Shown in pieces: positions 1 through 64,000 of a DNA stretch of 64,000 bases. This DNA is from Tetracentron sinense (taxonomy: Eukaryota > Streptophyta > Magnoliopsida > Trochodendrales > Trochodendraceae), in assembly GCA_015143295.1 (NCBI GenBank), contig CM026565.1, positions 11,840,041 to 11,904,040 of the forward strand, written 5' to 3'. The position numbers and the translations under genes are program-made. Positions within the stretch are counted from its first letter, which is position 1. Each line of letters starts with the position of its first letter. The notes under the pieces are model-generated. The model worked only from the letters and a program-made list of their open reading frames with translations, was not told the origin of the DNA and did no database searches.

Positions 1-1656
1 GTAGCTATGCTCAAATCCATTAGGATATTGCTAGATTATGGGTCTGTTTCTAATGGTATTGCCAAATTGGGAAGAATCAATTGACATCGAAAACCTAGAC
101 ACTGGCTTAATGTGATCCTGCCTTTGGGCCCAACATCACATCTCCTTAAATAGGCAGATAGAAACTATCTTCTCCAATTTCACAGATCTCATCTTGTGAA
201 TTCTTGAGCATTCGATATATTGTCTGATCTATAAAGGATGTTATACTCACGCTTTGACGTTATTGTATAGTATTTCTTATTCATGTGCCCACCAACCATG
301 AACCGAATAAACACCTAGCGAAAGCTCACACTTTGGCGTTATTACTCATACTATTTGCTCATATAGTTTTCACCATGTTCACACATAAGTGAGAGGGATT
401 GGGCCCGGATATGGCCTGTCAGCTTACTCACACTCCTCACTATAGGATCATATAGTGTGGTAGAAGATCATAATACTTAGGGACTTATCCCCAGTCTTAT
501 ATACACATGATATATCAAGGGTAATTATTTCAACAGAATAATTAAACAAAATAAAACAGATATCATCTCATGATAAAATAAACAACAGTTATCATCTCAT
601 GATAATAAAAATAATAATATACGAGATTAATCGCTATGGGTGAATAAATTAAAATGCAAGAGAATGAGATAAGAATAAAGGCTGCTCGTAAACTCCTTTG
701 CGATCCCTTCCTTTATCATCTTATTGAGATCATCATCACAGCATCCTCCTTAACAGCATCTCCACCAATGCATGATAAAATAATGGCAATAGGGAAACCA
801 GTATTCCATTCGCCCTTTTCAGGGAAACAGAAAGAATCTGCCCTTTATAGATTGCCAAAACCTACTACATATTAACTTCTAATATGAATGCATGAATGAA
901 AAAAAATTCATCATAAAATATGACCCATAACTATAATCTCATATAAAATAGATGCTATATGGTGATGGAGTACTTTTTCTTATTTAAAAGGATTTAAAAT
1001 TTGATAACAATTATCAAATCGCTCGATAAAATCTATATCTTATATAGATCAAACCCCAGAAAAAATAAAACAATTATATTTTCCATAAAACAAATTTCAT
1101 AAAATTATTTTTAAAATATAAGATAGAATTTTCTTAAATTCTCTACAAAATTTTATTTCTTTCTCGAATGCAAGATCCTTTCATATAGATTGGTTCTACT
1201 ACTATCCAAGATTAGTTCTACTATTATCCAGGATTAAAATTAAAAATTAAGAGAATCGAAAATCCTAAATATGATCTCATCATAAATTAGGGTTTTATAA
1301 TTAATTTTTTGAATAAAATGTATTTATGGGAAAAATCATTTATTAATTATATTAAACAATTAATAAATATATATATTAAATGATCAAATCATTTAAAAGG
1401 AATTTCAAAATAAACTCTTTATTTCAAATATTAAATTATATCACATATAATGCTAGTTTTTAAAATTATTAAATTATCATTATCAAATCTCATTCAATAA
1501 TATAATAAAATAAATATTTATTTATTCCTCTCATGAATAAATAAAATAATAAAAACTATGAGCAATATTAAATAGATCTAAATTAAATTCATCTCATGAA
1601 TTAAATAATCCATTTAATTACCTTATTAAAATAAACAAAAATTACTCCCTAACCAT
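1..1656 (-). mobile_element. Element B internal region, no coding potential recognised
   Basis: This AT-rich stretch lies inside minus-strand element B, immediately downstream (in element orientation) of its primer binding site. I see no gag, protease, polymerase or integrase motif on either strand; the one short plus-strand ORF (654-875) resembles nothing I know. Two loosely similar segments around 245-285 and 327-352 share the pattern 'ctca-c-c-tttg-cgttatt'. The stretch may be untranslated leader of an autonomous element whose genes lie outside the window, or the body of a non-autonomous LARD-type element. Superfamily is undetermined. Confidence 0.5.
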
Positions 1657-1668
1657 GCTCTGATACCA
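1657..1668 (-). other. Primer binding site of element B (initiator Met tRNA)
   Basis: The minus strand reads TGGTATCAGAGC, the complement of the 3' end of plant initiator-Met tRNA. It begins two bases inside the LTR terminus at 1671. It fixes the orientation of B as minus and shows that the LTR to its right is a 5' LTR, not a solo copy. Confidence 0.9.
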
Positions 1669-2140
1669 CTTGTAAGGGAATCCGGATAAAAATTTATGCG
1701 GAAATTGGATCTCCTAGATCTCAACACCATAGAAAACATCAAATTCTATCTAAGAGTTTGAGTCATATCACCTCAGTGAATGGTGTTCACCGTTGAAGCT
1801 TAATCCACTCGAACTGTCAGAACTCTTTGTAGAGATTTCTCCAAAAAATACTAGAAGCTCGATCCTTGTTCTTCGCTATCCCCACGAAGCTTTAGAATCT
1901 CCTTTGGAATTGTTGAAGCAAGAGGAAGAAGATGGAGTAATGGTATAAACCTTTTATCACCATCACCTTAAGGTTCAAAACCCTAAAGTAGCAAAACCTG
2001 ACTTGGATGCACCCTTATAGCTCACGAAAATTCTAGGGAGACTCCCTAGGTGCCCACGGCTTGGAGAGAGAGAGGAGAGGGAGAGTGTAAAAATTCTGGA
2101 GAATTTTGAATTCTCTTGCCCATACATTTTTGGTCTTGGG

Positions 2141-2150
2141 GTATTTATAG
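2141..2150 (-). promoter_or_regulatory. Putative TATA box of the B LTR
   Basis: The minus strand reads TCTATAAATACCCC here, a good plant TATA box, followed by a GA-rich leader (2060-2090) in element direction. It is in the right part of the LTR to drive transcription toward the primer binding site. Confidence 0.55.
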
Positions 2151-2386
2151 AATGGATCTAATCCATATCCTACTCCAAGTATAACTTATCCTTAAAGAAG
2201 TTATATATTAATAATAACTCTTATTATTAATTGAAATAATATCCTATTTTAACTATAACTACTTTAGTTATAGTATTCCTACTAATTAAAGAGTCCTTAT
2301 TAAAAGAGGATTCCTTAATTAATAGGGATAAGTCAACAACCAACAAAGGGAGGAATCCTAGTTAAGCTAGGAAACCTAAACCACAA

Positions 2387-2408
2387 GGGGGGGGGGGGGG
2401 GGGGGGGG
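2387..2408. repeat. Homopolymer run of 22 G
   Basis: Twenty-two consecutive G residues, followed by two further short G runs. Such a long G tract is rare in plant DNA. Its length could be an assembly or polymerase-slippage artefact; it could also form G-quadruplexes. Confidence 0.85.
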
Positions 2409-3884
2409 CGTGAGCATCAAGGGGGCGTGAGGTTTGGGGAGTGATAGAATCCTTGTTGCAATCCAAATCCATCTTATCTTAATCCTACTTGCAATCCAAC
2501 CATTGGATTTTATTTCCTTAATTAATAGAGTTATTACTCAATAATTATTCATGTAACCAAATCCCAATCCAATTAGGATTTCCAAAGTGGGTGCCCCACC
2601 CTAGGGTTTAAACCCATGGGCTTGGGCCCATATTAAAGGTCCATATTAATGGGTTTATGGATATGGGTCAAACCCATTTCCCCATTAATTATGTTAATTA
2701 AATAATTATTAAAATAATCCCTAGATTTAAATTAACAATTAATTTAAACCATAGATTAAATTTTAATCTATTTAATTAATGATTAACTTTTAATCACTTA
2801 AATAATTGATTAACATTTAATCAATTATTGAGCTTATATTTCTTATGTGAGCATCTCCACAGATTGCTCTGGGACATTCTTACCCTGACTTACCCAATGT
2901 TATCCCATTGACCCTAAACAGGAATTACATCGGATTGCAAGTGACGTGAGATATCCATGTTGCAATTAAATCTCAGTGTATGGACATTAATTAATACGGA
3001 TCCCGCCACATGAACTTTTAAATTCGATTTATCATTCCAAATACATTATCCCTAATGGGCCTTTGAGATTGACATACTATCTAACTCATAGCCCATCACA
3101 CATCATCCTGGTTTCCAAGACTTATGATTAAGCCATGAGAAACAATTTCTCATGAAAAACATCTTGAGAAAATTCTTTTATAAGTATAATATCTTTTAAT
3201 AAAAGTATAATTCAAAACTTATTTTGATTTCAAAATCACGTGCGCAGGATTTGAACTTAATCAACTGTCTTACCCAGAACTTGGATAATCTCTCAAATTA
3301 ATGAGCGTGAATTTTTGGTTTGAAATTCATCATGACTCGAATAGCTTTCTGACTATCCAACTGTCACTGAATTGTATTCCCTAAGTTAGACAATACGTTC
3401 GTGGAATCAAAACAGTCAGATCACTACTCAGTCATAGATGAAAACATCAGATCTAAGGATCATCAAAATTGTTCAATGTGAATGAGAGACCAACTATCTG
3501 ATAGTATGTTTATACAAGAGGTCTCTTATTGAATGCAATCAGTCAGTGTACATTTAAGCACCCATATGCTGATGTGCAGTATCCACTACAATAGTTTGAG
3601 ATAGAACTACATCTCAACTATTGAGAATATCTTAGCATTCTGGCAGCCATATAAGTGAAGTGCCCAGCTTCACCTACAGCTGTGACTATATAAGGTATAA
3701 GGAACTGGAAAGTTATATTTGCCTGTGATAATCCAATCACATACTTTCCTACAATATATCCTATGGACCTTTATCGATATCTCATATCGTATAGATCATC
3801 TCATGATCATGGTCAATTACCCATAATGAATACACAATAGATTGAGAAGAAGTCTTTATTAATCAAATTAATAAGAGTCTAACA

Positions 3885-4206
3885 ATTTAAATGACTTTTT
3901 TGGGCATCATGTCTAACATGTGCATCCCGTTTCGACAAGGCAAAGACCTGGCCCTGGTTTGCCTTGCGAGGTGGTGGAGTGGGCTGTGTGGGTCGTGAGG
4001 GTCTAGATGCGGAAGCCTATGAGGATCCCTACTGGGAAGTCTGTCAAACTGGGGGCCTACTCCCCTGTGGCTGGACAGGCTGCAACTGCCTATGAGGGCA
4101 ATCTCGGATCATATGATTCACATCCCCACAGTGAAAACATCCGCCCCAAATTTCAATATGCTCCAATCCGGTGTCTTCAGCCACAATAGGGACATTCCTT
4201 AAATGC
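3885..4206 (-). pseudogene. gag: Gypsy element A gag, C-terminal part with CCHC zinc knuckle (broken)
   Basis: Read on the minus strand, this piece contains an intact CCHC knuckle at 4098-4139 (C-F-H-C-G-x3-H-M-I-R-D-C, spacing CX2CX4HX4C), preceded by a degenerate Cys-rich segment with stop codons. The same arrangement occurs in gag of element C near 21580-21670, so homology is clear. The fragment runs on toward the protease (motif QVFALS near 3925-3945) and is then cut at 3884 by element B. At 4206 it is cut by the inverted-LTR composite; the N-terminal half of the same gag resumes at 9922. It is a dead fragment. Confidence 0.8.
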
Positions 4207-5671
4207 TGTAGCACCCCGGAATTTTTGTGTATGCTTTGGAACGCGTGTCAAGGCATGGAACTTTGTAAATTCCATTTTTCATGAAAGGAGAACTTGGAAA
4301 CCTTTGGAAATTTCATGATGGTATTATAAAATAACTAAATAAAATATTTAATAACATACTATGGCCTTAGAAGGGTCCTAGTCATGATTAGGAAATGTTA
4401 AAGCGGAAGTAGAATAAGTCTAGGTAGTGGATTGGATGGAAAAATGGACTTACTGTCAAATTGCAGGCAACCGATCGCTCAGTCCATATTAGCGATCGAT
4501 CGGTCCACAACCAATCGATCGGTATCTATCGACTGGTTAACTAATTTGTATGGAAAATTTTTCTAGAGAGGGTGTTTTTGACCGATCGCTCGGTCAAGAA
4601 CACCAGTAGCTCGATAGGCAACTGATCGCTCGGTATTAACCACCAATCGATCGGTTTATCGCATTTTACAGAAATTTCATTAAGGGTTTTCTTGTCTTTT
4701 GGCCAACACCCTTTGGCCTTATAAGGCTTGCTCGAGTTTTTGGGTCCCCATACACTACACTTAGAGTATTTTGAGAGTAAGGGAGAAAGAACCTAGGGTT
4801 CCAAAAGGTCTCTTCCCATTTGAGAGACAGAATCAAGGGTTTGAGGACCGTAGAATCATCCCTTTAGCTTTGATTTCTCCAATCCAACCTCAAGCTCGTG
4901 GGAGAGTCCTTCTCAAAGCTAGGGCAGCATTTTCTCAAGGTATTCCTCAAAGGGTTTCTTTCCCACTCAAGCATCCTTCAAGCAAGGGTCCTCCCTTTCC
5001 AAGAGTGGAGCTTCAATCAAGGGTTTCCATCCAAGATCAAGCCTTGATTCAAGTTAGTACACCCTACTAACTTCTTTAGCAATAACCTAGGTTTTTATAT
5101 TGTGTATGAGGACTCTTGATCGTATGTTTTCTTTCTTTTGAAATATATCATCTTCATAAAACGTAAACAAGATAAAGAAAAGGGTATGGATGTGTGGATG
5201 GGATGGTGATTGAGGCGATTGGATGTCGTATGGATGTTATGTGATGTGTGAAATGGAAAATGGTGGAAAGGGCATTCTACAAATAATGAACTTACCTTGA
5301 TGGTTGATGGAAAATATGCACTAAAAAGAGTAAATGAAACTACTAAGGAATGTTGCACGCCGGGTGTTTGATAAAATGCCTAAACTAGGAGTAAACGAAT
5401 TAAATGAAGAAAATGGAAGTAGACCTTATGCAATTGTTCTTATGAATGATGAATTGACCAAATGCCATGTAGATTACCCGAATTCTCACATGTTTATACT
5501 ATGAATTGAAATGTGATGCACTATCCTTTATGACATACTTGTCATCATGGTTTTCACTATTGATACGCACACAAGCACGCATGTATGCATGAACTGGGTT
5601 TTCCAAGAGTAATTATACATGGTAAATCAAACAAATAAACAAGCACATGACAAGGAGGTTGGTAGCTGAAG
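4207..5671 (+). repeat. Gypsy LTR fragment, plus orientation (left arm of composite)
   Basis: It starts TGTAGCACCCCGGA, the LTR 5' terminus also seen at 62025 (plus) and, inverted, at 9921 and 38380. It runs through a palindrome array (4470-4655), a TATA-like CCTTATAAGG near 4716-4727 and a segment ending 'aaggaggttggtagc' that matches 63500-63520 of LTR E. The 3' part of the LTR is missing: at 5672 an unrelated LTR-like block starts. The LTR has inserted into gag of element A. No target duplication matches at the ends of the 4207-9921 block. Confidence 0.75.
4470..4655 (+). promoter_or_regulatory. Palindrome array (ACCGATCGATCGGT type), 8 units
   Basis: Eight roughly 14-bp imperfect palindromes such as ACCGATCGCTCGGT and AGCGATCGATCGGT, four on each side of a spacer starting TTTGTATGG and ending AGAGAG. 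It lies about 60 bp upstream of a TATA-like CCTTATAAGG in the LTR. The same 4+spacer+4 layout recurs at 9484-9676, 37985-38168, 53672-53856 and, as 5+4, 62237-62448. Function is inferred; the repeat structure is seen directly. Confidence 0.75.
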
Positions 5672-6392
5672 TGTAACGACCCGAAATTTTAATATAATAA
5701 AATTATGTGTTTATGGGTCCTTAATGGAGGTTAATTATTTGTTAAATTAATAAAAAGTGGATTTTGCTCGGGTTGAAGTGCACCGAGGAAATCTCTGTAT
5801 CTTTTAGTGAAAATCACACACAGTATGCCGATCGACTGCCGGGACACACCCCTACCCTATCGGTTCCCGTCAGATACCATTTCGAGGGACCGCGGGCCAT
5901 TATGTGTGATAAAATTGAGAAAAACGGGAAATTTTCATATTTCCAGAAATTAAGTGGGACCCAATATCTATTGGAGATCCTAATTGAAATTCGTGCGGTT
6001 GGCACTAATGCATGTCAGTCGGCCGTGGGGACTAATGCCTGTCGTCTCAGCAGTTAGTTATCTCAAACGAAGAAGCGACAATGTCTTTTGTGTCCGAAAT
6101 CAGAAAATTAGTGGGTTTTGCAATTTTCTTCCGGACTAAAGTGCAGCTATCAAAACTCAGTATTTTTCTCCGAAATTTTTACAGTAGATGTCGGATTGCC
6201 CCAAGTTTGGTCACCTGAAGTTTCGTTACTGTCAGGTGTCATATAGCAGGGTTTTGGAGGGCTTATACTTGAAAAATGGGAAAATTCTGTCAAACTGGTC
6301 AAATTGGTCAAGGTAGTTGACTTAGTCAACTACCAATTTTTCCACACCAATTGGGTCATGTGCTTTTGCACATGATCTAGCCCCATTTAAGG

Positions 6393-6402
6393 TATATATA
6401 AA
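6393..6402 (+). promoter_or_regulatory. Putative TATA box of block F
   Basis: Reads TATATATAAA within 'ggtatatataaatgaggg', followed within about 100 bp by a GA-rich leader. This supports plus orientation of F. Confidence 0.5.
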
Positions 6403-7089
6403 TGAGGGCCAGCCCCTCATTTGCTCATGGTTTCAGTTACAAACAGTGCTTTGCCAGATTTTTTTAGAGAGAGAAAGTGAGAGAGAAAGGAAGAGAGAGA
6501 AAGGGAAAGGGAGGTCCCCTTAGGGTTGTTTGACATCCCCGACGCGTTGGCGGCGTCTGATTTCTTCTCCGATGCCTCGATTTGTGTGTAGAGAGAGAGA
6601 AAAAGGTAGAGAGAGAAAGTGAAAGTTAGAGAGAGAGGAGCTTTATCTTGGGGTTGATCACCCTCCTAGACGTGTTGGCAGTGCCCCTTTTTGTACTAAC
6701 TACCTCGAAACGCGTGAAGCAGGTAAAACCCCTCTCTTTTCTTCTCTTTTCCCCTTATTTTGTTATATTCTTTTATTTGAAGATATGCATGTCTTGTGGC
6801 GTGAATGAAAAAGGGTCGGAGACCCCTATTTGATATTGTGAATTTTTGTATATCTTCGGGGAGTCCAGATCGGGTTCCAGGTAAATTGTATCGTCACTCT
6901 AGGGTGACAAAAAGTTATTTTGCAAGTCGTATAAGGCTATGGAGACATCCATTAGCTTGGAAATGTTCCCTAACAGGACGGTGTGTTACCAGAGTTGGTT
7001 CACGGGCGCGAGGCCCAAGTATTTCAGTTAATCAAGCGAGGCTTGGGTTAAATGGGGTTAACCTGTGGTTAGAAAATCTAACCAGGGTT

Positions 7090-7540
7090 AAGTATAGTCC
7101 GTGATTCCTCTTTGACTAGGTCAGGAGAGACGGTGTCCAGTAAGGCCCGGGGTTCCTCCTTGACTGATAGTCAGGAGATGTCGGTCTGTTTGTCTAGGTC
7201 GTCCGTGGTGCCTCTTGCACTAAGTCAGGAGTGGCGGTGTCTTACATGGCCCATGGTTCCTCCGTGACTGATAGTCAGGAAATGTCAGAGTCCTAGGGAG
7301 TTTAAAGTGGCTGAACATCAGATAGTGTATAGTCTGGGGTTCCTCTCTGGGTGGGTCAGAAGATGTCGGCACCGTGTCTATCGGGGTCCCTTCTTGGTGG
7401 AACGTCAGGAGATGACGGCAATTGTAAAGATGTCGGGGTTCTTCTGTAGACTAGCCAGAAGATGACGGTAGGCAGGTTGGTCGGGGTTCCTTCTTGATTG
7501 ATACCCAGGGCGATGACGGCGAATACACGGTAGATGTTGC
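7090..7540 (+). repeat. Degenerate tandem repeats in block F
   Basis: About seven units of roughly 55-70 bp share 'gGGTTCCTCcttgact...gTCAGGAGAtG(t/a)CGG'. They are best conserved at 7150-7290 and decay rightward to about 7520. They lie in the part of the LTR downstream of the TATA box and so should be in its transcript. Confidence 0.65.
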
Positions 7541-8131
7541 CAGTCAGTTGAATGGAAAAGTATTGTCCTTATTGGGTGAATGCCCATGTTGTGTGTGTAA
7601 GCTTCGGATACGAAGTGGTTTGAGTTGGTATACTCAGGGTTGGTGTATTTGTCTGAGTTGGTGGACTCATGGTTCGGTATGGAATCGTCGGATTCCAGGT
7701 GAGTTGGGTTGGTATACCTAAGGTTTGGTCGTGTTCGAGTGAAAGCCGGAACAACGTGCGTGAGTCAAAATGACTTAATGTATTAAGATTAGGATTTAGA
7801 GACTTTAAGCTGAACATTTGTGGGCAGTGGCCAATTAATAGAGTCTCAGGACTCGAAATGAAACATGATTGATGATCGAAACGATAACTTGGTAATATAA
7901 TACACTCATAACTGAATCTCATAATTAGAAAGTAATGTGAGGTCGGGAACCTCGGTTAGGGTGACGTAACCCTAAGTGACCTTGAGTCACAGTTTATTAT
8001 ATACTGTTCTATTTTACTGTAATATGCAAATTGAACTGTTTATTATATCATTATTGATACGTGTTATTTTGTGGAAAATAGTTTAGAAGGATTGTGGTTT
8101 TATTGGGCTTCATTGCTCACTGACTTTTTAT

Positions 8132-8156
8132 GTCAGCAGATCTTGGAGCTGCTGAC
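8132..8156 (+). repeat. Perfect inverted repeat (8-bp stem) near the end of block F
   Basis: GTCAGCAG and CTGCTGAC form an 8-bp perfect stem around a 9-nt loop. An equivalent stem (GGCTGAG/CTCAGCC) is found near the 3' end of the other gypsy LTRs (for example 63877-63899), so it may be a conserved LTR RNA structure. Confidence 0.6.
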
Positions 8157-8448
8157 CAGTAAGTGAAAAGTCCAACTGGACATTTTGGAAGCTTGTACAA
8201 GTTGTACCCGGCGTGATAGAGGCGCCTACTTTTGTAAAACAAACTTGATATAAATAATACAGGTATATGGTTTGTATAATGGTTATTGTGATGACAGGTG
8301 TTATTTGCTTTTTGGAAGCATCTGATAAATGTTTAAATTCCCAGCATTTTCGCGGGTAAAATCTTTCGCTTGCATGATTTGACGAACGGACATGCGTGTC
8401 TGTCTTGTCTTGTATTTCATGTCTTGACTTGTTCTTAACTTGTATACT

Positions 8449-8641
8449 TGTGAGCCAGAGGCTAGCACCCTCACATCCCTGGGCTACCAACCTCCTTGAT
8501 ATTTCTTTTGCTTGTGAGCTAGAGGCTAGCACCCTCCATTTGGGCTACCAACGTCCTTGACATGTACTTGTTCTCTTTCACTTGTGAGCCAGAGGCTAGC
8601 ACCCTTCACTTGGGCTACCAACCTCCTTGACATATGCTTGT
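8449..8641 (-). repeat. Three tandem ~65-bp LTR subrepeats
   Basis: Three units, each 'cttgtgagccagaggctag' then 'caccctc...gggctaccaac' then 'ctccttga'. The same subrepeat occurs six times in LTR A (11797-12152), four times in H (36726-36995) and three times in E (63424-63634), with copy number varying by LTR. Confidence 0.85.
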
Positions 8642-9483
8642 TTTCTTGTTTGATTTATCATGTACAAATACTCTTGAAAAACCCGGTTGCATGCATGTGT
8701 GCTTATGTGCTTGTCAATAGTGGCAACCATGATGACATGCGTAATTTAAAGAAATGGCATATGGCATTTTAAATTCTAATTCTAACATAAGGAAAATAGG
8801 CAAGCATATAAGACATTGAATCAATTTGTCATTTTAGGGAAAATCACACAAGCCCTACTTTCATATTCTTCCTTCAAATCCATTAATTTCTTATTTAGGC
8901 GTTTAATCAAACACTTGACATGCACCATTCATAGTCATGTTATTTCCATTTCTTAGAGTGTATATTTCATACAAACATCATAGTGTATTCGTTATTTGTA
9001 GAATGCTCTTCCTCCATTTTCCATACTCACATCACACCACATTCATATGGCATCCGATCACCTCATCCTAGCATACATTCATACATCCCACCATTTACAT
9101 TATTCTTGTTTATATTTAGGGAAAATAGTGCATCTCAAAGGAAAATGGAAGAATACAAGATTAACATCATCATTTGGTTTAGAAAACCTAGGTTATTGCT
9201 AAGGAAGTTAGTAGGGTGTACTAATCTTTAAACTTGGAGGAGAACTTGAGGGAAGATGAGATTAGATCCTTTGAGTAGAAAATCCTTGCTCGAGATAGGT
9301 TTTGAGCAAAACCCTAGCTCTTCCTTTCTCTCCCTTCTCTAAATCTCCCAATATAAGCCTTGAGGGTTTATGAAACCCTCACCCACGGATTTGGGGTTTA
9401 TATAGAAAGTGGGGTGGTCAGATGACCATCCTACCCTTAAAATCTCGGCTAAAACAGACCAAATAGGGAAAGTACTCGAGGAG

Positions 9484-9676
9484 TGGTCGACCGGTCATAG
9501 GAGCAATCGATCGGTAGGCTAGCGATAGACCAGTTGACTAGAGCGGTCGATCGGTCCAAAACCCCCTCTCTGGAAAATTCCCCCATACAAAATTAGTGCG
9601 ATAACGGTCAACCAGTGGGTAGAGCGGTCGACCGGTAGGCTACAGGTCGACCGGTGGCTGGAGCGGTCGATCGGTT
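9484..9676 (-). promoter_or_regulatory. Palindrome array (GGTCGACCGGT type), 8 units
   Basis: Eight units such as GGTCGACCGGT and AATCGATCGGT in a 4+4 arrangement around a spacer which on the minus strand begins TTTGTATGG and ends AGAGAG. On the minus strand the array is upstream of the TATA box CTATATAAACCCC at about 9396-9406. The core TCGA is shared with the other arrays, but most units here carry GG-TCGA-CC rather than GA-TCGA-TC. Confidence 0.7.
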
Positions 9677-9921
9677 GGTCTGTGTTTTGCCCATTTTGCT
9701 GATTTTCCTCATTTCCTCCACTCAGGTATTTTGGCCATATCTTTTGACTCGTTAGTCGGATTTTGACGATTCAACTTACGTTGGATTCATCTTTCGAAAA
9801 GGAAAATTTTTGATATTTTAGAATTTTCAATTTCTCCTTTATTTATTAATTAGACTATGTGAAAGGCCAATTGGCTATGAAAGTGCTATTCATTAAGTAC
9901 GGAAAAGTCCGGGGTGCTACA

Positions 9922-10784
9922 ACCGGTGTAGTAGAAGACCGAGATGCTTGTTGTGCCAAGGGAGGTCTCTGTGACTGTATCGGCCTAGATGCCTGATATG
10001 GGGCTGTGCTAGCCCTCTTCTCTGCCGAGCCACTAGACTGACCTCTTACTGTCTCTCTCCTCTTGAAGAATTCTTTTGAATTCTTCTCAATAAGCTTCGC
10101 CTTGCTCACAACTTCTCCCCATGTGCCCACTTGGAACATCGAGACCCTGTCTCTAATAAAGGGCTTCAATCCCAACTCAAACTTCCTAACCCGTATATGC
10201 TCAGACTCAATCAGGTGAGGTGCAATTCTCAACAACTTTACCAAAGTAGCCTTATAATCGGCCGCACTCAAATCTCCTTGCTCCAAGGTCATGAATTCAA
10301 TCTCCTACTGTTCCCTTACAACGGACAGAAAATACTGCTTGTAAAAGACATCCAGAATCTCCGGCCATATCCACGGCTCCCCTAACCTGGTGGGCTCCCT
10401 CTGTCTCTGTGCGGCTCTCCACCAGTGCTCGGCTGCACCTTCCATCACGAAGGTGGCCCAGTCTACCCACTACTCATCCGTGCAGTAGAGCTCTCTCAAA
10501 ATCTATTCCAGTTGGATCACCCATACTTTAGCGACCATGGGGTCAGTAGTACTGAAGAAGGTAAGAGGACACAATCTCCTAAATGCCTCCAATCCTGAAG
10601 CATGGTGTGCTGGAGGTGGTGGAGGTGTAGAAGGAGTAATGGCAACTGGCCTAACTGCTAGCATAGCCAAAGTCTCGGCTATAGACACAAAATCTTGAAC
10701 AAAGCCGGGTTGCTTGTCACCCTAAGGGGCATCACTTCCACTCCCCCTCGTATTTTATCCGTGACCCTGAGCACCGCGTCTCAT
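9922..10784 (-). pseudogene. gag: Gypsy element A gag, N-terminal part (broken)
   Basis: The minus-strand reading starts at an ATG at 10782-10784 (M-R-R-G start, as in element C gag at 22675) and follows a retrotransposon gag profile: 'SIAETLAMLA', a proline stretch, 'GLEAFRRL', then 'LEQGDLSAADYKATLVKLLR' and 'HIRVRKFELGLKPFIRDRV'. It is interrupted by stops and frameshifts and is cut at 9921 by the inverted LTR; apparent readthrough into 9855-9921 is LTR sequence. The missing C-terminal half is at 3885-4206. It lies just inside primer site and LTR of element A. Confidence 0.8.
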
Positions 10785-11084
10785 GATTAAATCCTGAGAA
10801 CGACAGTACAACATGAGTCTAACTTGAATACTCATTTGTAAACAATTTTCACAATCACATAACATTTTATTAGCATATGACAATTCATTCAAGGTATACA
10901 TAGCACAATAACAAACATACATTTGTTTTCTAGCTTAGGTTTCTAAGTGCGGTTATTTTCCAACCGGTTATGGACTAAGACTAACTCATTAGTCTATACT
11001 TTGAATACGACTCCTCTCTTTGACCTAAGACCTTGTTCAGCCATGGTATCAATTCTAAGTAACCCTAGGGACTCTAATGCCTAG

Positions 11085-11096
11085 GCTTTGATACCA
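11085..11096 (-). other. Primer binding site of gypsy element A
   Basis: The minus strand reads TGGTATCAAAGC, one mismatch from the initiator-Met primer site TGGTATCAGAGC, four bases from the LTR terminus at 11101. The same flanking sequence (gcctaggct) precedes the primer site of element C. Confidence 0.85.
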
Positions 11097-11100
11097 CTTC

Positions 11101-12364
11101 TGTCATGCCCCAAAATACCCCCCAGGGGTTAAGGGATACTTTAGGTGTGACTATACTTAACTTGGCAAACATCCTGTAATGAGCAAGGCATAATATATGA
11201 TCTAATAGAGATATAACACAGTGCGGAAGCTAAAATATTGCAGAAACGCAAGCCAACTTTTTCTTTTCTATAAATGTTCTGTATTCCAAGTTTATATACA
11301 AACATAATAGTAAAGGTGGACATGCCCACCTATAAAAATACAAAAGACATCATACAATTGTCTCTCGCTCAGTAGTCACCCCCATGGGGCCAATGGTCTA
11401 AGTCCCTTGCCTCAATATGAGGCTCGACTACCGGATCCTCATATGATTCTTCCTCACCATTTCTTCTATCCAAGGACCTGGAGCACAGATGTCGAAGGGG
11501 CACGTGTACCTCCCAATATAACATGTACGGCTAAGTATGGAAGACTCAACGAGTACAAGCTCCTAGCTAACAATAGTAATAACGAACATGATATCATATG
11601 CAAGTACTGGAAAGAGTATAGTTCGTAATCTTTAAAAACAATATCATACGAAAGCATTTATCAAAACATAATTCTCATGAACAAAATACATCTATGAGTC
11701 ACATGCATCCTTATGAGCTTTCCCTATGTGTTTCCTTATGAGTTTCCTTAGGAGTTCCTTATGAGTTTCCTTATGAGTTTCCTTATAGGTTTCCTTATGA
11801 GCTAGAGGTTAACAACCTCCTTGACGATATCCTTATGAGCCAGAGGTTAGCACCCTCAACCAGGGCTACCAACCTCCTTGACAATATCTTTATGAGTCTT
11901 TCTTATGAGCCAAAGGTTAGCACCCTTAATCGGGGTTACCAACCTCCTTGACAATATCCTTCTGAGCCTTTCTTATGAACCAGAGGTTAGCACCCTTAAC
12001 TGGGACTACCAACCTCCTTGACAATTCCTTATGAGCCTTTCTTATGAGCCAAAGGTTAGCACCCTTAATCGGGGCTACCAACCTCCTTGACAATTCTTTA
12101 TGAGCCAGAGGTTAGCACCATTAACTGAGGCTACCAACCTCCTTGACAATCCACCCACACTTATGAACATTTCTTGTAAGTTCTTACGAGTTCTTGGGCA
12201 TTTTTCTTGATGAGTTTCAGTTGTTATTTCTATTCTTAGCACTCTTGTATAATCAATAGGTGGCATCACGTGACATGAAATTAAACATCATATAGCTTTT
12301 CAAGATCTTTATAAACATGTGAGAGTTGAGGAACATGTAAAGCATATTAGCATCGTATAGTCCA
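11101..12364 (-). repeat. 5' LTR of gypsy A, part 1 (interrupted by copia-1)
   Basis: It starts TGTCATGCCCC next to the primer site and is colinear with the left half of solo LTR H, sharing 'aaggtggaca(t/g)gcccacc' and the conserved 'acggctaagtatgg' hairpin region near 11528. Six tandem subrepeats occupy 11797-12152. At about 12365 the sequence changes to the LTR of copia-1; the remainder of this LTR resumes at 46136 and ends at 47365. Total reconstructed length is about 2.5 kb, near that of H (2.37 kb). Confidence 0.75.
11797..12152 (-). repeat. Six tandem LTR subrepeats
   Basis: Six units of 'cttatgagccagaggttag' then 'caccct...ctaccaacctccttgac', the longest array of this subrepeat in the window. 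Each unit has imperfect internal dyad symmetry (gagg...cctc). It is in the transcribed part of the LTR. Confidence 0.85.
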
Positions 12365-12813
12365 TGTTTTTGTATTAGCATATTCCGGTGTCAAAACAAG
12401 TGAGTCTAGGTGTCTAGGTGTGGGTCTTGTGTCATTGTTGTCAATCATCCACAACAAGTGAAGTTGAAGACCGTTGAAGACTCAGTTTGATCATTTCCTT
12501 CATAGGATGGTAAGTGACCTAGATACCATGCTACCATAGGTTGGAATTGACTTAGAATAATCCTAACAGGTTGCCTTAGGTGGTAAGTGTCCTAGACTAA
12601 TCATACGGACCCTAGGTGATGAGATAAGTAGTGCAAAACAACTTAAAATTCTGAAATATTTCAAAAAACCAAGGTTGCTTATTTTGGCATTTCTCCCAAA
12701 CCGTAGCTCGGATTTTGCACCATAATATGTGAAAACAACCGCATCGAAAAGAGCTACAACTTTTCTGAAGGGTACAAGACTCAAAAATGAATTTTTAATT
12801 TCAGGTTTGCACC

Positions 12814-12976
12814 TCAGGGTCGACCTTGACCATTGAGGGTCGACCTTGGGTATAGAATATTTTGTATGGGAAAAAAGACTAGAGAGTTGGATTTTTGGAG
12901 TTCGACCCTGGAGGATGGTTCGGTCGATCGAAATGTATACTTGGGTCAACCCAACTATCCCCCAAGGTCGACCCTG
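12814..12976 (+). promoter_or_regulatory. Palindrome array (GGGTCGACCC type) in the copia-1 LTR
   Basis: About six units, such as AGGGTCGACCTTG and TTGGGTCAACCCAA, in a 2+4 arrangement around a spacer starting TTTGTATGG and ending AGAGAG. The array is about 100 bp upstream of the TATA box at 13078. Core TCGA with GGG/CCC arms: same architecture as the other arrays but different arms. Confidence 0.65.
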
Positions 12977-13077
12977 ATATGGAGTTTTGTTAAAATTCCT
13001 TCTTTAGTCGTTTTTTGACTATTTTGAGTTTTTAAACCAACTTTTAGCAACTTCTAAACATTGAATTGTGTTCCCTA

Positions 13078-13086
13078 TTTATATAG
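13078..13086 (+). promoter_or_regulatory. TATA box of the copia-1 5' LTR
   Basis: Reads TTTATATAG in 'ccctatttatatagaaccc', just downstream of the palindrome array. Confidence 0.55.
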
Positions 13087-13856
13087 AACCCATCTAGTTC
13101 GTGGGGAACAACTTTGGGGAAGTATTGAGAAGGTTTTTAACTCCTTCTAGAGTTCATAAACACTCTGAAATCTTATTGTTCTGCTTCCCTTTGTTAGTGC
13201 ATTAAACCTAGAGTTTCCAAGCCCAAATTTCTAATTTTGCTTGTTTGGACTTATCCTTTGAAGGAGCCAATCTAGGTGTTGATTCCTATCAAGCCATCAA
13301 CCTGTTCTGGAAAGAACACCTTGGCCAGAGTGTTCCAGAGCCTTTGAGAAGGAGATCGATCCAAGAAGGATCATGGATGTGTGAATTGGTCGGTGGAATC
13401 CGAAACCGTCATTGATGGAGATCGATCGGAAGGTTGTGGACTATTTTCGAGACACAAAGAGAAGTACAAGCAGTTGCGGTTGATCACAAGACTTGAGAGT
13501 ACGTGGTGACTTTTTGAGGCGTGGAGGACTAAGAACTGAAGGATCGAAGTGTCGAGTCCGAAGGAGTCAAGTTCGAGTCTTGTAAGTTCTTGTTTACTTT
13601 GTCTTAGTGGATTCTCATGGCTAGACTAGGTCCCGTGGTTTTTCCCGGAAGGGTTTCCACGTAAAAATCCTTGTGTTGTGGTTTGCTTGGCTTTTTATTT
13701 TCCGCACTTAAAGTACATCATCCTTTAATTTATAACTTAATTGTTAAAACATCAAAAATGGTAGACTGACTTATAAGGAGCCCTAACCATCCCCTTGACT
13801 TTGTGAGATTCTCAACTCAAACATAGATTTGGGATTCACCGAATTATTTTTTCAAT

Positions 13857-13868
13857 TGGTATTAGAGT
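13857..13868 (+). other. Primer binding site of copia-1
   Basis: TGGTATTAGAGT, two mismatches from the initiator-Met primer site; preceded by the LTR end TTTCA and 'at'. The same context is intact in copia-3 at 54593. Confidence 0.8.
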
Positions 13869-13916
13869 AGGTTCACTATCCTTTTAATGTGATCTTGTCT
13901 CATATTATCGGTGAAT

Positions 13917-15658
13917 ATGAATCTCCAAAGAGAGGGAGGATCCATCTCTTGTCCCCCATTATTTGATGAGAATAATTATGCCTATTGAAAAGCTCGAATG
14001 AGAGCGTTTCTCAAATAATTAGACGAAAGAGTATAGTTCTCCATTAAACAAGGTTGGACCCATCCAGTAAATACCATAAATGACCAGACCATCCCTAAAC
14101 CTTCTTCTGAATGGACCAATGTAGAGCTTGAGAGTTGTAGAAGGAACAGTAAGGGTCTAAGTGCAATCTTCGCTGCTGTCACACTCGAAGAATTTTGACG
14201 TATTTCTACATGTGACACTTCGAAGGAGGCATGAGACATTCTTCAAATCACCCATGAAGGGACTACAACTGTCAATATCTCCAAACTTCAATTGTTGACC
14301 TCTAAGTTTGAAAAGTTGATTATGGATGATAAAGAAACTTTTGATAGTTTTTATGCCAATCGGAGTAACATTCTCAATTCTAGCTTCAATCTAGGGGAAA
14401 GAATTCTTGAGTCCAAAATTGTTAGAAAAATTTTGAGATCTCTACTTGAGAGATTTTGATCGAAGGTTACTGCCATCGAGGAGAGGAAAAATGTGGATGC
14501 TCTTAAACTTGAAGAGTTGGTTGGTTCTCTCCAAACCTATGAGTTAAATCTGAACCCATCTAAGAAATCAAAATCTATTGCCTTGAAATCCATCAAGGAA
14601 TCCATAGATGGTTCAGATAGTGACTCTAAGGATGAAGAAGAAGAGTTGGCTTTATTTGCGAAGAAATTGAGAAAATTTTTGAAACTTAATAAGAGATTTA
14701 ATCCGAAAGGACAAAAATCTTTTGAAAAGCCCAAGTCCAAGCACTTTGAAAACAAGAAACATTTTAAAAGTGTGGACAAGAAATCCCAAGGTGTTCAATG
14801 CTATGAATGCTAAGGCTACGGCCATATTGTCGCTGAGTGCTCTAATAAGAAAAAATTTAAGGGTAAGGCAAGGGATGACAGTGAATCTGAATCTGAGAAA
14901 TCAGATAGTTCTTCTTGTGAGGAGACTAGGGGTTATATGGCCTTCACTGCATCCTTATCTGGGATTGATGAATCTTCTTTAAATGCTGTGAGTAACCAAC
15001 ACTGTAGGGATGGTGAGGAGGATGATGTGAGTCAGAATGACTTAGATTCTAAGGGAGACCTTGAGGCAGCCTATGATGAACTATTTCAGGAATGCCTAAA
15101 GCAAAAAAAAGTTCAGTTTTCCATGTCCAAAAAGATCAAATCTATTGAAATGGAAAAAGATGCCTCAGACCAAGTGGCTTTAGGGTTGAGAGCTCTTGTG
15201 TAACAACTTGAGGAAGAAAAGGCTTCCCTCCTAACCAAGACTCAGCTACTTGAATCTGAGTTACATTTTTGTTTTGATGAAAAGACAAGTCTTGAAATCA
15301 AGTTGGCTAATCTTGAGCAAAATCAGAGGTGTGGAGATGAGAAGGGAACTCCATCCACCTCGAACATTGAGCCTGATGCTAAAAGATGCCCTCCTGCTAA
15401 AGGGAAAGACTCTTCTACTCAGAAATTCATTCCTACATGTCATAACTATGGAGTAAAGGGTCAGATTAAGCCTCGATGTCCTAAACTTTGAAGAATGCCC
15501 AATCATAATTTTAAGAACCACAACAACTTGAATGAGAATCTTCAAAGGAAAGTTGAGTTCCTAGTGGAAAAGTCTAGGAGTTTGTGTGAAGATGTGATGA
15601 AAATTGCTCACAACTCTAGACAGTGGCATGGTCATGACACTCCTCATGCTAGAGGAGG
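13917..15658 (+). pseudogene. gag: Copia-1 gag (Sirevirus type, broken)
   Basis: The reading starts at the ATG at 13917 and is colinear with copia-3 gag (54658 onward): N-terminal 'GGSIS-PPLFDENNYAY' segment, UBN2-like region ('KISKLQ...FEKL' equivalent near 14280), acidic stretch, CCHC knuckle near 14800-14845 in which the first half is broken by a stop, then the coiled-coil-like tail and a second knuckle near 15435-15480 whose second Cys and His are lost. At least eight in-frame stops are present. The gag is cut at 15659 by chromovirus C and resumes at 24756. Confidence 0.85.
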
Positions 15659-17922
15659 TGTCGCGACCAGAAACCCACCCTAGGAGTTAGAGTGAATCTT
15701 GGACGACTAATCATGACTTACATGACTTGCTTGATAAACCATCCTGCAGAAACCCACAGGGCATATACAATAGAGGACATGATTAGCGGAAAAATACACT
15801 AACATGGTACAGCAGAAGACTAACAACCTCTATGTACATATATGATCCAAGTTTAATACAAAAAGGAATCACTAAAAGAAAGTACGGACATGCCCGAAAA
15901 AATACATGGATATCTCTCTCTCAACTCACCCACAGCTATCCACTAAGAATCTCCTACCACCTAATAGTAACCCTCGGCCAGAGGTTTCTCCAAAGGTTCC
16001 TCGACGTACTCCTCCTCCACCGAAGGGCTCGGAGCATAGACATCAAATGGAGTGGTAGCTCCCTCAGTACCTGTCAACATAAGAAGTACGGCTGAGCATG
16101 GAATACTCAACGGGGTACCAAGTACTAACCAACAATCATAGCAACACCATAGCAGTATAGGAAGCAGGGAGTAGTTCACATATATGAAGCAGGAACAATT
16201 AACATCATGACAAGGAAATAAAGCAATTTATAATCATGCTTGCATTTCATAAAAATCGATAAAACCCTTGAAAACATCGTGCACTTGACTTGACTGAAAT
16301 TACCATTTTCGTGATTTAAAACTTGTCTATCGTGTCATGCGTGTCATGCTTGTATCATGCTTGCTTGCTCGAAAAATAAACTACTTGTGAGGGAAGGGAG
16401 ACCCTTCTTCCTAAATGCCCATGTCATGTCATGCTTGCTTGGAAAGTAAACTACTTGTGAGGGAAGGGAGACCCTTCTTCCTAAATGCCCATGATAGTCT
16501 TGTTCTTGCCAAAAGCGAAGTGAAACATATCGTAGGATATGTCCCACCTCTAAGTCTCGTTCTTAAAAATACCGATAAAACATGTCATGCATGCCGTACT
16601 CGTGGGACCATGTACAATTTAGTATGAAAATTGTATCGAGAACATTTTAATTGATCAATAATTAAATCAAACCAATAAGCATTTAATCTATCAAGAAGTT
16701 CACACATACATTTTCTAAAATAAAACATCATCTTCTTCAATGAGGCATTTCATCAAACACTTGGTATGCGCATTATGGTTAATACCTAAATCTTGAATTT
16801 CTAGGTAGGTTAAGCTCATAGCATACATGTACATTTGTTATTGGTCCAATGCCCTTCCCATTTCATTCATTTCAACAAACACACGGCATCCAATCGCCCA
16901 TTCACATCCAACATCCATTCATCCATCCATTCTCCTTATCTTGTTTAGAAATTTGGGGAAAATCATCAAATGAAAGAAAAACAAGGAGAATAGGTGAACT
17001 AGAAGGCTAGTATAGGGTACAGACCTCAATAGAGCGAAGAAGACCCTCGAAGTAGCTCGTGGTATGCGTTGCCTAGCTTGGAGGAGAACTCCACGTGGTG
17101 CTTGAGCTTGGATTTGGAAGACCTTGAGATTTGGGGAAGAAATGTGGAGTTAATCCTTCACTCCAACCCAAAATCCTCTTGGAAACTCCCTTTTTCCTCT
17201 CCCTTCTCTTCGTCTCCTCTAGGTTAACAAAAGCCCCAAATGAAAACCCCGAAATAGATCAAGGGTTAAAACCCTCAAATCTGGAATCTGCTACCGCATG
17301 CGATCGATCGCACACTTAACTGCGATCGATCGCAGGTCCTTGCAATCGATCACACCTGGATGCGATCTATCGCACATGAACCCCGAACCTTTTTGGTCTG
17401 ATTTCCCCCTACATGCGATCGATCGCACACTCTTACGATCGATTGTAGATCCCTGGGATCTATCGCACCTGGGGATCCATCTATCGCATATGACCCCAAA
17501 AGTTTAGGACCCATTTCGCCTGCATGCGATCGATCGCACCTGACTTGTGATCGATCGCACCCTTCAGATTTTGTTGTTTTTCTTCTATTTTTCCACACTT
17601 TGGTAATTTGGCCATAACTTTCAACTCGTTTGTTCGATTTTGACGACTCAACTTGCGTTGGATTCGTCTTTCGAAGGGGAACATTCTTGACATTTCAGAA
17701 TTTTCAATTTCTACCTTATTTATTAACTAAATTGCCCCTGAAGTCGACTGATCCACAAATGGGTTTCAGTAACTCGGGTTTTCAATATATTTGACTTAGG
17801 AATACTACTTTTTAACACTTAGAGTTGTTCAAAATTTCTCATTTCATAGAAATGGAAGATTAAAAAGGCTTCATGCCTTGGCACGGATCCCAATACATGG
17901 AAAAAAGTTCCGGGGCTCTACA
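15659..17922 (-). repeat. 3' LTR of chromovirus C (2264 bp)
   Basis: Plus-strand reading begins TGTCGCGACC and ends CGGGGCTCTACA. It is nearly colinear with 23025-24755 but includes a 531-bp segment (about 16765-17295) missing there. It carries a short tandem duplication ('ctacttgtgagggaagggag', 16381 and 16451), a GGCTGAG-type hairpin near 16090 and a 10-unit palindrome array at 17299-17559. The polypurine tract abuts its right edge. Confidence 0.92.
17299..17559 (-). promoter_or_regulatory. Palindrome array (TGCGATCGATCGCA type), 10 units
   Basis: Ten units, at least four of them the perfect 14-bp palindrome TGCGATCGATCGCA, the rest with one to three changes. The position, in the first part of the LTR in element orientation, is the same as in LTRs A, E and H. 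The core GATCGATC is the same as in the ACC/GGT arrays; only the outer three bases differ. Confidence 0.8.
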
Positions 17923-17938
17923 TCCTCCCCCCCTTTAC
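17923..17938 (-). other. Polypurine tract of chromovirus C
   Basis: On the minus strand the 3' LTR is preceded by GTAAAGGGGGGGAGGA, preceded in turn by 'cgaggacgaaatttt', a very common context upstream of gypsy 3' LTRs. Confidence 0.9.
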
Positions 17939-18018
17939 AAAAATTTCGTCCTCGAAATTTGGATGACACATGCATTACAAGTCCCAAAACATCATTACAT
18001 AGCTTAAACAAAATCTAT

Positions 18019-19480
18019 TTAATATAACTCCAGGTATTTCGCTTTGACTTCGGCTTCACGTGCCCATGTGGCCTCTTCCTAAGCATGATGTTGCCACTGA
18101 ACGAGCACTAATGAAATAGTCTTGTTGCGAAGCACTTGATCTCTACGGTCCAATATATGAACCGGCTTTTCAATCAAAGTGAGATCCTCTCGGATTTCCA
18201 ACGGTTCCAAGTCTATGACATGCGAAGGATCCGCAATGTACTTCTGAAGAATAGATACATGGAAAACGTTGTGAACTGCGGCCATGTGAGGTGGAAGAGC
18301 TACTCTGTAAGCAACTTGACCAACTCGTGTGATAATCTCAAAGGGTCTAACGTAACGAGGACTAAGCTTGCCTCTCTTGCCAAATCTCATGATCTCCTTG
18401 CTAGGAGATACCTTCACAAAGACTTGATCCCCTACTTGGAATTCCAAGTCCCTACGGCGAGTGTCAACATAGCTTTTCTGACGATCTTAGGCAGTTTTCA
18501 ACCGATCCCGGATGATCTTAACTATATTTTGCGGTTTGCTTGATCAACTCCGGACCAAGTACTTTGGATGCTCGCCTGATAGCTATTGTTATAGGAAAAT
18601 TCAACCAAAGGCACGTGCTCTTCCCAACTGCCCTTGAAATCCAACATACAAGCTCGAAGCATGTCTTCGATGACTTGGTTCACCCTCTCGGTTTGTCCAT
18701 CCATTTGTGGATGAAATGCGGTGCTGAAGTCAAGTCGGGAACCCATGGCATCCTGAAAACTCTTCCAGAACCTGGACGTGAATCTCGGATCCCGATCTGA
18801 CACAATACTAACTGACACCCCATGTAGCCTAACCACTTCCTTGATGTACAGAGCGGCCAACTGGCTAGAATTGAAGGTGGTTCGATAAGGCAAGAAATGC
18901 ACGGACTTTGTCAAGCGATCCACTACTACCTATATCGCATCTGAGCCCCTTGCCGTCTTTTGTAAGCCAACTATGAAATCCATGGATATGTTCTCCCATT
19001 TCCACTCGGGAATAGGAAGAGACTGCAATAGACCGGCGGGTCGCATGTGTTCTGCTTTCACCTGTTGGCACACCAAGCACCGTGCCACATATTCCGCAAC
19101 ATCCCTCTTCATATTCCGTCACCAAAAGTGACTCTTAAGGTTCTGGTACATCTTTGTACCCCCAGGATGCACTGTGTACTTCAAACGATGTGCTTCATCC
19201 ATGATCTCTCGTCGAAGATCTGCATTGGCCGGAACACACAGCCTTCCTTTAAACGTAATAGCACCTCGACTAGTGAGAGAAAAGTCTTTACTACCCTTGG
19301 CAATTTCCTTGTCCCGATAAGCCAATAATTCAGCATCCGTGGCTTGGTATTCTTGGATCAAATCTATAATATATGGCCGAACCGTGACATTTGCCAAAAC
19401 AGGACCGCGAATTGTATCATTCACACTAATGTCCAGATTTGCCAAATCCTCCAATAATCTCCATTCTTGCACCAACATGT
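18019..19480 (-). pseudogene. pol: Chromovirus C integrase and chromodomain (broken)
   Basis: The minus-strand reading shows the HHCC zinc region (H-x-LKYTVH near 19185, C-LVC near 19075), the catalytic core ('MDFIVGLQK' near 18960, 'IVSDRDPRFTS' near 18800, 'QTERVNQ' near 18690, giving the D, D and E), the GPF/GPY-like region ('RGKLSPRYVRPFEI' near 18350) and a chromodomain segment ('ILDRRDQVLRN...EEATWAREAEVKAKY', ending 18019). Stops at 19119, 18930 and 18079 and a frameshift near 18540 inactivate it. The chromodomain normally directs insertion to chromatin marks. Confidence 0.9.
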
Positions 19481-20905
19481 GTGCTAGTAACCCCAGAGCT
19501 CTTCTACTCAAGGCGTCTGCTACTACGTTCGCTTTTCCCGGGTCGTATTGGATGGTGCAGTCATAGTCTTTCAAAAATTCCATCCAACTAGATTCAGCTC
19601 CTTTTGGGAAAAGAGATACTTGAGACTCTTGTGATCCATATACACATAGAACTCCACCCCATAAACATAATGGCACCAAATCTTGAGTGCAAACACGACC
19701 GCGGCAAGTTCCAAGTCATGCGTGGGGTAATTCTTTTCATGCTCCTTCAATTGCCTTGATGCATAGGCAATGAACTTCTTGTGTCGGATGAGCACGCAAC
19801 CAAGTCCCACGTGCGAGGCATCATTTTACACCTCATACCCGCCATGTCTAGATGGCACTGTAAGGATGGGGGCCGTGGTAAGCCTCTTTTTCAGTTCCAT
19901 GAAACTGATCTCACACTTATCACTCCATACAAATTTCGCATTCTTCCTTGTCAAATAAGTGAGCGGTGTCGCAAGGCTGGAGAAACCCTCTACGAATCTC
20001 CTGTAGTAGCCTGCCAACCCAAGGAAACTACGTATCTCTGTGACACTTTTGGGCTTCGTCCAACTCATGACTGCCTCTATCTTCTTCGGATCCACTGATA
20101 TGCCTTCCGCGGATACAATGTGGCCTAAGAATGCCACCTCTTCCAACCAAAACTCACACTTGTTAAGTTTGGCGTATAGCTTGTGCTCTCTCAGCATTCC
20201 CAAAGCAAGACGAAGGTCTTGCATGTGATCTTCCAGTGTCTGGGAGTACACCAAGATATCGTCGACAAACACGATCATGTATCGATCTAGATATGGCTGG
20301 AACACCTGATTCATCAAATCCATAAAGGCTGCCAGGGCGTTCATGAGACCAAAAGGCATCACCAAGAACTCATAGTGTCCGTATCGAGTCCTGAAAGCAG
20401 TTTTGGGCACATCCTCGGCCTTCATCTTCAATTGGTGATAACCCGAGCGAAGATCGATCTTTGAGAAAAATCTCGCTCCTTTCAACTGATCGAACAAGTC
20501 ATCAATTCTAGGTAATGGATACCTATTCTTTATAGTGACTTTGTTCAATTGCCGGTAATCGACACACATTCGCATCGAGCCATCCTTCTTCTTAACAAAT
20601 AACACCGGGGTACCCCACGGTGAGACACTTGGTTGAATGAAACCAAGGCCTTACAATTCCTCCAACTGAGTCTTCAACTCTTTGAGTTCAATCAGGGCCA
20701 TTCTATACGGAGCCCGAAAGATGGGAGCTATGCCTGGAGCAAGCTCGATCACAAACTCAATCTCCCTATCTGGAGGCAACCCTGACAACTCCTCTGAAAA
20801 TACATCCAGGAATTCACTCACGACCGGGATAGTCGAAGAGTCCTTTGCCTCGGGGTTTGCTAAGCTTAGTGCCGCAAAGTGAGCAATATCTTTATTCCTC
20901 ATCCC
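19481..20905 (-). pseudogene. pol: Chromovirus C reverse transcriptase and RNase H (broken)
   Basis: Strong RT motifs on the minus strand: '[20 protein letters not shown]' (about 20600), '[11 protein letters not shown]', '[11 protein letters not shown]', the catalytic '[12 protein letters not shown]' (about 20265) and '[13 protein letters not shown]'. RNase H follows ('[19 protein letters not shown]', '[14 protein letters not shown]', 'GKANVVADALSR'). The RT frame has single stops at 20651 and 19826, and a frameshift near 19600. The change of frame between protease and RT falls at a run of six G near 20905, so one slippage indel would explain it. Confidence 0.92.
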
Positions 20906-21259
20906 CCCGGAAATGAAATGGCTTCCCTTTTACTGGCTTGAAGAGTACCATCTTCTCAAAGCAAGCCACATGCCCATGATGTGCTGCTAACCAATCCATC
21001 CCCAAGATAATGTCAAAGTCCTGGAATCCGAGGACGATGAGGTCGATTGCCAACTCATGGCTTCCCACTTGAACCACACTGTTTCTACACACTTTATCCG
21101 CCAATACTATCTTGCTGAGAGGAGTCGAAATGGCCAACTCCGGTTTCAACTGGCTAGGGTCCACAGAAAAGCCTTCTGAAAAAATCGGCGATACGAATGA
21201 ATGAGTAGACCTTGTGTCGATTAATACTCGAGCCAAACATTCATTGACTAGTAAGGTTC
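20906..21259 (-). pseudogene. pol: Chromovirus C protease (exon 2 start; active site altered)
   Basis: Starting exactly at 21259, after the intron, the frame reads 'TLLVNECLARVLIDTRSTHS', the retropepsin active-site region. The catalytic DTG is DTR here, which should abolish protease activity. It continues with 'IDLIVLGFQDFDIILGMDWL', the conserved second half of the gypsy protease. The frame is continuous with gag only if the 143-nt intron is removed. Confidence 0.88.
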
Positions 21260-21402
21260 CTTAAATTTTAGCTAGCTAAGTCAATCCATGCATCAACAAC
21301 GTATACATATAGGTATTTATATATAATATGCCATATACGTACACAAAGAATAATACATAACAATTCAATTTACGGGTAATTAAATAAATTACAACTGCGT
21401 AC
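21260..21402 (-). other. Putative 143-nt GT-AG intron inside the chromovirus C gag-pol frame
   Basis: On the minus strand the gag frame ends 'GTA GTG CAA G' at 21403, followed by GTACGCAG (donor) and, 143 nt later, ATTTAAG (acceptor), then 'GA ACC TTA CTA GTC'. Removing it joins codon G|GA (phase 1) and gives V-V-Q-G-T-L-L-V, the continuous protease leader typical of gypsy elements. Length 143 is not a multiple of three, so the frames join only by removal. Unspliced RNA reaches a stop (TAA, 21389-21391) after four codons. The segment is very AT-rich, as plant introns are. A candidate branch site TTGAC lies ~25 nt before the acceptor. Confidence 0.75.
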
Positions 21403-22675
21403 CTTGCACTACATTGTCAGATGCAAGTGCATCACCCTCTGTCAAGGCAAAAACTCGCCCCTGATTCGCCTGGCAAGGTGGAGGTGTAGGCCGTGCAGGC
21501 TGGAAGGACGCCTAGTATGATCCTGCTGGACGAGCTGGGAGCCTAATCCTCTGTGACTGGCCTGGCAGATGCCTCGTCGGACAATCCCTGATCATGTGAC
21601 CCTGGCGACCACAATGGAAACATCCACTCGATGCCTTTCGACAATCTCCTACCGGGTGCCTTCTGCCACAAGACGTGCAAATCTTATATGTGTAAGTCGG
21701 AGGGATCGGAGGTGGAGCATGCCTCGCTACCTGAGGTGCAATGGGCCGTGGGGCAGGAAGAGCCTGAGGTCGTGGCGCCTGAGGCGCATACTGCCGTGGA
21801 GCTAGAGGCGCATAAGCTGTCCTCAGCGGTGGTGCTGGCCATGCATACTGTGGTGGTGTTGGCCATGCGTACTGATAAGGGCCGGTACGAGCCCACCTCT
21901 CTGGAGGTGCTGAACTACTGGCTTGGCCTCTCCCCAATTCCCTCTTCTTGGACACGGTCTCTGAATTGGCCTCAACCAACAAGGCTTTATCCACTACTTC
22001 GGCGTAAGTGGCGTGCCTGAAGACCGAGACTCTCTCCATAATAACATCTTTGAGCCCTTGCTCAAACCTTCTTACCTTCATCACCTCGGTAGCGATCATA
22101 TGAGTCGCAAAGCATGACAGCTCTGAGAACTTGGCCTCATATTGCGCCACCGACATCGAACCTTGTTCCAGGTTGATGAATTCTCTCTCTTTCTTTTCCC
22201 GAGCTCCAACTGGGAAATACTTCTTGTAGAAGGTGTCCTCGAACTCCTCCCAAGTCTAGGGTTGACCTTGCATAGTCAACTCTTGAGTCCTCAAGGCGGA
22301 CAACCACCAATGGTGTGCCTCACCCTCGAGCATGAAAATTGCCCATGCTACTCTATCCTCCTCTGAAGGCGAGAGGACCTCAAAGATCTTCTCCAACTGG
22401 AGGATCCAAGCCTCCGCGGCAAGAGGGTCCACACTCCCATGGAATGGTGGAGGCCTCAATCTCCTGAATGCCTCAACCCCAGCTGGACGATGTACTGGAG
22501 CAGCAAGCGGTGGAGTAGGTGTTGCAGACGATGGAGTAGCCTGCTTAGCCGCCAGTAAGGCTAAAGTCTCTGCAATAGAGCCGAGAACCTGAGAGAGGTC
22601 CGGCTACTCACCCTCATCTCGAGAAGAAGATGAAGCCCTAATGTGTGGTCCGCGACCCCGTGTGCCCCTCCTCAT
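21403..22675 (-). pseudogene. gag: Chromovirus C gag (three nonsense codons)
   Basis: Starts at the ATG at 22673-22675 (M-R-R-G-T). One frame runs to 21403, interrupted only by stops at 22604, 22256 and 21512. Features in order: 'SIAETLALLA', 'GVEAFRRLRPPPFHG' and 'AEAWILQLEKIFEVL' of the gag core, 'RRFEQGLKDVI', a long Pro/Ala/Tyr-rich linker, a CX2C-like segment 'CTSCGRRHPVGDC' and a CCHC knuckle 'CFHCGRQGHMIRDC' near 21580-21625. It feeds into the protease by the putative splice. Confidence 0.9.
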
Positions 22676-23007
22676 GGCTACTGTCCTGAGATCAATAACA
22701 CCACATGAGTCTAACTTGGAACCAAAATTCATCATACTTTCATTTCACACTAATTCAAGTAGTACTATTGATATAGTATTAGTATATATTGCATCATACC
22801 CATCGGTGTAGACATAAGAGACTTAGTGTTCTAGCGTTTCTAGACAAGCACTTGGTTGGGACAACCATTTTGGACTAAGACTAAAATTTAGTCTCACACT
22901 TGGAATCATGACTCTCTTCCGACTTCCTTCCTAACTTGCTTCCTAACATATGTTCTCTTCAAGCCGTGGTACCAGATTCTAAGTGACCCTAGAGACCTAA
23001 AGCCTAG

Positions 23008-23019
23008 GCTCTGATACCA
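23008..23019 (-). other. Primer binding site of chromovirus C
   Basis: The minus strand reads TGGTATCAGAGC, an exact initiator-Met tRNA primer site, five bases from the LTR edge at 23025. Confidence 0.92.
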
Positions 23020-23024
23020 CTTCT

Positions 23025-24755
23025 TGTCGCGACCCGAAACCCACCCTAGGAGTTAGAGTGAATCTTGGACGACTAATCATGACTTACATGACTTGCATGA
23101 TAAACCATCCTGCAAAAACCCACAAGGCATATACAATAGAGGACATGATTAGCGGAAACATCACTAACATGGTACAGCAGAAGACTAACAACCTCTATGT
23201 ATATATAAATATATGATTTAAGTTTAATACAAAAAGGAATCGCCAAAAGAAAGTGCGGACATGCCCGCCAAAATACATGGATATCTCTCTCTCAACTCAC
23301 CCACAACTATGCACTCAGAATCTCCTACCACCTAATAGTAACCCTTGGCCAGAGGTTCCTCCAGAGGTTCTTCGACGTACTCCTCCACCCAAGGGCTCAG
23401 AGCACAGACATCAAATGGAGTGGTATCTCCCTCAGTACCTGCCAACATAAGAAGTACGGCTGAGCATGGAATTCTCAACGGGTACCAAGTACTAACCAAC
23501 AGTCATAGCAACACCATAGTAGTATAGGAAGCAGGAAGCAGTTCACTTATATGAAGCAGGAACAATTAACATCATGAAAAGGAAATAAAGCAATTTATAA
23601 TCATGCTTACATTTCATAAAAATCGATAAAACCCTTGAAAACATCGTGCACTTGACTTAACTGAAATTACCCTTTTCGTGATTTAAAACTTGTCTATCGT
23701 GTCATGCGTGTCATGCCATGCGTGTCATGCTTGTATCATGCTTGGTTGCTCGAAAAATAAACTACTTGTGAGGGAAGGGAGACCCTTCTTCCTAAATGCC
23801 CATGTCATGTCATGCTTGCTTGGAAAGTAAACTACTTGTGAGGGAAGGGAGACCCTTCTTCCCTAATGCCCATGATAGTCTTGTCTTGCCAAAGCGAAGT
23901 GAAACATATCATAGGATATGTCCCACCTCTAAGTCTCGTTCTTAAAAATACCGATAAAACATGTCATGCATGCCGTACTCGTGGGACCGTGTACAATTTA
24001 GTATGACAATTGTATAGAGAACATTTCAATTGATCAATAATTAAATCAAACCAATAAGCATTTAATCTATCAAGAAGTTCACACATACATTTTCTAAAAT
24101 AAAGCAGTCATCTTCTTCAATGAGGCATTTCATCAAACACTTGGCTGCATGCGATCGATCGCCACACATTATTTGCGATCGAATCGCAGGTCCTTGCGAT
24201 CGATCGCACCTGGATGCGATCTATTCGCATATGAACCCGAACCTTTCTGGTCTGATTTCCCCCTGCATGCGATCGATCGTACACTCTTGCGATCGATCGC
24301 AGATCCCTACGATCTATCGCACCTGGGGATCCATCTATCGATTAGACCCCGAGAGTTTGGGACCCATTTCGCTGCATGCGATCGATCGAGCAACCCCTTC
24401 GATTTTGTTGTTTTTCTCCTATTTTCCACACTTTGGTAATTTGGCCATAACTTTCAACTCGTTTGTTCGGATTTTGACGATGTAACTTGCGTTGGATTCG
24501 TCTTTCGACGGGGACATTCTGAAATTTCAAAATTTATAACTTCTACTTTATTTATTGACTAAATTACCCCTGAAGTCGGAGATAGTAACGGGTTTAGTAA
24601 CTGGGTTTTCGATATATTGACTCGGAAGTACTAGCTGTGTAAAACATTTAGAGGTGATTCAAAATTTCTCATTGCATTAGGAAAGGAAGATTACAAAGGG
24701 CTTCATGCCTTGGCCACAGATCCCAATTACATGGAAAAAAGGAGGGGGCTCTACA
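23025..24755 (-). repeat. 5' LTR of chromovirus C (1731 bp, internal deletion)
   Basis: Begins TGTCGCGACCCG and ends GGGGGCTCTACA. It matches 15659-17922 closely but lacks a 531-bp segment; the deletion joins 'catcaaacacttgg' directly to the first palindrome unit at 24150. The lost segment is where the core promoter/leader of the LTR should lie, so this 5' LTR probably cannot drive transcription. The palindrome array persists at 24150-24392, with several units damaged. Confidence 0.9.
24150..24392 (-). promoter_or_regulatory. Palindrome array in the 5' LTR of chromovirus C
   Basis: Same TGCGATCGATCGCA-type array as at 17299-17559, with about nine units, several carrying 1-bp insertions or losses. 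Confidence 0.75.
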
Positions 24756-26785
24756 GGATTCGGTAACTGGGAGGAGACCAGAATGACCCGCCTAATTCTA
24801 GGTCTCAATCTTGGAAAAGGAGAAAATTGAGGAAGAGGCAAAAAGTCATACCTAACCTCACCGAAACGGTTAGATACACAAGGGTCATCAAACTTCTAAA
24901 ACGAGTTTACTGGTGAGAAAAGGAAGACCTGAAGGGCTTCACTATAGCCGGCGTGCCTGTCTAGCCTAGGGTGTGTGTGCTATAGTGATATATATTGTCC
25001 TAGGGCTATGTATCTGGGTATACTTGTAATCTCTCTTTTTAAATAGTGTTTATTTGCTTTGTATTGTTTTTCTGTTTTCGTTATTTTGAAAAAAAAATCC
25101 AAAAAAACATTGAAAAACCATACAAAAGCAAAAAAAGATTGTTTTCAGGATTGCCAGTTGTTTGACTTGCCTATGATCTGCATTCCTTGTGTGATCACTT
25201 TATTTCACTATCCGCGTCCAGGGTTGAACATGTGTTGCTGATTGAGGATAATCACATTCATAGTCTCTTGGTTAGGCTGGAAAATACATAGTATTTATCT
25301 TGAACAGGTAGAGACTTATTCCTGTGTGTATGCTTTACAAAATTGCACATTGCACTCTGACTGATCTGTTGGGTCTATTTCCAATCTGTAGGTGTTTGAC
25401 TGATCCCTAAGTGTGACCTTGGATGACCAATCTAGAATGACCACATTTTTTTAGTCATCCACTTTTTGTGAAGCCTCCATGAGCTTAAAGTGTTACGATA
25501 AAAAAGGGCTACTTACTAGTTAGTGTGAAAGTCACATTGAAGCAACACAGGATGAAAATGGCTACTACAGCGGTGGAGCAGTATGGATCTAATCGGTCGT
25601 ACTAGAGTGAACAGTCTCTGCTGCTAATAGGCGGGGGACTACCTACCTAGTAGTGTGAATATGCCAAGCATTGCTGAAAAGATCTGATCAGATAAAGATC
25701 ATCAAAAGAAATAATGCTTACATAGTTTGAGTGTATTTGACCAAAAATAAAAGCAACAAATAATGGTCCGATTAAAAATGGATAAAGGAGCACTTAAAAT
25801 GTAAAAACTCATAGATCTGGCTCTAACTAGGTTTGATTCTGGAGGTATATCTTGGAGTCCCCTTAGTGGTAATGTAGACCTGGAAAGGGGAAAGAACTCT
25901 TGATCTGTATCTTGTCAGACACGCCACTACACACAATGCTTCACTTTTGAACTGTTCACTAAATGTGTCTAAGTGAACTGGCTGGCTTTAGCATTCGGGA
26001 GATTTAGTTATAAAGTGATCCTCAGTCGGACTAAGCTAATCATGTCTCATTGGATTGAATTTTAAATTACTAACTATTTGGAAGCTGTTCGATGCATGTT
26101 GTGCGGGCGCATGATTAATTTTTTATTGTGGTTTTCCTTTTTATTTGGTCCTAGGACCTTTCTAACATAGTGCCCTGTTTGTGGTATCCTTGATCTTAGG
26201 GGCGAGATCAAGGTGGAGTTGGTGAGGGAGAGTTGTTGTGATAACTGTTCAAGGGTATTAGCTATGCTTTATATTTCTATCTTCGATTCCTCACGCTCTT
26301 TATGCCCTTCATTGTTTGCATTAATGTTGTACCGTGGTTGCCTAATATTTCACCATTTGCTAAATTGTATATTTTTCTTTAGGACTATTGACCATCCTGT
26401 TACCTTTGGCAATTGTGCCGATAGAAAGGGGGAGAGTGGGGTTTATTTCCCCAGTTCAGCTACATCCTTGCGTCACGTGGTACTTATTTTCATTTCCACA
26501 CATTTCTTCACTGGGTGTTAGTTTAATGCATGTGTCGGTGCAGGGCTGTAGCAGATAGACTTTACGTTGACAAGAGCTTAGTGTCTTAATTAATTTAAGA
26601 TGATTGTTCAATTGATGTAATGTAAATGCTTGGAGAGTGTTGGGAGAGGGTTGGAGTCATGTAATGTCCTCATTCACCGATTTTCATGTGTGTGGGTGAG
26701 TTCTTTGTGTCACAGTCATTTACCTTAGTTGTGTTTTGCCCCGGAAGTCCAAAGTGGTGGGGAAGACAATGATTGTAAAGATTCC
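24756..26785 (+). mobile_element. Copia-1 gag tail joined to post-pol non-coding region; pol absent
   Basis: After chromovirus C, copia-1 resumes with the basic end of gag (translation shows 'WKRRKLRKRQK' and 'EKEDLKGF', matching 'RKDDLKCF' of copia-3 just before its protease). From about 24960 it passes directly into sequence resembling the region after pol in copia-3: the AAAAATCCAAAAA-rich stretch (25085 versus 60050), 'gcactctgactgat' (25353 versus 60304) and 'agtgtgaaagtcac' (25522 versus 60600). Protease, integrase, RT and RNase H are all missing. No third ORF is recognisable. Confidence 0.75.
26424..26441 (+). other. Putative polypurine tract of copia-1
   Basis: GAAAGGGGGAGAGTGGGG lies 345 bp upstream of the 3' LTR. 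Sirevirus elements are known for several polypurine-like tracts before the 3' LTR; a related 'gagggggagaaatgg' occurs in copia-3 at 61094. Confidence 0.5.
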
Positions 26786-27016
26786 TGTTTTTGTTATACG
26801 CTTTCCGGTGTCTAAAACCACACACTCCCACAAAACCCCTCGACCCAACCACCTTTTTCTACCTCAAGTGAGCTCTAGGTGTATCTAAGGGCTGGGCTGT
26901 ATTGTGTCATTGCCGATTAATTAGTTCCACACACACAAGGTGAGTTTGAAGGGACCGTGGAAGACTCGGTCTTTGATCACTTTCCATGGAATAGGAACGG
27001 GTAATGGCATAGATAC
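26786..27016 (+). repeat. 3' LTR of copia-1, part 1
   Basis: Starts TGTTTTTGTTATACGC and follows the copia-1 5' LTR (12365-12595) through 'ttgaagg(g)accg...gaagactc' and 'cctagatac'. It is cut at 27017 by a gypsy LTR. Its remainder is at 45602-46135; about 0.65 kb of the LTR in between is missing. Confidence 0.65.
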
Positions 27017-27550
27017 TGTCACGACCAAAACATCCCCATAGGAGAGTTAATAATGGACTTAATTTAGGTGTGATGATAAATTCGTATCCCTGCCGAACCC
27101 TACCTGTAATTAACACGGATACGTACAAAAAAAAAACCTGAAATCGAGCAAGAAAGCTAAATATAAATGCGGGACGCGTAGCCCTTAAATTTCCTTTTTT
27201 AAATCGCATCCACCAAAAGATCCAGCCGACGGACAGGCAACATTAACATAAATTACAAACAGGCCTAAGTCTAAGGTGGACAGGCCCACCTATCAAATAT
27301 CAAACTACATAAGACCCAACAATCTCGAGAATATAGTCACCCCACGTGGGCCAATGGTACATGGTATGTCTCGAGCTGATGTACACTCATGGAAATCGGG
27401 AATAAATGATAACAATCCCAGAAATTTATAACCAAATCATATAAAAACAAATTACGCAATCTGAATAGCAATGCGCTAGATTAGTAAAAGAATACATGAT
27501 GACTAAAAACAAACCCATTTGTGTGCTATTCCGAAAAACAACTATATAAT
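27017..27550 (-). repeat. Gypsy LTR fragment G
   Basis: Starts TGTCACGACCAAAACATCCCC right after copia-1 LTR sequence and shares 'aagtctaaggtggacaggcccacc' (27269-27292) with LTR H. No GGTGCTACA end is found; it grades into the CACTA element near 27550. No coding sequence. Confidence 0.6.
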
Positions 27551-28484
27551 TAACCCACAACTACCTTACTCTATTAGAAAATTACCCTAGTTTGATCCTT
27601 GTAATAGAAGACTTGCAATCTAACAACATATATCAAAATAAGAAATTCTCTTAAAGTTTTAAGAATTGAAGCATCAATTAAAACAAAATTTAATAATCAT
27701 ATTCAATTAATCATTTCAGTCAATGATGGTTACATTCAAAATAATATAATCTTTAGGCTTATAATCTGTCCTACATTAATCTTCATCGTCTTCTGCTACA
27801 TCATCAACTAAAGTTGATGTTAAAGCATCCGTTTTCATTCTTGCTTCAAAGACCAAGGGATCTTCATAAGCATCCGCATCTCGATTCAATTTCTTTGGAG
27901 CATCTAAGACAACATACCAATTATCCCTAGTTTGATCCTTGCAATAGAAGACTTGCATGGCTTGAGCTGCAAGACAAAATGGCTCATCGTCTTCAAATGA
28001 ATTGCTTTTGAATTTTCCCAAATTAACAAATACCAAATTCGTTTCTGGATCAACATAACATCCATTTGTTTTATCTTCTATACGCACCCAATCACAAAAG
28101 AATACCATTTCTTTGAAGTCATAGTAATCCAATTCAAGTATTTGTTTAACAATGCCATAATAGGTGACTTCTTCTTCGACAAGATTCTTATCCTTGACAC
28201 TTGCCCTGAAACTAGTTATAGCCTTCATAAAGACCCCACTATTCTGTGTCGTCATGCTCATTTCTGAATCCAGTGTACAAAAAACATATCCATTTACTGC
28301 ATACGCACTATATGACATAGCGTCAAAATTTGGACCATCAGCAAGCCTCTTCAGGATAGACATATCTTCTTTTTCTAGCTGTTGTCTTAACCAAGGAATG
28401 TAATTCATCGCCTTTTTTAGTGGTTGATTTCCCCTTCGATTTTTATCACCAGTTTTATGGCCTTGAAGATATGTCAGATACTTT

Positions 28485-28577
28485 CTGCGAAAGAAACGAG
28501 ATACGCCTTTAGATAAGTATAAACATAAATGGAATCAAAATAATAATTTATAATATTTGAATATCAATTTTGCTTAC
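28485..28577 (-). other. Intron of the CACTA transposase gene (93 nt)
   Basis: Minus strand GAGAA|GTAAGC ... TTTCGCAG|AAAGTATC. Splicing gives the continuous reading E-W-E-K-K-Y-L-T-Y-L-Q-G-H. Confidence 0.8.
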
Positions 28578-28862
28578 TTCTCCCACTCAGCATTTTCAGG
28601 AGATTGTTGTAGAACCCATCTACGCGCTTGTTGGAACAACAAATTTTGAAGACGATAGATCTTCCCCTTTTTATCGATAGGGTAGGCACATTCAAGATCA
28701 TCATCCATAAATGTACTTTGTCCTCGCTTATGGCTTCCTTCTCTACCCTCGGGTATGTACTCCATGCAATACCTCATTGATTCTTCCATGAGGTATTGCT
28801 CTGTAATACACCCTTCTGGAAAATTCTGATTAACAACATATCGTTTGTATGTTTTCATCATC

Positions 28863-28942
28863 CTGTACATATATCATCAATCAGATATCGATGCTAAACA
28901 TATTAATTAAAAAAAATTAATTAATTCAAACATTTCAATTAC
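28863..28942 (-). other. Intron of the CACTA transposase gene (80 nt)
   Basis: Minus strand TTTGAGAG|GTAATTG ... TGTACAG|GATGATG. Splicing gives Y-P-F-E-R-M-M-K-T-Y-K-R, matching the order seen in CACTA transposases. Confidence 0.8.
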
Positions 28943-31342
28943 CTCTCAAACGGATACATCCATCGATATCTAACAGGTCCACATATCTGCGCCTCCTCCG
29001 CCAAGTGAACAACAAGGTGTGTCATATAAACAAAAAATAAAGGCGGGAAATACTTTTCGAACACACATAGTGTTTCCACAATGTGTTTTCTCATGTTCGA
29101 AAACTCTATACGGTTAATAACCTTAGAACACAAGATATTGAAGAATATTGATAACTGTCAGATAGCAGCACGCAATGGCTTATGTTTCTTGAATGCATGC
29201 ATCAGCAACACTGGTAGTAGTTGTTGTATGAGGATGTGATAATCATGTGACTTCAGGCCCTTGAGTTGAAAATCTTGAAAACTCACATTATGCTTCCAAT
29301 TTGCACTATATCCAATTGGAACCTTCAACTCATGCAAGGTTTTACAAATTATTTCCTTTTCCAATCTGGTCAAGGAAAAAGGAGCTATGGGACAAGATAA
29401 CTTGCCGTTCTTTTCAATCAGCCATAAGTTTTTCTTTATCTTCATTGCCTTAAGGTCCTGACAGGCTTCAATACCATCCTTAGTCTTACCCTTTGTATCC
29501 ATAATCGTTGCAATTAGGTTCTCTGCAATATTTTTTTCTACGTGCATCACATCCAAATTATGACGAATAGGCAAATCTTGTACAGATTTACAATATATGT
29601 TAGTATACAAGCGATGTATAGCACATCACATTAATGTCATAAAATATCTTATAAATTACCTTCCAATACGCCAAGTCAAATAGGATCGATCTCTTTGACC
29701 ATGCACTGCTCTCCTCACCCTTGGATCTATTTCTCTTCTTTTCTGCTACCTTTCCGAACTTGGTCTCAATAGTTTCCATTTTGCATAATACTTCGGACCC
29801 ACTCAAACGGCGGGGATGCTTCCTATGTTCTTCCGTCCCATTAAATTGTGTTTTTTGTCTTCTGAAATGATGACTTGCATCTGCTAAGAATCTTCTGTGG
29901 CCCATATAAGCAAACTTCTTTCCATGTGCTAGCCACACTGAGTCTATCCCTTCACTACAAACAGGATAACCATACTTTCCTGCTGTCCTACAACGCGAAA
30001 GATGGCCATATGTTGGAAAATCATGTATAGCTCACAACAAAATTGCTTTCATATTCTTAGTATAGAAGTCATATGTTAACGTTCTAGTAGACCACAATTC
30101 AGTCAACTCTGCGATCAATGGCTGCAAATAGACATCAATGTCATGCCCTGGACCAGTTGGGCCAGGAATCAACAGTGTTAACATTGTAAATTCCTTACGC
30201 ATGCATAAAGATGGGGGAAGGTTGTACGGAACAATCATAACAGGCCAACAACTATAAGAGTTGCTTTTGTTTCCAAAAGGATTGAATCCATCCGTTGCAA
30301 GTCCTAACCGAACATTACGTGACTCGGCAGCAAAGTCACTCCACCTAATATTTATTGATTTCCAGCAAGAAGAATCTACCGGATGACGCATGTGGCTATC
30401 ATTTTCAACTGAGTTTGCATGCCATGTCATATTCTTTGCAATCCACGGGACACTATACATTCTTTGTAACCTCTGTGATAATGGAAAGTATCTTAACTTT
30501 TTCCACGGTAAACGTTTTGCTCTTGGCTTTGATTCGTTCACCGGTTTCCATCTGCTATCACCACACGTAGGACAACTATCCTTAGTTGCATGCTCTCTCC
30601 AATATAGAATGCAATCGTTACGACATACATGGATAATTTCGTACTCCATACGCAGAGACTTAATCAACTTCTTGGAAGTGTAGGTGCTATCTGGCAAAGT
30701 GTTCTCATCTGGTAGAATCTTTTTGATCATTTTCAACAACTCTGTGAAACTCTTATTAGACCACTGATGTCTAGCCTTCATGCTCAACAACTGAACTGTG
30801 ACCGATAATTTTGTATGCTCACCTCGACACAAGGGATATAGGGGTTGTATCGCATCCTCCATCAACGTCTTGTACTGAATATCCTCTTGTGAATCACCTG
30901 AAGCTTGACCGTCATTTTCATTATGCGCTTCATCCAAGCATACATCTAGGTTATTAGGACTAACATGTCCAAATGTGTCATTCAACATATCTGTCATTCT
31001 TGGAAACATATCTTCATCATGATTACTAGCTGACGTACTAGTAGCCCCAACATTGACATCACTTCTGGAAAATGGTTCTCCATGGTGGATGAAAAATGGT
31101 TCTCCATGGTGGATCCATCTCGTGTACGACTCATCTATACCATCACAAATTAAATGCTCTGAAATAACTTCTAGGGTTTTCTTCCCTTGTAGATTATGGC
31201 ATTTGACACAAGGACAACAATTCGAATCAACACCCCTACAATTTTGTTTCGCAAACGAAAGGAATGATGCAACACCTTTGAGGTATTCAGCAGACGCCCT
31301 CGGTGCTGTCATCCACTCCTTGCTTAGGGGTGTCGATGACAT

Positions 31343-32084
31343 CTTCTAGTTGGCTGAAAATGGCAATTAAATGGATAATTATATAAGAAATTCTAAGACA
31401 AAGAAACAAAGATCACTCCCATTTTGCACTGATTGAAATTTTATGTATATTACATAACAAGGTCATAAAATCTGTATTGCAATCTAATGATGGTAATGAA
31501 TTCTTAAGACTCTACCCATAGTTGAGAGTTGAATATGATACTTAGTTCTTCTAAATAAGAAATAGTATGCAGTGAGTCCCTTGCTGGAATATAGTTCCTC
31601 TGTCAACCATAACTCACGCTTAGTCGTTCTAATTACTACAAATCAAATCAAACTTCCAAATTACAAACCATCCCCTAAAAAACCTAATACGACCCTATTT
31701 TTAAATTAGTCTTATTAGGTAAGGGAAGTACCACCTCGAACTTGCACCCAAGCAAACTTTCCTATTTTTTTTTGGAAAAGACAACTGCCTTGTGGTGGTC
31801 TCACATCACATGTCCTTTGTCCTTTTCCCTTATAAAGGACGAATTTTCTTGGAGGGGAGTTTTGCTAGTACTCCCCTATTAAGTAATGTAAAAAATTGTG
31901 AATGCTTATAACTATAGGAATATAATTTGTACTTCCTACCCTTAGAGAATATATAAGATTACACAGATATGTCCAAATAATTATATAATTATTCCATAAA
32001 TTATATGTGAAATACAATTGATGCCTGAAGAAACATTGAAGCATAATGTAAAAAAAAGCTTCTTCTCATGTACAACAAACGACA
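31343..32084 (-). other. CACTA 5' region, non-coding
   Basis: Between the transposase start and the inner terminal-type repeat. I see no gene. It is AT-rich and probably holds the transposase promoter and leader, but no convincing TATA box in the right place can be singled out. Confidence 0.4.
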
Positions 32085-32203
32085 ACCGTGGTCATTACCG
32101 AATTTTTATACCACGGCTATGGGTCATCCTACATTTAACCATGGTTAAAATCCATTGTTTATTGCGACTCTTTTATGTTGTTTTTAACCCATTTTCACGT
32201 AAG
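32085..32203 (-). repeat. Inner copy of the CACTA terminal region
   Basis: Shares with 35420-35542 the order 'accgtgg...', 'atataccacgg', 'catttaaccatggttaaaatc', 'ttgttttttaac' and 'ttttcacgta'. The last bases are CACGTAAG instead of CACGTAGTG, so this terminus is damaged. It sits about 0.75 kb upstream of the transposase start and may be the original end of the transposase-bearing element. Confidence 0.7.
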
Positions 32204-33410
32204 TACTGGATCCCAATCAGATTTGGCTTTATAACTTGCAACTATAGGAAAAAACCAACCAAGAAAGGAAAAAACCATTTTGATTCATACCTCCAAACAA
32301 GAACTCAATTCATAATAACTCAAAAGATGCAAAACCAAATACCCATCAGTCATAGAAAACTGAATAATTGAAATAAGAAAATGAAACGATCACTGATTTC
32401 CATAATCGATCATCACTTAAGAAGACAAAAGGGAAAAGCATCAATGGTCAACCTTCTTCTCAAAACTTCCTTAATCTGAGTATTGGTATTCTTTCTCTAG
32501 GGAGTGTTTGTGGTGGCTTATAGAGCTCTAGAAAGTACCTAGTATTGGTGGAAATACGGTGGGTGGTTATGAGATAGCTACTAATGTCTACCTTTATATT
32601 GTCCTCATTCATGATTTGATAGTTTTTCTCATATGTTTTGGGATGACTCTATCTTGTACATATGCATTTGTTCGTAACTGCTAACTCAATATATAAGGAT
32701 GGGGTGGCAACTAACAATTCGGGCTTCTAGACACTAGTCTCAGGACTAGATTGAAACTGACTGAGACATATTGGTTATAAAGATAATGCTAGGTTCATAT
32801 TACTATGCAAAATCAATTATCTCATGCTATTCTTTAAAACGTTTATTAGTTCTTGAAAAATATAAACAAAGTATTTAACAAATGGTAACCATTTGGTAGA
32901 AATTTGAAACATGATTGGTCCAAACCACCATGGAATAGGCAATCAACTCACCCACCAAGAAAATCAAATAAGGAAGAGGGAATCTTCCACTGTTTGTAAA
33001 TTCCAGCGTTCCATATTGATAGGAAAACCAAAAGATAAAAAGAGGAAACATATTTTCTAGCGTTCCATATTGATAGAGAAACCAAAAAAAAAAACAGATT
33101 TAAAGAATTAGATGATCTGTGAAGTTAAGTTCAAAGAAAAGTTGATTTAAAGAGATGATTCAAATTCCAAAGATAAATTCAACTTTACAGCCTTTCAAAT
33201 TACAATAAAAAAAATGCTCTAAAGAGAACCAGATTGATATATAGCAGAAACCAAAAAGAATGCCCTAAGCAGAACCAGATTTTTTTTTATTACTAGAGAG
33301 CAAACATCGACAATTTAAATTTAAACAAAATAATGACGAGAAACCCCAATCAGATCTGGGAATTAACGCTATCATGAGCACAACAAACAAACAATTTGAT
33401 TAGTATGAAA
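32204..33410. other. Unassigned AT-rich segment between inner CACTA end and synaptotagmin fragment
   Basis: No ORF or RNA gene recognised. 'cagcgttccatattgatag' occurs twice (33002 and 33058), a short local duplication, and 'gaaccagatt' recurs at 33226 and 33269. It may be captured intron or flanking DNA, but nothing proves it. Confidence 0.35.
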
Positions 33411-33830
33411 CTAGATAAAATCTTTTCCATAGATACAAGTTCGCAACCTGATCTTTGATAAACTCATGGACGAACCTATACAGGCCAGGGATGGACATAC
33501 ATCTGCCCCTAAGAGCTTTAGTCCAAAGTCAACGTGCGGCTTCTCCATGAGAGAGACGAAAATTTTCGCAAAACATGGAAAGCTTGGAACCAACGGCTTC
33601 AGGGTAATACATGGTTCAGCAAAGACTTGCAAATCAACCACCTGAACGGTTGCTTTCAACCCAAATGCTTTAACAGCAACAATGACATTAGGATTTCCTG
33701 CCCATTTCAAGGATGGTTCCATAATCAGCTCCTTCTCATCAGTAACATAGACTTTCATACCTTGAAAAGTTGGTGGTAGGGACCCTAACGTCAGTGCTTC
33801 AAATTCAACAGACTCAATTTTATATTTTGG

Positions 33831-34178
33831 TGTGTGTGTGTGTGTTTGCGTGGGTGGTGTGAGTATTCCCTTGTCTTTGCCTTCAGTCATTGCCTTGTGG
33901 TATGATTGAGTTTACCAAAAAAACCAGAACAGTGTTTAGTCCCACATCGGGTACCTACCCGAGCATGTTGTCCCATATAAGTTCCTTGGCGCCTCAAACG
34001 GTTGGTACCGGTTTTGAGGAGCTCTAGGGTGAAGCTTACATGGGCTGCATGTGTGTGGTGTGTGTGTGAGTTTGCATGTGGTGTGTGTGTGTGTGTTTGC
34101 TTGGGTGGTGTGAGTATTCCCTTGTCTTTGCCTTCAGTCATTGCCTTGTGGTGTGATTGAGTTTACCAAAAAAAAAAA
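33831..34178 (+). mobile_element. Two-unit poly(A) retroposon with 11-bp target duplication
   Basis: Inserted in the synaptotagmin coding piece between flanking copies of TTATATTTTGG (33820-33830) and TTATATATTGG (34179-34189), one mismatch. It begins with a TG run and ends in A11. An approximately 90-bp segment ('gtgtttgc-tgggtggtgtga' through 'gattgagtttacca') occurs twice, first ending in A7 (33917-33923), then in A11. Between the units is 'GTCCCACATCG' (33939-33949), the upstream sequence element of plant snRNA genes, and TATAA (33976-33980). Target duplication plus A-tail indicate LINE-mediated insertion of a dimeric or read-through RNA. Confidence 0.75.
33939..33980 (+). promoter_or_regulatory. 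snRNA-type promoter: USE plus TATA
   Basis: GTCCCACATCG matches the plant USE consensus RTCCCACATCG exactly; TATAA follows after 26 bp, nearer the Pol III than the Pol II spacing known for plant snRNA genes. However, TTTT lies at 34012-34015, just past the expected start, which would stop Pol III early. The motif also occurs in non-snRNA plant repeats, so activity is unproven. Confidence 0.5.
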
Positions 34179-34514
34179 TTATATATTGGAATTTGCTCAG
34201 CAACAATGGGCTTTGCAATATTCTTTACGGTCTTGCAGATTGCCTTGTCCAGATAAGGCCACATTGAAACACATATTTTCAATGAACTTGTTTAGCCAGT
34301 CAACACGATCATAATCTGGATTTTTCACCCAAAAGGGTATCTCAGGAAGCAACCGTTGCAAAGTTTGTGAGTCTTGCTCAACTAATGGACGAATTACAGG
34401 ATCATTAACATCACTGGGTTGGAAGTAGATGAAGAGATAATACCCAATCACGAGCCCAATAGAAATCCCCACTCCAAACCCGCAAAACCCCATTATAGTA
34501 CTCACGATACCCAT

Positions 34515-34810
34515 CTCAGATCTCCTTCAAATAACCCAAATCTTCACTTCTCTCTCTCCCTAAAACACACTTTCCTTGCTCTGTATCACCCAAACTCCAC
34601 TACCAAAACCAAAATTCCGAAAATTCAAAAAACCCCATCACCAATCTCCTCAAATACTCCCCAAATCACCGATCTATTGGAATCAGAAACACTCGAAAAA
34701 AAAAAAACGTACCCAATTATCCTTTCTAGATCTATCTTGTCAACCCCATAAAGGAGCATTTATGCAACCAATCTTCTCCTTCAACGCCCCCATTGGCCAT
34801 TGGATCCCAC
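34515..34810 (-). promoter_or_regulatory. Captured 5'UTR and probable promoter of the synaptotagmin gene
   Basis: Upstream of the synaptotagmin ATG (minus strand) is a purine-rich leader on the minus strand (GAGAGAGAAG-rich near 34540-34560). Beyond it are two CCAAT boxes (minus strand ATCCAATGGCCAATGG, near 34792-34807) and a TATA-like GCATAAATGC (34757-34766). Together these suggest that genomic DNA including promoter, not only a coding exon, was captured. Inference from motif order; no transcript evidence. Confidence 0.45.
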
Positions 34811-35419
34811 ACAACAGCTGTAAAAAGGAATTCAAACGCGGGGTTTGTCGGTAACGCCTCTATGGTGGGGTTGGATTCGTTAAAATCGCTCCAACTAGAT
34901 TGAATCTCATTCAAATTACGAAAACAAATATGCCCTAAACTGGAAAATTATCATCTTACTCTTAAACATTAATTATCTCATGGCTATTCTCCAGATTTTT
35001 TTTTTGAACTAAACATGCAATTCGATCAAATCGAGATAAACAAAAAACAGTATAAATAAACCAATTCTATCACAGTTAAAAAAAAAGGAGATCAAATGAG
35101 TAATCGAACATACCTTGGAGCTTTCTTCCTTCACAGTACAAACGGTAAAGAAACGACCTAGAAGAGGGATTTGGGAACTTGGAATGCAGAGAACTGAAGA
35201 AGACTTATCCGAGAGCTAGTTTAGTTTTGCTAAACTACCTAGAAGAGGGATTTGGGAAACACGATAGAGGTGGAATGAGATTTGTGCGGGAGCACTAAAT
35301 CTCATTAAACTCTCTTCTTTAAAGTGAACCATCTGATGCTCATTGAACGATCGTGATTAAAATTGCTGACCACATCCTTTAACAAGTTTAACGGAATGGA
35401 GTAGATAAACTATGAATAA
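34811..35419. other. Non-coding CACTA segment
   Basis: No gene seen. 'ctagaagagggatttggga' occurs twice (35158 and 35241), a local direct repeat about 80 bp apart. Confidence 0.4.
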
Positions 35420-35542
35420 GGACCGTGGTTATTTCCGAAAATTATATACCATGGTTAGTAGCCGTCGTTCATTTAACCATGGATAAAATCCATTGTTTTT
35501 TGTGTCTAGTTTGTGTTGTTTTTAACTCCTTTTCACGTAGTG
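35420..35542 (-). repeat. Right terminal region of the CACTA element
   Basis: Minus strand starts CACTACGTGAAAAGG, matching the CACTA superfamily terminus, followed by subterminal motifs including CCATGG and 'gttaaatgaa'. Related to the inner copy at 32085-32203 in the same orientation. A matching left terminus was not found. Confidence 0.75.
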
Positions 35543-36011
35543 TAATAAAGATCACTATACAAGACAAAGGAGAAAAGCTTGCTTAGTTGGTGAAATCTAT
35601 GGGAGTTTGTGTTAGAGACCAGGGTTCAAAACCCTTTGCCATCATTTTCTCTTCTTTTTCTCTTTTATTTCTCAAAACCCTAATCTCTCTCTCCTAATCC
35701 TATTCGTCCAATCTTAATCATCTTAGCCGTCCATCCTTACTTTTCAAAACCCTAGTTGGTTCAAAAACCCTAATCCCATCTCTTTTTCCTAAACTTAGCC
35801 ACCACCTTCTAGCCTAAATCTTAGGCACCTATATCACCAAACTCTAATCCTAGCCACCCATCTCATTTTCTTTCAAAACCCTAATCCCCTTCCATTTCTT
35901 ACATTCTTTCCTAATTTCTCTCCCATCCTAACAACTCACTTTTCAAAAGTGCAACCCTAATTTCTCATTTTCTCTACGAAATCCTTGCCGTCCATCCCAT
36001 CACACCCTCTT

Positions 36012-38380
36012 TGTAACGCCCCAAAATACCCCCTAGGAGTTTAGGGATATTTTAGGTGTCACACTGCGTACTTATCAAACCATCCTGTAATGCACAAGAT
36101 AAAATACAGTACTAACAACGATAATCAGAGCGCGGAAGCTAACATATATGCGGAAGCGTAAACGAATTTTCATTTCTTCTATTGATCCAAAATAGTATTC
36201 CAAGTTAACATAAATACAAGACATGTCTAAGTCTAAGGTGGACAGGCCCACCCATCAAAATATCAAAATACACAAGACCCTCTCATACTCTCCCCTCAAC
36301 AGTAGTCGAGGTATGGCCACACATCGAGGTCTCGGTCCGCCTGAGACTGTAATGGAATAGCCGGCTCTCTCTCCTCTATATACTCTTCCTCGACCCAAGG
36401 CTCCGGGTCGAGGGCTCCCTCAGTACCTGCCGACATGAAAGTACGGCTGAGCATGGAATACTCAGCGAGTACAAGCTACTAGCAAACCATAACAAAAATA
36501 AAACACACAATAGTAATATCATACAAGCAGTAATAGAAACATCACAAAAGGAACAGTATAAGGCATGATGCAATACAAGCATCCTGACATGCGTACATGA
36601 ATGCAAAAACGCCGATAAAACTTATGCTTGAAAACCCATGTCATGTCTCGGTATGCCTCGTGGAAATCATGTATGCATGCATGTGTGAATGCATGATCAT
36701 CATCTTGTAAACTTTCATCTTGTAACTTGTGAGCCAGAGGCTAGCACCCGAATCTCCCTGGGCTGCCAACCTCCTTGATATGCAATGCACGTGTGAGCCA
36801 GAGGTTAGTACCCGAATGTCCTTGGGCTACCAACCTCCTTGATATGCAATGTTTGGTTTTCTTGTGAGCCAGAGGCTAGCACCCGAATCTCCCTGGGCTA
36901 CCAACCTCCTTGACAATAGGTGATTTTTATTACTTGTTTAGTTTTCTTGTGAGCCAGAGGTTAGCACCCAAATTTTCCCTGGGCTACCAACCTCCTTGAC
37001 GTGCAATATTTTCTTGTTGTTTATTATATGCACATGCTCTTGAAATATCGGTTCATGCTATCATGCGTGCTCGTGTACGTGTCAATAGTGACAATCATGA
37101 TAATGAGGATAACCAAGATATGGCATTACAATTCAATTCATGATATGAACATAGGTAACTTAAGTAGTTTGCATAACATTTGATCAATTTATCATTTATA
37201 GGAACGCATGCATAAAACCCATTTCTATATTCTTCATTGAGATCATTTATTCATAGTTTAGGTATTTTGTCAAACACTTTCATACATTATTCCTTAGTAG
37301 TTTATCTCCTTTTTAATGCATATTTTCCATTCAATCACACAATGGTAAGTTTGTTATTTGTACAATGCCCATCCTCCATTTTCCAATCCACAACCCACAC
37401 ATCATACATCACACATTCGGCATCCAATCGCTGTATCCAACCTCCATCCAAGCATCCCTACCCTTTCTTTATCTTGTTTATCTTTATTATAGATGACACA
37501 TTTTGCAAGGAATAAAACATACTAACAAGAATCATATTTCCTAAGGAAAACCTAGATTTATTGCTAGGGTAAGTTAGTAGGGTGTACTAACCTTAGATCA
37601 AGGCTTGATCTTGAAGAAACCTTGAAATAAAAGCTCTATTTGGAAGGAGGAAGCCTTTGCTTGAAGGGGACTTGAGTTGGTGAAGAAACCTCTTTCAAAA
37701 ACGCCGTAGGATCGCTGCCCTAGCTTGGAGAATGAGTCCCCACACGAGCTTGAGCCTTGAACTTGAAGCAACTCGAGTTGGGGTGAGCTAGGGTTCTTAA
37801 ACCCCCCTTGATTTCCTTCTCAAAACCAAACCCTAGGTTAGAGCTTCCTTCTCTTCTCTCTCTATCTCTCAAAATCTCTCAAATGTTGTAAATGATCCCT
37901 AAGGCTCGGGCAAGCCTTAAGAAGAAAGGGTTTAACCCCCAAAAGACGAAAAAGCCCTTAATGAAATTTCTGCAAAATGCGAAGACCGAGCGATTGGTGT
38001 TTAAGACCGATCGATCGGTTGCCTACCGAGCGATCGGTTGATTGACCGAGATCTCGGTCAAAAATCAACTCTCTGGAAAATTTTCCCATACAAAAGTTTC
38101 GACCGTGCGATAGCTACCGATCGATCGGTTTTGGACCGAACGATCGCTGACTGGACCGAGCGATCGGTGCTCAGTATGTCTAGACTGTTTTGACCATATC
38201 TTTTGACTCGCTCGTCGGATTTCGACGATTCAACTTGCGTTGGGTTCGTCTTTTGAAAACGCACATTTCTGACATTTCGGAATTTCCGATTTCTCTCTTA
38301 GTTATTAATTAGACTATGAGGAAAGCCAATTAGCTATGAAAACAATATTCATTAAGTACAGAAAAATCCGGGGTGCTACA
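36012..38380 (-). repeat. Solo gypsy LTR H (2369 bp) with 5-bp target duplication
   Basis: Plus-strand reading starts TGTAACGCCCC and ends CGGGGTGCTACA, flanked by CTCTT on both sides (36007-36011 and 38381-38385). The other LTR of element D has the uninterrupted site with a single CTCTT (44916-44920). It contains four 'gagccagaggctagcaccc' subrepeats (36726-36995), the GGCTGAG hairpin (36445-36467) and a palindrome array (37985-38168). No internal gypsy sequence is present, so it is a true solo LTR formed by LTR-LTR recombination. Confidence 0.95.
37985..38168 (-). promoter_or_regulatory. Palindrome array of solo LTR H, 8 units
   Basis: Units such as ACCGATCGATCGGT and ACCGAGCGATCGGT, four either side of the spacer (minus strand TTTGTATGG...AGAGAG). 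Same layout as LTR E and copia-3. Confidence 0.8.
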
Positions 38381-39082
38381 CTCTTTCTCTCTGAACCCTA
38401 ACTATGATCCTATATAACCTACACCATCTCTTCCTCTAAGAAAGGGTTCCTTCCCCCCTAACTTCTCTTCTCATCTCTCTCTCATTTCTCAATCCCTTTT
38501 CTCTCTCTCTCTCTCTCTCGCCCCACTCTCTATCATCTAACCTCTTCTCTCTCACCTACGAATCTTTGGTTCTCTCTCTATCACTCGGTATATCTCCATC
38601 TTTGGTGACTCTTGCAAAGGAAGGAGAAAAATAAAGAAAGTGAAGAAGAAAGCTCTCCATCTCACCATTTTTATAGCTTTACTTTCGAATGTTCTTGCAA
38701 TTTCTTTGTCTTCAAGTGTTGTAAGTACTTTTTAATTTAATGAATCATTTTAAATAAATGTTAGTTTTTTTTTTCTCATGTTTAATTATGTTTTATGCTT
38801 GTTTCATGGATAGTGGTAGACCTTAATAATTTCTCAAACAAAAGTATTTTTAAAAAATCCCATTATTCCATCATTCTCACCACTCCACCATTTTAATCTT
38901 TTCTTTATTTTATTATTTTTATTATTTTTATTTTCTTTATTGCACTAACTAACTAACCCCGAGTGAGGATTCGGCATCCGACACAAGCCCTATACCATTC
39001 TCATATGTATGCAGGATTTGGATTAAATTAAAGTATTGAAGTAGGGTGATTCGTTTCAACGACCGAAAAACCCACTTTCAAA

Positions 39083-39096
39083 TGGCGCCGTTGCCG
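39083..39096 (+). other. Primer binding site of element D
   Basis: TGGCGCCGTTGCCG, the primer-site signature of Athila-type gypsy elements, three bases after the LTR end. Confidence 0.9.
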
Positions 39097-40830
39097 CTCG
39101 GGTGAAGGAAGTACATAAAGAAAGAAGAAAAATTTTCAGCAAAAAAAGAAAAAAAACAGCAAGGGATTTGGGATCCCCTTCTTCTCTTTCTTTTCTACTT
39201 GGTTATTTTTATTTATTTATTATTATTATTTTTTTAAGCCTCGGATGGCCGAGTGCAACTTGTAATAATTTAGGACTTTCTACATTTTTTTTTTAATTAT
39301 TATTTTTAGATATGTGTTCAAGGGCTTAGCAACCCTTGAGGAAAAAAAAAAGAGCAAAAAAAAAAAGAAAAAAGTGTTAGGTTTAGATTTACATTCTGTT
39401 TTTTTTTTAGGTGATTAGTATTTTGGGAATTATTGCTTTTGGAGACTTTTCAAATAAGAATTTGGTTAAGTTTAGGCATTTTCCCATATCTTTTAGAGAT
39501 TTAGCATATTTTTTTGGAAATTTCTAATTTTCAAAAAAAATTTCTAAATCCAACTAAATCTTTATAGTGGAAAAAGTCTATCTTTAACACAATTCCATTT
39601 TGGGAAGTTTACCCTGCCAAAACTTGAGGGAAAATTTAGAATTAGTAGTTCCCTACTTTAGGAAACTATTAAGTTTGAATTAAAACCTAAATTTGGAAAT
39701 TAATTAATCTGCCTAATTAACTGAATGTTGTGTGCAACCCCTTAAAGGCAGCCACCTTCCAAAAATAATTCTCAATCACGTGACCTATATTTTATTGTGC
39801 ACTAACTTGTGCGCAGGGAAGGAGTGTGAGTAGGGAGTACTAGCTCGGAGTGGGCCCAAGCCCATTACCCCTCCCTACCTCACGGAGGCGACCCCGTGGC
39901 ATAGCCCACGGGTAGGTACGTGTTCTATACCTCGCTTGAAAGCGATCCCGGGTGTTGATTGAGCATCTAGGTGGTGATTGTTTATTTGCTTTTTCGAACT
40001 GCGTGGATCGCCGAAAAATACATTAATTAAAGAGCAAACCCAACTCTACTTGAAACTGGTGGGATTTCATCACCCACCTCATCATTCCAGCTGTGTGAAC
40101 CCAAAAGCAATTTAATAAAATGAACCAAGATTTAGAGCCAAATTTAGCTCGGTGTTCATAGGACCATCACAAAATCAGTGAATCCTTCATTCTTGAGTCG
40201 AATAAGACCACGAGTGTGGGTCCTTGTTTCCTAACATACCCACAGGTCACTACTACTTTCGTATACTGAGCTCTTAAGTGGCCTCCTCAAAATCTTGTTG
40301 GTTAACTGTGCTTGTTGACTTAGGAACACAATCTAGCCCAAGTTATTCTTCGGGAATACACTTGTCAAACTACTTGACTGATCCGGCTAGTCTGGGACGT
40401 ACTTAAGCTTGCCATTGTGCGACACGTCTGTCTAGGCTACGGATTCTCTTGTAGTTAACTCGTGTTAGTACTGGAAGGTTAGCTTGCGAGTGAAACCTTT
40501 GTGAGAACCCTAGAGTGCAAGTTAGTCCGGCGGATTAAACAAGATAAAATCAGTGGTTCCGCTCACTGTCATAACCAGCTTGCCAACATAGATAAAAAGA
40601 TAAAGCCCAGAAAACTGTTGATTGTTTAGCTTTGGCTTAGGGTTATCTTTGTGATCTTTGTGCATCATATAGAGTCATTCAGGTTCCTTTGGCAACTTTT
40701 TGCTAGGTCTTAGGCGTGTTTCTTCAAATATATGCCCAGTTGGGTTCAGCCCATCAACGTTTGATTCGATCTGAGAGTCATTCAAATCCAGGAATTAGCC
40801 TCAGCTTCCTTCACCTTCCTCATCCTTTCC
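39097..40830 (+). other. Element D leader, non-coding
   Basis: 1.7 kb with poly(A)/poly(T)-rich stretches (39110-39370) and no recognised coding domain. The segment 39830-39960 contains several local inverted matches around 'ccgtggcatagcccacggg'. The retrotransposon gag core normally found here is absent. Confidence 0.5.
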
Positions 40831-41997
40831 ATGGCAGCATCAAGGCCTCTTATTGAGACTTATGCAAATTTCTATAGCCAAAGTTTCTATTGCCATGACT
40901 CCTATAACCCAAATTCCTATTGCCAAACTTATCATCCGGATACTTGGAATCATCATTCTAATTTCTCTTGGGAGCAAGAGTCTGTTCCACAATAGCAACC
41001 ATACCATAGCACATATCATTCCGGGTTTAACCAATCCGATATACAGTATGATGGACAGTACTCACAGTCATTGTACCAACAATTCACCCAAAATTCTTAT
41101 TTTGACCAACAAAGCGCCCTCCCAACTCCTCAGTCCTACAATGATTATACATTGATGAGCTCTAATTGTGAATTGTTACCTGAGCTTCCCTTCTTTGCAC
41201 CTCCACAGTCTACTCCTAAACCTGGTCTAGAAGACCTTCTCTCCCAGTTTATGACCAGGCAAGAACAAGCCCTTCAACGTCTAGAACAACGTCTAGATCA
41301 AATAGAAGCTGAGAGCGAGATAGGTAACTTCCCAAGCCAAACAATTGAACAGGAGATAGTTTTTGAAGTCGAATTACAGTCAAAGAACTAGAATTTTCAG
41401 GGAGAGATCCAAGCTGATACTCCCCTCTGTTCAGGCAAAACTATTGATATAGGAGTACCACCATCCTTGCTGCCCTCAAAAGCACCACCTTCTAACCTTA
41501 GATCAGAGAATCCCAATTTCACATCCAACTCTAATGCTTCTACATCTGTACCCAAATCTGATATTCCTGTGCAGATACCTCAGGCTGAGGACAAGCCCAT
41601 TTGTCCGTTGAAACCACCTTTCCCAGAAAGGCTTGTTTAGAATAATCGGGACCAAAAAATTTTAGAGATCAAAGAAGTCTTGAAAAACTTACCAATCAAT
41701 ATCCCGTTCAAGCAGATTCCACACTATGCGAAGTTCCTCAAAGACTTATGCATAGTCAAGCTGTGTACACAAGCATCTAAGGATCTATTTCTAGTGGAAA
41801 AGGCCACTGTGTTCAAATTCAAGGATCCTGGAAGCCCTACCATTCAATGCATCATAACAAACGATTTCATCTGTACGACTTTGCTAGTCCTAGGAGCTAG
41901 TATGCATCTCTTGAGTTTCTCAGTCTATCAACCGTTAGGCTTAAAGGACATACAACCTACGGGGGTCATTCCAAAGCCACTGGTTAGTGTTGGTTGA
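40831..41997 (+). pseudogene. Element D gag C-terminus and protease-like region (Athila type)
   Basis: From the ATG at 40831 a Tyr/Ser/Gln-rich segment (broken by a stop at about 40996) leads to 'GLEDLLSQFMTRQEQALQRL', the usual gag C-terminal helix of Athila-type elements, ending at 41391. After further stops, 41680-41997 reads 'NIPFKQIPHYAKFLKDLC' and 'LVLGASMHLLSFSVYQPLGL', matching the Athila protease region where 'LDLGASVNLLP' is expected; the catalytic Asp is Val here. Not functional. A pre-integration gag core and polymerase are missing. Confidence 0.75.
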
Positions 41998-44431
41998 GAT
42001 TGATCTTATCTATCCTCTCTGTGAAGACTGATGACCTACTCAGTCTCTCCGTGTTTCCAACTTGTTTCGGGGTGCATTTATGTACCCCCTTTGTGTCTGG
42101 CTGAAGACGTTAAAGTTAGCACTGTCGGAAAGGCAATTCCGAGATTCATGAGTCGCATGATTATCTTGCATATATTTTGGCACAATTTTTCAGGTTGTAC
42201 GGGTCTCATTACTTTTGCAGATACCTACCAGTGTACAATTTCAGCCAAGCTGGTAATACCCTTCCTCAACTTTTGCATCTTGTAGTCGACAGTCATATCT
42301 TTTTGTCTCGGTCATAAGCACTGAGGACGGTGCTATCTTTTGTTTGGGGGTGGTATTTTCCAAAACTCATGTTTTCCCTTTGAAAAAAAAAAAAAACAAA
42401 AAAATGTTTTCTTTTGCTAACTCTTTGGAGCTTTAGAGACTGTGAAAGCTTCCGGCCTGTCCCGTAGGCCGCTTAGGAGGTAGAACTCTGGGTTTTACGG
42501 GTAGGATATATAGGTTTATTTTCTTTTTATTAAAAAAAAAAGAAAAAAAAAAGAGAGTTTTTCTAGTACTTTCAAAAATGTTTTCAAGTAACTTTACAAT
42601 GATGAGACCAAAACTAACCGTTAGTCTACTTATTGAAAGGGATGTCATCTTTTGAAATACAAGTTAGCACTTAGTTCAGTACTACTTTGGATTGAGATGT
42701 TTAGAAAATTCAGATTCGGCACAAATTGCACAAAATCAACATCAGAGTCATCCAAAGTTTAGATTCTCTAGAGATCCTAGAAGAATATTTGTGGAGACCT
42801 AACCCAGTGAGCTTTTGAGCATTTTATCATTTCAGAGGGTTATACAAAGATTCCGAGTCACAAGTTGACTCACAATTTCTTCCAGCCCACACATATTCCT
42901 TTGAGAGATCTCATTAATTCTTAATTTGATCATTAAACTTGGAACGACATCAAACATTGGGTCATTACAAAAGAACTTTCTCTGTATCCATTCAAGACAT
43001 TAGACATGCTAGTGCAACCCTAGAAAATGATATAGGCCATGTTGGTAGCCTTTCAGACTTTTTAGCTCACCTAACTTTTACATCTGTAGAAAACCCTTTT
43101 GAGCCTTTAATGAAAACCTTTTCTTGTCAACCCATTAACCGAAAACCCAATCTAGATAATAAATATGACTCGCGACCCTATTTCTAAGAAGGATAAAAGA
43201 GTAAGTGGTATGGGTATACCATGAAAGATAGAAATTAAGAAGGAAAGAAAAACCAAGTGAGTTCAAACTAGAAAGAAAATATGGAAAGCTGAAAAACAAT
43301 ATTGAGCAATCTCAAAAAGGTCAAAAAATGAAAGAAGGAAAAGAAAAAGGAACTGGTGTTACTCCCTCAGGAAAAATTGTAAAAAATATTGAGATATCCT
43401 CTCAGAACTTTGAATCCCTGTGTCCCTTTTTTTTTCTAAACCAATCCCAAGCCTCAATACAACCTAGTAAAGTCCTACTTGATTATGGGTTAGCACAATC
43501 ATAGGATGTGGAGAATGGAGAAAGAGAAACTATAGAGTTTGATCTAACGTTCCCGAGTGACATGATATTCCTATCATGAGATCTTTTGATTTTATAATGT
43601 CCTCCATTCTAGACAAAATATGTGAGAAATTTGCATGTTTCTATCAACATATCTCCTCACATATAACTTGAGAGAATAGAAATAAAACCATTTCCGAGTG
43701 ATTCATTTCTGAGTGGTATACAAGTGAGAATTGAGGTCAAGACATACAATCTTAGAGGTGATCTGAAAATCTTTGCTGCCGAACAATGATGATGTTGAGC
43801 ACACACACATGCTGAATCTGACTTTTCTTTGTGCTGATTATCCATCTATATTCTTGCTGAAACTTACTGACTGAGTTCTAACTTGTAAATATTTTGTTAC
43901 ATCCTTGAAATCATTTGACAAACGGAGTTTTCTCTGAGTAATGAGAAACAGTGTGTAGCATGTGCCAAATCCTTTCAAGCTCCATTTTTTCGCATTAATT
44001 GCTAAGGACTAGCAATATGCTGGTTGGGGTTTGTGATATTCGCTTAAAAGTGTTTGTTTTCACGATTATCCTTTGAGAATTATTGAACTCTCCTATGTAA
44101 AACTTTTATCTTTACAAACTTTTCTACGTAAGAGTTTTATCAATTGCATAGAACACACTTTTCTAGTCAAAATTGTGTATTTGCATAGTTTAAACACATT
44201 TATGAAAGTCTCGATACTGAGCCATTTCGATGAACTCTCATTACGTATTTTAACTATCTCAGGAACCCTAACTGGACGATTTTCAAGGACTGGAGGCTGT
44301 AGTTCAGCATCAAAGCCCATTACCAAAGACTAAAGAGCCAACAGGCTATACCAAGTAGATGCAGGCCAAGTGTGGGCTAAGCCAAAAGATCACAATTACA
44401 GAATGAGGCCTAGGGAGCTGAAGAATTGATT
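41998..44431 (+). other. Element D non-coding 3' region
   Basis: 2.4 kb without recognisable domains. It begins with a pyrimidine-rich stretch after the protease-like frame and contains A-rich runs (42385, 42530). Short ORFs here look random. Confidence 0.5.
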
Positions 44432-44447
44432 ACCAAGAAAGAGGACT
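44432..44447 (+). other. Putative polypurine tract of element D
   Basis: ACCAAGAAAGAGGACT immediately precedes the TGAGTAATAAAG start of the 3' LTR. Confidence 0.65.
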
Positions 44448-45601
44448 TGAGTAATAAAGATCACTATACAAGACAAAGGAGAAAAGCTTGCTTAGTTGGT
44501 GAAATCTATGGGAGTCTGTGTTAGAGACCAGGGTTCAAAACCCTCTGCCATCATTTTCTCTTCTTTTTCTCTTTTATTTCTCAAAACCCTAATCTCTCTC
44601 TCCTAATCCTATTCGTCCAATCTTAATCATCTTAGCCATCCATCCTTACTTTTCAAAACCCTAGTTGGTTCAAAAACCCTAATCCCATCTCTTTTTCCTA
44701 AACTTAGCCACCACCTTCTAGCCTAAATCTTAGGCACCCATATCACCAAACTCTAATCCTAGCCACCCATCTCATTTTCTTTCAAAACCCTAATCCCCTT
44801 CCATTTCTTACATTCTTTCCTAATTTCTCTCCCATCCTAACAACTCACTTTTCAAAAGTGCAACCCTAATTTCTCATTTTCTCTACGAAATCCTAGCCAC
44901 CCATCCCATCACACCCTCTTTCTCTCCGAACCCTAACTATGATCCTATATAACCTACACCATCTCTTCCTCTAAAAAAGGGTTCCTTCCCCCCTAACTTC
45001 TCTTCTCATCTCTCTCTCATTTCTCAATCCATTTTTTTTTTCTCTCTCTCTCTCACCCCACTCTCTATCATCTAACCTCTTCTCTCTCACCTACGAATCT
45101 TTGGTTCTCTCTCTATCTCTCAGTATATCTCCATCTTTGGTGACTCTTGCAAAGGAAGGAGAAAAAGAAAGAAAGTGAAGAAGAAAGCTCTCCATCTCAC
45201 CATTTTTACAGCTTTACTTTCGAATGTTCTTGCAATTTCTTTGTCTTCAAGTGTTGTAAGTACTTTTTAATTTAATGAATCATTTTAAATAAATGTTAGT
45301 TTTTTTTTCTCATGTTTAATTATGTTTTATGCTTGTTTCATTGATAGTGGTAGACCTTAATAATTTCTCAAACAAAAGTATTTTTAAAAAATCCCATTAT
45401 TCCATCATTCTCACCACTCCACCATTTTAATCTTTTATTTATTTTATTATTTTTATTTTCTTTATTGCACTAACTAACTAACCCCGAGTGAGGATTCGAC
45501 ATCCGACACAAGCCCTATACCATTCTCATATGTAGGATTCAGATTAAATTAAAGTATTGAAATAGGGTGATTCGTTTCAACGACCGAAAAACCCACTTTC
45601 A
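44448..45601 (+). repeat. 3' LTR of element D (uninterrupted)
   Basis: Starts TGAGTAATAAAGATCAC, ends CCCACTTTCA. Carries the pre-insertion site of solo LTR H at 44916-44920. Four exact AAACCCTA motifs lie at 44584, 44656, 44674 and 44785, followed by CT-rich sequence. Confidence 0.9.
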
Positions 45602-46135
45602 GAGTCCATTTAGGTGTTGATTTCTATCAAACCATCAACCCGTTCTGGAAAGAACACCTTGGCAGGAGTGTTCCGGAGCCTTTGCGATGGAGATCAATCC
45701 GAGAAGGATCGTGGATGTGTGAATTGGTCGATGGAATCCAAAGTCATCATTGACAGAGATCGATCAAAAGGTCATGGACTGTTTTCGAGACACAAAGAGA
45801 AGTACGAGTAGCTGCAGCTGATCACGGGACTTGAGAGTACGTGATGAATTTTCGAGGTGTGGAGGACTAAGAACTGAAGGATCGAAGTGTCGAGTCCGAA
45901 GGAGTCAAGTTCAAGTCTTGTAAGTTCTTATTTACTTTGTCTTAGTGGATTCTCATGGCTGGACTAGGTCCCGTGGTTTTTCCCGAAAGGGTTTCCACGT
46001 AAAAATCCTTGTGTTGTGGTTTGCTTGGCTTTCTATTTTTTGCACTTAAAGTACATCATCCCTTAATTTATAACTTATTTGTTAAAACATCAAAAAGGGT
46101 AGATAGACTTATAGGAATTCACCAAATTGTTTTTT
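45602..46135 (+). repeat. 3' LTR of copia-1, part 2
   Basis: Matches 13240-13854 of the 5' LTR from 'ggtgttgatttctatcaa' through the C-terminal 'cattttcccg...ccacgtaaaaatcc' region and 'cttataggaattcacc'. It lacks about 65 bp near its end that are present in the 5' LTR. It abuts LTR A at about 46136. Confidence 0.8.
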
Positions 46136-46719
46136 TAAGCATGATCACCAATTAGTTGGGGAAAAGTCCATAATTCATATGGCATAGTCTTGGTTCTAAT
46201 TTCATACAAGCATTCCATCAAACACTTGGATTGCACATCCTTATAGCTTTTTATTCATGGTTCTTAAGTTCAACATTTCTTCAAGCATATAGTGTGTGTT
46301 CATTATGAATACATTGCTCTTCCCATTTTTCATCACACAACAACATTCACATCTCCCAAATTCACACCCATTTGATCTATCCTAACCATTTGTTGAGGCG
46401 AAACACATATTTAATGAAAAGGGAAATATATACAATCATTCATAAGCATTCTTTAAAAGAAACTTCAGTTATTACTAAATTAACTAGGAAGGGTGTACTA
46501 ACCTTGAGGATTAACTTCAAATCTTGAAGAAGAACCCTCCTTTGTTAGAAATCCCAACTTGGTGAAGGATGATCCTTGCTTGAAGAAGATCCAAGCTTGG
46601 CTTGAGCTCCACTCTCTCCAATCCTCAGGCCCTCCTTGTTTCTCCCTAATCTCCTTCTTCTCAAACTCTCTTAGTCTCTTTTAGGTTTAGGGTAAAGCAA
46701 AACCCCCAAAAATCACTCC

Positions 46720-46730
46720 CTATTTATAGG
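46720..46730 (-). promoter_or_regulatory. TATA box of LTR A
   Basis: Minus strand GCCTATAAATAGGGAG, about 50 bp downstream (in element direction) of the palindrome array. Confidence 0.6.
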
Positions 46731-46780
46731 CAAATGGTAGAAACCCTAAAAATCCCGCATAAAATTTCTGGGTTCACAAC

Positions 46781-47060
46781 CTACGATTGGTCGTAGGTTT
46801 CCTACGATCAATCGTAGCATCTTTACGATCGGTCGTAAGTTTCTACAATCAATCGTAAACATTACAGAGAGTTTGCCCATTTTTGGAAGTCTTATGATCG
46901 ATTGTAGGTTTTCTGCGATCGATCGTAACTCACCTACGATTGTTCGTAATATGTCCAGTAAGTTTGCCCAGTTTTGGGGTTCTATGATCGATTGTAAGTT
47001 TTCTACGATTGATCATAGATCACCTACGATCGTTCGTAAGGTCTATACGATCGTTTGTAA
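46781..47060 (-). promoter_or_regulatory. Palindrome array (TACGATCGATCGTA type), 11 units
   Basis: Eleven roughly 16-bp units such as CTACGATCAATCGTAG and CTGCGATCGATCGTAA. Core GATCGATC with TAC/GTA arms. Some spacer sequences are themselves repeated ('gtttgcccattttgg' type near 46873 and 46964). Confidence 0.8.
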
Positions 47061-47365
47061 ATCTGACAGAAGTTTTCCAAATTTTTTCATTTTTGGTATT
47101 TTTGGCCATAACTTTTGACTCGTTTATCAGATTTTGATGATTCAACTTGCGTTGGACTTATCATTCGAAGAGGAACAATTTTTGCATTTTAGAATTTTCT
47201 AATTATTCTTTATTCATGGACTAAATTGTCACTAAAGTTGACTGGTCTAGAAATTGGGTTTCAGCAGCCTGGATTTTGAATAGGTCCGACCTTGGAAATC
47301 CAACTTCTAACTTAATAAAATGACTTTAAGGCTTTAATACATGTCAAAATTTCCGTGGTGCTACA

Positions 47366-50300
47366 CCCACCATCTAATACTTTCTTTAGTTTTAATGGAA
47401 AGAAAATAGTAAAGAAAGTTTGGGTCCTAAATGGATCATTCACTCCCAAGACCATCCATAAAGGACCAAACATGGTTTGGGTCCCTAAAGGAACTTACCC
47501 TCCCAAGACAAACCAAAAATCAGTTTAGGTTCCAACCAAAACTATGTGAGTATCGGGAGGAACATATGTTGGAGTTACTTAAATCTTTTCTTGTAGGTAT
47601 ATTTGAAATCTAAGTCCTCCAAGTCAAGATGGTTCTTGGATAGTTGATGCTCTAGGCACATGTTGGGGAACAAAAATCTATTCATCTCTATTACTCCAAA
47701 AAATAGAGGGCATGTGACCTTCGGGGACAACGCGAAGGGAAAGATCATCGGTATAGGTAATGTTGGTAAGGACTCTACTACTTTTATTGAGAATGTTTTA
47801 CTTGTTGATGGTCTTAAACATAATTTAATTAGTATTAGTCAATTGTGTAATAAAGGTTTAAATGTATCTTTTAAATTCAATGTATGCATTATTAAAGACA
47901 AAGATAACATTAATACTATGTTCATTGCTCATAGATATGAAAATGTATATACAATTGATTTTGATGAACTTACCTCTCAAAACTTAATGTGCTTTTCGGC
48001 TATCAATGAAACTAGTTGGCTATGGCATAGAAGGTTAGGCCATATAAGTATGGATTTGTTATCTAAATTGTCTAGAAAAGATCTTGTAAAAGAGTTACCA
48101 AAAACCAAGTTTTCAAAAGACAAAATTTGTGATGCTTACCAACTAGGATAACAAATTAAATCATCATTTAAAAAGAAACTAGAAATATCAACTTCTAGGC
48201 CATTGAAATTATTGCATATGGATTTATTTGGGTCAAATGATGTTGCTAGCTTAGGTGGCAAACTATATGCTTTTGTGATTGTTGATGATTATTTTAGATT
48301 CATTTAGGTATCATTTCTATCTTATAAAAATGAAGTGCATGTGTTCAAAAAATTTTGTAAAATAATTCAAAATAAAAAAAGGTACTCTATTAATAATATT
48401 AGAAGTGATAGAGGTAAAGAATTCAAGAATAAAGAACTTGTATCTTTTTTAGAAGATAATGGTTTCGACCATAACTTCTCCTCCCCTACAACTCCTCAAC
48501 AAAATGGAGTAGTTGAAAGAGAGAATAGGTCTTTGCAAGAAATGGGTAGGACTATGTTAAATGAACATAAATTACCTAACTATTTTAGGACTGAGGCCAT
48601 TAATATTTCTTGCTATGTAATCAATAGGGTTGTTATTAGAAACAAATTAAATAAAACTCCTTATAAGCTTTGGAATGAAAGATCACCTAATATTGGTTAC
48701 TTTAAAGTGTTTGGATGCAAATGTTTTATTCTAAATAACAAACACAACATAAAGAAATTTGAACCAAAATCTAGTGAAAGAATTTTCCTTAGTTATTCTT
48801 CAAATAGCAAAGCTTATAGGGTGTTTAATAAAACTTTCCTAATTGTAGAAGAATCTATGCATGTCATATTTGATGAATCTAATCCTTTTGAAACTAAGAA
48901 AATTGATGATGATGTTGCAAATGACAAAATTGAAAACATATCTAAAGATATTGCTAATTTGGAAATCAATAAAAGTGATAATGAAAATCAAAATAATAAT
49001 GATCAAATCTTAGAAGCTAAAAACTTAGATGAAAATGAATAAGAAAATGAAATTTAACTTCCTAAGGCATGGAGATTAATAAAAGATTATTCTAAAGAAC
49101 AAATACTTGGTAATATAGAACAAAGTGTTAGAACAAGAAGAAATATTTATAATAACCTTGCAGTCCTCTCTCAAATTGAACCTAAGAATGCACTTGAAGC
49201 AATTAATGATGAATTTTGGAAAATTGCTATGCAAGATAAATTTGAAAGGAATCAAGTATGAGATTTAATACCTAGACCTAAAAGCAAATCTATAATCGGT
49301 ATTAAATGGAAATTTAGAAACAAAAAGGATAAAAGTGAAAACATTATTAAAAATAAAACTAGACTAGTAGCTCAAGGATGCAACCAAGAAGAGAGAATTG
49401 ATTATGATGAAACTTTTGCCCTTGTTGCTAGACTTAAAGTTATTAGGATGTTGCTTGCATATGATAGTTTTAAAGATTTTAAATTATATCAAATGGATGT
49501 CAAAAGTGTTTTCTTAAATGGATTTATGTCAGAGGAAGTTTATGTTAAACAACCTCCTTGCTTTGAAAATCATAAAATGCCTAATCATGTGTTAAACTAA
49601 CTAAAGCCCTTTATGGTTTAAAGCAGGCTCCTAGAGCTTGGTATGATAGATTAAGTAGCTTCCTATTGTTCATAAAATCCAAAAATAATGATATGTTTCT
49701 AGTGCAAATTTATGTTGATGACATTATTTTTTGTTCTACTAATGAATCTCTTTGTCAAGAATTTACTAAATTCATGCAAGATGAATTTGAAATGAGCATG
49801 ATGGGAGAGTTGAACTTCTTCCTTGGGTTACAAATCATGCAAACAAAGGAAGACACATTCATCAATCAAGCCAAGTACACAAGAGAGCTACTCAAGAAAT
49901 TTGGGATCGACAACTCAAAAGAAGCTGATACTCCCATGAGTCCATCTATAAAACTAGATAAAGATGAAAAGGGGATTAGTGTGGAAGAAACAAAATATCA
50001 AGGTATGATTGGTCGTTTGTTATACTTAACTGCTAGTAGACCTGATATTATGTTTAGTGTTTATATTTGTACTAGATTTCAATTCAATCCTAAAGAATCA
50101 CATATGACTGCTATAAAAAAATATTTCAAATACTTAATTGGAACAATCGAACTAGGATTATGGTACCATAAGAACACATCACTAGAACTAGTTAGTTATT
50201 CTGATGCTGACTTTGCTAGATCGAAAGTTGATCGAAAGAGCACTAGTGGCACATATCACTTCTTAGGACACTCATTAGTTTCATGGTCATGTAAGAAACA

Positions 50301-50664
50301 AAACCCTGTAGCTCTATCAACAGCTGATGTTGAATATGTAGCAGCTGAGAGTTATTGTACTTAATCATTATACATAAAATAGTAACTAGAGGACTTCAAA
50401 TTGTTTTATGATAAAATTCTAATTAAATGTGATAATACAAGTGCTATATGTATGCCTAAGAATCCAATTCAACATTCAAGAACCAAGCACATTGAAATTA
50501 GCTATCATTTCATAAGGGATCATGTTCGAAATAGGGATGTAATATTGGAATTTGTTGAAACAAATAACCAACTTGCAGACATATTTACTAAGCCACTCCC
50601 TTATGATAGATTTAGTACATTAAGAAGAGAACTAGGCATGGTTAGACTGTGTGACATAAAATGA
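47366..50664 (+). pseudogene. pol: Copia-2 pol: protease, integrase, RT, RNase H (degenerate)
   Basis: Sirevirus-like pol, interrupted at its 5' end by LTR A. Visible in order: gag/pol linker 'VWVPKG' (47480), protease region (47625-47665, the active-site DSG changed by a stop after DS), integrase zinc motif 'LWHRRLGHIS' (48018), integrase core 'IRSDRGKEF' (48400) and '[11 protein letters not shown]' (48500), RT 'YQMDVKS' (49488) and 'IYVDDIIFCS' (49705), RNase H 'RSKVDRKSTSGTYHFLGHS' (50220) and the C-terminal 'QLADIFTKPL' (50570). At least six stops and one frameshift (near 49600). Much more decayed than copia-3. Confidence 0.92.
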
Positions 50665-50878
50665 AAACATTGACTAACTTGAAATTTTGAAAATTTTTGA
50701 TTGAATATGCTTCATAATGATATTTGTTGGTTGCTGAATTATGTTTACAGTTTAATTCTTACTTGAATCATGGTTTTGATTGCCTAAAATTCTCCTATGT
50801 TCATTAAAAGGAAGATTTAAAGGGTTATGAAATTGGTTTTGATGTTAAAATTTTCAAAATTTTAGTTTTTGTGTCTGG
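50665..50878 (+). other. Copia-2 post-pol spacer
   Basis: Short AT-rich non-coding segment between pol and the internal palindrome array. 'tgaaattttgaaaatttttga' near 50680-50700 is weakly symmetric. Confidence 0.5.
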
Positions 50879-51106
50879 ACTCGGCGACGAGTCCGAATAC
50901 AGACTTGTACTCATCGACAAGTGACCATTCCAGTAGCCAAAATTTTGTCACTCGGCGACAAGTCCTTGCTACTCGGCGATGAGTGAGGTTGTAATCTTAG
51001 ATTTCAAAGCCACTTGGTGACGAGTGAGGTTATAATATGAGATTTCAAAGCCACTCGGCGACGAGTCAAACCTACTCGTCGATGAGTGACCATGGATCTA
51101 TAAATA
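50879..51106 (+). promoter_or_regulatory. Internal promoter: palindrome array (ACTCGGCGACGAGT type) plus TATA box
   Basis: Seven units around ACTCG(G/T)CGACGAGT (50879-51087), each close to the palindrome ACTCGTCGACGAGT, followed by CTATAAATATAAACC with TATAAATA at 51099-51106. The next ORF (51248) starts about 140 bp downstream. Array plus TATA plus leader mimics the LTR promoters but lies inside the element. Promoter function is inference. Confidence 0.65.
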
Positions 51107-51247
51107 TAAACCTATTTTTCCCTAATTTTTTCACTGTTCATCTTTTCAAATCTTCTCTCCATTACATTCCAAAATCTTCAAACCTTATTCTATTCTCCTC
51201 CAATCTCTTCAAAACCCATTCCATTTCATTCCTTCTCCCTAGATTCA

Positions 51248-53121
51248 ATGGCACCAAGAACTAAGACCCCATCAGTGCCGCAGACCAAGAAGAAAGCCAC
51301 GGCTATAGAGAAAGGGAAGGGCAAAGCTAGAGAATCCTCACAAGTAGAGGCTCCCAATCTATTTCGGTCCAAGGTTGCTCAAGAGAACTACACAAGGTTC
51401 TTCATCAAGAGAGAACCCGTATATGGTAAGATTCCTAATTTTGAGATATTTAAAGATATAGGTCTTGGTGTCATTGCTTCCAAATTTCAATCTCTAAAAT
51501 GGCATAGGTTCCTATCTTTTCATGAATCCATGTATCCTGACCCAGTTAAGTAGTTTTATTCCTATCTTACCTATGACAAACCCTCAAAAACCATTATTTC
51601 ATATGCTCATGGTAAGAATTTCTTTCAACCATGATGAGCTTTCATCCATTCTTAAACTAACTGGTGGGAACTTTCAAAACTACACCACTTACTAGTGGGT
51701 CTCCCATGAGGGGTTTAATGTAATAGAGGCTTTGAACATCTTGTGTGTCCACAACGACAACAGTAAGCCTGTCCCACCTAAGCTCAAGGATCTCACCCTT
51801 GATGCTAGGTTAGCTCACCACATGATCACCTACGATATTGTTCCACGAGGTGGTGGCAGAGATTTAATTACATTCTTTGATGTCTTTCTAGTCTGCTGCA
51901 TCCTAACCACCCAACATGTGGACCTTACTTTCATTATTATGCATGTCATGAGGGAAGCAGCTAAGAATACCTCCGGCAGATTGCCTTATGGGACTTGCAC
52001 TCACCCGTGTCTTCAAGCATTTCAAAATCCCCTTGTTTGTCTATCAAGACAAGAAATCCATTACTGACTCAGATGTGTATTCCAAAGCTACCATCATGCA
52101 TATAGGATATACATTGATAGAGGCTAGTAATGTTTGGGTTCCTAAATCCCAAACCATTCCAGATCCTTCTATCCTTCCAGACACTACTACCCTCCACCTG
52201 CTCCTTCCACCATTCATGACTCCTCAGTCCTACTCCCTTCTTCTCATGATCTCATTCCATCTCCTATTCACTCTCCTTCTCTCTCTCCTACCCATTCCCC
52301 TATCCTTCACTCTTCTCCTGTAGCTGAGCCAGCACCAGCAGTTCAGGCAGTGTCCGATGATGAGGTAGCTCCAGAGACAGAGACTGGGTCAGAGTGGCCA
52401 GATGTGATGATAGACACTGACCTTCCTGAGTCCTCATAGAGATAGGATTCATTTCAGTTTAAGGATCTAGCTAGTTCAGCAACACTTTGTTTCTCCCTCC
52501 AGGCCTGCACCTTCAGATGAGCAGATGAGTTTGATGGCTGCCCAGATTGCCTCCATGGCTTCAAGCATAGAGCAATTCCAGTCAGAGTTGAGGTAGAGCC
52601 AGTTGTAGTTTCAGTCCGTGACTAGAGAAAGGTTATCCTCTCTAGAGTCTAGGATGGAGATGATTCAGACTGAGATGAGAAAGAGAGATGGGTTACTTGA
52701 GCCCAGGCTAGCAGAAATAGAGATATCTAGTAAGACTATGAAGAACAGAGTGGACTCCATCATATCTCTTATTGAGAGGAAGGCAGTAGAGGCCTCAATT
52801 GTGAGTGATAGACATAGTGATGATCTGACCAGTGTGGGGAAGGCTGTAAATTATCAAGTCACTTATATTGAACACATGGCAGGATTATTGGAGTCTCAGG
52901 CCCCAGTCATTGGAGAGATGGCTGCCAGGGTTGATCAAATTAGAACAGAAATGCTGAACATCAGAAAGAAGCTTGAGCTTGTACCTATTCCCAATGTTGT
53001 GGAAGTTCTAACTTCATCTCAAGCACCTTAAGGACAGCAACCTCAAGATCAGCCTCAACCCAAGACTGAAAAGACACCTCAAAAGCAACCAGCTGAGATC
53101 TCCTCTAACTCTTCTCAAGAC
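51248..53121 (+). pseudogene. Copia-2 third ORF (Sirevirus env-like/plant transposon protein), broken
   Basis: Starts at the ATG at 51248 with a basic Lys-rich N-terminus (KKKATAIEKGKGKARE), then 'NYTRFFIKREPVYGKIPNFE' and 'ESMYPDPVK', matching the third ORF of copia-3 ('LYSEYFSKKGIMVERSIRI'). Stops and frameshifts follow at about 51552 and beyond. Downstream parts include 'LDARLAHHMITYDIVPRGGG' (51800) and a coiled-coil-like C-terminal region (52618-53031). Sirevirus elements often have such an extra ORF after pol, sometimes called env-like; the function is not established. Confidence 0.75.
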
Positions 53122-53360
53122 CTTGAAGGGAATCCAGATAAAAAATTATGCGGAAAATTGGATTCCGAGGATCTTTACACCATAGAAAGCAACTAATACT
53201 ATCTACATGTTTTAGTAAAATTACCTCAGTGAATGATCTTCACCAGTGAAGTAAAAAACCAACTCGAACCATCAGAACTCTTTGTAGAGATTTGTCGAAG
53301 AAATACTCGAAGCTCGACCCTTGTGCTTCACTATCCCCGCGAAGCCTTTGAATCTTTTCT
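53122..53360 (-). repeat. Fragment of a B-type LTR
   Basis: Starts TGAAGGGAATCC and matches 1671-1905 of LTR B, sharing 'ttatgcgg', 'accatagaaa', 'cctcagtgaatg', 'cagaactctttgtagagatt' and 'ctatcccc(a/g)cgaagc'. It is cut at its right end by copia-3. The matching remainder would lie beyond copia-3, outside the window. Confidence 0.85.
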
Positions 53361-53671
53361 TGGTCTTTGTAAATCCCTAAGTAGGTGTTGGCAAATTCCG
53401 TAATCATTAGATTGGTCATGTGAGTCGAGTCATGTTCAACTTGTCAGAAGAGAAGAGCTAAAGCATCAAGAAGATTGAAGAAAGTGAAGAAAAAGCTCCT
53501 ACTCTGGATTTAGAAAGGTAATGGACTTAGAGACCCCTACCTAGGTTGGATTTGAATTAGATAACTCTAAACATACCTAGGAGGATAATTTTAAACCTAA
53601 TAAAGTTGTTTGATCTTAGTTGAATCAAATAAACATGAAATGAAGTATGGTTTGAAACTAATTCTATCTCA

Positions 53672-53856
53672 ACCGATCGCTCGGTGTTGAGACCGATCGA
53701 TCGGTGGCCTACCGAGCGATCGGTGGCTATCGACTGGACAAAAAATTTGTATGGGGTATTTTTCCAGAGAGATGATTTTCAACCGCTCGATCGGTTATGA
53801 GCACCGATCGATCCGTTTTGGACCGAGCGATCTGTAATGTGCACCGATCGATTGGT
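53672..53856 (+). promoter_or_regulatory. Palindrome array of copia-3 LTR, 8 units
   Basis: Units such as ACCGATCGCTCGGT, ACCGATCGATCGGT and ACCGAGCGATCGGT in a 4+4 layout. The spacer begins TTTGTATGG and ends AGAGAG. This is the same array, layout and spacer as in the gypsy LTRs at 4470, 37985 and 62237, but in a copia element. Confidence 0.85.
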
Positions 53857-53900
53857 CCCCGTAAAAAGAATTTTTATTTTTCTGGATTCCTTTTTTAAAC

Positions 53901-53911
53901 CCTATATAAAC
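53901..53911 (+). promoter_or_regulatory. TATA box of copia-3 5' LTR
   Basis: CCTATATAAAC about 45 bp downstream of the palindrome array. Confidence 0.7.
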
Positions 53912-54592
53912 AACTTTTTGGAGACCTAATTCGTATCTTTGTTTATTTTTGAAAGAGTAGAGGTCTGAGAAACTCCTCTAGGGTTTTTCCTATTGTTCTT
54001 ATTAGATCTTTGTTGATCCCTCCTCTTTCTTTGATCCTAGAGAATGCAAGTATAGATCTAAACCTTTGATCTTGCATTGTGTGATCTCAGATCTATATGA
54101 GATCCCTCTAGGGTTTGAAACTTCCTAAATTGATTCACAACCCTACACCTTGTGTGTGTGTCCGGTGTTTGATCCAGAGCCTTCGTGGAAGGAGATCAAT
54201 CATGTGTGATCGTGGTTTTGAAGTAGCTTGAGAAGATTTGGTTGGTGTGGAACCGAAGCTGCTACGGCAGAGATCGAACCTGCTGGTTCGTGGAAATCAA
54301 GAGTAAGAGTCTACACCTAGGAACGTCGTTTCTGTTTTGGTAAGGTCTTGTCTTGTACTTAAAATCTTTTCATAGTGATGTTTATTGCTGGATGAGGTCC
54401 CGTGGTTTTTTCCCGTTAGGGTTTTCCACGTAAAAATCTTCTGTGTTTGATTTGTGTGGATTGTCTGAGTGAATTGTTCATTGATTTCTAAACATATTAA
54501 TTGAAAATTTTAAAATTGGTTAGAAATTATTAGATAGACCTATTCACCCCCCCTCTAGGTCTTAGAGATCATTGATCTGGATAAATTTCAAT

Positions 54593-54604
54593 TGGTATCA
54601 GAGC
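54593..54604 (+). other. Primer binding site of copia-3
   Basis: TGGTATCAGAGC, exact initiator-Met primer site. Confidence 0.92.
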
Positions 54605-54657
54605 TTGTTCACTGATAAGGCTAATCCCTTAAGTGTGATCCTGTATTATCCGTGATC

Positions 54658-55974
54658 ATGAGTACTCTAAGAGAAGGTGGATCCGTCTCTCGTCCCCCAC
54701 TTTTTGATGGAAATAATTATGCATACTGGAAAGCTAGAATGAGAGCCTTTCTCAAATCTATTGACGAGAGAATTTGGATGTCTATACAGAATGGGTGGAC
54801 TACGTCCATAAAAACTGTAGGTGATTTGACTGTCGTCAAATATTATAATGAATGGACCAGAGAAGAACTTGAGTCAAGTGGATGGAACACTAAAGGTCTC
54901 AATGCTATCTTTACTGCAGTCACTGCTGAGGAATTCAGACGAATTTCTTCATGTGAAACAGCAAAGGAGGCTTGGGACATTCTTGAAATTACCCATGAGG
55001 GTACTACCACTGTTAAAATCTCAAAACTCCAAATGTTAACCACCAAATTTGAACATTTAAACATGGATGACAATGACACTTTTGATGAATTCTATGCAAA
55101 ACTTAGTGACATTGTCAACGCTAGTTTCAATTTAGGTGAGAAAATATCTGAGTCCAAAATAGTTAGAAAAGTCCTTAGATCTCTCCCTGAGAGATTTCAA
55201 CCCAAAGTCACTGCAATCGAAGAGAGTAAAAATGTTGACTCTCTGAAGATTGAAGAATTGGTTGGTTCACTCCAAACCTATGAACTCAATCTCCGTCCAT
55301 CCAAGAAGAACAAATCTTTAGCCTTGAAATGCATCAAGGAATCTTTGGATGAGGATGACACTGATGGAGATATGAATGAGGAAGAAATGGCTCTCTTCGT
55401 TAAAAAATTTCGAAAATTTTTTAGAACGAAAAAGAGGTTCAATCCCAAACAGGGAGGAAAATGTTTTGAGAAGTCAAAGTCTAAGCCTTGGGAAAACAAG
55501 AAAAATTCCAAGAATGGCGACAAGAAATCCCAAGGTGTTCAATGTTATGAATGCCATAGCTTCGGTCATATTTCACCTAACTGCCCTAACAAGAAGAAGA
55601 GTAAGGGCAAAGTGATGAATGCCTGTTGGGATGACAGTGATTCCGAGAATGAAGAATCGGACAATTCCTCTTCAAGTGAAGATACTGGAAATCATACAGC
55701 TTTCACTGTTTCCCTTTCTGGGATTCTTGAGACTACCTCTACGGTTGATGAAAAGGATAGAAGTGATGAGAGTGTTCATACTGAGTCTAGTGATGATATA
55801 CAGAAGAGTCAAACTGACTCTGAAAGTGATGAAGATTTGAAAACAACTTATGATAAGTTATATGCTGAAAGTTTGAAGCTGACTAAATCAAAAATCTCCT
55901 TGAGCAAAAAACTCAAAATCATTCAAAATGAAAGAGATACTTGTAAACTAGTAGCAGAAGAGAAAGTGCTCTAG
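54658..55974 (+). CDS. gag: Copia-3 gag (Sirevirus type), ends at a frameshift
   Basis: Nucleocapsid/capsid precursor of about 438 residues up to a frame-ending stop. Start chosen at the first ATG after the primer site (54658). It has the N-terminal 'PPLFDGNNYAYWKARMRAFL' motif, UBN2-type gag region ('KEAWDILEITHEGTTTVK', 'KISKLQMLTTKFE'), 'VRKVLRSLPERF', a basic linker, the CCHC knuckle CYECHSFGHISPNC (residues ~297-310) and an acidic Ser-rich stretch leading to a coiled-coil-like tail. The natural frame continues after a one-base shift near 55965-55975; this looks like a mutation since the reading then goes straight on in the 55983 frame. Confidence 0.92.
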   Translation: MSTLREGGSVSRPPLFDGNNYAYWKARMRAFLKSIDERIWMSIQNGWTTSIKTVGDLTVVKYYNEWTREELESSGWNTKGLNAIFTAVTAEEFRRISSCETAKEAWDILEITHEGTTTVKISKLQMLTTKFEHLNMDDNDTFDEFYAKLSDIVNASFNLGEKISESKIVRKVLRSLPERFQPKVTAIEESKNVDSLKIEELVGSLQTYELNLRPSKKNKSLALKCIKESLDEDDTDGDMNEEEMALFVKKFRKFFRTKKRFNPKQGGKCFEKSKSKPWENKKNSKNGDKKSQGVQCYECHSFGHISPNCPNKKKSKGKVMNACWDDSDSENEESDNSSSSEDTGNHTAFTVSLSGILETTSTVDEKDRSDESVHTESSDDIQKSQTDSESDEDLKTTYDKLYAESLKLTKSKISLSKKLKIIQNERDTCKLVAEEKVL

Positions 55975-55982
55975 TTAGTCAG

Positions 55983-57599
55983 TTGGAAAATGAAAAAGAA
56001 GCATTTGTTATGAAAGTTCAATGTCTTTTGGAAGAGAATGTCTCATTGACTAATGTGGTCAGAAAATTAGAAGTTGAAAGAGACACTTCCATGAAAGAAA
56101 TTGAAGAGTTAAGAACTCTGCAAATGGAGCTGGAAACTTTTAAAGACTCTCTTGTTGATAAGGTGAAATTTCTTGAAAAAGAACATCAAATTACCCTTAA
56201 AGACAAGACTGACTTGATTCAGAAGGTCTATACTTTTGAAAAAGAAGTAAGAATGTTTGGTAACACTAGCTGTCTAGATGAATTAGTTAGAAAGTATGGG
56301 TCAAATTCGAGTAGATCTGGGATAGGACATGCTGACACACCAACTGGTCCTTTAGCTGTTGGTACAATGGCTAGTGCAGTGTTTGAGCCAATACATTCTG
56401 ATCCTAAAGTGAATCTACCTTCTACATCAAGTACTAAGGCTTATACAAATTTTGTAAAGCCTAGAAATACAGCTCCTAGAGTGAATGCTATGAGGAATCA
56501 AATTCCTTTTAGAAGAAATCCTCCTCCTCTCCAAAGATTCATACCCACATGTCACTTTTGTGGTGTGAGAGGTCACATTCGACCAAATTGTAATGCTTTT
56601 AGGAGAGCTCCTCAAAATAGTTCATGGAACCAAAATCAAAGTCAAGGGACTCTTCAAAGGCAGATTCAGGTTCTGGCTGAAAAGTCTAGAATATTGAGCG
56701 AAGATGTTAATAGAATTGCTCAAATCTCTATGACAAGAACTGGTCAATTTATTCCAAATGATTATTCAAGAGGAAAGAATTTGACTAATCAAAAAGCTAG
56801 AACTGAACAAAATAGGAAAAGGTCAAGGAGGACAAATAGGAAAAAGGTTTCTAATACACAGTTTAATGATCAAAGATCTAAACAAGGTTTAAAGACTGTG
56901 TATGTAAGAAAGGATGACCTTAAGTGCTTCGTCATTCACACTGCCTTGAAAGCCCAAAACATAGAAATGTGGTACTTCGATAGTGGGTGTTCTCGGCATA
57001 TGACATGTAACAAGTCCTTATTTACTCAATTTGAGGACTGTCCAGATGGGACTGTTACTTTTGGTGATGGAAGCAAGTCTTTAGTAAAGGGGAAGGGTAT
57101 CATCGATTCACCAGGCATACCAAAATTGAAAGATGCCTTGTTTGTTGAAGGACTGAAAGCTAATTTAATTAGCATAAGTCAACTATGTGATGATAACCAT
57201 GCTGTGCACTTTACCCAAAATAAATGCTTAGTCATTAATGGTAAAGGTAAGTGTGTTCTAGAAGGGTTAAGAACCACTGACAATTGCTACGGCTTAATTC
57301 CCAGTCCTAATCCCTCAAATGTCTGTTATAAGACTAAAATTGAGGAGGTTGATTTGTGGCACCGAAGACTAGGTCACATGAACTTCAAAGACCTATGTAA
57401 AATTTCTAAGCAAGAGCTTGTAAGAGGTGTTCCCAAACTAGGAAAGCCTTCTACTGCTGTGTGTGGGCCATGCCAAATTGGTAAACAAATTAGAACCCCA
57501 CATAAGAAGACTTCAAGTATTGCTACTTCATATCCACTGGAATTAATTCATATGGATCAAATGGGTCCTACAAGAACTGAAAGCCTAGGTGGAAAGTGA
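55983..57599 (+). CDS. pol: Copia-3 gag tail, second knuckle, protease, integrase N-terminus
   Basis: Continues the polyprotein in a shifted frame, with a heptad-like coiled coil (residues ~1-90), a second CCHC knuckle CHFCGVRGHIRPNC (about 56550), a basic region, the protease active site 'YFDSGCSRHMT' (about 56970) and the integrase zinc motif 'LWHRRLGHMN...CGPCQIGKQ' (57355-57485). It ends in a single TGA at 57597-57599, where related copia elements keep a sense codon ('[17 protein letters not shown]' across the stop). Two knuckles in one gag and the coiled coil are Sirevirus features. Confidence 0.9.
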   Translation: MENEKEAFVMKVQCLLEENVSLTNVVRKLEVERDTSMKEIEELRTLQMELETFKDSLVDKVKFLEKEHQITLKDKTDLIQKVYTFEKEVRMFGNTSCLDELVRKYGSNSSRSGIGHADTPTGPLAVGTMASAVFEPIHSDPKVNLPSTSSTKAYTNFVKPRNTAPRVNAMRNQIPFRRNPPPLQRFIPTCHFCGVRGHIRPNCNAFRRAPQNSSWNQNQSQGTLQRQIQVLAEKSRILSEDVNRIAQISMTRTGQFIPNDYSRGKNLTNQKARTEQNRKRSRRTNRKKVSNTQFNDQRSKQGLKTVYVRKDDLKCFVIHTALKAQNIEMWYFDSGCSRHMTCNKSLFTQFEDCPDGTVTFGDGSKSLVKGKGIIDSPGIPKLKDALFVEGLKANLISISQLCDDNHAVHFTQNKCLVINGKGKCVLEGLRTTDNCYGLIPSPNPSNVCYKTKIEEVDLWHRRLGHMNFKDLCKISKQELVRGVPKLGKPSTAVCGPCQIGKQIRTPHKKTSSIATSYPLELIHMDQMGPTRTESLGGK

Positions 57600-57611
57600 T
57601 ACATCCTAGTC

Positions 57612-59972
57612 ATGGTTGATGATTTCTCAAGAATGTCATGGGTGGCATTTATAAGAGAGAAATCCGATGCTTTTGACAATTTCAAAAGTATTTGCTTGAA
57701 AATTCAAAATGAGAAAAGATGCCCAATCACTCGAATTCGAAGTGATCATGGAAAGGAGTTTGAAAACTCTAAGTACAACGACTTTTGTGATGAGTCGGGT
57801 ATCAAACATGAATTTTCTGCACCTATTACACCTCAGCAGAATGGTGTAGTAGAGAGGAAGAACAGGGTTCTCCAAGAGATGGCTAGAGTTATGCTTCATA
57901 GCAACAATCTAGCTTCTCATTTCTGGGCTGAGGCAGTTAACACTGCTTGCTATATAGTTAATAGAGTTTTTGTAAGACCTGGAACAAGGAAAACTCCCTA
58001 TGAGTTGTGGAATAACAAGAAATCCAGTGTCAAGTACTTTCGAGAATTCGGAAGTAAATGCTATATCCTTAAGGATAGAGAGCAACTGGGCAAATTTGAA
58101 TCCCGGAGTGATGAAGGGATATTTCTTGGATATTCCACCAACAGTAGAGCTTATCGAGTGTATAACTTGAGAACCTCTACGATTATGGAGTCCATAAATG
58201 TAGTTGTGGATGACTCCGGTGTTGAAAATGTGCAACTTGAGGATGATGAAAGTGCTGAAAATGAAAATGTTGAAACTGTTTCAACTCCACTTATAAATAA
58301 GCAATCATCTCCATCAAAACCTACACATTCTAGGGTCATGAGTCCTCACACCCCCACTGACATAATTGGTGATCTTGAAAGTGGAGTGAGAACGAGGAAA
58401 CAAATTGAAAATGAAGTTAGCTACATTTGCTATACTTCATCTTTTGAACCCAAGAATGTAGCTGAAGCTCTTGCAGATGATAATTGGATAAATGCAATGC
58501 AAGAAGAGTTACTTCAGTTTACTAGGAATGATGTTTGGTATTTAGTACCTAGGCCTAACAATACAAATGTGATAGGTACCAAATGGATTTTCAAGAACAA
58601 ATCTGATGAAAAAGGTACTATCATAAGAAATAAGGCTAGGTTAGTTGCACAAGGATACACCCAAATTGAAGGTATTGACTTCGATGAAACCTTTGCTCCT
58701 GTAGCCAGGCTAGAATCAATAAGAATTCTTCTAGTTGTGGCTTGCCATATGAAATTCAAACTTTTTCAAATGGATGTTAAGAGTGCCTTTCTGAATGGCA
58801 TTCTACAGGAGGAAGTCTATGTGGAACAACCAAAAGGGTTTGAAGATCCACATCACCTTGATCAAGTCTATCGGTTAAAAAGGGCTCTCTATGGTTTAAA
58901 ACAAGCTCCAAGAGCTTGGTATGAGAGACTGACTACTTATCTCTTGGAAAACGGATTTTCGAGATGGGGAGTAGACAGAACCCTTTTCATAAAGAATGTG
59001 AAAGGTGATATTGTCATCGCCCAGATATATGTTGATGACATAGTATTTGGTTCCACATTAGACTTACATGCTCTTTCATTTGCTGAACAAATGAAAAATG
59101 AATTTGAAATGAGCATGGTTGGTGAGCTAAGTTTCTTCCTTGGTCTTCAGATCAAGCAATTGGATTCTGGGATCTCAGTATCTCAAATCAAATATGCTAA
59201 AAATCTAGTGAAGAAATTTGGCATGAGCTCTGCTAAGCATGTAAGGACTCCTATGAGTTCTACTACAAAACTTAGTAAAGATGCTACAGGCAAAGATGTT
59301 GATCAAACTTCTTATAGAAGCATGATTGGTAGTTTACTCTACCTAACTGCTACTAGACCTGACATGGCCTTTAGTGTTGGTGCATGTGCCCGCTATCAAG
59401 CGAGCCTAAAAGAGTCTCACTTGCTTGCAGTTAAACGTATCATTCGATATGTGAGTGGAACTCTATCATTTGGCCTCTTGTATTCTTTTGATACAAATGC
59501 CACGATAGTTGGATATTCCGATGCCGATTGGGCTGGAAATGCTGATGATAGGAAGAGCACCTCTGGAGGATGTTTCTATATTGGAAACTGCTTAGTTGCT
59601 TGGCTTAGCAAAAAGCAGAATTCAATTTCATTCTCCACTGCAGAAGCTGAGTACATAGCAGCTGGCAGTTGTTGCACTCAACTTCTGTGGATGAAGCAGA
59701 TGTTGAATGATTACGGGATTGAACAAAGCACTATGACTGTGTATTGTGATAATTCAAGTGCTATCAATATTTCCAAAAATCCAGTTCAACATTCTCGCAC
59801 AAAGCACATAGACATTAGACATCACTTCATCCGTGATCTTGTTGAGCAAAAGATTGTGTCTATAGAGTATGTCCAAACAGAGAATCAATTTGCGGACATT
59901 CTTACAAAACCCTTAGATTCCCTTAGGTTTGAACTCCTTAGGAAATCCATAGGTTTGTGCGGAGTTGAGTAA
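57612..59972 (+). CDS. pol: Copia-3 integrase core, reverse transcriptase and RNase H
   Basis: Open for 786 residues in the same frame as the preceding segment. Integrase core: 'VDDFSRMSW', '[10 protein letters not shown]', '[11 protein letters not shown]'. RT: '[10 protein letters not shown]', '[20 protein letters not shown]', '[12 protein letters not shown]', catalytic '[11 protein letters not shown]' (about 59030). RNase H: '[19 protein letters not shown]', '[13 protein letters not shown]', 'CDNSSAI', and the C-terminal '[10 protein letters not shown]'. No internal damage, in contrast to the other elements here; with only one frameshift and one stop upstream this is the youngest-looking coding region in the window. 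Confidence 0.95.
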
Positions 59973-61144
59973 AGATGTACTTGTTTCATAGCCTATGTGT
60001 TCTTCATGTTCTATTTGTGTCATAGAGCTATTTTTTTCTTTAATTAATAAAAATCCAAAAACATTCAAAAAATTGAAAAATATTGCAAAAAATAATGTGT
60101 TTGTATGACCTTCTTTCCTATCATTTTGCTTAAAGTTATTTCCTTGAAATCATATTTGAACATATAATGCAAGGATAAATATTTCATAGCATTGGATAAA
60201 TTAGGATAGGTCAACTGTTGGTTTGATCTTGTGATTGAATTTGGTCAGGCTAACTAATCTCAGTTAGAGTTGAGTAAACAAAGATGTTATATGTTGCACA
60301 TGCACTCTGACTGATTCTTTAGATGGTATTAGTTCCTATTTAAAGGTTTTGATATTATACCATATGGTTCCCTAGATTAATCAAATCTAGTATAACCAAT
60401 GTAATAAAAAATTCCATAAGGTGAGCCCCCTAGTTATAAAAATTATTGACATGGAGAGGACTACCTGTGAGTTTGTGTGATAGCTACTAGTGAATGCAAA
60501 CAGTGAGTAATGGCTACCTAGACAAACAGTAGGTATCTATATGGATTGCTAGTGTGAAAGCCCCCACTGTCATTAGAAAGAGCTACCTTCTCACTTGTGT
60601 GAAAGTCACCAATGTGCTAAAAACTATATATGTGTACTCCAAAAAGAATTTTCACAATGAGTACAATTTGACTGAAAAAGAAATGAAATAAATTTGTTAG
60701 TCAAATTTGGGGTAAAAATTGCTCATCATATAAGTATGGATGTTTATTGGGTTTAAAACTAGTTTTTGAAAATTTTAGAGTCCCATTTTTGCTATAATGT
60801 CAAAATCTAGCTTAAGGAAGGAAACCAATTCAAAGAGTCAGGTAATGAATTTTGATTTCACACTAACATTACTTCTAATTGTTTCTTGACTCTGATTGTG
60901 AATTTGATGCAAATACCAAAATTAATCACCTTTGAAAATCAATTATTGTTTACATAATCCTTATTTATGACTATATTTGATATATAAATTCTTGGGTGAT
61001 TATTCTTTATGATTTTAATGAAATCAATTATTGCAAATTTTTTGGTGAATTGGTTATTTTGAGCTGAAAATGAGTTTTTAATGTACCATTGGTTGAGGGG
61101 GAGAAATGGTTGTAAATGTAAAATTTTTGAAAATTTTTCAGACC
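59973..61144 (+). other. Copia-3 post-pol non-coding region
   Basis: AT-rich. Contains A-rich 'aaaaatccaaaaacattc', 'gcactctgactgattctt' (60305) and diverged repeats around 'ggctacct...agtgtgaaag' (60475-60610), all with counterparts in copia-1 (25085, 25353, 25500-25640). The tract 'gagggggagaaatgg' at 61094 is polypurine-like. Conservation between two different copies suggests function, but the role is unknown. Confidence 0.6.
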
Positions 61145-61202
61145 ACCGATCGCTCGGTGTTAAAGACCGATCAATCGGTCTTTTGTGAACAGAGTTATAA
61201 AA
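61145..61202 (+). promoter_or_regulatory. Internal promoter of copia-3: palindromes plus TATA box
   Basis: ACCGATCGCTCGGT (61145-61158) and ACCGATCAATCGGT (61166-61179), then TATAAAA at 61196-61202 in 'gagttataaaaccctc'. A third unit (AGCGATCTCTCGGT, 61247-61260) lies downstream. The third ORF starts about 190 bp after the TATA box. These palindromes are the same type as in the LTR of copia-3. Confidence 0.65.
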
Positions 61203-61392
61203 CCCTCATTTCTATTTTTTCTGTTCACTTCTTCTCCGAACTCCAGAGCGATCTCTCGGTTACCTCTCCTCCAAATCCTTCCTACAGTCATTCCATTCAA
61301 CTCTAAGGGTTTCCCAAGCATCAAAAAGGTAAGCCTTGTACGTTTTCTTGCGTATAGGTTGAATTTCTCATCTAGGGCATCGTTGTTCATCC

Positions 61393-62024
61393 ATGGCTTT
61401 CATTTTGTCCTTAATCCTTCTAGCCTATCTCATGTTTGGCGTTCCCAAACGCCGAAAGTTGGTCCTCAACAACCAAGAGGACCCTCCTGAAGATGAGCAA
61501 AACTAAGAGCCCTTTTCCTTCACTCCTATAGGACATGGGATTTCAATAGGGGATCGACCAATTCGTAGAATGGTGGATTCTACTACTGAAAATCGCCAAA
61601 AGGCTTTGGCAGATAAAACCCAGGAACAAAAGGGAAAAGCTAGTTCATCTTCAACTGTTCTACTGGGTCCTTTCATTAGCCCTAATGCTGCTCAACTTTA
61701 TAGTGAGTATTTTAGTAAAAAGGGAATTATGGTTGAAAGGAGCATTAGAATTTCAGATTTTGGTGATTACTACCTTTCTAAAATCATTACTGATCGTCAC
61801 TGGGAAGGTCTTCTCAATTTATCCGGTCCTGCTCCTATTCAGTTAGTCCAGGAATTTTACTCAAATTTCTCTGAAATAAATTTCAAAACCTGGTCTTTTA
61901 AATCTTGATCTTTAGAACAATCAGTTTTGATAAATCCAAATGTCATTGCAAAATTTCTTGGTTGTCCTCGAGTTCCAGATGCCTATTATCCTTATAAATA
62001 CAAGAAAGATGAGGATAAAGAATC
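61393..62024 (+). pseudogene. Copia-3 third ORF (env-like), cut off by gypsy LTR E
   Basis: Starts at the ATG at 61393 with a hydrophobic N-terminus (MAFILSLILLAYLMFGV) that could be a signal or membrane anchor, then a basic and an acidic segment, a stop at 61503, and in the same frame 'GFIS-like LLGPFISPNAAQLYSEYF' region, 'DFGDYYLSKIITDRHW' and 'PAPIQLVQEFYSNFSEI' up to a second stop at about 61908. Homologous to the third ORF of copia-2. The rest is displaced by insertion of E at 62025. Confidence 0.75.
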
Positions 62025-62236
62025 TGTAGCACCCCGGACTTTTTCATCTTTAATGAATGGTACTTTCGTAGCTAATTGGCCGTTTTCGTAGTCTAATTAA
62101 TAAATAATGGAGAAATCGGAAATTCTGAAATGTCAGAAATGTTCGTTTTCGAAAGACGGATCTAACGCAAGTTGAATCGTCGAAATCCGACGAGCGAGTC
62201 AAAAGATATGGTCAAAACAGTCCAGACATACAGAGC

Positions 62237-62448
62237 ACCGATCGCTCGGTCCAGTCAGCGATCGATCGGTCCATAACCAGTCAGCGATCGATCGGTCCAG
62301 TCAGCGATCGATCGGTAGCTATCGCACGGTCAGAAATTTTGTATGGGGAAATTTTCCAGAGAGTGAGTTTTTGACCGGTTGATCGGTCATAAACACCGAT
62401 CGCTCGGTAGGCAACCGATCGATCGGTCATAACCACCGATCGCTCGGT
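62237..62448 (+). promoter_or_regulatory. Palindrome array of LTR E, 9 units
   Basis: Units ACCGATCGCTCGGT, AGCGATCGATCGGT (three times), AGCTATCGCACGGT, then spacer TTTGTATGG...AGAGAG, then four more ACCG-type units. Layout 5+4. Perfect palindrome ACCGATCGATCGGT appears near 62414-62427. Confidence 0.85.
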
Positions 62449-63423
62449 CTTCGTGTTTTTCAGAATTTTCATTAAGGGATTTTTCGTCTTTTGGGGGTTA
62501 AACCCTTTCTCCTTAAGGCTTGCCCGAGCCTTAGGGCATCATTCACTATACTTAGAGAGATTTGGGAGATAAGAGAGAAGAGAAAAGGGTTTCCTAAACC
62601 TAGGTTGCTTTTGGAGAAGAAATCAAAGGGGTGAAGACCCTAGATCGTCCACAAGCACGTTTTCTTCAAGATTTCAACTCAAGCTCGGGTGGGGTGCATT
62701 CTCAAAGCTAGGGCAGCCCTCACTCACGTTTTTGAAAGGGATTTCTTCCCCAACTCAAGCTTCTTTCAAGCAGAGGCTTCATCTTTCAAGTTGGAGCTTC
62801 AATCAAGGTCCCTACCAAGGATCAAGCCTTGATTCAAGGTTAGTACACTCTACTAACTTTCTTTAGCAATAATCTAGTTTTCCCCTTTGACATTATGATG
62901 TTGGTCTTGTATCTTCCCTTACTTGAAATGTGCTATACTTCCTAAACCTAAACAAGATAAATGTGAATGTGGGGTTGTATGTATGAATGGTGGATGTAGA
63001 GGCGATTGGATGCCGTTGGACGTGGTGAAATGTGGGTATGGAAAATGGTGGAAGGGCACTCTATGAATAATGAACATACTTGGATGTTGTGTTGGAAATT
63101 GATGCGCTAAAAAGGGGAAATAAAACTACTAAAATGTTGCACACCGGATGTTTGATAATATGCCTAAACCAAGAATAAATGAAATTGATAAAGGAAATGG
63201 ATGTAAGCTTTATGTAATTATTCTTGTAAATGATGACTTGACCAAATGCCATGTTGATCACCTAAATGCTTACATGTTATACTATGAATTGAAACATGAT
63301 GCGATATCCCTCTTGTTACACGTGTCCCCATGATTGTCACTATTGGCACGCCCACGAGCACACATGCATGCATGAAACCGGGTTTTTCAAGATTGTATTA
63401 TACATGTTGAATCAAGAAATGGA

Positions 63424-63634
63424 ACAAGAACATGACAAGGAGGTTGGTAGCCCAAGGAAGGGTGCTAGCCTCTGGCTCACAAGAGAAATGGAACAAGAAC
63501 ATGACAAGAACATGACAAGGAGGTTGGTAGCCCAAGGAAGGGTGCTAGCCTCTGGCTCACAAGAGAAATGGAACAAGAACATGACAAGGAGGTTGGTAGC
63601 CTAAGGAAGGGTGCTAGCCTCTGGCTCACAAGTA
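63424..63634 (+). repeat. Three tandem LTR subrepeats in E
   Basis: 'gacaaggaggttggtagcc' then 'caaggaagggtgctagcctc' then 'tggctcacaag', three times, the reverse of the subrepeats in the minus-oriented LTRs. The second unit has a short extra 'gacaagaacat'. Confidence 0.85.
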
Positions 63635-63876
63635 TACAAGTCAAGAACAAATCAAGACATGAAATACAAGACAAGACACGACAAACATACATGATTTGAC
63701 CGAGACACGAAAAAGGTTTCCGAGACATGAGTTTTACCGAGGTTTTTGCATTCACACACGCATGTCAAGATATGGCTATGTATCTTATGCTTTCATTATT
63801 GCTTTAAATTAATATCTTGTATTGCTCACTGTTGTTATGCTTTCGCTATTGTTATGGTTAGCTAGTAGTTTGTACT

Positions 63877-63899
63877 GGCTGAGTATTCCATGCTCAGCC
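63877..63899 (+). repeat. Conserved hairpin near the LTR 3' end
   Basis: GGCTGAG and CTCAGCC form a perfect 7-bp stem around a 9-nt loop (TATTCCATG). The same element occurs at about 36445-36467 (H), 16089-16110 and 23458-23480 (C) and, weaker, 11528-11550 (A). Confidence 0.7.
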
Positions 63900-64000
63900 G
63901 TACTTTTATGTCGGCAGGTACTGTGGATGTCCTCGACCCCGAGCCTTGGGTCGAGGAGGAGTATGTAGAGGAGAGGGAGCCACCTATCCCATGGCAGTCT

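Follow-up and report, generated by a model that had tools for sequence, protein, structure and literature searches.

A palindrome-array cassette with a common spacer in copia and gypsy LTRs of Tetracentron sinense

Described systems and the cassette in the window

To our knowledge, LTR promoters are generally assumed to evolve inside their own lineage. Palindromic RM arrays were described by Bousios 2010 (PMC2829016), in the sections of that paper available to us, as a Sirevirus-specific feature absent from classic copia elements. For gypsy elements, the accessible part of Cruz 2014 (PMC4029996) reported CpG islands in the 5' half of monocot Del (Tekay) LTRs, with no island found in the eudicot and the closest monocot groups. 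An LTR with a promoter module is also known from Cassandra, which carries a 5S promoter in its LTR (PMC10853983, in part); that module came from a host RNA gene, whereas the one described here is common to two retrotransposon superfamilies.

The window, the whole stretch of 64,000 nucleotides analysed here, contains copia-3, an element with copia-type RT and gag. As in the Sirevirus RM arrays (PMC2829016, available sections), its cassette consists of several CpG-rich palindromic units in the upper LTR half upstream of the TATA box, with units again upstream of env; palindromes upstream of TATA in Sirevirus LTRs, which the initial annotation had mentioned, are described there. The Vitis Sirevirus unit CGGTCGACCG given in the same sections is identical to the central part of the arms of GGTCGACC type found here. 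Unlike those arrays, the present one has a central directional spacer and is shared with gypsy elements, neither of which is mentioned in the sections available. On the gypsy side, the LTRs resemble those of Del elements (PMC4029996) in that their 5' half contains a CpG-rich block of variable length, although the available part of the Del account mentions no palindromes and no link to copia. A search of open-licence literature by titles and the beginnings of abstracts found no cassette common to copia and gypsy, which is not proof of absence, and a motif search of the literature returned a single bacterial paper, which is unrelated.

The spacer, TTTGTATGG-N11-AGAGAG, occurred six times in the window, always in the sense of its own element, and GC-rich 14-base near-palindromes numbered 80, whereas 20 dinucleotide shuffles contained 28 on average. 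All six palindrome arrays located by the initial annotation were recovered (Table 1), and the altered arms that it had noted in gypsy B and copia-1 were borne out. Its layout of four palindromes on either side of the spacer agreed with copia-3 downstream, whereas three good units and one decayed unit, TATCGACTGG, were found upstream. Two details were corrected: the arrays of gypsy B (9484-9676) and gypsy C (37985-38168) lie on the minus strand, and the gypsy LTR bearing the array at 4470 begins at 4207. Downstream of the copia-1 cassette, a copia-3-gag-like stretch was present at 13850.

Table 1 Features of the palindrome-array cassettes and their carriers in the window.
Feature	Position	Strand	Details
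Spacer copies (pattern search)	4545-4570; 9566-9591; 12861-12886; 38069-38094; 53746-53771; 62338-62363	+; -; +; -; +; +	
Gypsy A cassette	4470-4655	+	LTR start 4207; ACCGATCG arms
Gypsy B cassette	9484-9676	-	GGTCGACC-type arms; same spacer
Copia-1 cassette	12814-12976	+	GGTCGACC-type arms; divergent spacer of equal length
Gypsy C cassette	37985-38168	-	Within apparent solo LTR 36012-38380, CTCTT at either side
Copia-3 cassette	53672-53856	+	Units at 53672, 53692, 53711; 53782, 53803, 53822, 53843
Copia-3 cassette, middle	53728-53737; 53746-53771	+	Decayed unit; spacer
Gypsy D cassette	62237-62448	+	LTR start 62025; ACCGATCG arms; extra upstream units
Gypsy-1 3' LTR palindrome array	17299-17559	-	TGCGATCGATCGCA arms, without TTTGTATGG spacer
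Gypsy-1 5' LTR palindrome array	24150-24388	-	TGCGATCGATCGCA arms, without TTTGTATGG spacer
Other gypsy-type LTR end	46824-47290	-	TACGATCG-type palindromes; recognisable spacer absent
CTTGTGAGCCAGAGGCTAGCACCC-type tandem units	8446-8690; 11807-12175; 36719-37000; 63413-63680		
Copia-3 TATA box	53903-53910	+	About 45 bp past the last unit
Copia-3 primer-binding site	54593-54604	+	TGGTATCAGAGC; directly 3' of the 5' LTR
Copia-3 gag and pol	54625-59972	+	Three stop-to-stop frames; Retrotran_gag_2; RVT_2 243 bits
Two further units, then TTATAAAACCC	61145-61205	+	Upstream of the copia-3 env-like frame

Gypsy-1 (15659-24755, minus strand) has LTR starts at 24755 and 17922, with RT and gag in between. 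Because its LTR pair and the LTR at 46824-47038 have arrays and lack the spacer, array and spacer are separable. Several gypsy LTRs carried in their 3' half tandem units of about 65-80 bp with CTTGTGAGCCAGAGGCTAGCACCC or near variants, and units of this type were also seen shortly upstream of the copia-1 cassette. The surroundings of the apparent solo LTR (36012-38380, minus strand) were matched without the insert at 44451-45601. A piece of a plant synaptotagmin-like gene was found at 33411-33911 (minus strand), with up to 88% identity to named plants across two thirds of its length; its relatives contain an SMP-LTD domain.

Carriers of the cassette across the genome

The spacer pattern TTTGTATGGNNNNNNTTTCCAGAGAG matched 10,736 times (5369 and 5367 by strand) in the 1.161-Gb genome, in which the window lies at C15:11840041-11904040, and its reversed control gave 0 and 0 matches; this confirms the observation and extends it to the whole genome. 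The first 54 matches, which come from a single contig and are not a random sample, comprised 39 gypsy and 15 copia LTRs, with none unassigned. For fourteen of them (8 copia and 6 gypsy) the class came from pol, from RT or from comparing the LTRs unmasked. The cassette was masked for the other 40, which were classed by their flanks as 33 gypsy and 7 copia; in this flank search none of the 40 LTRs matched both superfamilies at E 1e-3, and none was left unclassified.

Ten same-strand spacer pairs, 9.6-12.6 kb apart, were chosen by spacing. All ten enclosed a pol 89-98% like that of copia-3 in the window and had the cassette at both ends, a both-LTR presence that is partly by construction, since pairs were chosen for spacers at both ends. 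The LTRs were 95.6-99.3% identical within nine of the pairs; those of L025 and L026 were just 87% alike, so these two are no true pair, and L025 contains a second spacer inside. Six further pairs were examined. Five of them, about 7.5 kb apart, enclosed a gypsy RT 81-90% like that of gypsy-1, which all five and the B-type gypsy L090 matched (RVT_1), and the sixth, L044-L046, was copia-3 at 94%. L064 with L096 was another cassette-bearing copia-3. As these pairs were picked by their spacers, their counts show which elements bear the cassette and not the share per family. A genome-wide search, as the initial annotation had proposed, found the cassette in elements of both superfamilies, as identified by pol or RT. 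A gypsy fragment confined to a single copia-3 copy, the reading on which its proposal would have fallen, is excluded by the ten copia-3 pairs with pol and a cassette at both ends; with L044-L046 and L064, two more copia-3 elements carry it.

Copia-3 is Sirevirus-like and bears most of the Sirevirus marks. A palindrome array stood upstream of a TATA box in 23 of 23 copia-3 LTRs, the TATA box lying at +137 to +175 when counted from the first base of the spacer. At 10 of the 11 3'-side copia-3 LTRs, the PPT octamer AGGGGGAG preceded the LTR by 10 bp, L026 being the one without it. Counting the terminal copy, the linker contained three PPT copies in L009, L013, L015 and L017 and two in L011; Sirevirus linkers have 3-5, on average four, according to the available sections of PMC2829016. 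An additional octamer was present inside or near pol in nine of the ten copia-3 stretches. Seven of these ten stretches extended into the part of the linker before env, and all seven, as well as the window, showed a unit pair upstream of the env-like frame, followed by TTATAAAACCC in six stretches and the window and by TCATAAAACCC in L011. The env-like frame itself had a sub-threshold Pfam match only. In a protein search, copia-3 pol was at most 66% identical to any of the 120 matches listed, which came from several plants. At 61110-61205 (plus strand), GAAAATTTTTCAGA is followed by two units and then by a TATA box, an arrangement similar to the right-hand half of the cassette in the LTR.

The LTRs of gypsy A-D in the window start with TGTAGCACCC, which differs by one base from the U3 att of Del elements, TGTAACACCC, the commonest Del LTR start in the part of PMC4029996 available. 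The integrase end of gypsy-1, the one element looked at in this respect, matched SH3_Tf2-1 and gave no Chromo match; its frame stops there. The initial annotation had termed these LTRs chromovirus-type. The LTR start and the Tf2-1 SH3 domain fit this term, which is likely to apply to the cassette-bearing gypsy elements, whereas a chromodomain was not detected in gypsy-1. The position upstream of the core promoter that the initial annotation had given for the module held for every one of the 23 copia-3 LTRs, whereas a TATA box was found in just 9 of 18 gypsy LTRs and the search gave none in the other nine.

Copia and gypsy cassettes compared

The unit starts of 23 copia-3 LTRs peaked at -74, -54, -35, +36, +56/57, +75/76 and +96/97 relative to the spacer, and those of 15 ACCG-type gypsy LTRs at -75/-74, -54, -35, +36, +56/57, +75/76 and +96/97; at the modes, the seven offsets of the two superfamilies agree within one base. 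The offset and symmetry counts did not include copia-1, L004, gypsy B, L002 and L005. The first unit, ACCGATCGCTCGGT, was the same in most LTRs of both superfamilies, and the number of units varied, so that the 5' and 3' LTRs of a single element could differ in it. Among 414 copia-gypsy pairs, the longest exact match within the cassette (-110 to +130) was 32 bases (copia L017 and gypsy L030), as compared with 10 and 13 bases in the two LTR flanks. The shared stretch takes in TATCGACTGG, the decayed unit without symmetry.

The ungapped identity between copia-3 and ACCG-type gypsy was 0.90 for the spacer. It was 0.69 for the left junction, where the ACCG-type gypsy LTRs reached 0.65 among themselves, and it fell to 0.28 and 0.30 in the next 100 bases on either side; ungapped flank identity within gypsy was also low (0.37 and 0.40). 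Gapped global comparison with free ends, run without the 5' LTR copies, gave a mean of 0.72 and a maximum of 0.82 for cross-superfamily cassettes versus 0.63 and 0.71 for shuffled sequences, and 0.64-0.66 for cross-superfamily flanks versus 0.75-0.76 for flanks within gypsy; the copia-gypsy contrast is smaller and less clear-cut here than in the ungapped comparison. In a tree of the 84-base cassette core, from which L055 and L071 were omitted, copia and gypsy lay at opposite sides of a weakly supported branch (43/14), and because of this lone weak branch the tree shows neither nesting nor repeated exchange. The cassette is present in both superfamilies, in one register and with this identity, between unrelated flanks.

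Chance and vertical descent are both very unlikely origins. Chance was rejected on the excess of near-palindromes, the lack of any match to the reversed control and the 32-base match, and old vertical descent because the flanks across superfamilies are near chance. The initial annotation had proposed either module transfer or convergent selection, and the data support this pair of readings. Convergence would mean that a host factor with fixed spacing made both superfamilies build array and spacer independently. Many Sireviruses do have palindromic arrays with different units upstream of TATA (PMC2829016, available sections), and both gypsy and copia include cassettes that combine arms of the GGTCGACC type with the core spacer. 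However, the match between the superfamilies covers a decayed unit and a symmetry-free junction, with up to 32 identical bases, the same first unit recurs in both, and all seven offsets coincide within one base. We consider convergence unlikely; transfer is favoured over it because of the matching offsets, the shared decayed unit, the stretches of up to 32 identical bases and the near-chance flanks.

Alternatively, an independent short repeat such as a satellite, a MITE or a host promoter might have entered the copia LTRs and the gypsy LTRs in separate insertions. The similarity is bounded by the outermost palindromes and the unit number changes freely, even between the LTRs of one element, which would fit this explanation; nevertheless, it is highly improbable, given that all of the first 54 matches lay in copia or gypsy LTRs, none being free-standing, and that the orientation relative to the element is identical in both superfamilies. 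A scan of viral contigs gave no match.

Module transfer, probably from gypsy to copia-3, fits best. The same-register copies in Sirevirus-like copia-3 and Del/Tekay-like gypsy would have arisen when the block, a putative modular U3 promoter cassette, moved between them in the same plant, possibly by recombination or template switching. We consider it probable that the block crossed between the superfamilies, most likely once and from gypsy into the ancestor of copia-3; a single transfer into that ancestor would be enough for the ACCG type. Three copia-3 cassettes had best scores of 145-159 bits against gypsy, compared with 67 bits for gypsy A and 75 bits for gypsy C against gypsy B, and these scores weakly suggest gypsy as the donor. 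If the transfer is real, this cassette, with its roughly ten thousand occurrences in LTRs of the two superfamilies, would show that regulatory modules are able to cross the copia-gypsy divide, and recombination between unrelated elements would become testable by sequence.

Cassettes with GGTCGACC-type arms and the core spacer were found on the gypsy side in gypsy B, L002 and L005, and on the copia side in copia-1, L004, L055 and L071. L071 has copia-3-like flanks (3' flank up to 0.81) and GGTCGACC arms in the cassette, which in gapped comparison with copia-3 reached 0.62-0.69, near the shuffled level (mean 0.63). Its best local score was to gypsy L002 (84 bits, versus 54 within its own superfamily) and its best global match was copia L004 (0.738); a gypsy RT lies upstream of it on the other strand. 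The L055 cassette scored 72.5 bits to gypsy B and L005 and 41 to copia in local comparison, with gypsy L005 as the best global match (0.753). In the flank search, L055 matched a copia-3 flank at 72.5 bits and had no gypsy match, and its 3' flank was 0.744 identical to copia-3 and 0.742 to one gypsy, against a shuffled maximum of 0.736, so that its assignment to copia is weak. No pol of their own superfamily was present in the stretches examined around L055, L071, L004 and L002 (downstream only for the last), and their class therefore reflects LTR similarity only. The copia-3 LTR L064, with copia-3 pol upstream, has a spacer exactly equal to the common gypsy form.

A second exchange is possible for the GGTCGACC type. 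Tentatively, Sirevirus and Tekay-like elements here might draw on a common pool of swappable U3 cassettes, in which two or more types, including those with ACCGATCG and with GGTCGACC arms, are each represented in both superfamilies and assort partly by arm type and not by carrier; exchange of whole cassettes would then give compatibility with a host factor.

Possible roles of the array

Palindromes of 14 bases placed about 20 bp apart around a directional 26-base element would form an upstream promoter cassette in U3. A spacing of about 20 bp corresponds to two helical turns. From known precedent, each palindrome would bind a dimeric host factor and the array would activate transcription; the unit pair and TATA box before the env-like frame would fit an internal promoter. 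The symmetry of the single units, their spacing and the presence of a further pair before a separate TATA box are consistent with predicted sites of a dimeric factor. Heat-shock elements, the W-box-like TTGACC beside the spacer and LBD-type CCG-N6-CGG sites would be candidates, none of which we claim. A single host factor would, if this is true, be a likely common control of two very large repeat families.

Inside the cassette, the observed/expected CpG ratio reached 1.72 for copia and 1.64 for gypsy; beside it, the ratios were 0.27 and 0.71, respectively. Between paired copia LTRs, CpG transitions numbered 14/205 inside the cassette versus 27/216 outside (p 0.07), and between paired gypsy LTRs 6/102 versus 13/95 (p 0.09); the sum, 20/307 versus 40/311, gave p 0.009, whereas the single superfamilies were not significant. 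The L025/L026 combination (cop8), with its 87% identical LTRs, was omitted from this count. Other differences between paired LTRs amounted to 0.9% inside versus 2.4% outside in copia and 2.8% versus 2.0% in gypsy. Protection of the cassette from methylation would be at most partial, because the other differences were also fewer inside in copia and were more frequent inside in gypsy.

Instead of providing DNA binding sites, the array might act as RNA, with hairpins in the U3 of the genomic RNA that serve in dimerisation or packaging or give rise to small RNAs. Strong folds were predicted for all seven ACCG-type cassettes tested (z -4.5 to -8.3), the nested arm-to-arm complementarity of copia-3 (0.90) exceeded its internal symmetry (0.85), and maize small RNAs map to Sirevirus palindrome clusters (Bousios 2016, as cited in the available part of PMC10760457). 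In gypsy, by contrast, nested complementarity is 0.82 and so no higher than internal symmetry (0.84), nested pairing at asymmetric positions is 0.48 (0.72 in copia-3), and gypsy B lacks a fold signal (z -0.1). Furthermore, units also lie directly upstream of the second TATA box before env. An RNA role in place of DNA binding thus appears improbable, although effects at the RNA level, for example through small RNAs, may occur. Weaker folds were predicted for copia-1 (z -3.5), L004 (-3.2) and L005 (-2.2).
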